A stretch of DNA of 28,917 nt from Chrysochromulina tobinii (Eukaryota; Haptophyta; Prymnesiales; Chrysochromulinaceae): positions 1-28,917 of the forward strand of contig JWZX01003045.1 of the NCBI GenBank assembly GCA_001275005.1. The letters are read 5' to 3'. Under the pieces are notes generated by a model. It was given only the letters and a program-made list of their open reading frames with translations. It had not been told where the DNA came from and searched no databases. This document shows, piece by piece, positions 1 to 28,917 of the stretch. The position numbers and the translations under genes are program-made. Position 1 is the first letter of the stretch; the number at the start of each line of letters is the position of its first letter.

Positions 1-1
1 C

Positions 2-280
2 CCTTCCGCCCCCGCCGCCCCCGCCGCCCCCACCGCGGCGGCTCCGTCCCTCTCCACCACCGCACCATTGGCACGCCGTGAGCTCTCGGACATTATCTCG
101 GACACATGCTCGGACACCGACAGTGGCGCCGCCGGCACCGGATCGTCCACGGATGGCAGCGCGAGCGCGTCGGCGCTGCCGTCCTCGCAGCTCGCCATCG
201 ACCTCGCAATCCTCGGCTCGCGCTACCCGCGCATGAGCGGGCGAGGCCGCGAGGTGCCTGGCCCTCTCTACCGCGTGTAG
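2..280 (+). CDS. C-terminal end of an unknown protein, cut by the window edge
   Basis: This frame is open from the left edge to a TAG stop at 278-280 and gives 92 residues with no internal stop. It starts with a Pro/Ala/Ser-rich low-complexity stretch of about 22 residues. An acidic Ser/Asp/Gly-rich stretch follows (SDIISDTCSDTDS), and then a short C-terminal segment (SRYPRMSGRGREVPGPLYRV). A TTG at 68 is unlikely to be the start, because the frame continues upstream of it with the same GC-rich codon use. No domain is recognised and the function is unknown. The composition suggests a disordered tail of a larger protein. It could still be a chance open frame in GC-rich DNA, so confidence is moderate. 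Confidence 0.45.
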   Translation, partial: PSAPAAPAAPTAAAPSLSTTAPLARRELSDIISDTCSDTDSGAAGTGSSTDGSASASALPSSQLAIDLAILGSRYPRMSGRGREVPGPLYRV

Positions 281-1251
281 GCGGCGGCCCATGTGCCATA
301 CATGTGCCATGTGTCAACATCAACGCCGCCGCCTTCCTTCTGGGCCGTTTGGGCAGGTGAAGCACGTTTCATGTCTGGGGGCGGTATTGCTGGTTCGCAG
401 GCGCAGATCCGCATGGCTGGGGGCGGGAACGGGGAAGGGTCTTATTGCATATTGGGTCAACATGCAGGCGAAGAGGTGCCATATCATATATTACGGCATT
501 ACAATGTGTCCGTCGAGTTGTGGCCCCACATGTTTGCATTCGTAGGACCGGACGGGTGCACGCAGCCGTAAGAAGTTATGACCAAATTCCACCGTTCCGG
601 TCATGGTTGCCCTCACCGAACCGCTCACACCTGGGGCTCTGAGGCCTCTGACTCCCACAACGAGTGGGTTTATCGTTGAGGAGGGTCTCGTGGTTCTCGT
701 AAGGCGAGGTATGGGTACTGTTGGAACCACAGACGACCAAAGCCAAGATGACCGGCGCGACACACAGTAGTCTGTGACGTGCGCGAAACAGCAACCACGA
801 CACACCGCACAAAAGACCGACGGGCGGCGCCTTGGATCTCGGTTACATACTGTCAAAGACGCTCAAAATACGTACAGGTTTCATCCGTCCTCTCCCTTAG
901 CATGAGTGGCGACCCACACGCCCAGGGGGAATCTCCCCCGGTATCCTCTCCCCTCGCAGGAGCTCTTGGCTCCCAACTCTCTGCGGACCGTCTCGCATAC
1001 GAAGCTCAAGTTTTCCTGTTTAGGACCGAACTTGGTTTGACAAAAATTGACAAAATAAATCCGCCTCGGTGCACAAAAACAGTCTGTGTGGTCCTAGTGA
1101 GCACACTACTTTACGTAGTTGTCTTCATAATTAGATGTTTATAATTAGTATTGAGGATTTTACATCCAGGACGTATACCGGTACCTCTTCTAATTAGTTC
1201 GCGTCACTTCTCACAAGACGAAGGAAGGGGAGATCGACGCGCAGGGGAATC
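281..1251. other. Intergenic region, no gene seen
   Basis: About 970 bases lie between the partial gene and the membrane-protein gene. Open frames here are short, overlap on both strands and have no recognisable domain. A small repeat of catgtgccat occurs near 290-312. The stretch from about 1030 to 1200 is clearly more AT-rich than its surroundings and lies just upstream of the ATG at 1252, so it probably contains the promoter and 5' leader of that gene. No specific site can be named. Confidence 0.5.
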
Positions 1252-3492
1252 ATGGCGGAGAAAGTTGCGCGCGCGGAGGTCCTGGTCGGCGTTTACGACA
1301 AGGCTAAAGCACCGGGACAAGGGTTCCTATCCAGACTGCTCCGTCACCGACTCGCCCTTGGTGCGCTACCTCAGAATGTGGTTCCTCTTCCAAAGGAAGA
1401 GAAGATGCTCGGCGCGGAGGGGTCGGAGGCCGAGGTGTTCAGCGTCCGTTTCGTAGCCTGGCGCAAACTCAACATGCGCTTGGCAAGTGTGGCGATTTTC
1501 CTTCGGCTGATCCTCTCGCTGTGGATTCTCATAGAGTCATCCAACCAAAAGATTGCACTGAACGGCCGGCGTGATTGCAAGGAGCAAATTATCTGGTACG
1601 GATGCGAGTGCGGCATCTATGGCGATGATCCCAATGATCCCGGCGCCGATGAGTGCCTCCTCGGACCAGCCACACCGTCGCGATGCGCCCAGGACGGTGA
1701 TGGCAACGTTATCTGGGATGGCCCAGCTGCACGTCTGCCCTCTGGGCTGTCGCAGCAGGAGCTCGACATTATTGTCAAAGCCGGCGGATACTGTCAGAAG
1801 GAGTACGGCGTGAGAGCTTCTACCAATTTCCCGTTGATTCCGGATCACATTCGGTCGGCCACCGAAATGTATACTTGGATGGGCATTGGCAAGGGCATCG
1901 TCAAGTTCATCTGCCAGTGCCTCGCGCTGTTTTGCCTCATCGCCGCTGGCTCCAGATGGTACAAGTACGACGAGACGCGTCGCTTGCTGCAATACTCCTT
2001 CAGCCTTCTTATCGTGCCTCCCTTCCTCATGGGCATCTGCGTGCCCATGCGTGCGGGCGTCGACATGAAAAGATTGCAGAACGCCTTATGCCTGGACGTT
2101 GTGGAGAAGCTCACCGACGTGAGCGGCAACTGGGTCCTGGGCATGGATCTTGGCGACAAGCATACGTTCTGTGAGCTCGAGCCTGATGAGTGGGGCGAGG
2201 CGATCCAGGACGCCATCGTAAAGTCCGGGCTAAGCGCAGAGTACAATGAGACCCTTCTTGCGGTCACATGCCAAAAGGCGCAGGTCAGAAAGACGGGCTG
2301 CAAGACCGAGTGCGCGAGCTGCTTCGGCGACGTCCATCGGCAGGTGCGCAACAGCACGGGTGCGAACCAGACGATCAGTGTCCGCAACCCTTGCCTGGAC
2401 TACCTCACCTTCGACCAGCTTTGCAGAGGCCGCGATGCGGTGTACGAGGCGGAGTTTAGGGCGTACTCCTACGGCGATTCCTCAGATGCCACAGTCACCG
2501 ATGCGGCTCAGTCCTACACGGGTGGCTACAACGACCCGACCTCGCTCTGCAGTCTCATCGCGACCCGATTTTCGAACTGCTCGGCGCAGTGCGATCGTGT
2601 CTACCCCACCGGCCCCGGCTTTAATGGAGAAGAGTCCTGCGCTCAGGCTTGCGAGAGCGTCTTCAAGACCGAGTTGCTCGGCAACGCTCTCGCCGACGCC
2701 GACTTCGCCCCGAATCTGTGCGCCGGCGACGCCCTGTACAAGAGCCTGGGCTCGGTGACCGGGATTGCGAGCTCGTTGTTCGATGCCGTCGAAGTCGGCG
2801 TTGGTGTGGCGGTCGGCGCGCAAACGGTGGCGCTGCTGTTGCCGACTTTCCTATCGATCGTCAAGGGTCTGCTGAAGGGCGCCGAAGTCCTCAACGAGTC
2901 GCTCCCCTGGGTGCGCTTTCCCGCCTTTCAGATGGTGATCTCGAACTCGCTCATCGCGGCCCTGGTCGCCGCGATCATGTCGAGCTTCTTCCAGATGGGT
3001 GGTGACGGCTTGTCCGCATGCGCCTGCGTCGCTCTGGTGATGAGCTTTGCGTATGCATGGCCGACTCCCTACTTCCTCTCGGCCCGGTCGTTTCTCCAAA
3101 CCAAGAAAATGATGTTCAGGCGGAAGCTCTACAAGACGTCCATGCAGGTGCTGTGTGTAGCCCTCTTCCTCGCCTGGATCCTGCGGTCGGAGTTCGTCCA
3201 AAAGATGATCGAGGAGAGCGGGTTCATGCTGATTGACAAGATCGTAACGAACCCTGAAATGCTCTACGATAACATCAAAGCTCCGCTGTGGGTGTTCGTG
3301 GGCGCTGTCCTCGACTTCTTGGGCGCAAGTGTGGTGGCGAAGCTGTTCTATTGCGACTTGCTCCTCGACATTGTGATCCAGACGGAGCTGCAGGACGTGA
3401 CGCCGCAGCAGGATGTGATGCGCGGAGAGGTCGAGCGCCTGAAGAAGGTCCAGATTCCGCTGGTCGAGCTGCCGGAGACGTCGAGCGCCTGA
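1252..3492 (+). CDS. Polytopic membrane protein with a Cys-rich loop, family not recognised
   Basis: The product is 746 aa, starting at ATG 1252. Hydrophobic segments are visible at about residues 78-96, 213-234, 247-266, 505-535, 560-580, 586-604, 632-648 and 678-702, giving roughly eight membrane spans. Between spans 3 and 4 lies a large loop (about 270-500) rich in Cys (for example KTGCKTECASC, SNCSAQCDRV, ESCAQACES) with four N-glycosylation sequons (NET, NST, NQT, NCS near 332, 368, 372 and 442). A second Cys cluster (CKEQIIWYGCECG, with further Cys) sits at about 109-145. This suggests a disulphide-bonded, glycosylated lumenal or extracellular domain. I do not recognise the family, and transporter, channel or receptor are all possible. 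The last 20 codons are odd: a 50-bp tandem duplication (3423-3522) shifts the frame, so the protein ends PETSSA and the second copy, ending ELPGGQIV, is out of frame. The gene is intronless as read. Confidence 0.85.
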   Translation: MAEKVARAEVLVGVYDKAKAPGQGFLSRLLRHRLALGALPQNVVPLPKEEKMLGAEGSEAEVFSVRFVAWRKLNMRLASVAIFLRLILSLWILIESSNQKIALNGRRDCKEQIIWYGCECGIYGDDPNDPGADECLLGPATPSRCAQDGDGNVIWDGPAARLPSGLSQQELDIIVKAGGYCQKEYGVRASTNFPLIPDHIRSATEMYTWMGIGKGIVKFICQCLALFCLIAAGSRWYKYDETRRLLQYSFSLLIVPPFLMGICVPMRAGVDMKRLQNALCLDVVEKLTDVSGNWVLGMDLGDKHTFCELEPDEWGEAIQDAIVKSGLSAEYNETLLAVTCQKAQVRKTGCKTECASCFGDVHRQVRNSTGANQTISVRNPCLDYLTFDQLCRGRDAVYEAEFRAYSYGDSSDATVTDAAQSYTGGYNDPTSLCSLIATRFSNCSAQCDRVYPTGPGFNGEESCAQACESVFKTELLGNALADADFAPNLCAGDALYKSLGSVTGIASSLFDAVEVGVGVAVGAQTVALLLPTFLSIVKGLLKGAEVLNESLPWVRFPAFQMVISNSLIAALVAAIMSSFFQMGGDGLSACACVALVMSFAYAWPTPYFLSARSFLQTKKMMFRRKLYKTSMQVLCVALFLAWILRSEFVQKMIEESGFMLIDKIVTNPEMLYDNIKAPLWVFVGAVLDFLGASVVAKLFYCDLLLDIVIQTELQDVTPQQDVMRGEVERLKKVQIPLVELPETSSA

Positions 3493-3522
3493 AGAAGGTC
3501 GAAATTCCACTGGTCGAGCTGC
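3423..3522 (+). repeat. 50-bp tandem duplication at the 3' end of the membrane-protein gene
   Basis: Positions 3423-3472 and 3473-3522 match at about 46 of 50 bases. Both copies encode VERLKKV(Q/E)IPLVELP, but 50 is not a multiple of three. The first copy is in the main frame and runs into an early TGA at 3490-3492. The second copy lies in another frame, ending at a TGA at 3540-3542 after PGGQIV. The upstream junction reads GAGAG|GTCGAG, an AGGT. The equivalent position in the second copy is GAGAC|GTCGAG, so no AG acceptor is present. Confidence 0.9.
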
Positions 3523-3542
3523 CTGGGGGACAAATCGTCTGA

Positions 3543-4114
3543 ACGTACGTGCGCTGTGCACACGTGCACTCGCAGCATGGGATGCATTCGAAGCAGCAGC
3601 ACTCACCACAGCCTGTGGCTGTCAACGTCAATGAAGTTGTCAACTTCATATGCACGGTGATCTGCAGAAGTCTGCAGAAGTCTGTTTGGGGATCACTCCG
3701 CCGTTTTGGGGGGGATGGGGTTCCCTGGGGAAAGCCTCATAGGCATCCTATAGGCATCCTGTGGGAACACGGAATGAGTTTGTATGCTGCCGCTCACGGT
3801 ATGGGCACCACAGGCGAAACTAAAATAACGCGGTGATTTGATGTGCACAGTCCAGAAGTACATTAGAGAGATGAATGAATGATGTTCCTCGACGCTCGCG
3901 CTATGTCCCCGACCCACCCACCGCGATACCGATTTGAGCTTGCGTGGTCTAACTTAGCAGGGACCGGGATGTCGCGCTCCCAGGCTCGACCCAGCCTGTT
4001 CACACTCGACCCAGACTGTTCACACTCGACCCAGTCTGTTCACACATCCTGTGTTGTTGTCACAAGTACTCTCTCGCCTGGAGGCCACGTGAGGGCCGGG
4101 AACGCCACCGGGCA
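3543..4114. other. Intergenic region with small repeats, no gene seen
   Basis: This 570-base gap between two plus-strand genes has no convincing coding frame. It contains small direct repeats: tctgcagaag twice near 3661-3680, ataggcatcct twice near 3740-3760, and the 20-bp triplet at 3985-4045 listed separately. It should hold the 3' end of the membrane-protein transcript and the promoter and leader of the glucuronokinase fusion gene. Confidence 0.5.
3985..4045 (+). repeat. 20-bp tandem repeat, three copies
   Basis: The unit ctcgacccagcctgttcaca starts at 3985, 4005 and 4025. The copies differ only at one position (cagc, caga, cagt). The array ends about 70 bases before the ATG of the glucuronokinase fusion gene, so it lies in the promoter or 5' leader. 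Function is unknown. It could be a set of protein-binding sites or simply a minisatellite. Confidence 0.9.
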
Positions 4115-6131
4115 ATGGCGGTCAACCAGCTCAAGAATGCGTCACCGAGTAAACATCCGCCGATGGTATGCCTCCTCTTCGTCGCAGGTCACAACGACGT
4201 GCTCTTGCGGGAGATCGAGGCCGACTCGAGTGGTCGGTTTGAGCACCTCCGTGGTGTGCCCAAGGCGCTGTTGCCAGTGTCAGACAGCAGCGACGATACA
4301 ATCCTTGGCACGTGGTGGCGCGAGGTGAAATCGCGCCAGCTCTTCACCGAGTGCTTTCTTGTTGTGAACGCGCACCAATTCAAGTACTTTGAGCGTTGGG
4401 CCACCGCTAATGGCTTCCCTGCGGAAAACATCATCAACGACGGCACCACGACGCACGAGGGCCGGCTCGGCGCCGCGGCAGACCTCGACCTCGTGAAGCG
4501 GCGTAAGGGTCTTGAGGGCGCCGACGCGATGATTATCGCAGGCGACATGCTCTTCTCGCAGGGCTTCGACATCTCGGGCGTGCAGCGCTTCTTCCGGCTG
4601 CGTGGCGGCGATGTGGCCGTCTACTACGAATTGGCAGCCGAGGAGAACGCGGAGACGCGCGGCATCGTCGAGGTGGACCCGATGAGCGCGCGTGTGACGG
4701 CCTTCCACGAGAAGCCGCACCCGGACACACTCACCTCGCGCTTCGCATCCGTCGTCTTCTACGCCGTTCGCTCCTCCACCCTCGAGTTGCTACCGGCCTT
4801 CCTCGAGGAGGAGCCCGAGACGGCGCGCCGCACGTTCGGCCGGTTCTTCGCGTGGCTTGTGCGCCGCGACGTCGAGCTCTTCGGCATGAAGCTGCCCGCC
4901 GCCTTCGACCTGATCGGTCAGACCACCCTCGCTGAGTACCAGGCCTGCGCGAGCCGCACGCCGCCCGGCACGCTGGCCGACGAGAGTGCGCCGGTACCGA
5001 TCACACGGAGGGCGTACGCGCGTGTCGGTCTGATCGGTAACCCGTCAGACGGCTTCTTTGGCAAGACGATCGCGGTCTCTGTTGAGAACTTCTGGGCCGA
5101 GGTCTCCATCGTCGCATCTGCACGTCTCCGGCTCGTGCCACACCCTCTGAACGATCCTAATGAATTTGGGAGCCTCGCAGATCTCCATGGAATCTCGCGC
5201 AAGGAGGGGTACCAGGGCGGCCTGATCCTGCTGCAGGCGACGTGCAAGCGCTTTTACGAGCACTGCAGCCAGGCGGGCATCGCGATCGCCAAGCGTAACT
5301 TCACTCTCCGCTACACGACCAACGTCCCGCGGCAGGTGGGCCTTACGGGCTGATGCTTATGACTGATGACTTGACGACTGATCACTGATCACTGATCACT
5401 GATCACTGATCACTGATCACTGATCACTTAACGTCCCGCGGCAGGTGGGCCTTGCAGGCTCTTCAGCGATCATCACAGCCACGCTGCAGTGCCTGATGGC
5501 CTTCTACTCATTGACCGAGGCCGACATCCCCAAGCCTCTGCAGCCCTCGTTCGTGCTCTCGGTCGAGATGGACGAGCTCTTCATCCAGGCCGGCCTGCAA
5601 GACCGCGTCATCCAGTGCTATGAGGGGTGCATGTTCATGAACTTTGAGCGTTCACTCGTCGAAGGGCGCGGCTACGGCGAGTACGAGCGGCTGCCCGTCG
5701 CGAACCTGCCCTACCTATGGCTCGCCTACTTGTCGGACCCGTCTAATTCCGGCAAGATCCATTCGAACGTCAAGGCGCGCTGGCTCGCGGGCGACCCAGT
5801 CATCCATGAGGGCATGAAGCGATTCGCCCAACTGACCGATGAAGGACGCACCGCGCTCCTCGACAAGGATTGGCCCACCCTCGGCCGCCTCATGAATGCG
5901 AACTTTGCCCTGCGTCGGCAGCTCTACGGCGACGATTGCATCGGCCAGGCCGCCCTCGCGATGATAGCCGTCGCGCAGGAGGCAGGTGTGCCTGTCAAGT
6001 TCCCCGGCAGCGGCGGCGCCGTCGTCGGCATGTGCGAGAGCGATGCGCAGCGACAGCACGTGCGCGAGCTCTACGAGTCACGTGGCTACGTGTTCGCGGC
6101 GCTCGTGCCACACGAGCCGTCGCAGCCGTGA
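4115..6131 (+). CDS. Nucleotidyltransferase-glucuronokinase fusion (two exons, 4115-5335 and 5445-6131)
   Basis: Joining the exons gives 635 aa. Residues ~18-270 resemble sugar-1-phosphate nucleotidyltransferases: LRGVPKALLPV (45-55) is the substrate-proximal loop, IIAGDMLF (140-147) fits the metal-binding region, and FHEKP (197-201) is also typical. Residues ~300-635 are a GHMP kinase closest to plant glucuronokinase (YARVGLIGNPSDGFFGKTIA, then PRQVGLAGSSAIITA as the ATP-binding loop). Glucuronokinase phosphorylates D-glucuronate to its 1-phosphate. In plants a separate pyrophosphorylase makes UDP-glucuronate from it. Here both steps could sit in one cytosolic protein, which I infer from the fusion. 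The ATG at 4115 is the first in frame. The intron at 5336-5444 falls exactly inside the ATP-binding loop. Unspliced message would stop at 5351-5353 and give a nucleotidyltransferase-only protein of 412 aa. Another GHMP sugar kinase, such as an L-fucose- or L-arabinose-type enzyme, is the alternative. Confidence 0.88.
5336..5444 (+). other. Phase-0 GT-AG intron built on an exon duplication (109 nt)
   Basis: The intron starts GTGGGCCTTA and ends CGGCAG. The 24 bases around the upstream boundary (5321-5344, aacgtcccgc/ggcaggtgggcctt) recur exactly at 5430-5453 around the downstream boundary, and 28 of 30 match if extended. Both boundaries therefore read CGGCAG|GTGGGCCTT. Removal joins PRQ to VGLAGSSA in frame and restores the GHMP ATP-binding motif, which strongly supports splicing. 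The interior is a run of the heptamer tgatcac (about 5377-5428). Confidence 0.92.
5366..5429 (+). repeat. tgatcac heptamer array inside the intron
   Basis: The core of the intron at 5336-5444 is a near-perfect run of tgatcac units, preceded by the degenerate actgatgacttgacgac. Each unit contains CTGAT, which resembles a yUnAy branch-site consensus, and supplies stop codons. The array is confined to the intron. Confidence 0.85.
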
Positions 6132-6467
6132 TGTTGGGCACGCCCAGGCAGGTGCCCGACATCAGATTTAATTGTGGTGCCCGACGTCCGATCTATTCAA
6201 GACATTGTGAATCTCGCGACGGCATCGTGGGCGGCGCCGCTGCGTGTGCGAACGCTGGCGTGCTGCGTTGTCGTCAATACTATTTGGAATTTCGGAGTGG
6301 ATTCGGTATCGCGATTCTCGTATCGTATCTGGAGTTCTGGACCCTGTCCGGTCAGAGTCGACTGTGCCTGGGTCGAGGATATATCTCGGCTCGGCTGAAC
6401 GGAAGTAGAAGATGCGTGACAGAAAACAGCGGTTGGAATCTTTGCTACGACGGAAAACGGAAGATTA
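6132..6467. other. Convergent intergenic region, no gene seen
   Basis: This 336-base spacer lies between the stop of the glucuronokinase fusion (+) and the stop of the F-box-like gene (-). It should hold both 3' ends. A short direct repeat (gtgcccgaca, gtgcccgacg) occurs near 6152-6186. I see nothing else. Confidence 0.5.
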
Positions 6468-7175
6468 CTATTGATGTCGCTGAGCTATCTTTGCCCTCGC
6501 GTTCAGCCGACCGATCCAATCTCTAACTGCACTTTGCGCCGATTCCCACAAGGTCATACTACGACAGAGACCCAAGGGATCGGCCCCGGGCACGTCCACA
6601 GGCACGACCATATTGCGCAAAAGTCGGCGCGCTCGGCCAGAATGATTTGCGGCGTCGAAGAGTTCAGTCGCATCGTGCGCTGCGAGCGCATCGGCCAGTA
6701 GCAGCTCGCTACCTGGATGGATGGGTGCAAAGGCGGTCACGTCGGCCACGATAAAAGTGTCCCTTTCGTGGGCGTCAACCATGTGCCATGGCACACCATA
6801 AAACTGCGCACCGAAGGGCTTGTAGCCGAACTTGCTCAGTTTGGTGCTCGCCACATGAAGGCGCACCAGCTTTCGGCCGCTGTGCTGCCGGGCCAAGTTG
6901 AGCCATGAGACCTCACCCTTGCCCAATAAGGCCCCTGCGTGCCGCCTCCAGCTGCGTCCAGCAGCTGGCGGAGGCAACACCCCATCAAAGAAGGCTTTAG
7001 CCACGCTGGCAAGGTGGATCTGCATACATGTTTTCCAAAGCTCGTCGCGACTCAAGTCGTCGTTGAACTCATGGCACACGGCGCTGAGCGGTAACAGCGA
7101 CGCGAGGTCACAGAAGCGCCAGATGTGATGGCGCGCGTCGGAGGGCAGGTCAGGAAGCGATGTGGTCGCCGCCAT
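6468..7175 (-). CDS. F-box-like protein
   Basis: The product is 235 aa, read from ATG 7175. The open frame extends upstream to 7517, but that extension is Arg/Pro-rich and overlaps the divergent desaturase gene, so I reject it. Residues 7-50 fit an F-box: LPSDARHHIWRFCDLASLLPLSAVCHEF followed by ELWKTC, with the expected LP start, Leu/Val spacing and a Trp near the end. F-box proteins usually bind Skp1 in SCF ubiquitin ligases and choose substrates through their C-terminal part. Here the C-terminal ~185 residues contain no repeats (no LRR, WD40 or Kelch) and I do not recognise them. They include SWLNLARQHS and KPFGAQFYGVPWHMVDAHERD. Substrate and partner are unknown. The F-box call rests on pattern alone. 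Confidence 0.75.
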   Translation of the reverse strand: MAATTSLPDLPSDARHHIWRFCDLASLLPLSAVCHEFNDDLSRDELWKTCMQIHLASVAKAFFDGVLPPPAAGRSWRRHAGALLGKGEVSWLNLARQHSGRKLVRLHVASTKLSKFGYKPFGAQFYGVPWHMVDAHERDTFIVADVTAFAPIHPGSELLLADALAAHDATELFDAANHSGRARRLLRNMVVPVDVPGADPLGLCRSMTLWESAQSAVRDWIGRLNARAKIAQRHQ

Positions 7176-7393
7176 TGGTGCGCCCAGTCTGGTCGCGATG
7201 ACAGCGACGGGAAGGCAAAAAATGGTGCCAGGAACTCGCCTCAAATACCGGGTAGAGGGTGTCTGGCGAAACTTGGAAACACGTGTAAAAAGGTCCCGGT
7301 TCTCGATTCCTCCTTTTTTGTATCCGGGTGATCGCCGCCGCATTACGCGACAGTCGCTTGCCGTCCGCGCCGCCACCAGCCGCGCCGTGCGCC
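7176..7393. promoter_or_regulatory. Divergent promoter between the F-box-like and desaturase genes
   Basis: The two start codons face away from each other across 218 bases, so both promoters and leaders must fit here unless transcription starts inside a gene. The middle (about 7265-7325) is locally T-rich (cctccttttttgta). No canonical TATA box or initiator can be named with confidence. Confidence 0.5.
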
Positions 7394-8398
7394 ATGTCGG
7401 CCGCCGCCGCGTCGGCGCCCCTCGGTGTCCAGCGCGAGGACTTCTTCTGGGATACGTCTGATGAGCCGCACGCAAGCCGGCGCAAGCTGATCCTTGCGGC
7501 GCACCCGGAGGTGTCAAAGCTGCAGGGGCCGGAGTGGAAGAGCAAGTGGATCACGCTCGGTCTGGTGGGCGCGCAGCTGTGGCTCTCGGTCGCGACGCAG
7601 CACCTCTCGTGGGTTCCCTACGTGCTCGTGGCTTACGTCTTTGGCGCCACGATCACGCAGGCGCTCTTCCTCGCCATCCACGAGCTTGCGCACAACCTGT
7701 TCTTCAAGACGCCCGTGTACAACCGCTACTTCTCCTTCATCGCCAACTTCCCGATCGGGATCCCCTACACGATTCCCTTCCGCGGCTACCACCTCGAGCA
7801 CCACAAGTTCCAGGGAGTCGACGGCATCGACACTGACATCCCGTCGCTCCTCGAGTGCAAGATCGTGCGCGGCCCAGTGACCAAGGTCGTGTGGGCATGC
7901 TGCCAGATCCTCACCTACGCGCTGCGCCCGATGTTCATCAAGCAGCAGGAGATCACGCGCATGCACTTGTACAACTGGCTCGCGCAGATCGCCTTTGACG
8001 CCGCCTTTTTCGCCGCCTTTGGATGGAAGCCGCTCTTCTACATGGTCTTCTGCATCTTCCTCGCGGGCGGTCTGCACCCCTGCGCGGGCCACTTCATCTC
8101 GGAGCATTACGTCTTCCCGCACAAGTCGGCCACGCAGGAGACGTACTCGTATTACGGCTACCTCAACTGGCTCACCTTCAACGTGGGCTACCACAACGAG
8201 CACCACGACTTCCCCTACGTGCCGTGGTCGAGGCTGCCAGAGCTCAAGCGCATCGCGCCCGAGTTCTACGACAACCTCGAGGTGTGCGAGTCGTGGGTCG
8301 GCGTCATCTGGGACTACGTTATGCGGCCCGAGGTCGGCCCTTTCAACCGCGTGAAGCGGAAGATGGACGTTAAGGCCGGGCATGACAAGGACGACTAG
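7394..8398 (+). CDS. Sphingolipid delta-4 desaturase (DES1/DEGS1 type)
   Basis: The product is 334 aa, starting at the first ATG (7394). The frame continues upstream but has no ATG there. Members of this family introduce the delta-4 trans double bond of (dihydro)ceramide at the ER membrane, using cytochrome b5 and O2. The N-terminal lipid-desaturase motif is present (DFFWDTSDEPHASRRKLIL, 16-34). The three His boxes are intact: HELAH (96-100), HLEHH (133-137) and HNEHH (267-271). The GHFISEHY segment (232-239) is also characteristic. Hydrophobic spans are seen at about 52-68, 72-95, 113-128 and 195-230. Length is close to the usual ~320-330 aa. Some homologues also hydroxylate C4, and that activity cannot be excluded from sequence. 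It is one of the firmest calls in the window. Confidence 0.95.
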   Translation: MSAAAASAPLGVQREDFFWDTSDEPHASRRKLILAAHPEVSKLQGPEWKSKWITLGLVGAQLWLSVATQHLSWVPYVLVAYVFGATITQALFLAIHELAHNLFFKTPVYNRYFSFIANFPIGIPYTIPFRGYHLEHHKFQGVDGIDTDIPSLLECKIVRGPVTKVVWACCQILTYALRPMFIKQQEITRMHLYNWLAQIAFDAAFFAAFGWKPLFYMVFCIFLAGGLHPCAGHFISEHYVFPHKSATQETYSYYGYLNWLTFNVGYHNEHHDFPYVPWSRLPELKRIAPEFYDNLEVCESWVGVIWDYVMRPEVGPFNRVKRKMDVKAGHDKDD

Positions 8399-8652
8399 AG
8401 GTAGAGCGGTCTCGCGGCGGCAGGCCGGCGCGTGCGGGCACAAACTGTTGAGAGCCAGTGTTTTCGTCGAAGATAGCTGCATGAATCGTGACGTGGTCCG
8501 CTTGTTGCGAGTTTTTATGCTATAGAAGTGCGCACCCGACCCAATGGAACTGCGTCAATTCTTGTGAAGTTCACCCAGATCGTCACGAGATCCGACCAGA
8601 ACGCACCGCGCCATCAAGGAAGCCACACCAACCTTCCAAGGCCGGGTGACGC

Positions 8653-10272
8653 ATGCCTCTGGCGACCGTGCTACTCGCGTCTATTGCCTTCGTGCCGTGG
8701 CCAGCGCCACCCTCGGTGACTGCCACTTCGGCGAGCCGAGAACCTGTATTCAGGCTGAAACGAACACCATCCCCTCGTGCCTCTTATGAAGGCTCCGATG
8801 CCTGCCAGCCACAACCTCCGAACGTCTACTACAACCAACCTCCCCAGGTCGATAAAGTGGCCGAGTTCATCAGACAGGAGACTCCCGGATTTGACGACCA
8901 ACAGTGGTCACCTGGTGCTCCCAATCACGACGGGGCGAACGTGGCCCCCAGCTACGACGTCAATGCAGCTGCTCCGGGCTACTGGGCAGCTACTGGGAGC
9001 TACTGGGCAACCTCGGAGTATGACGCCCAGTGGACCCCTTCCGGCGTCGACGCCTATGAGGCCAACGTGGCTCCTGATTTCGATCCCAACCAGGCGATCC
9101 CGCCGCCCTTGCCGGTCACAGACGACCCCTTCGTGTTGCTGGGCCTCGACCCCGCCTTCGCCGGCGATGTGAGCGCCATTAGGAGCTCTTACCTTCGCCA
9201 AGCCAAGGCGTATCATCCCGATGCCTCGGTCACCAGTGCGACGCCGGAGCATATCAAGCAGCGTATCAACGATGACTTCTCGAGGATCCAAGCGGCTTAC
9301 GAGCAACTGCGGGACGGAGGCGGTTCGGTCGACAGAGCCGCATCGGGAACACACAGGAGGCCCAGCAACTGGCAAGAGGGAAGGCGATGGCACGAGGGAG
9401 CTGGAAGCACAGGATACGGCTTTGGCCAGTCGATGGGGGTACACTGGAAGTCCAGCGTGGATCCACGAACGAATGCCCCGAAGCGCGCACCACCTCCGCC
9501 AGTGCGCAACTCTGTGAAGTCCTATGGTTTTGTTGGATTCATGAGTGATGAGGAACGGCGAGCCGCGAGCGCTGCTGCTGCTGCCGAGGCCGCGAGCGCT
9601 TCTTCTGCCCAGGCCGCGAGCGCTGCTGTTGCGCAGCAGGCCCAGCAGCATCCCAGCGTCCAGGCCGCCACGTCATCTACACCTTTGAACGAATCAGCCA
9701 GCGCGAACGTGACGGCAGCCGCCACGGCGACTGAGCCTCCTCAGTCGCCCGTCGCCGACGCGGCCGAGGCGAAGGTCGCCGGCGCCGAGGATCACGCGGC
9801 GGCGGCGCGGCGCGAGGCGGAGCTGGCGCTGCAGCAGGCACTGCGCCGGGCGCTGCAGGAGGCCGAGGTCGAGCGTCAGCGCGCGGCCAAACTCCTTGTG
9901 GACCTTGCGGCCTTTGAAGAACGATACCGGTGCCTCGAGGATAAGCTACAGCAGGCCGAAGAGAGGCTACAGTGCAATGTGCAGCAGGCTGACTTGTTAG
10001 CTGCCGCGAACCGGCTAGAAAGGGATCGGCTCGAGAAAAAGCTCCATCTCGCTGCTGAACAGATGAAGAAGGAGAGGCAGCTGCACGAGGAAAGGCTCGC
10101 GATCATGGCTTCTGGTGCGGCCAAGAAAGAGGAGGAACTGCGCGAGGAGCTGCTCGCAACACATTCGGAGGAGAAGAAGGAGATGGACCAGAAGGTTAAG
10201 AGTATCGAGGCGCGATTGAGAGAGTACACGAAGCCATGGTACCAACAGCGGCCGAGAGGTCAAATGTACTAG
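8653..10272 (+). CDS. J-domain protein with signal peptide and C-terminal coiled coil
   Basis: The product is 539 aa, starting at ATG 8653. Residues 1-20 are a hydrophobic signal-like segment (MPLATVLLASIAFVPWPAPP). Ser/Arg-rich sequence follows (TSASREPVFRLKRTPSPRAS), which suggests secretory entry and perhaps a complex plastid. Residues 60-150 are rich in Tyr, Asn, Pro and Trp. The J domain spans ~158-220 (DPFVLLGLDP...) with the HPD tripeptide at 188-190, which in the family stimulates an Hsp70 ATPase. Residues ~290-380 are Ala/Ser-rich linkers with repeated AASA. Residues ~385-525 form a long charged coiled coil (AELALQQALRRALQEAEVERQRAA and onward). There is no zinc-finger or substrate-binding domain of DnaJ type I or II, so this is a type III J protein. 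The partner Hsp70 and the compartment are inferred and unproven. Confidence 0.85.
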   Translation: MPLATVLLASIAFVPWPAPPSVTATSASREPVFRLKRTPSPRASYEGSDACQPQPPNVYYNQPPQVDKVAEFIRQETPGFDDQQWSPGAPNHDGANVAPSYDVNAAAPGYWAATGSYWATSEYDAQWTPSGVDAYEANVAPDFDPNQAIPPPLPVTDDPFVLLGLDPAFAGDVSAIRSSYLRQAKAYHPDASVTSATPEHIKQRINDDFSRIQAAYEQLRDGGGSVDRAASGTHRRPSNWQEGRRWHEGAGSTGYGFGQSMGVHWKSSVDPRTNAPKRAPPPPVRNSVKSYGFVGFMSDEERRAASAAAAAEAASASSAQAASAAVAQQAQQHPSVQAATSSTPLNESASANVTAAATATEPPQSPVADAAEAKVAGAEDHAAAARREAELALQQALRRALQEAEVERQRAAKLLVDLAAFEERYRCLEDKLQQAEERLQCNVQQADLLAAANRLERDRLEKKLHLAAEQMKKERQLHEERLAIMASGAAKKEEELREELLATHSEEKKEMDQKVKSIEARLREYTKPWYQQRPRGQMY

Positions 10273-11132
10273 TTAGCGAGATCATGGTGTGCAGCTGCGT
10301 GTACCTGCGACAGCGCTGCCGCGGTCCGCGGTCCTGAGATTCGATTTCTTGGCCCGTTTTCCCGCGTTATGGTTATCCGCGTACGACCGAACCCCGCACA
10401 CGTCTGTCACACGGTGACACGTGACAGGCGTGACACGTATGAATCGCTGCCCGCGCGCGAATCCGCGGATTAAATCGTTAAAGAGATCGACCGGTAATTT
10501 AAGCCGGCGCGGGTTAACGAGGCCGAACCGCGGTGTGGGCCCCTGCGTGCGTGGCACGGGCCCAGCACTTGAGGGGAGGAGGACGTAGGACGCAGGACGG
10601 GGGCTCGGGCCTGATGCAGGGCGGGGGCGGATCCTCGATTTCCGGCCGGCGGCGTCGGACAGCTGCGGAGACCCGGCGCGAGTGCCGCGTGCAGGCGTGT
10701 GCAGCCTGCAGCGGTCTCGGCCGGTCGACGTGGCGTGCGGTGCGATAGTAGATTAGGACGTATACCCCGGCTCCGATCCGGGCACCGGCAACCGAGGTCT
10801 CTACGACAGTCGGGCCCCGGGCCCGCCGGCCGTGTTCCCGCTTCCCGGTTGCGCAAGCGCAACTCTCAGCAACAACTGCCGAGGCAGAGGCGCAAGGCGC
10901 GCGTGTCCCGTGCACTGCCTGTCAAAGCGACCACACGTTTTATTATCACGTACGGCGACGTATTACGACGTAACTACGCTCCGGTGGCGTTAGAACACGA
11001 CCGTCACGTGCGCGCCAAAAAACAGCAAGATTGACAAGACTCACCGGGCATGGGTGCGGTCTAGACCCGGCACCCCCGATAGGCATCAGTGCGTCTTGGC
11101 TCTTGCGTCTAGTCCGAGGTCGCAACTCACGG
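10273..11132. other. Convergent intergenic region of 860 bp, no gene seen
   Basis: This spacer lies between the 3' ends of the J-domain gene (+) and the oxygenase gene (-). Several Arg-rich frames are open on the minus strand, but they overlap each other, look like GC-driven open frames and show no domain. No tRNA-like cloverleaf was found. The one clear structure is a cluster of GTGACA half-sites at 10404-10435, listed separately. An unannotated non-coding transcript cannot be excluded. Confidence 0.45.
10404..10435. promoter_or_regulatory. Cluster of four GTGACA half-sites with a perfect inverted repeat
   Basis: TGTCAC at 10405-10410 is inverted relative to GTGACA at 10414-10419. The outer pair CTGTCAC (10404-10410) and GTGACAG (10421-10427) is also inverted, and a fourth GTGACA lies at 10430-10435. 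TGACA cores are bound by TALE-type homeodomain proteins in other eukaryotes, so a protein-binding cluster is possible. It lies downstream of two convergent genes, which is not a usual promoter position. Confidence 0.4.
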
Positions 11133-12632
11133 TCACTTGAGCTCTCCAGCTGCGTGTAGCTCTTCTGCGAATCTGTACAACTCATCAGCTGCTCCTTGAG
11201 ACGTCTCCCCGAGCACCGTAGCTGCACCATACGCATGGCAAAGCTCGACGGCATTCGAGCGGCCACGTGGATTGCGCGGGTTCAGGTGCGCCGCACTCCG
11301 ATACGAATCGAATGCGTCCCGCAGCCGCCCGAGTTGCTCATAGGCCAATCCCTTGTGGATGGCCACGATCGCTTCGCGCGGATTCAGATCGGCCGCGCGT
11401 TGTAGAAGTAGCAGCGCCTCTTCGGGCTTCTTCTCCTTGAGAGCGTGCCTCGCGACGTTGACAAAGATCTCAAAGTCGTTCCCGCCCGTCTCCTCGAGAG
11501 CAAAGGCGTAGCACTCCCGGAGCTCATCTTCGAGCCTCTCACGCTCGCGTTCGTCCAGCACGTGCTTCTCGGGCGCACGCCCTCGACGGCCGAGGACCTC
11601 GCCATAGAGGGTCTGGGCAATCCATGTGGCCCTGTTGTGGAAGCGACGGCCATGCTCGGCGAGGGGCATCTTCGTTGGGTTCAAGAAGACGGCCAGAACC
11701 CAGCGCTTACCGCTCGTAATGGGGAAGCCGCCGTGACGCAACCCAGACGCGTGAATGAGAGCGCATCCTTGATCGAGGGTGATGGTCTGATCGATAGCCT
11801 CGATGTAGGTCCCGCCACCCGTGTACTCGTGCTGACTAGCGAGCGGGATCACGAGCGTGATCATCGAGCTGTCGCGATGCACCGGCGTGTGCGGCAGCTC
11901 GAAAGAATCAGCATCGTAGTTGATGATGAGAGCGTCGTAGACCCAGAGCTCAGTGGGGTCAGAAACTACGCTCGGGAAGCACTGCGCCGCAAGGCTCGCC
12001 AAGCGTGGCAGCCCTTGCGAGTTGAACCATTCCAGTGCCCCTGGCAGCTGGTGGACCGCCACCTCACGAACTGTGCTGGCCAAGGTGTACACATACTGCT
12101 CTCCGGTCGAGAGCAGGCTACTGGCCTCGTTCCGCAGCAATTCACACTCACTGATGGAGAGCGTCTGCTGCGCGGCAAAGATGAGCTCGTCGCTGTCGAA
12201 GGGGCAATCGCACCCCATGCCCAAGGCTTTCCGTGACACCATCCACGACTCTGTGGGTTGATGCACGGGAACAGCAGCAGCAGCGCGCCGGAAGCCCATG
12301 CCTTTGCTCTCGCTCAGCTCGTCCTTGTGCAGCGCAATGTTGCGGTTGCGACCTTCGGACTTACGAAGGTGGTGCCAGCCGCGGCTACGCCAAGCTTTTG
12401 GCGCAATCATCTGCGACGCAAGCTCACAATTGGCGAGATCGACATGCTGTTCCGCATGGAAAGGAGGTGTTGCAACTGCGGTGAGGTGTTGCAAACGAGG
12501 TGCTATGCATCGGGGCTGCACAGAATGTGTGTTTGGCTTGAGCAAAGGGACCGTCGGCATCCAAGCACCAACGCAAGTGATCATGAGGACCACTGAGGAG
12601 CGCCGCTGGGGATTGACCCATGAGCTGGCCAT
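11133..12632 (-). CDS. 2OG-Fe(II) oxygenase (prolyl-4-hydroxylase-like) with C-terminal TPRs
   Basis: The product is 499 aa, read from ATG 12632. That start places a hydrophobic signal or anchor at residues 12-31 (SSVVLMITCVGAWMPTVPLL), suggesting ER or secretory location. ATGs at 12653 and 12686 are alternatives. The frame stays open further upstream but runs into the divergent VWA gene. Residues ~155-320 form a double-stranded beta-helix oxygenase domain: His252 and Asp254 (TPVHRDSS) and His300 (GLRHGG) are the likely iron ligands. Lys309 or Arg310 (SGKRWVLAVF) would bind 2-oxoglutarate. A Glu-rich linker follows, then about two TPR units at ~390-470 (ALLLLQRAADLNP, AFDSYRSAAHLNP). Family members hydroxylate proline or other residues. 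The substrate here is unknown, and the TPRs may recruit it. Confidence 0.85.
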   Translation of the reverse strand: MASSWVNPQRRSSVVLMITCVGAWMPTVPLLKPNTHSVQPRCIAPRLQHLTAVATPPFHAEQHVDLANCELASQMIAPKAWRSRGWHHLRKSEGRNRNIALHKDELSESKGMGFRRAAAAVPVHQPTESWMVSRKALGMGCDCPFDSDELIFAAQQTLSISECELLRNEASSLLSTGEQYVYTLASTVREVAVHQLPGALEWFNSQGLPRLASLAAQCFPSVVSDPTELWVYDALIINYDADSFELPHTPVHRDSSMITLVIPLASQHEYTGGGTYIEAIDQTITLDQGCALIHASGLRHGGFPITSGKRWVLAVFLNPTKMPLAEHGRRFHNRATWIAQTLYGEVLGRRGRAPEKHVLDERERERLEDELRECYAFALEETGGNDFEIFVNVARHALKEKKPEEALLLLQRAADLNPREAIVAIHKGLAYEQLGRLRDAFDSYRSAAHLNPRNPRGRSNAVELCHAYGAATVLGETSQGAADELYRFAEELHAAGELK

Positions 12633-12779
12633 TGTGCCGCCGACCTCGAACATGACAAATCTGGGACAACTTTTCGGAGTTTGCATCAATTTAAGCTTGC
12701 GTGAGGTCGGTGCGGTTTTTGTGTTTGGAAACACGATCGTTTGGCTGGGTGTGAACGAAGACGTGTTGTGTGTATTAAC
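12633..12779. promoter_or_regulatory. Short divergent promoter, 147 bp
   Basis: Only 147 bases separate the start codons of the oxygenase (-) and VWA (+) genes. The middle part (about 12680-12745) is T-rich (gcggtttttgtgtttgg). A 12-bp direct repeat, tgaacgaagacg, occurs at 12752-12763 and again at 12781-12792, across the VWA start codon. If the oxygenase starts at ATG 12686 instead, the gap shrinks to about 93 bases. Confidence 0.5.
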
Positions 12780-13961
12780 ATGAACGAAGACGAAGTGCTC
12801 GCAGTTGTGCTCGCCTTGCTTTCCAGGACAATGAAACCCGCCCCTCCCGTTGCAGTGGGCCAACCTATTTACCCGACCATCCCCGACAGCGTGGCTGTAC
12901 CCATGGCACCAGGGCAACCTGCTCGCCCCAACCTCCAGCGGCGTATGACGAGGATGAACACGCTCAAGGATATGGGCTGGCCGCTCGGTCTTACTAACGT
13001 CCTCTCCACGTCCATGGAAGGATTTCCGGTGCGCTTCGTCGTGGTGGACAACTCTGGCAGTATGCAGTCTATGGACGGATCACGGCTCGTGCGGGACCAG
13101 CGTGGCGCTTTAAAGAGCATCGCGTCGACACGATGGGCGGAGCTCGGCGACGTTATCTGCGAGATGGCGGACGTTGCCTCGGCGCTCGGCGCGGCCACGC
13201 ACTTCCACCTCCTCAACCCCTCCCCGATCGGGCAGTACTTCGCACTTGCCGACGATGGCACGTCCGGCGTCGCCGGCGCGGGCGCAGCCTGCAACGCGGA
13301 CACGATCAAGGCTGCGATGAAGACGTCCCCCGGGGGCACGACGCCGCTCACTGAGCACGTGCAGTTCATCACTTCGCTCATCGCGCCGTCGGCGCAACAC
13401 CTGCGCACGCAAGGCCAGAAGGCTGTCGTTGTATTGGCCACAGATGGCTTGCCCAACGACCCAAACTCCTTCCTGCACGCGCTCCAGGAGCTGCAGCGTT
13501 TGCCAGTGTGGCTCGTGGTGCGCCTGTGCACCAACGAGGAGCACGTCGTCAAATACTGGAGCGACATCGACGCTCAGCTCGAGGCGCCGCTCGAGACGCT
13601 CGACGACGTCCACGGCGAGGCGCAGGAGGTGTATGAAAAGAACCCGTGGTTGACCTATGCGCCGTCGCTGCACCTCGCGCGAACGATGGGACTCCAGGAC
13701 AAACTCTTTGACCTGCTTGACGAGCAGTCGCTGCTGCCTTCGCAGGCCAAGACTCTCATCGAGAAGATCGTTGGCTGCAAAGAGCTACCCGAACCCGAGA
13801 TTGACCAGAAGTTGTTCTTTGATAGCCTCCGGAGGGAGCTGTCGAATTTGCCCCCGGTGTACAACCCGGTGTTCAAGACGATGAAGCCGTGGATCGACGT
13901 GTCGAAGCTGCAGCGCCTGCTTAACAAGGGCAAGGACAAGGGCGACTGCATCATCTCGTGA
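12780..13961 (+). CDS. VWA-domain protein with a C-terminal CaaX prenylation motif
   Basis: The product is 393 aa, starting at ATG 12780. The frame continues 13 codons upstream to a TTG, but no upstream ATG is available. Residues ~83-260 form a von Willebrand factor A domain with a complete MIDAS metal site: DNSGS at 90-94, a downstream Thr in GGTTPL, and ATDGLPND with the final Asp. The following ~130 residues (DIDAQLEAPLETLDDVHGEAQEV onward) are conserved-looking but not recognised. The protein ends GKDKGDCIIS. C-I-I-S is a good CaaX box and Ser at the end favours farnesylation, with Lys residues just before it that would help membrane binding. I infer a cytosolic, lipid-anchored, metal-dependent protein-binding module. 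It has no signal peptide or transmembrane span, unlike integrin-type VWA proteins. Confidence 0.88.
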   Translation: MNEDEVLAVVLALLSRTMKPAPPVAVGQPIYPTIPDSVAVPMAPGQPARPNLQRRMTRMNTLKDMGWPLGLTNVLSTSMEGFPVRFVVVDNSGSMQSMDGSRLVRDQRGALKSIASTRWAELGDVICEMADVASALGAATHFHLLNPSPIGQYFALADDGTSGVAGAGAACNADTIKAAMKTSPGGTTPLTEHVQFITSLIAPSAQHLRTQGQKAVVVLATDGLPNDPNSFLHALQELQRLPVWLVVRLCTNEEHVVKYWSDIDAQLEAPLETLDDVHGEAQEVYEKNPWLTYAPSLHLARTMGLQDKLFDLLDEQSLLPSQAKTLIEKIVGCKELPEPEIDQKLFFDSLRRELSNLPPVYNPVFKTMKPWIDVSKLQRLLNKGKDKGDCIIS

Positions 13962-14456
13962 GACAGGTCGCAGCGTACTATGGAAGAGAGTGCACACAGT
14001 GGCGCGAGGATCGTCTCGGCGAGCCCCAGCCGCTGGGGCAAGGACGGCCGGGGCGCGCGGCTGCACTCAAATTCTTTTCAAATTGCGCGCCGAGGCGGGT
14101 CAGGTGCGTACCGCCACGTATCTGCATGTTGTGTGTGTTTGTGTCACAGCCTGTCATGTGCCTTTACCCGAGACTTTTGGAGTGTGTGGAAACGGTGCCG
14201 GTTTCAGACAACAATTATTGAGCACATACTACCGTCTACCGACCAATATACCTTAAACCTCACACGTCCGTCGAACCCGACCGGGCGAAAAACCCCACTT
14301 TTTGGTCAGATGCCAGCCGTTCCGCTTCCTCGGCAAGGTCGGCACGGCACGTCACTGCGTCGCGCGGCAGCCTGCACCTGCAGCCTGCACCTGCAGCCTG
14401 CACCTGCAGCCTGCACGGCCTCCTTCATTCGCACGACCCGGGCGCCGCCCCGCCTA
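13962..14456. other. Convergent intergenic region, no gene seen
   Basis: This 495-base spacer separates the 3' ends of the VWA gene (+) and the Rabankyrin-like gene (-). Frames across it are shadows or chance. It contains a G/T-rich stretch (gttgtgtgtgtttgtgtcac near 14127-14146), an AT-rich stretch near 14210-14255 that could hold 3'-end processing signals, and a 13-bp tandem repeat listed separately. Confidence 0.5.
14368..14416 (+). repeat. 13-bp tandem repeat (cagcctgcacctg), about 3.8 copies
   Basis: The unit cagcctgcacctg starts at 14368, 14381 and 14394, with a partial fourth copy from 14407. It lies about 40 bases beyond the stop codon of the Rabankyrin-like gene, so it is probably in that 3' UTR. 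No function is apparent. Confidence 0.9.
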
Positions 14457-17400
14457 TCAATTGGACGAGACCGACCCTTCCCGCGGCCTGATCTGAAGCA
14501 CTCGCTCGCAGACGAGGCACACGCGCTCCTGCGCGTTCGAGCCAAACTTGGGGATAGCCATCTTCTTAGGCGTGCACTCGGAGCACACGCACCTGCCGCA
14601 GTGGCGGCAGTGGTGCTTGCGCGCACGCTTGGGGTCCGTCTTGCTGAAGGGGAGCTTGCAGATCTGGCAGGCGTTGCACATCTTGTCGGGAGTCCAGCTC
14701 GCAGGCTTCGTGATCTTGGTCAGGAGCAGCGTCGAGAGCGACTGCGTCGGGTCGTCGGGGTCACGGAACGAGGAGTCTAGCGGCGAGAAGCCATCCTTAT
14801 TGGGCAGTGCGACTGACGCGCAGAGTCCGACGAGCTGCACCGCGAGCGGGACGCAGCCACCAAAGGCCGCGATGTGCAGGGCCGTGTTGCCAGTCTCAGT
14901 CTCCTGCGCATCGAGCAGAGCGACGAGGTCCTTATTCGGGATCTCGGCGAGCAGCGAGACGAGCCTGGTCACCTGCAGTGGGCCGGCGGGCTCGCCGTCG
15001 GCGTCGTCAGCGTCGAAGCTCGCCGCTGCTGCATCCTCAGCCAAGCCCCCGATGCGCGGCGACCCCCCCTGGACGGCTGAGATCTCCTGCATCTCGCGCA
15101 CGGCGCGCTCGGCGAGCAGGTGGAGCACTGTTTGCCCCTTGCCGTTTTGCAGGCTCGGGTTGGCGCCGTGCTCAAGTAAGATGGGGACGTACTTGAGCGC
15201 GTGACGCGCGAGCTTTGCAGACGTGTGCAGCGGCGTGTTCTTGTTCGCGTCGAGCAGGTTGCACTTTTGGGGCTGGTTTTGCCACCCCATCATCTCGCAC
15301 CGTTGGATGAGCAGCGCGAGCACAGCGGGGTTCCCGCGCGAGCCGCATGCCGCGTGCAGAGGCGTGAGCCCCTGCACCTTCTCGTGGAGCATCGTGTTCG
15401 CGCCGTACTGCACGAGGGCGCGCACTGCCGCCACGTGACCAAGCGAGCATGCCCAGTGAAGGGGCGTCTCGCCGTTCGGGTTGAGCACGTCCACTTGCGC
15501 GCTCATCGAGAGAAGGAAGGTGACGCGCATCTCGTCGCCGAGCTCCGCCGCCAGGTGAAGCAGCGACGATCCGCGCTTCGTGATGCCGTTGACGTCGACG
15601 ATCGACTGCTGCAGCAGAATCTGGAGGACTTTGAGGTGCCCGTTCTCAAGAGCCCGCTCAAGTGCCGAGCGGTTGGAGGCGTCGCACAGGTGAAGCGGCG
15701 CGCCCGAGTGCAGGAGCAGCTCGACAACGCCTTCCTGGCCCGTCTCGGCGCCGATGATGAGCGGCGTCTGCCCCTGCCTGTTCTGCTCTGAGAGTTCGGC
15801 TCGGTGCGTCACGAGCAAGCGCACGAGGCCCTCGTCTTGGTTCGTTACGGCCACGTGTAGCGACGTGTTGCCGTTCGGGTCCTTGCGGGTGGTCGGTTTG
15901 GCTCCTTTGCGCACGAGCAGCTCGGCGAGCTCGAGTTCACGTCGGAACACCGCAATCTCAAGCGCCGTCCGGCCTACAGAGTCAGCCCGGTTCAGGTCGG
16001 CGCCCGCGTTCACGAGCGCCTTGGTCACCTCGTTGGATATCTCGGCGGCGAGCACGATGAGCGGCGTCACATCGACCCCCCGAATCCACTCAGCGTTGCG
16101 GTCCGCGCCCGCGTCCAGCAGCAGGCTCGTCAGCGGCAGGTCGCCCTGACGCACCGCGATGCCAAGAGGGGTCGACCCGTCCTCATTCTGCAGCTCGGTG
16201 TTCGCCTTCGACTTGAGCAGCGGGGCCACGAGCGCCGCGTCGCCCTTGCTCGCGGCTATGTGGAGAGGCGTGTCGCGGTTCTTGTCCTGCTGGTTGAGGT
16301 TGACACCGATCACACTCAGGCAGCCCAACGCCGTCTCGAGCACGTCGGCGCGCCCGAGCGTCGACGCAGCGTGCAGCAAGCAGCCGCCTTCGGAGGTCGA
16401 CATTTTGGATTTCGCATGGTTACGCAGCAGCAGCCCAACGACCGACGGTCCCCCGTTGAACAGGGCCACGTCGAGGGCGGACTCGCCGCGCTTGTTCATC
16501 GCATCCACGGACGCCTTGTATTCGAGCAGCAGAGACATCTTCTGGATGGTGAGATCCGACTTGCGAGGGTCGTGCAACGCGCCCGCGTAGCACGCGGAAT
16601 GGATTAGAGGCGCGTCGCCGCCGCTCGCCATGGCGTTCACGTCGGCGCCCTTGGAGAGGAGGAGCTTGGCGTTGGTCAGGTCGTCGAGGCTGAGCGCGAC
16701 TTCCAGGGGCGTGCGACCAAGGTCGTCGAGTGCGCTGAGGACTGCCGAGAGGGCCGCGGGCGGCTTGGTGAGGATGAATTCGGCCACGTCAGCACGGTTG
16801 TGGATGAGCGCATCTTGGATGGGGGCCGCGGTGCGCATGAGCAGCAGGGACGCCGCGAGCTCCGTGCGCAGCGAGGCGAGCTGCCCGGAGGCGGCGAGCT
16901 TCTGGAAGTCGAGCACCATCGACTGCAGGCAATAGCTGCGAGGGCGACGGCAGGCGGTGCAGGGGTGGGCGATGGGCAGGGGAAGGGGAGGCTGAGCAGA
17001 CCTTCCCCACAGACCTTCCCCTGGCAAGGGAGGACCAGAGGGAAACAGGCGAGGCGCACACGTCGAGGGCGGGAGTCTGTGTGTGTGTCACGCACCGTAG
17101 CAGCTGTGACGCGCCGAGGTCCGCAGCCTCGTGCGCGTTCGAGACGACGGTTTCGGGCACGATGGCCGCGGCGAGCTCGTTTTCACAGAGGGCTCGGAGG
17201 CGCTCGAGCGCGGGCGAGGAGCCGGAGGCCTCGCAGCGTCTCACGAGCCGGAGGAGTGCCACCGCGCCGCCGTGCCCCGTCAGCGACTCGGGCTCAAACT
17301 TCTCCGTGTACATGTACTTGAGCAGGGCCGCGAGAGACTGGCCACTTGGGGCACCCAATACCTCGACCGTGCACGTGACGCGCAGCAGGCCCGCCTCAAG

Positions 17401-18012
17401 CGTGGCCGTACCGAGCGCACCGGCCTCGAGCGCCTGCACGAACGGCGCGCCGCACCGCGCCTCGAGTATACACCGGTGCGCGCGCAGCTTGCGCGCCGGC
17501 AGCTCAAACGACAAATCGGCGTGCCGACCGCTCGTGAGCAGCCCGGCACAGCCAAGAGTCATGTCGGAGGCGAAGCTCGGCTCCCCGAACTCGATTGGAG
17601 CGGGGGCCTTCGGAGGTGCGGGAGCTGCAGGCTTCGCCGGCGGCGGTGCCGAGGCCGGCGGGGATGCCGAGGTCGTCCCAGCAAAAGGGTTGGGTTTGCC
17701 GGCTGCGGCGGTGGCGGGATCTGCACCCCTGTTGGAAGGGGGCGCGGGCGGGGGAGCCACAGCAGGGGGCGCGGCGAAGGGATTAACCTTCTGCGCCGCA
17801 GGCGTAGGTGTCGTCGATGGCGGAGCAACAGGTAGCGGTGCCGGAATCGGTGCTGGCGGTGCTAGCACAGGAACCGCAGCCTTACGCGGCGCCGCATCTG
17901 TGAAAGGATTGACGTTATCGAACGGGTCATCGTCATCGTCTTCGAACGGGTTTCTGTCGAGTTTGACGGCGCCGCCCTGCGGGGAGGATGAGGTAGCGAA
18001 CGGGTTGCTCAT
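14457..18012 (-). CDS. BTB-ankyrin-FYVE protein, Rabankyrin-5 (ANKFY1)-like (two exons)
   Basis: Exons 18012-17096 and 16935-14457 join to 1131 aa. I start at ATG 18012; the frame extends upstream only to a TTG. The N-terminus is Pro/Ala-rich with five NPF motifs (residues 3, 21, 35, 77, 108), the second reading NPFED. NPF binds EH domains, and animal Rabankyrin-5 binds EHD1 through NPFED. A BTB domain spans ~155-285 (SGRHADLSFEL, LRAHRCILEARC, LLKYMYTEKFE). Many ankyrin repeats fill ~330-1040 (GNTALHIAA, GETPLHWACSLGH). The C-terminus is a FYVE zinc finger with RARKHHCRHCG and ERVCLVC, which in the family binds phosphatidylinositol 3-phosphate on early endosomes. The human protein, with the same domain order, is a Rab5 effector in macropinocytosis and endosome trafficking. 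An endosomal role is inferred from this match. Confidence 0.92.
16936..17095 (-). other. Phase-2 GT-AG intron, ordinary type (160 nt)
   Basis: On the minus strand the donor is CTACG|GTGCGTGA and the acceptor CCTCGCAG|CTATTGCC. Splicing joins codon C-G|C to make SQLLRYCLQSMVLDF in frame. This fuses the BTB frame to the ankyrin frame, and both continue without a stop. There is no exon duplication at the borders and no tandem array beyond a 12-bp repeat (cagaccttcccc twice on the plus strand). It therefore contrasts with the other three introns. An acceptor at the later CTGCAG would put the downstream frame out of register. Confidence 0.85.
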
Positions 18013-18235
18013 CCTCCGGTTGCGCCACGCGGCGTGCAACGCGGCGCGGCGAAGCGAGGCGGAGTCGGAGTCGGGAGGTCCGTGCCGCGAAGTAAGTTTG
18101 CAATCCCAAACACGCGCAGACGGCTTGTGACATCGTGCGAGCGGCTACATGTACACGTCTGTCGTCATGCTCTCGATCATTACGAGTACTGCGTGTGTGT
18201 TTCCGTAATCAGTCCATCATCAAGGACCGGCCGCG
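18013..18235. promoter_or_regulatory. Divergent promoter, 223 bp
   Basis: The start codons of the Rabankyrin-like gene (-) and the plastid-type gene (+) face away from each other across this stretch. It holds both leaders and promoters. A short AT-richer patch (about 18165-18220) lies near the plus-strand gene. No specific element is named. Confidence 0.45.
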
Positions 18236-19024
18236 ATGACGCCTCGGCTCGTGTTGGCCCTCACCGGCTTCGGCTGCATCACGCTGGCGACGGGTTGGGG
18301 TCCCACATGCGGCGCTCCGCGGTCCACAGTGCGTGGCGGACTCGCACGCGCGCGCGCGCTGCGCGCCGCCGCCGATGACTCGTCGCCGCACCCGGAGGCG
18401 CCCCAGAATACCGAGGCCGTGGCTGCAGACGACGACATGCAAAAAGAGTGGGACTCGGTCCAGCTGTCCCAATTCAACAACGAGCTTTACGCGCATCTTG
18501 GCAAGCGATCTGACTACGAGACCTCTGAGCTGTACAGCTCGCTCAAGAGGCGCGTGGATGTCGACGATCCGCTTTACTCGGAGCTGAGCGCCCGCCGGGA
18601 GATGCTAGAGAGCAACCCAGCGTCACTGCCCTCGGCCGACCAGACCCCGGGCGAGGTGATCGAGACCGTCCTGCGCGCCCTCCGCGATGTTGACTGGCCG
18701 CACCCGGCGCACGGCATCGAGGTGCTGCGCAACTACAGCGGCATCGCCTCCATCCTGGGTGATGAGAAGAAGGAGGAGGTGACGGAGCAGATGCTGCTCG
18801 GGTACTTTGAGGAGTCCAGGTACCGCATCCTACTCGAGTGGGTCTCCATCCAGTACCTCAAGAAGCTTGAGCTCTCGCTCGACCGCAAGCGCGCGCTGCA
18901 GCAGATCCGCCTTAAGTCGGCCACGGGCGAGAGCATCCCGGTCACTTTCCAGCTCTCCAAGTACATGCGGCCCGAGGGCGAGGTGTGGCTCATCGACCAG
19001 CTGCTCGTCAAGACGGCGCGGTGA
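18236..19024 (+). CDS. Predicted plastid-targeted protein with an NTF2-like C-terminal part
   Basis: The product is 262 aa, starting at ATG 18236. Residues 1-22 are signal-peptide-like (MTPRLVLALTGFGCITLATGWG). An Arg/Ala/Ser-rich transit-like stretch follows (STVRGGLARARALRAAADDS), the layout of a bipartite leader for a complex plastid. An acidic region spans ~58-135. The C-terminal ~125 residues begin TPGEVIETVLRALRDVDWPHPAHGIEVLRNYSGI and end EGEVWLIDQLLVKTA. This pattern, a helix, a 'GI.VL..ysg' turn and then strands ending in 'W.idq', resembles small NTF2-like or DUF4864-type proteins common in algae. The fold assignment is tentative and no catalytic residues can be named. Plastid import is inferred from the leader only. 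Confidence 0.75.
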   Translation: MTPRLVLALTGFGCITLATGWGPTCGAPRSTVRGGLARARALRAAADDSSPHPEAPQNTEAVAADDDMQKEWDSVQLSQFNNELYAHLGKRSDYETSELYSSLKRRVDVDDPLYSELSARREMLESNPASLPSADQTPGEVIETVLRALRDVDWPHPAHGIEVLRNYSGIASILGDEKKEEVTEQMLLGYFEESRYRILLEWVSIQYLKKLELSLDRKRALQQIRLKSATGESIPVTFQLSKYMRPEGEVWLIDQLLVKTAR

Positions 19025-19672
19025 CGCCGTCTGAGCGCATGATGGAGGGCAGTGACGGCTTTGCAATGGCGCAGTGATGGCGGCGGCGGCCGCCGTGGCG
19101 AGGAGAGGAGAGGATTCAATGCACATAATTGGGCGAGACGCGCGAGAGCGCCTTCTGCGATAACAAGAGAGAGCGAGAGACTTGCCAGGCCGATGCGCGT
19201 GTAGGTGGTCATAATTGTTGATACCTATTTTGCCCGGCTCGTGGCGGGCGTGGGCTCGCTTTTTGTGACAATTTTGGAGTGTTTGCCTGCGTTTAACGAT
19301 TAAATTCCCAGATCCCACTTAGACTTGTACCCGTCCACGACCGTGGTCCGTGCACCGAAATCCGAATAAATCAACGTGCCTTGGTAGGCTGCCTTCGTCG
19401 CGACACATGTGTGCGGCCGGGCGGTTTTTGACATTTTGCGATCAAGGGTTTACTTGCGCGTGCGTCCGTGAAGAGTCGGACGCACGCTCGGACCGGTACT
19501 CCACCGGTGCTTATCCTTCTGTGTGAACCCAATGTGTGAACCGTGCATCAGTTTGAAATCAGGGGTGTGAAACTGGTGTTGCCCTCCACGTATTTGAGAT
19601 TACGTTGTACGTGTTGGTGTGTTGTGAATGACCCCGGGAATTCGTGGGAGGAAATGAATGGCATTCACATGA
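19025..19672. other. Intergenic region of 648 bp, no gene seen
   Basis: This spacer lies between two plus-strand genes. The first part is purine-rich (gagaggagaggattc near 19103). A long perfect hairpin at 19458-19487 is listed separately. The last ~130 bases before the glycosylase ATG are comparatively AT-rich and may contain its promoter. No coding frame with a recognisable product is present. Confidence 0.5.
19458..19487 (+). other. Perfect 11-bp stem-loop
   Basis: Left arm GCGTGCGTCCG (19458-19468), loop TGAAGAGT (19469-19476) and right arm CGGACGCACGC (19477-19487) pair perfectly with an 8-base loop. The hairpin lies 433 bases after the stop of the plastid-type gene and 185 before the ATG of the glycosylase gene. 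It could form in a 3' UTR, a leader or a separate transcript. It is not followed by a T-tract of bacterial-terminator type. Confidence 0.7.
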
Positions 19673-21653
19673 ATGAACCCGGGCGGTCTTACTTGTACTT
19701 GTAGTCCGGAACCATGTGACGTCAAGAGCAATCCCATGAGCCCTTCTCTCGATGAGCACCTCGCCACCTTCTACGCGGTGGCCTCTCGTGCAGGCGCGTA
19801 CGAGGCGCAGGCGGATGCCGGCGACGCGGTTCATCTGGCTCTCGAGGCGCTCGCGGCGAGCGACGCGCCACGCGCAATCGAGGCTCTCAAGGCTCTTGTG
19901 CTGGAGCTCGATCGGCTGCTCATCAACATCTCGTGCCGCATCAACATCCGCAAGCCTGAGACCTTACGCCCGCTGCGGACGCGCTTGAGTGGTTTGCGCA
20001 GGCGCGTCACGCTTACGCTCAAAGCGCATGGCATCTCCAGCAACCGCGCCAAATCGACCTCGCCACGGCGGATCGCCAGTTGCGGAGCACTGTGCCCACG
20101 GCTTGACGAGATCGGGCCGCGTCATCTCTGCGTGTTTGGATGCTTCTTTCGAGAGTACGAACCGTCACGCATGCTGCGCGCCTTTCTTTCGGCCGCAAGC
20201 GACGCAGGCCATTGCCGCGTGCAGCTTGCGGGATGGCGGGTTGAGGTGCGCCGAACGGCAACCGAGGACAAGAATGACGAAACGGCCCGCAAGCGCCGAC
20301 GAGAGGAGCGGCCCGCGGAGGACGAGCCATGGCTGGTCGACCCTGCTGGTGGCGTCCACCGTACGATCAAGGACGCCCTCGCAGCCCTGGACGCCGATGC
20401 GCCCAGGGGTGTCGAGGCACGTGGAGCGGTGGTGGATACTCGGGCGCGCGCCGTGGTGAGCACTTGCATGCGAGCTCTGGGCGCCGATGTGCCCAGGGGT
20501 GTCGAGGCACGTGGAGCGGTCGTGAGCCGCTTCTTCGGAAACGCCCGTCACGGCGCCCAGGGTCCTTCCACGGCCGCGTGTGGAGCTGCAAGCACCGCTC
20601 CGGCTGCGGCTGCGACGAACGCTGGCTGTGTGAACGCTGGCTGTGTGAACGCAGGCTGTGTGAACGCTGGCTGTGTGAGCGCCCTCAGCGGCAACAGCAG
20701 CAGCGTCAGTGGTGGCAGTGGCAGCAGCAGCAGTAGCAGCACGGCGAGCATCGTGGCGAGCAGCAGCGGCAGCGGCATCGACAGCGGCAGTGCCGCCGAG
20801 GCGCTGTCATGGGCGCCGTGGCGCCCGCCGCACTCGCCGTACGGCCTGCTCGAGGAGCATGCAAGTGATCACCACGGCGCGCACCCGTGGCGCCCGCCGC
20901 ACTCGCCGTACGGCCTGCTCGAGGAGCTGTTGTGGGATCGTCCGTGGCGGCTGCTGCTGTGCTGCATCCTCCTCAACCAAACTTCCCGCGCGCAGGTGGA
21001 CCCCGTACTCGCTGATTGCTATTGATTGCCCTTTGATTGCCCTTTGATTGCCCTTTGATTGCCATTGATTGCCATTGATTGCCATTGATTGCCATTGATT
21101 GCCATTGATTGCCATTGGGTTGCCATTGCGCTCCGGTGGGCAGGTGGACCCCGTGCTCGCGCAGCTCTTCGAAGCTTTTCCGGACGCCGTCGCCCTCTCG
21201 AGAGCCGATCGCGCCGAGGTGGAGATGCACATCCGACCGTTAGATGACCTCTAATGACCTCTGATTGCCTCCCTCATCAGGTGGAGATGCTCATCCGACC
21301 GTTAGATGACCTCTAATGACCTCTGATTGCCTCCCTCATCAGGTGGAGATGCTCATCCGACCGTTAGATGACCTCTAATGACCTCTGATTGCCTCCCTCA
21401 TCAGGTGGAGATGCTCATCCGACCGTTAGGGCTCCATCGGCGGCGTGCACGCACGCTGATCGACTTCTCGGTGGCCTTCCTCAAGGGCGCGTGGCGACGG
21501 CCCGAGGAGCTTCCGGGGATTGGGCAGTACGGGGCGGATGCGTTCGCCATCTTCTGCGAAGGTCGCTGGCGGTTGACGGTGCCGCACGATCACGCGCTGC
21601 TCTGGTATACCGAGTGGCTGCAGATTGTTGACAAGGGAGAAGGATCAGGATGA
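19673..21653 (+). CDS. MBD4-like mismatch-specific DNA glycosylase (three exons)
   Basis: Exons 19673-20995, 21144-21218 and 21405-21653 join in phase 0 to 548 aa. ATG 19736 is a possible alternative start. Residues ~405-540 match the HhH-GPD glycosylase domain of MBD4: HSPYGLLEELLWDRPWRLLLCCILLNQTS, then LIRPLGLHRRRARTLIDFS, the helix-hairpin-helix LPGIGQYGADAFAIFC (502-517) and VPHDHAL with the likely catalytic Asp528. MBD4 removes T or U opposite G, mostly at deaminated CpG, in nuclear base-excision repair. I see no methyl-CpG-binding domain, as in plant MBD4-like proteins. The N-terminal ~400 residues are low complexity: a basic patch (RKRRREERPAEDE), two near-identical GVEARGAVV blocks, four NAGCV repeats and a Ser/Gly run. 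The segment PWRPPHSPYGLLEE is duplicated in frame. It is unclear whether the N-terminal part is functional. Confidence 0.85.
20387..20524 (+). repeat. 48-bp direct repeat with a 42-bp spacer, in frame
   Basis: Copies at 20387-20434 and 20477-20524 differ at only four bases or so and encode LDADAPRGVEARGAVV and LGADVPRGVEARGAVV. The period is 90 bp, so the reading frame is kept. The spacer 20435-20476 contains a 30-bp core (20442-20471) that is the inverted complement, 28 of 30, of 20857-20886. Confidence 0.9.
20618..20680 (+). repeat. 15-bp coding tandem repeat, four copies (NAGCV)
   Basis: The unit aacgctggctgtgtg is repeated four times with one variant copy (aacgcaggctgtgtg) and encodes four NAGCV pentapeptides. 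A Ser/Gly-rich stretch made of agc/ggc codons follows. This is slippage-prone low-complexity coding DNA in the N-terminal part of the glycosylase. Confidence 0.85.
20816..20926 (+). repeat. 42-bp direct repeat with a 27-bp spacer, in frame
   Basis: Copies at 20816-20857 and 20885-20926 are identical and encode PWRPPHSPYGLLEE twice. The period is 69 bp, so the frame is kept. Only the second copy joins the glycosylase domain as in known MBD4 proteins; the first is an extra insert. The spacer (20858-20884) is the inverted partner of the core at 20442-20471. Confidence 0.92.
20996..21143 (+). other. Phase-0 GT-AG intron with bordering exon duplication (148 nt)
   Basis: The intron starts GTGGACCCCGTA and ends GGTGGGCAG. 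The boundary sequence gcaggtggaccccgtactcgc (20992-21012, first 20 bases plus one) recurs at 21140-21160 with one difference. Splicing gives SRAQ|VDPVLAQLFEAFP, which matches the MBD4 domain. The interior (about 21014-21125) is a run of tgattgccctt and tgattgccat units of 11-12 bp. Confidence 0.9.
21014..21126 (+). repeat. Tandem repeat of tgattgcc units inside the intron
   Basis: About nine to ten units of 10-12 bp are present: early ones read tgattgccctt, later ones tgattgccat. The array is confined to the intron at 20996-21143. Each unit contains yTGAT, which resembles a branch-site core. Confidence 0.9.
21219..21404 (+). other. Phase-0 intron made of three 62-bp GT...AG units (186 nt)
   Basis: Units at 21219-21280, 21281-21342 and 21343-21404 each begin GTGGAGATG and end CCTCATCAG. 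They are identical except for one base in the first unit (gcacatcc versus gctcatcc). Exon 3 starts with the same 25 bases (gtggagatgctcatccgacc and ttag), so it looks like the head of a fourth unit. Removing all three joins RAE|VEMLIRPLGL in frame. Each unit carries an in-frame TAA, so partial removal would truncate the protein. Confidence 0.92.
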
Positions 21654-22346
21654 CAGGTGACGCAGGCCGGGGCGAGGCAGGCCCGTTCCGGTAACGGAGT
21701 GCATCGTTGTCGACATCGCCGGCACTGCCGCGGTGAAGACGTGAATTTGAGAGACCGGACCGGATCGGGATGGTTGCCCGTTCGGGTCCCCGCCCGCGGT
21801 GGGTCAACCGCGCACCGCAGTCTCGCGTCGCGCTGCCTCCGCTCATCGGTGCGAGCCTTCAACAAACGCCGTCTGCTCATCTGACGAGACATCTCGATCT
21901 ATCTCCCCGCCGCCAGCACATCTCGATTCTCGTCTCGACGGCGTCACCTCCACGGGCGTCCACGCGTCCTCACTCCTCTCCTCTGTGCCACGCGCGCTCG
22001 CGGCTCTGACCGTAAATTTTTAGATTTTACTCTCATATTACTCTCACGAGAACAGAAGAAGTATAGCGTTAGTGCGTATCCGATCACTAATTGCGTAATG
22101 GTCAACCATCATTCTCAAGTGAACTCAATCGCCCCGGCACACCAGGCACCGCCGCACAGTTCGGTCGCACACGCCCAGCCACACCCACAGTGCACGCAGA
22201 CACACTCCTCAGACGACGGAACAGTTGTTCGGGCTTAGGGGCCGTTCAGGATGATACAGATCGTCATGCACAATCATCGAACAGTGTTTTCGTTGCGGTA
22301 TAGAGGGAAGATGGGAAAGTGCCCTTCGCGTCCCCGGCCTTCAGCT
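21654..22346. other. Convergent intergenic region of 693 bp, no gene seen
   Basis: This spacer lies between the stop of the glycosylase gene (+) and the stop of the hypothetical gene (-). Short overlapping frames show no domain. An AT-rich patch (aaatttttagattttactctcatattactctc, about 22014-22046) is the only compositional feature and may belong to a 3' end. No RNA gene was recognised. Confidence 0.5.
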
Positions 22347-22910
22347 TCACTCGATCTTGGGGAGGAAGCTAGGGTGTTGCATGCTGCGGACGTAGGTGGC
22401 ATGCGAAGCTCCGACGCTCGTTTTGCGCCAGAAGTGAAGCGTGGCTTGGTCGTGCATGAGATGGCGCATCTCGTCAACGTCCGCTGGCGGCATGGCCTCG
22501 AAAGCGCGGACCTCGTCCAGGTGATCGGCGTTCAGCCCGTGGTGAGTGCGATGGCGCGAGGCGACTCTAAATGTCTGATGCCACATTTCAGGGTGCGTTC
22601 GCTTCAGCTCATCGTGCTCCTCCTCCGAAAGGCCGTACAGCGATTGCGATAGAGACTTGAGGAACACAAACTCGTTCCATGCTGTGGGGGTCAGCCAGTG
22701 CGGCGTGAGACCCGTTGATGCCTCTGGCGTGAGCGGTGGCGGTGACAGCGAGGAGTGGAGCTCTGCCGGTGGCACGCTGCCTTGCCCTTGGCTGCACGAG
22801 GAGCCGTTGCTGCTCCGCAGCCGGCTCCGCAGCCGCATGGCAACGGGCTCGTCCTTGCGGCCTTTATGGAGGAGGATGTGGTGCTGTTCGAGGAAGACTT
22901 TCTTCGCCAT
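22347..22910 (-). CDS. Hypothetical protein, possible conserved C-terminal domain
   Basis: The product is 187 aa from ATG 22910 (MAKKVFLEQHHILLHKG). An in-frame ATG at 22994 would add 28 residues (MRRTSCFAVELSAC...) and is a real alternative. The first ~95 residues are basic and Ser/Pro-rich. The C-terminal ~110 residues look like a compact, helical, His- and Glu-rich domain: TAWNEFVFLKSLSQSLYGLS, HPEMWHQTFRVASRHRTHHG, DEMRHLMHDQATLHFWRKT and SMQHPSFLPKIE. I do not recognise the family. No signal peptide or membrane span is evident with the shorter start. The coding call rests on length, on protein-like composition in the C-terminal half, and on the absence of a better frame on either strand. 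Confidence 0.6.
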   Translation of the reverse strand: MAKKVFLEQHHILLHKGRKDEPVAMRLRSRLRSSNGSSCSQGQGSVPPAELHSSLSPPPLTPEASTGLTPHWLTPTAWNEFVFLKSLSQSLYGLSEEEHDELKRTHPEMWHQTFRVASRHRTHHGLNADHLDEVRAFEAMPPADVDEMRHLMHDQATLHFWRKTSVGASHATYVRSMQHPSFLPKIE

Positions 22911-23387
22911 CTTGTGATGCACCCACCGACGCCGCCCGGCGACTCTTGCTGCGCATGCAGATAGCTCGACAGCGAAACACGAAGTTCTCCGCATGCAATG
23001 GATGTTCGAAGAAATTTACTTCTCGATGTCCGCATTTGCGGTTTGCGTGTGTGTCGGTTCAAAAACACCGGGGGGAGCCGGGACGAACGCACGACACTCC
23101 GTCTTGTTCTCTTGACGAAAAACGATAGCCATTTCCGGTTTCTAACTACCTCTTACCGCCATACGGCATACCGCCCCCTTTTCGAAACACCAACGCACCT
23201 TACGCCAACGCTCAGGGCCCGGTCCAGCGTCTCTGCCCACATGTATCTCCAACTCACCTGGCGGGGCCGCGGGCAAACGGAGGTCCCACAGGAAGAACTC
23301 TGACTCTCGCTCATGCTCCGATGCTGCGCACCGACCGATGTATGCTTCTTGACTGCCTGATCCCGACTCAAATCGTCCCTATCTTTA
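22911..23387. other. Intergenic region between two minus-strand genes
   Basis: About 477 bases hold the 5' flank of the hypothetical gene and the 3' flank of the large coiled-coil gene. If the longer start at 22994 is used, the gap begins there. An AT-rich patch near 23375-23400 (tctttatcatagac) lies next to the stop of the large gene. No other gene is seen. Confidence 0.45.
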
Positions 23388-26300
23388 TCATAGACCCATC
23401 TTCTTAGTCAGCCATGCTCGCTTGGCCTCCTGCCTTGTCCGAAACGCCTCAGCCCCAGGAGCACCCACGCGCATCTCGACGCCCTCGGCCTCCCTCTCCC
23501 AGACTTGACGAGTTCTCAACGCGCGCCTCTCCGCGGCTGAATTGCTTGTGGTCGGCTGAGGGAAGAGAGGCTGCGTCCCAGGCAGCGGCTGTTGCTGAGC
23601 GAGCAACGCCGCCCTAGCAGCCACGCCAACGTCGGGGGGCGGGCGATCCATCATCTCCCTGCGCATCTGGGCTCGCTCGAAGGCCGAATAAATCTTGGGC
23701 ATGGTGCCTGGTGGTGTCGTTGTCGTCTGTGCGACCGAGGGACCAGTGGGTGCCACGACACCCCGCGTGGCGCGTGTCTTCGCGCCACCTTCAGCCTGCG
23801 AGCGACGAGCGGCGGCCTCTGCCCGAGCTTTCATCACCTCGACGCTCGCGTCTGCTCGCGGTTCCGCCCGGTACGCGGGCACAGCCGCCGGTGCCGGCGG
23901 TGGCGTCACGAGTGGTCGCAGGGTCGGCCGCGGGGGTTCCGCAGCCACCACTCGCGGTACCACCCGGTACGCGGGCACAGCCGGCGGTGTTGGCAGTGAC
24001 GTCACCTGTTGCCGACCAGCGTCCGCGCCCGCCGCAGGGGGCGTGAGGCTCGCCCGCGCAGCTCTCCGCTCGTCTTTTTTGCGAAGCAGCTCTTCCCTCC
24101 GGGCGCCCCAGCCTGAGCTCTGAGCTCTCAGCGGAGGTGCGACAAGGTTCATAGGCGGCTCGAGCCACTCTTCCTGCGGCAGCGCGGCGTACTCTATCTC
24201 CGGCGATGGCAGCGGTGGTGGCGATGGCGGCAGCAGCGCGCTATCTTGGTTCCCATCGCTCTCGGGCTCCGCAGATAGATCTGATGCCTTGGGCCCCCAG
24301 GTGGTCATTGCTTGCGCGGTACCCCACCCCTCCTCAAGCTTTGCGAGCCATGCCGCCTTTGCCGCTGCCTCGTTGACCATCGCCGCCGGCGCAGCAGCCA
24401 AGGGCTGCAACGGAGACGCCTGGGGCGCTGTGATGGGCGCTGGCCTAGGCGGCGGAATGGCTGCCGGCATGTTGGGTGAGACGGCTACGGGCATGCTTGG
24501 CGGCATGGGCGCTGGAAGAGGGAAGGGCGCAGCAACTGGTCTCGGTGGCGATGGAGAGGGGAATGGAGTGTCGCCATCAGGAAACACGCTGTTCGTTTTC
24601 ACGACGCGTCCCGTGTTCAGCTTGTCGAGGGTCTTGAGAGCCGCCTCCTTCGCAATGTCCTTGAGACCCGCTTTTGCCCGCGCGAGCTCCAATGCAGCCT
24701 GCTCTTCGGCTGCACGCCGGGCGAGCCACTGTGCTTGAGCCTCCGCTTCAGCCACGCGCTCTGCGAGCTCTTTCGCTTCGGCCTCCGCCTTGGATTCCGC
24801 CTCGGTCTTCGGCTTCGGCATCATCGAGGGTTTCATCAGCGACATTGTACTCGTCAGCGGTGATGGCTTGCGGTATTCTAGCCAGCCGAGGGGATCCTCT
24901 GCCAGGTTTCTCAGGCCCTCGAAGAAGATGGTCGGCGCGTCGCGCTTTGCCGCCGGTGAGAGTCCTGACGGCGAAGGCCCCTCATCTATGCGGCGTAGGC
25001 CCGGCTTCGGCGGGCGCACCTCCTCGCCCACCACTGAGGTCAGCCCAAGCTCCCTGGCCAAGTTGCTGAGGCTCTCCATGACGATGGTGGTCAAGTCGCG
25101 CTTCTCTGCTTCGTCAAGCTTGTTCATGCGACGCGGGCCCGACGACTGCTCTCCCTTCGAAGGTGGTGCCGCCGCGCCGTTCTCCTCCTCCTCATCGTCT
25201 TTGCTGCGAAATGGCGTGCTGTCCATCGGAAACCCCGTGCTGACGAGGGTGCCAACAAAAGCCGCGGCCACGACCGCGACCGCAATCTTGGGGTCGTTGA
25301 GATCGAACGAAGGCCATGAAGGAGCGCCCGCAAGGATTCCCACAGCTGAACTGGCTCCGACGCCCATGGCGGCGCCCAAGCCCGGTGCCGCGATCTTCTC
25401 GGTCACCGCCATCGCAGCTGCTTGCGCCTTGGCTAAGACGCGTTCCGCCGCGCTCTCAGCCTTAGCCGCCTCCTGAGCAAGCGCTCTTGCCTCGCGTTCA
25501 TTCGCTGCTGCCTGTGCGGCTTTCGCCCAGGCGGTCTCCTCAGCTGCGGCCGCTACCCTGGCCTCCTCCGCCCTCGCATTGACCTCTCTTTGCGCTTCAG
25601 CCGTGGCGGTGGCCTTTGCCTCAGCTTCCGCTTGGGCAAACGCCTTTTCTGCCGCCACCGCCTCGGCTTCCGCCTTGACTAGCTCGGCTGCCGCTGCTGC
25701 CCTTGCCTGCTCTGCCGCCACCGCTTCAGCCTCGGCCTTGGCGTGGGCATCCTGTGCAAGGGCCTCCACCTCCGCTGCCTGGGCCGCCAGCCGCTCGGCA
25801 GCCATGCGCTCCGCCTCCGCTCTCTCCATGGCCGCGGCGCGCTCAAGCTCGGCTTGCTCCGCTGCGACGCGCTCCGCCTCCGCCTTCTCCATGGCATTGA
25901 TGCGCTCGACCTCGGCCCGTTCCACTGCGACGCGCTCCGCCTCGGTTGCTTCGGCTGCGGCACGTTCTGATTCGGCCTTCTGGGCTGCAACACGCTCCGC
26001 CTCAGCCCTCTGAGCTGTAATGCGCTGAGCCTCGGCCTTTGCTGCCGCCAGTCGCTGCGCGTCCACGGCCGCCCTTGCCTCCACCTCCACCTGTGCCGAG
26101 GGTGCAATCGCCTGCGCCTGTGCCTGCACCGGCATCACCAATGCTGTGGCGGTGTTTGCGGCAAGCACTGGCTCTGACTCCGCGGCGGTCTCCGCAATCG
26201 TCTGGGTCAGTTTGATTGGGTCCGGCAAGAAGGCCAACCGATTCGTGACGTCGTTGCCAATCACATTGACCGCCAAGATGCCAGCCGCAGCGGTGCCCAG

Positions 26301-26765
26301 CACGATGGCGATGTTCCGGCGGCGAACGATCGCCTTTTCGAGGGCTTCCTCAGCGTCGAACAGGCCTTCAAGGACGCCTGGCGTTGCCTCGCCAACGACC
26401 ATATTATCCACAACTTTCTCGAGCTGCTCGCGTTCCCTCGCGAGCTTCTGGCTCATAGCGAGAGACCGACCAGCAGTGAGGAGCGCGACAGTCCCAAGGA
26501 ATGCCTGAGCAGGAAGGGCGACGTTGGGCATTTGTGCCTGCTGTTGTTTTCTCGCCTCTGCCTTCTTCTGTGCCTGCTCTAGCTCTCTGACCAACGTCTC
26601 GACGTCCCCAAGAAGTGTCTCGGTCAACTTGTTTGCCGCCCCGAGGTTGTCGGGCGCGTTGATGGCTGCATATGAGATCCGCGAGGCAGCACTCGCGCGT
26701 GTCTGGCCAATGAAGCTTGTCATCGACGAGTAGCCTGCGACTGCTAGCACCACGCACGTCAGCAT
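23388..26765 (-). CDS. Large membrane/coiled-coil protein with signal peptide, paralogue of the next gene
   Basis: The product is 1125 aa, read from ATG 26765; the frame opens four codons earlier at a GTG. Residues 1-20 are a signal-like segment, followed by Ala/Ser/Arg (QTRASAASRISYAA), which suggests plastid or secretory entry. A coiled coil at ~45-77 precedes a hydrophobic helix (83-104), then AMSQKLAREREQLEKV, then a second hydrophobic helix (150-172). This core recurs in the neighbour at 27132-28781. Residues ~225-450 are an extreme Ala/Glu/Arg/Lys helix built on repeats of the type AEAERVAAQ, which could form a long single helix or coiled coil. A third hydrophobic segment follows at ~490-510. 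Two related short motifs (LTTIVMESLSNLARE and APTIFFEGLRNLAED) come next, then a Pro-rich region and a basic tail ending AWLTKKMGL. No known family is recognised. A structural or tethering role in a plastid membrane is speculation. Confidence 0.8.
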   Translation of the reverse strand: MLTCVVLAVAGYSSMTSFIGQTRASAASRISYAAINAPDNLGAANKLTETLLGDVETLVRELEQAQKKAEARKQQQAQMPNVALPAQAFLGTVALLTAGRSLAMSQKLAREREQLEKVVDNMVVGEATPGVLEGLFDAEEALEKAIVRRRNIAIVLGTAAAGILAVNVIGNDVTNRLAFLPDPIKLTQTIAETAAESEPVLAANTATALVMPVQAQAQAIAPSAQVEVEARAAVDAQRLAAAKAEAQRITAQRAEAERVAAQKAESERAAAEATEAERVAVERAEVERINAMEKAEAERVAAEQAELERAAAMERAEAERMAAERLAAQAAEVEALAQDAHAKAEAEAVAAEQARAAAAAELVKAEAEAVAAEKAFAQAEAEAKATATAEAQREVNARAEEARVAAAAEETAWAKAAQAAANEREARALAQEAAKAESAAERVLAKAQAAAMAVTEKIAAPGLGAAMGVGASSAVGILAGAPSWPSFDLNDPKIAVAVVAAAFVGTLVSTGFPMDSTPFRSKDDEEEENGAAAPPSKGEQSSGPRRMNKLDEAEKRDLTTIVMESLSNLARELGLTSVVGEEVRPPKPGLRRIDEGPSPSGLSPAAKRDAPTIFFEGLRNLAEDPLGWLEYRKPSPLTSTMSLMKPSMMPKPKTEAESKAEAEAKELAERVAEAEAQAQWLARRAAEEQAALELARAKAGLKDIAKEAALKTLDKLNTGRVVKTNSVFPDGDTPFPSPSPPRPVAAPFPLPAPMPPSMPVAVSPNMPAAIPPPRPAPITAPQASPLQPLAAAPAAMVNEAAAKAAWLAKLEEGWGTAQAMTTWGPKASDLSAEPESDGNQDSALLPPSPPPLPSPEIEYAALPQEEWLEPPMNLVAPPLRAQSSGWGARREELLRKKDERRAARASLTPPAAGADAGRQQVTSLPTPPAVPAYRVVPRVVAAEPPRPTLRPLVTPPPAPAAVPAYRAEPRADASVEVMKARAEAAARRSQAEGGAKTRATRGVVAPTGPSVAQTTTTPPGTMPKIYSAFERAQMRREMMDRPPPDVGVAARAALLAQQQPLPGTQPLFPQPTTSNSAAERRALRTRQVWEREAEGVEMRVGAPGAEAFRTRQEAKRAWLTKKMGL

Positions 26766-27131
26766 CTCAGGCGCCACACGTCTGAGCGGCGGGGCCGCGT
26801 GCGGAGCCGGAACGGAGGCGAGCCTCTCTCTCGGAGAATGCGCTTCGAGGTTCTCTGATTTTCATCGAAGAACCTGGAACTCGAGCTCGGGCGGAGGTCG
26901 GCTTCGTTAAAGTGATGACTCGTATTTTGCTTCGGGGGTCTGCGACCAGCATCTGTCTCCTTTTAGGCCAAAATCTGAATCCTTTTCGGCCACCGCTCAC
27001 TCTGTTGAGTTCAGGCATGCAGCCGCGTTATCCGTACACCGCGTTACCGCGTTAAGAAGCATCCTACACTGTACTGCGAACCTACGTATTGCGCTGTGTG
27101 CGAACCTACTGGGACGTAGATGTGCTCGAGC
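26766..27131. other. Intergenic region between the two paralogues, no gene seen
   Basis: This 366-base gap holds the promoter of the large gene and the 3' end of the smaller paralogue, both on the minus strand. A short direct repeat, gcgaacctac, occurs near 27076 and 27099. Frames here are short and without domains. Confidence 0.45.
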
Positions 27132-28781
27132 CTACTGCGGTCTGTGCGATCGGGGATCGGCCTCCTCGGGAGTGAGCATAGCCGAGGAAAAGAGAGCCTC
27201 AACGGATCGGTCGAGCGGCTTCGCCGCACCTCCGAGCCACAACGAGTTTTGAAGCGAGTTCGAAGCATCCTCTGAGCGGCCAACTCGATGACTCTCGGGC
27301 TTGATCTCGTCGGGCAGAAAGTAGGGCACGAAGCTGAGCACGAACAGAGTTCGTGCAATACGTTCAAGCCAGAGCCGCCGACTCCATATCGAGGAAGGCG
27401 CATCTGTATCTCGATCTGCATCTCGATCTGCCGGCTCCGCCTCATGTGGCTTAGAGTGCAGCGTAGGATCATTGGCGTCCACCTTCGCCGGAGATGCGCC
27501 CGGCTTCCTTGCCGCTGCCTGCCCCTCCACCCTCTTCGTCGAGTTGGCGTCCCTCTCTGGAATGTCTTCCCCTGTGTCACCCATCGCGCGCTTGAGGGCC
27601 TGCCAAGCACGCTGCACCCCGGCCTTGGCCTCCGACAGCTCCGGCCAATCGGCGAGAGTCTTCGGGCCAGTCGTGGGGTTGGGATCGACGTCCTTCTCGC
27701 GGGCCCTCGTGGTCTCGATGGCTCGCAGATTACGCTTCGCCCTCGCTATCGCGTCCCCGGAGTTGAGATCAAGACGCAGCGCCTTGGCGATCGTCTCGAG
27801 ATCCGTGCGGTTCGTCCCTGCGGAGCTGGAGCCGTCCGCGCCGTCCTCGCCCCTCCCGAAGAGCCAATAGAGCCAAGGTGTCACAGCCACGGTGCCAAGA
27901 TACGCCACGAAGAAGGCGGCGCTCCTCCTCCTGCTCTCATCGAGCTCGGACAGCCTCTCGAAGAAGAGTGCGAGCGCCTCTCGCTCTGCATAGGGGCGGT
28001 CAGCTGCGGCAGTCTCCCTCGTCATTCGCTCCACTCTCAGGCGGACTTGCTCCACCTCGGCAGCGAGTTGCCTCGAGGCCTCTGCCCGCGCCGTCACGAC
28101 TGGCTCGGACGTCGGACGAGCTGCCAGAGCATGCTCCATTGTCAATCGCTCCGCCTCTGGACGGGCCACTGCCTGCGCCTCGACTTGGACCGCCTCCTCT
28201 GCATTCACCTGCACTGGCACTCGCGCAAGACCCGACGAAGTGATGGCTGACGAGCGCGGCGCGGCTTCTCGAGAGTCCAACCAGCCGTTGGGCCAGCCAG
28301 CGATGCTGGCCGCGCTTGCCGCAAAGCCAACGGCCGCAAAACCCAGAACGATGCCGAGCCTTCGGCGGCTGTTGATGGCCTTGGTCAGTTCAATGTCCAT
28401 CGCCTCAAAGCCAGGTGCCGGAGTGGTCTCCGCCAGCTGGTTCTCGAGCACCTGGAGCTGATCACGCTCCCTCGTGAGTTTCTGGCTCATTGCGAACGAT
28501 CGAGCAGCAGCGACGGCCGACAGACTGCTGAGGGCGACAGGAAGAGCAACCTCGAAACCTGTGGCCTGCGACTCCACCATCTCTTGTTCATCTAATAAGG
28601 CCGTCAGCCGCCGAACCTTCTGTAGTAGCTCCTTAACGTTTTCATCAGCGGCAGCGAGATCTTCGGGCGTTGCAAGGATCACGGGTGAGGCCCTCGAAGC
28701 GGCATACGCACGCCCTACTTCGAAGGCATGCAGCATTGGCGCGGAGAAGCCGGAGGCGAGCAACAATAAGGTCGTCCACAT
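27132..28781 (-). CDS. Membrane/coiled-coil protein with signal peptide, smaller paralogue
   Basis: The product is 549 aa, read from ATG 28781; the frame opens 15 codons earlier at a GTG. Residues 1-20 are a clear signal peptide (MWTTLLLLASGFSAPMLHAF), followed by EVGRAYAASRASPVI. A coiled coil at ~45-70 leads into a hydrophobic helix (78-95), then AARSFAMSQKLTRERDQLQ, then KAINSRRRLGIVLGFAAVGFAASAAS with the second hydrophobic helix (143-162). The neighbour has AGRSLAMSQKLAREREQLE and KAIVRRRNIAIVLGTAAAGILA in the same order and spacing, so they are tandem paralogues. The long Ala/Glu array is much shorter here. A further hydrophobic segment lies at ~300-318 (AAFFVAYLGTVAVTPWLYWLF). A final one lies near RIARTLFVLSFVPYFLP. 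Family and function are unknown. Confidence 0.8.
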   Translation of the reverse strand: MWTTLLLLASGFSAPMLHAFEVGRAYAASRASPVILATPEDLAAADENVKELLQKVRRLTALLDEQEMVESQATGFEVALPVALSSLSAVAAARSFAMSQKLTRERDQLQVLENQLAETTPAPGFEAMDIELTKAINSRRRLGIVLGFAAVGFAASAASIAGWPNGWLDSREAAPRSSAITSSGLARVPVQVNAEEAVQVEAQAVARPEAERLTMEHALAARPTSEPVVTARAEASRQLAAEVEQVRLRVERMTRETAAADRPYAEREALALFFERLSELDESRRRSAAFFVAYLGTVAVTPWLYWLFGRGEDGADGSSSAGTNRTDLETIAKALRLDLNSGDAIARAKRNLRAIETTRAREKDVDPNPTTGPKTLADWPELSEAKAGVQRAWQALKRAMGDTGEDIPERDANSTKRVEGQAAARKPGASPAKVDANDPTLHSKPHEAEPADRDADRDTDAPSSIWSRRLWLERIARTLFVLSFVPYFLPDEIKPESHRVGRSEDASNSLQNSLWLGGAAKPLDRSVEALFSSAMLTPEEADPRSHRPQ

Positions 28782-28917
28782 TGTTTTGTCTTCTCGGTGT
28801 CGATGCTGCCTGGGTTTCACTCGCACACATTGTCAGAGTCAGAATCACTATCCTAATCAGATATGTATTCGTCAGAACCCGATCACCCCGTCGCGCCTCG
28901 CGCCTCCGCCCGCCGTC
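28782..28917. promoter_or_regulatory. 5' flank of the smaller paralogue
   Basis: The last 136 bases lie upstream of the minus-strand start codon at 28781 and probably hold its leader and part of its promoter. A locally AT-richer stretch (about 28840-28870) is present. The extreme right end is C/G-rich and may already belong to another gene outside the window. Confidence 0.35.

Follow-up and report, generated by a model that had tools for sequence, protein, structure and literature searches.

The second intron of an MBD4-like gene in the alga Chrysochromulina tobinii is best read, with a probability of roughly 0.7, as a recent introner-like insertion with a long target duplication of a kind that varies in length between sites, exchange between the repeats so created having probably added further units. 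What is new, set against the introners described in PMC9860276, is the long, variable target duplication in place of one of 3-9 bp. The window, by which we mean the whole stretch of 28,917 bp that was analysed, is contig 1886 of the 53.15 Mb (2253 contigs) of genome sequence searched. The genome of Chrysochromulina tobin is given, in the part of its description drawn on here, as 59 Mb with 63.4% GC and a mean of one intron per gene (PMC4580454), and GC is 63.3% in our 229-kb sample, which comprises the window and 20 contig starts of 10 kb from contigs drawn at random.

The three exons of the gene (Table 1) share one frame, and the end of their joint protein is an MBD4-type glycosylase domain: phmmer against PDB aligns it with 1ngn (MBD4) over 136 residues (E 1.9e-36), gap-free across both junctions, and the Pfam match is HhH-GPD (1.2e-11). 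That taking out all 186 nt yields a gap-free MBD4 product supports the view that 21219-21404 behaves as an intron. A scan of the whole window with Rfam at gathering thresholds gave no matches.

Table 1. Predicted exons, introns, repeat units and insertion-duplications in the window, with unit arrays at other loci.
Feature	Position	Strand	Remarks
Exon 1 of MBD4-like gene	19673-20995	+	start codon uncertain
In-frame sister event in exon 1	20383-20524	+	52-bp duplication (92%), 38-bp insert, spacing 90; second motif, reversed
In-frame sister event in exon 1	20816-20927	+	43-bp duplication (100%), 26-bp insert, spacing 69; second motif
Intron 1, 148 nt, TGATTGCC-repeat filler	20996-21143	+	flanked by 29-bp duplication
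Exon 2, 75 nt	21144-21218	+	
Intron 2, 186 nt, three 62-bp units	21219-21404	+	repeat alignment; removal gives gap-free MBD4 alignment
Unit 1: 25-bp copy of exon 3 start (one mismatch, A at 21229) plus 37-bp insert	21219-21280	+	
Unit 2	21281-21342	+	
Unit 3: equals unit 2 base for base; ends in 3' splice site CATCAG	21343-21404	+	
37-bp insert core, third copy	21368-21404	+	earlier copies 21244-21280, 21306-21342
Original target copy: opening 25 bp of exon 3, recurring at the head of every unit	21405-21429	+	
Exon 3 through stop codon 21651-21653	21405-21653	+	stop counted on the sequence
Intron of same build in another gene, (ACTGATC)n filler	5336-5444	+	31-bp duplication
Array L004			five 54-bp units and a longer one
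Array L002			six units, lengths 58-84
Array L005			unit 66
Array L019			units 73, 63
Array L089			units 77-78; GC donors
Array L034			unit 60; start not GT

The preliminary description had seen in this interval three GT...AG units of 62 bp, each opening with GTGGAGATG and closing with CATCAG, and an exon 3 that begins with the same 25 bases as a unit. All of this is borne out: TRF reports on the window a period of 62 bp (3.4 copies, 99% matches, score 419, 21217-21429), both ends recur in all three units as delimited by TRF and alignment, and the first 25 bases of exon 3 equal those of units 2 and 3 and are one base off unit 1. The array is nearly free of mutations, as had also been said (one mismatch in 62 between units 1 and 2, none between units 2 and 3), and the probable youth claimed for it agrees with the absence of the intron from 18 of 19 aligned homologues. 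The sole differing base is an A at 21229 in unit 1, with T at 21291, 21353 and 21415; the A is probably derived, since the exon and units 2 and 3 all have T, within a Leu codon at a position where the aligned homologues checked by eye have a hydrophobic residue (L, I, V or M). An in-frame TAA, ascribed to each unit, is found for unit 1, which if kept gives an in-frame TAA TGA; units 2 and 3 fall into different frames, with stops of their own, because 62 leaves a remainder of two when divided by three. The argument that all three units have to be removed stands insofar as any unit kept brings stops (in a translation test, this is so with one, two or three), and needs amending as to the frame, which is shifted when one or two units are kept and is restored downstream when all three are.

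Each unit is a composite: its first 25 bp are the start of exon 3 and the rest is a 37-bp insert, ATGACCTCTAATGACCTCTGATTGCCTCCCTCATCAG. With up to 3 mismatches allowed, this insert core has 189 genomic matches, among them the three in the window (reversed control, 0), and 24 other places match at 36 of 37 bases. The 19-bp end of the insert, TGATTGCCTCCCTCATCAG, has 879 exact occurrences (reversed control, 0), 590 of them with GT next. Many near-identical copies thus stand at different intron positions, as in introners, and the array is neither chance nor a one-off, the genome holding hundreds of related motif sites. Sister introns are predicted in Lon and other loci; removal of predicted introns leaves an open frame in the MBD4-like, Lon and NTP_transferase genes, with homology across the junctions in the first two. 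Among sister loci the 5' end of the insert varies and its 3' end is constant. No inverted terminal repeats were noticed by eye in the 37-bp insert, and the 19-bp motif has no match in IMG/VR, where records near this genome may be absent. The serial copying of a complete starting intron, earlier proposed for the array, gives way to this composition, in which a 25-bp duplication of exon (target) sequence is joined to a dispersed insert of 37 bp: the insertion would itself set the unit boundaries at AG|GT, so that no special intron-duplication step is needed.

Forty places among the motif matches listed (L041-L080) hold 42 scorable motif instances, 29 of them followed by GT; at 25 of the 42 a copy of the following sequence lies upstream with a score of at least 8, the other 17 having no duplication at that score. 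Looser direct repeats lie near the borders of all 213 introns examined in another study, which gives for them, in the excerpt used, 4-30 bp, a mean of 11.4 bp and 71-100% similarity (PMC11782384). Our null, in which each site is paired with another site's downstream sequence, guards against repeats of that kind, and its 99th percentile is exceeded at 15 of 29 GT sites and 5 of 13 non-GT sites in L041-L080, and at 11 of 21 GT and 7 of 7 non-GT sites in the 229-kb sample, a set that holds several instances from the same arrays, so that its null is inflated too. The 20 loci closest to the window's insert contribute 22 instances, 14 with a copy at a score of at least 9; the next bases are GT at 13, GC at 6, TT at 2 and AT at 1. 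From 99 motif clusters (random and picked loci) 93 could be scored, 63 with a single unit and 30 with several; a downstream copy scoring at least 12 accompanies 30 of the 63 and 20 of the 30, and clusters without duplication, as at this score are 33 of the single-unit ones, would be older or made another way. An unanchored search found a direct repeat with a score of at least 14 in 68 of the 93 clusters, including 39 of the 63 with a single unit; in 25 of these 39 the right copy starts at most 3 bases from the CATCAG| junction, the commonest start (14) being one base before it, at a shared G.

At the 30 duplicated single-unit loci the duplication measures 12-62 bp (median 27; the two longest, at L050 and L079, are complex and possibly inflated), the insert 12-112 bp (median 53.5), and the spacing, which is the intron length if so spliced, 67-145 nt (median 80). 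The base preceding the intron is G at 26 of the 30, and the first two bases are GT at 19, GC at 3 and others at 8, where the donor may lie elsewhere or an older intron may have been extended. In most of these loci the target copy would supply the 5' splice site, and selection for a working donor is visible. A cut-site motif sought at the far end of the duplication at 44 sites gave nothing clear. In a search for a general AG|GT bias across all direct repeats, AGGT ranks only 82nd of 256 four-base words. An anchored test found an upstream copy at 47/1438 AG|GT sites, 15/1576 AC|GT, 15/1413 GA|GT, 17/1234 CA|GT, 26/1451 TG|GT, 30/2078 CC|GT, 44/1384 GG|GT, 160/2827 AG|GC, 131/2572 AG|CT and 76/1666 AG|GG sites; the AG|GT count is weak evidence, since coding repeats dominate. 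A direct-repeat census of the 229-kb sample, with 42 events, gathered many plain coding repeats and missed the window's two exon-1 events, so that it yields no clean rate.

The MBD4-like gene contains four events of insertion with duplication, two removable as introns and two in frame. Intron 1 lies within a 29-bp duplication (20984-21012 / 21132-21160, 86%, spacing 148) with AG|GT on both sides. The two exon-1 events are multiples of three, are stop-free and appear to be retained in the protein; their inserts carry, in opposite orientations, a second dispersed motif, TGCAAGTGCTCACCACGGCGC, which has 2,078 genome matches at up to 2 mismatches (reversed control, 0), and five of its six matches in the 229-kb sample at up to 3 mismatches (two being the window's) are enclosed by direct repeats of 15-52 bp. 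The intron of the same build at 5336-5444 belongs to a gene with an NTP_transferase domain, the second part of which is presumably kinase-like, and its duplication (5321-5351 / 5430-5460, 31 bp, 94%) contains AG|GT. At L015:6705 an insert of CCCTAA repeats stands between 25-bp copies, and removal of 82 nt as a predicted GC-AG intron leaves one open frame; two unspliced frames are also open, and the case relies on the frame judged likelier downstream. A second telomere-like insert, at L013:5774 between 30-bp copies, is 78 nt in frame and may be coding. CCCTAA is likely the true telomere repeat, because it stands at contig starts (C103, C992, C1485, C1490); it is found inside contigs as well. 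The simplest common cause of these events would be staggered breaks that took up short DNA, often repetitive, and whose long overhangs were filled in, the survivors within genes being those inserts that can be spliced or stay in frame, and telomeric filler favours repair capture over a dedicated transposon.

Comparable events have been described elsewhere. In primates and rodents telomeric repeat DNA is found inserted at breaks, as may be the case for the two telomere-like inserts here, with target duplication in 6 of 130 rodent and 4 of 25 primate cases tabulated in the part of the study concerned (PMC2246262); a difference is that one insert here is predicted to be spliced as an intron. A review of intron gains by tandem duplication and break repair presents, for the latter, an insert left between direct repeats by gap filling, a likeness to our loci; the repeats in the excerpt of that review are short, whereas here they are longer and the insert family is hundreds-fold and has a constant 3' end (PMC3443670).

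A purely local origin for intron 2, by tandem duplication across the 3' junction of an existing intron with the exon copy becoming a new 5' splice site, would reproduce the anatomy of the potato RdRp intron gain, which came about through local duplication: the exon copy is the donor, and an AG|GT within the duplication can give both sites, as in intron 1 and the intron at 5336-5444 (PMC4974935, in the part concerned). Such an origin fits L008, L061 and the 3' intron of Lon (L037), where the new unit is preceded by an older intron whose end resembles its own. We consider it improbable in the window, where the first unit adjoins coding exon 2 and no older intron copy lies there. Local duplication would leave adjacent copies with nothing foreign between them, whereas here they enclose a 37-bp insert that recurs almost unchanged on other contigs, something for which a purely local event gives no account; this insert, of a family common to several genes, is also what sets the case apart from potato as excerpted (PMC4974935). 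Moreover, the three other duplications in the MBD4-like gene enclose different fillers.

The search for other introns built of GT...AG units that the preliminary description had recommended leads to further loci with such arrays (Table 1). Compared post hoc, the unit length in 12 hand-picked arrays (median 70.5) is below that of the 30 single-unit introns (median 80), a hint with a one-sided p of 0.008 (0.017 when the window is left out). L037 holds part of a Lon protease gene; once its two introns (70 and 200 nt) are taken out, a single frame remains, which aligns with Lon structures over 92 residues (E 1.3e-31 for the best, an alignment with one single-residue gap away from the splice junctions). 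The insert of its 70-nt intron is CCGATTAC plus TCTGATGATGACC...CATCAG; the 200-nt intron, farther 3', ends in the same string, and its CCGATTAC is part of the copy of its own exon. It appears that an intron 3' end was copied between sites together with an 8-nt scrap of local exon, stopping exactly at the 3' splice site; this is a single case, with the direction based on an 8-base match.

Units that are formal GT...AG modules could also suggest that a complete small intron was copied head to tail, for instance by reverse splicing at AG|GT or by exchange between 5' and 3' junctions. In L002 the start of the six-unit array has no match to the exon after it, so that the whole-unit copying which occurs there need not begin from an exon copy. 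For intron 2 we hold whole-intron copying to be quite unlikely: the 25 bp that open a unit match those that open the exon, a stretch far longer than junction microhomology, the 30 duplicated single-unit sisters (out of 63) also open with an exon copy, and reverse splicing should, to our knowledge, leave no exon duplication. Recursive splicing uses AG|GT ratchet points, in long introns; the unit junctions CATCAG|GTGGAG are like them in being zero-length-exon sites, and differ in arising by duplication inside an intron of 186 nt.

Introners, like the family described here, are dispersed near-identical introns, in which the element may bring the 3' splice site and the target duplication the 5' one (PMC9860276). 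The excerpted parts of that survey list a Chrysochromulina sp. MAG among the positive genomes, with an introner family that carries the 5' splice site and has a 4-bp duplication, and give duplications of 3-9 bp for some earlier-characterised families of the DNA-transposon type; here the element carries the 3' splice site and the duplications are of 12-62 bp and variable (PMC9860276). Introners occur in 5.2% of the genomes surveyed (PMC9860276), and dispersal of the insert would suit an ordinary DNA-transposon introner of MITE type, a source that is nevertheless very unlikely when the duplications at 30 loci vary so widely instead of having a fixed short length, and the insert has a variable 5' end and, by eye, no inverted terminal repeats. 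In Amoebophrya, too, repeats overlap the exon/intron borders of introners; as excerpted, these are direct repeats of 3-5 nt and inverted ones of 8-20 nt, unlike ours, and are reported from the non-canonical introns and from some of the canonical ones (PMC7789003). Among the open-access papers searched, none was found to describe duplications both long and variable around a dispersed insert, or multimeric or telomere-seeded introns of this kind.

The age of intron 2 was judged from 32 homologous proteins, 19 of which were aligned and 13 left out. Residues flank the intron-2 site, with no insertion, in 18 of the 19, P0001 and P0004 (88% identity) being among those uninterrupted; intron 2 would therefore be young, and is most simply a recent lineage-specific gain. 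Recent gain with absence from relatives, as expected of introners, was thus found, as assessed at the intron-2 site alone. The starts of P0001, P0004 and P0013 coincide with the first codon of exon 2, so that something non-coding would lie upstream, which suggests that they are genomic DNA with an intron at the place of intron 1 and none at that of intron 2; homologues of this type are predicted ORFs on short contigs, and some may be cDNA. P0007, which lies on other contigs and matches at 98% over 56% of the query with one residue unlike the window's protein, begins with MTSDCLPHQ, which is what the last unit encodes at its end; a near-identical strain would seem to carry at least that end. 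That the array is no intron, and reflects a minisatellite within an exon of a broken gene or an error of assembly, is scarcely credible: the window is minisatellite-rich, but exact removal of the array restores a conserved domain gap-free, the distinct protein P0007 includes the end of the last unit, and sister arrays exist.

For the preferred reading, a recent introner-like insertion extended by repeat exchange, the anatomy and the sister loci suggest three steps. First, a dispersed 37-bp intron 3'-end module, with branch-point-like TAAT/TGAT motifs, a pyrimidine stretch and the CATCAG that would supply the 3' splice site, would have entered a staggered cut in the exon; fill-in of the 25-bp overhang on either side would then leave two copies, the left one (GTGGAG...) becoming the 5' splice site and 5' part of the intron and the right one remaining exon. 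Second, unequal exchange or replication slippage between the direct repeats would have added 62-bp (25+37) units, twice, each gain or loss involving one unit of copy plus insert and joining AG to GT, so that the array would stay removable through every exchange. Third, the spliceosome would take out the 186 nt at once or unit by unit, with the same mRNA as the result. Copy-insert-copy repeats may be expected to invite exchange or slippage, and the other arrays fit. As to delivery, a constant 3' end, variable 5' end and variable duplication, which would speak for target-primed reverse transcription of the LINE/SINE kind, are seen at sites anchored on the 3' motif, an end that is partly splice-selected. 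In a search for a partner element with the same 3' tail, four of 26 RVT_1 (reverse-transcriptase) matches were examined, with 5.0, 4.0, 2.4 and 1.7 kb of sequence downstream; the frame is open to the end of the stretch in all four, the element ends lying beyond, and just two sense motifs occur, 4.8-4.9 kb downstream in L081. We lean towards repair capture rather than reverse transcription as the way in which the insert was delivered.

Beyond intron 2 one may entertain, tentatively and with some doubt, an intron factory of an undescribed kind, in which staggered-break repair builds repeat DNA between long filled-in target copies genome-wide, this DNA being the 3' ends of existing introns, other short repeats, or telomeric repeats. 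If this is true, copies with GT or AG|GT would be instant introns and the rest would survive only in frame, while their own direct repeats would lead to growth and shrinkage by whole units, down to precise loss; the copying may use excised introns as templates for reverse transcription, and the constancy of the CATCAG end would then be accounted for. The origin of introns is an old open question, and few introns have been caught young. Here, one gene with four insertion-duplication events is found together with hundreds of related sites in one small genome, and the anatomy predicts unit-number polymorphism, precise loss and dependence on break repair, all of which are addressable in a culturable alga.

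A second dispersed motif, TGCAAGTGCTCACCACGGCGC, matches 2,078 places genome-wide at two or fewer mismatches and occurs in both orientations, and direct repeats of 15-52 bp enclose five of the six matches sampled. Besides its two window occurrences, the features tabulated below comprise a predicted intron in a gene whose first part encodes an NTP_transferase domain, and two telomere-like inserts elsewhere in the genome.

Window occurrences of the second motif, and other features of the same build
Feature	Location	Flanks or context
Motif TGCAAGTGCTCACCACGGCGC	window 20435-20472	
Motif TGCAAGTGCTCACCACGGCGC	window 20859-20884	
Predicted intron, ACTGATC filler	window 5336-5444	inside 31-bp duplication
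Telomeric CCCTAA repeats	L015:6705-6811 (C386)	25-bp target copies
Telomere-like insert	L013:5774-5881 (C297)	30-bp copies, AG|GT within copy

As read from sequence, the telomeric repeats at L015 would form part of an 82-nt GC-AG intron, its predicted removal leaving one open frame. At L013 the 78 nt are in frame and open, so that this stretch could be either coding or an intron. L015 (C386:1-10000) also holds an unusual cluster of four single-unit predicted introns of the CATCAG introner-like family (positions 911 to 5682), all with exon-start copies. Two side observations concern other sequence: diverged tandem repeats of about 125-135 bp and 265 bp at L021 (C353, about 6500-9200), and two adjacent minus-strand ORFs (window 23388-26777 and 27132-28826), possibly paralogues, whose N-terminal parts look alike by eye.

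At three further loci with arrays or duplications (L034, L079 and L031) the unit does not start with GT; either the splice sites are placed somewhere within the duplication itself, or the insert is perhaps left unspliced; both are possible readings. When 12 hand-picked arrays are compared post hoc with 30 single-unit loci, the units of the arrays seem to be shorter than the introns made of one unit; multimerisation may be required before short inserts become spliceable.
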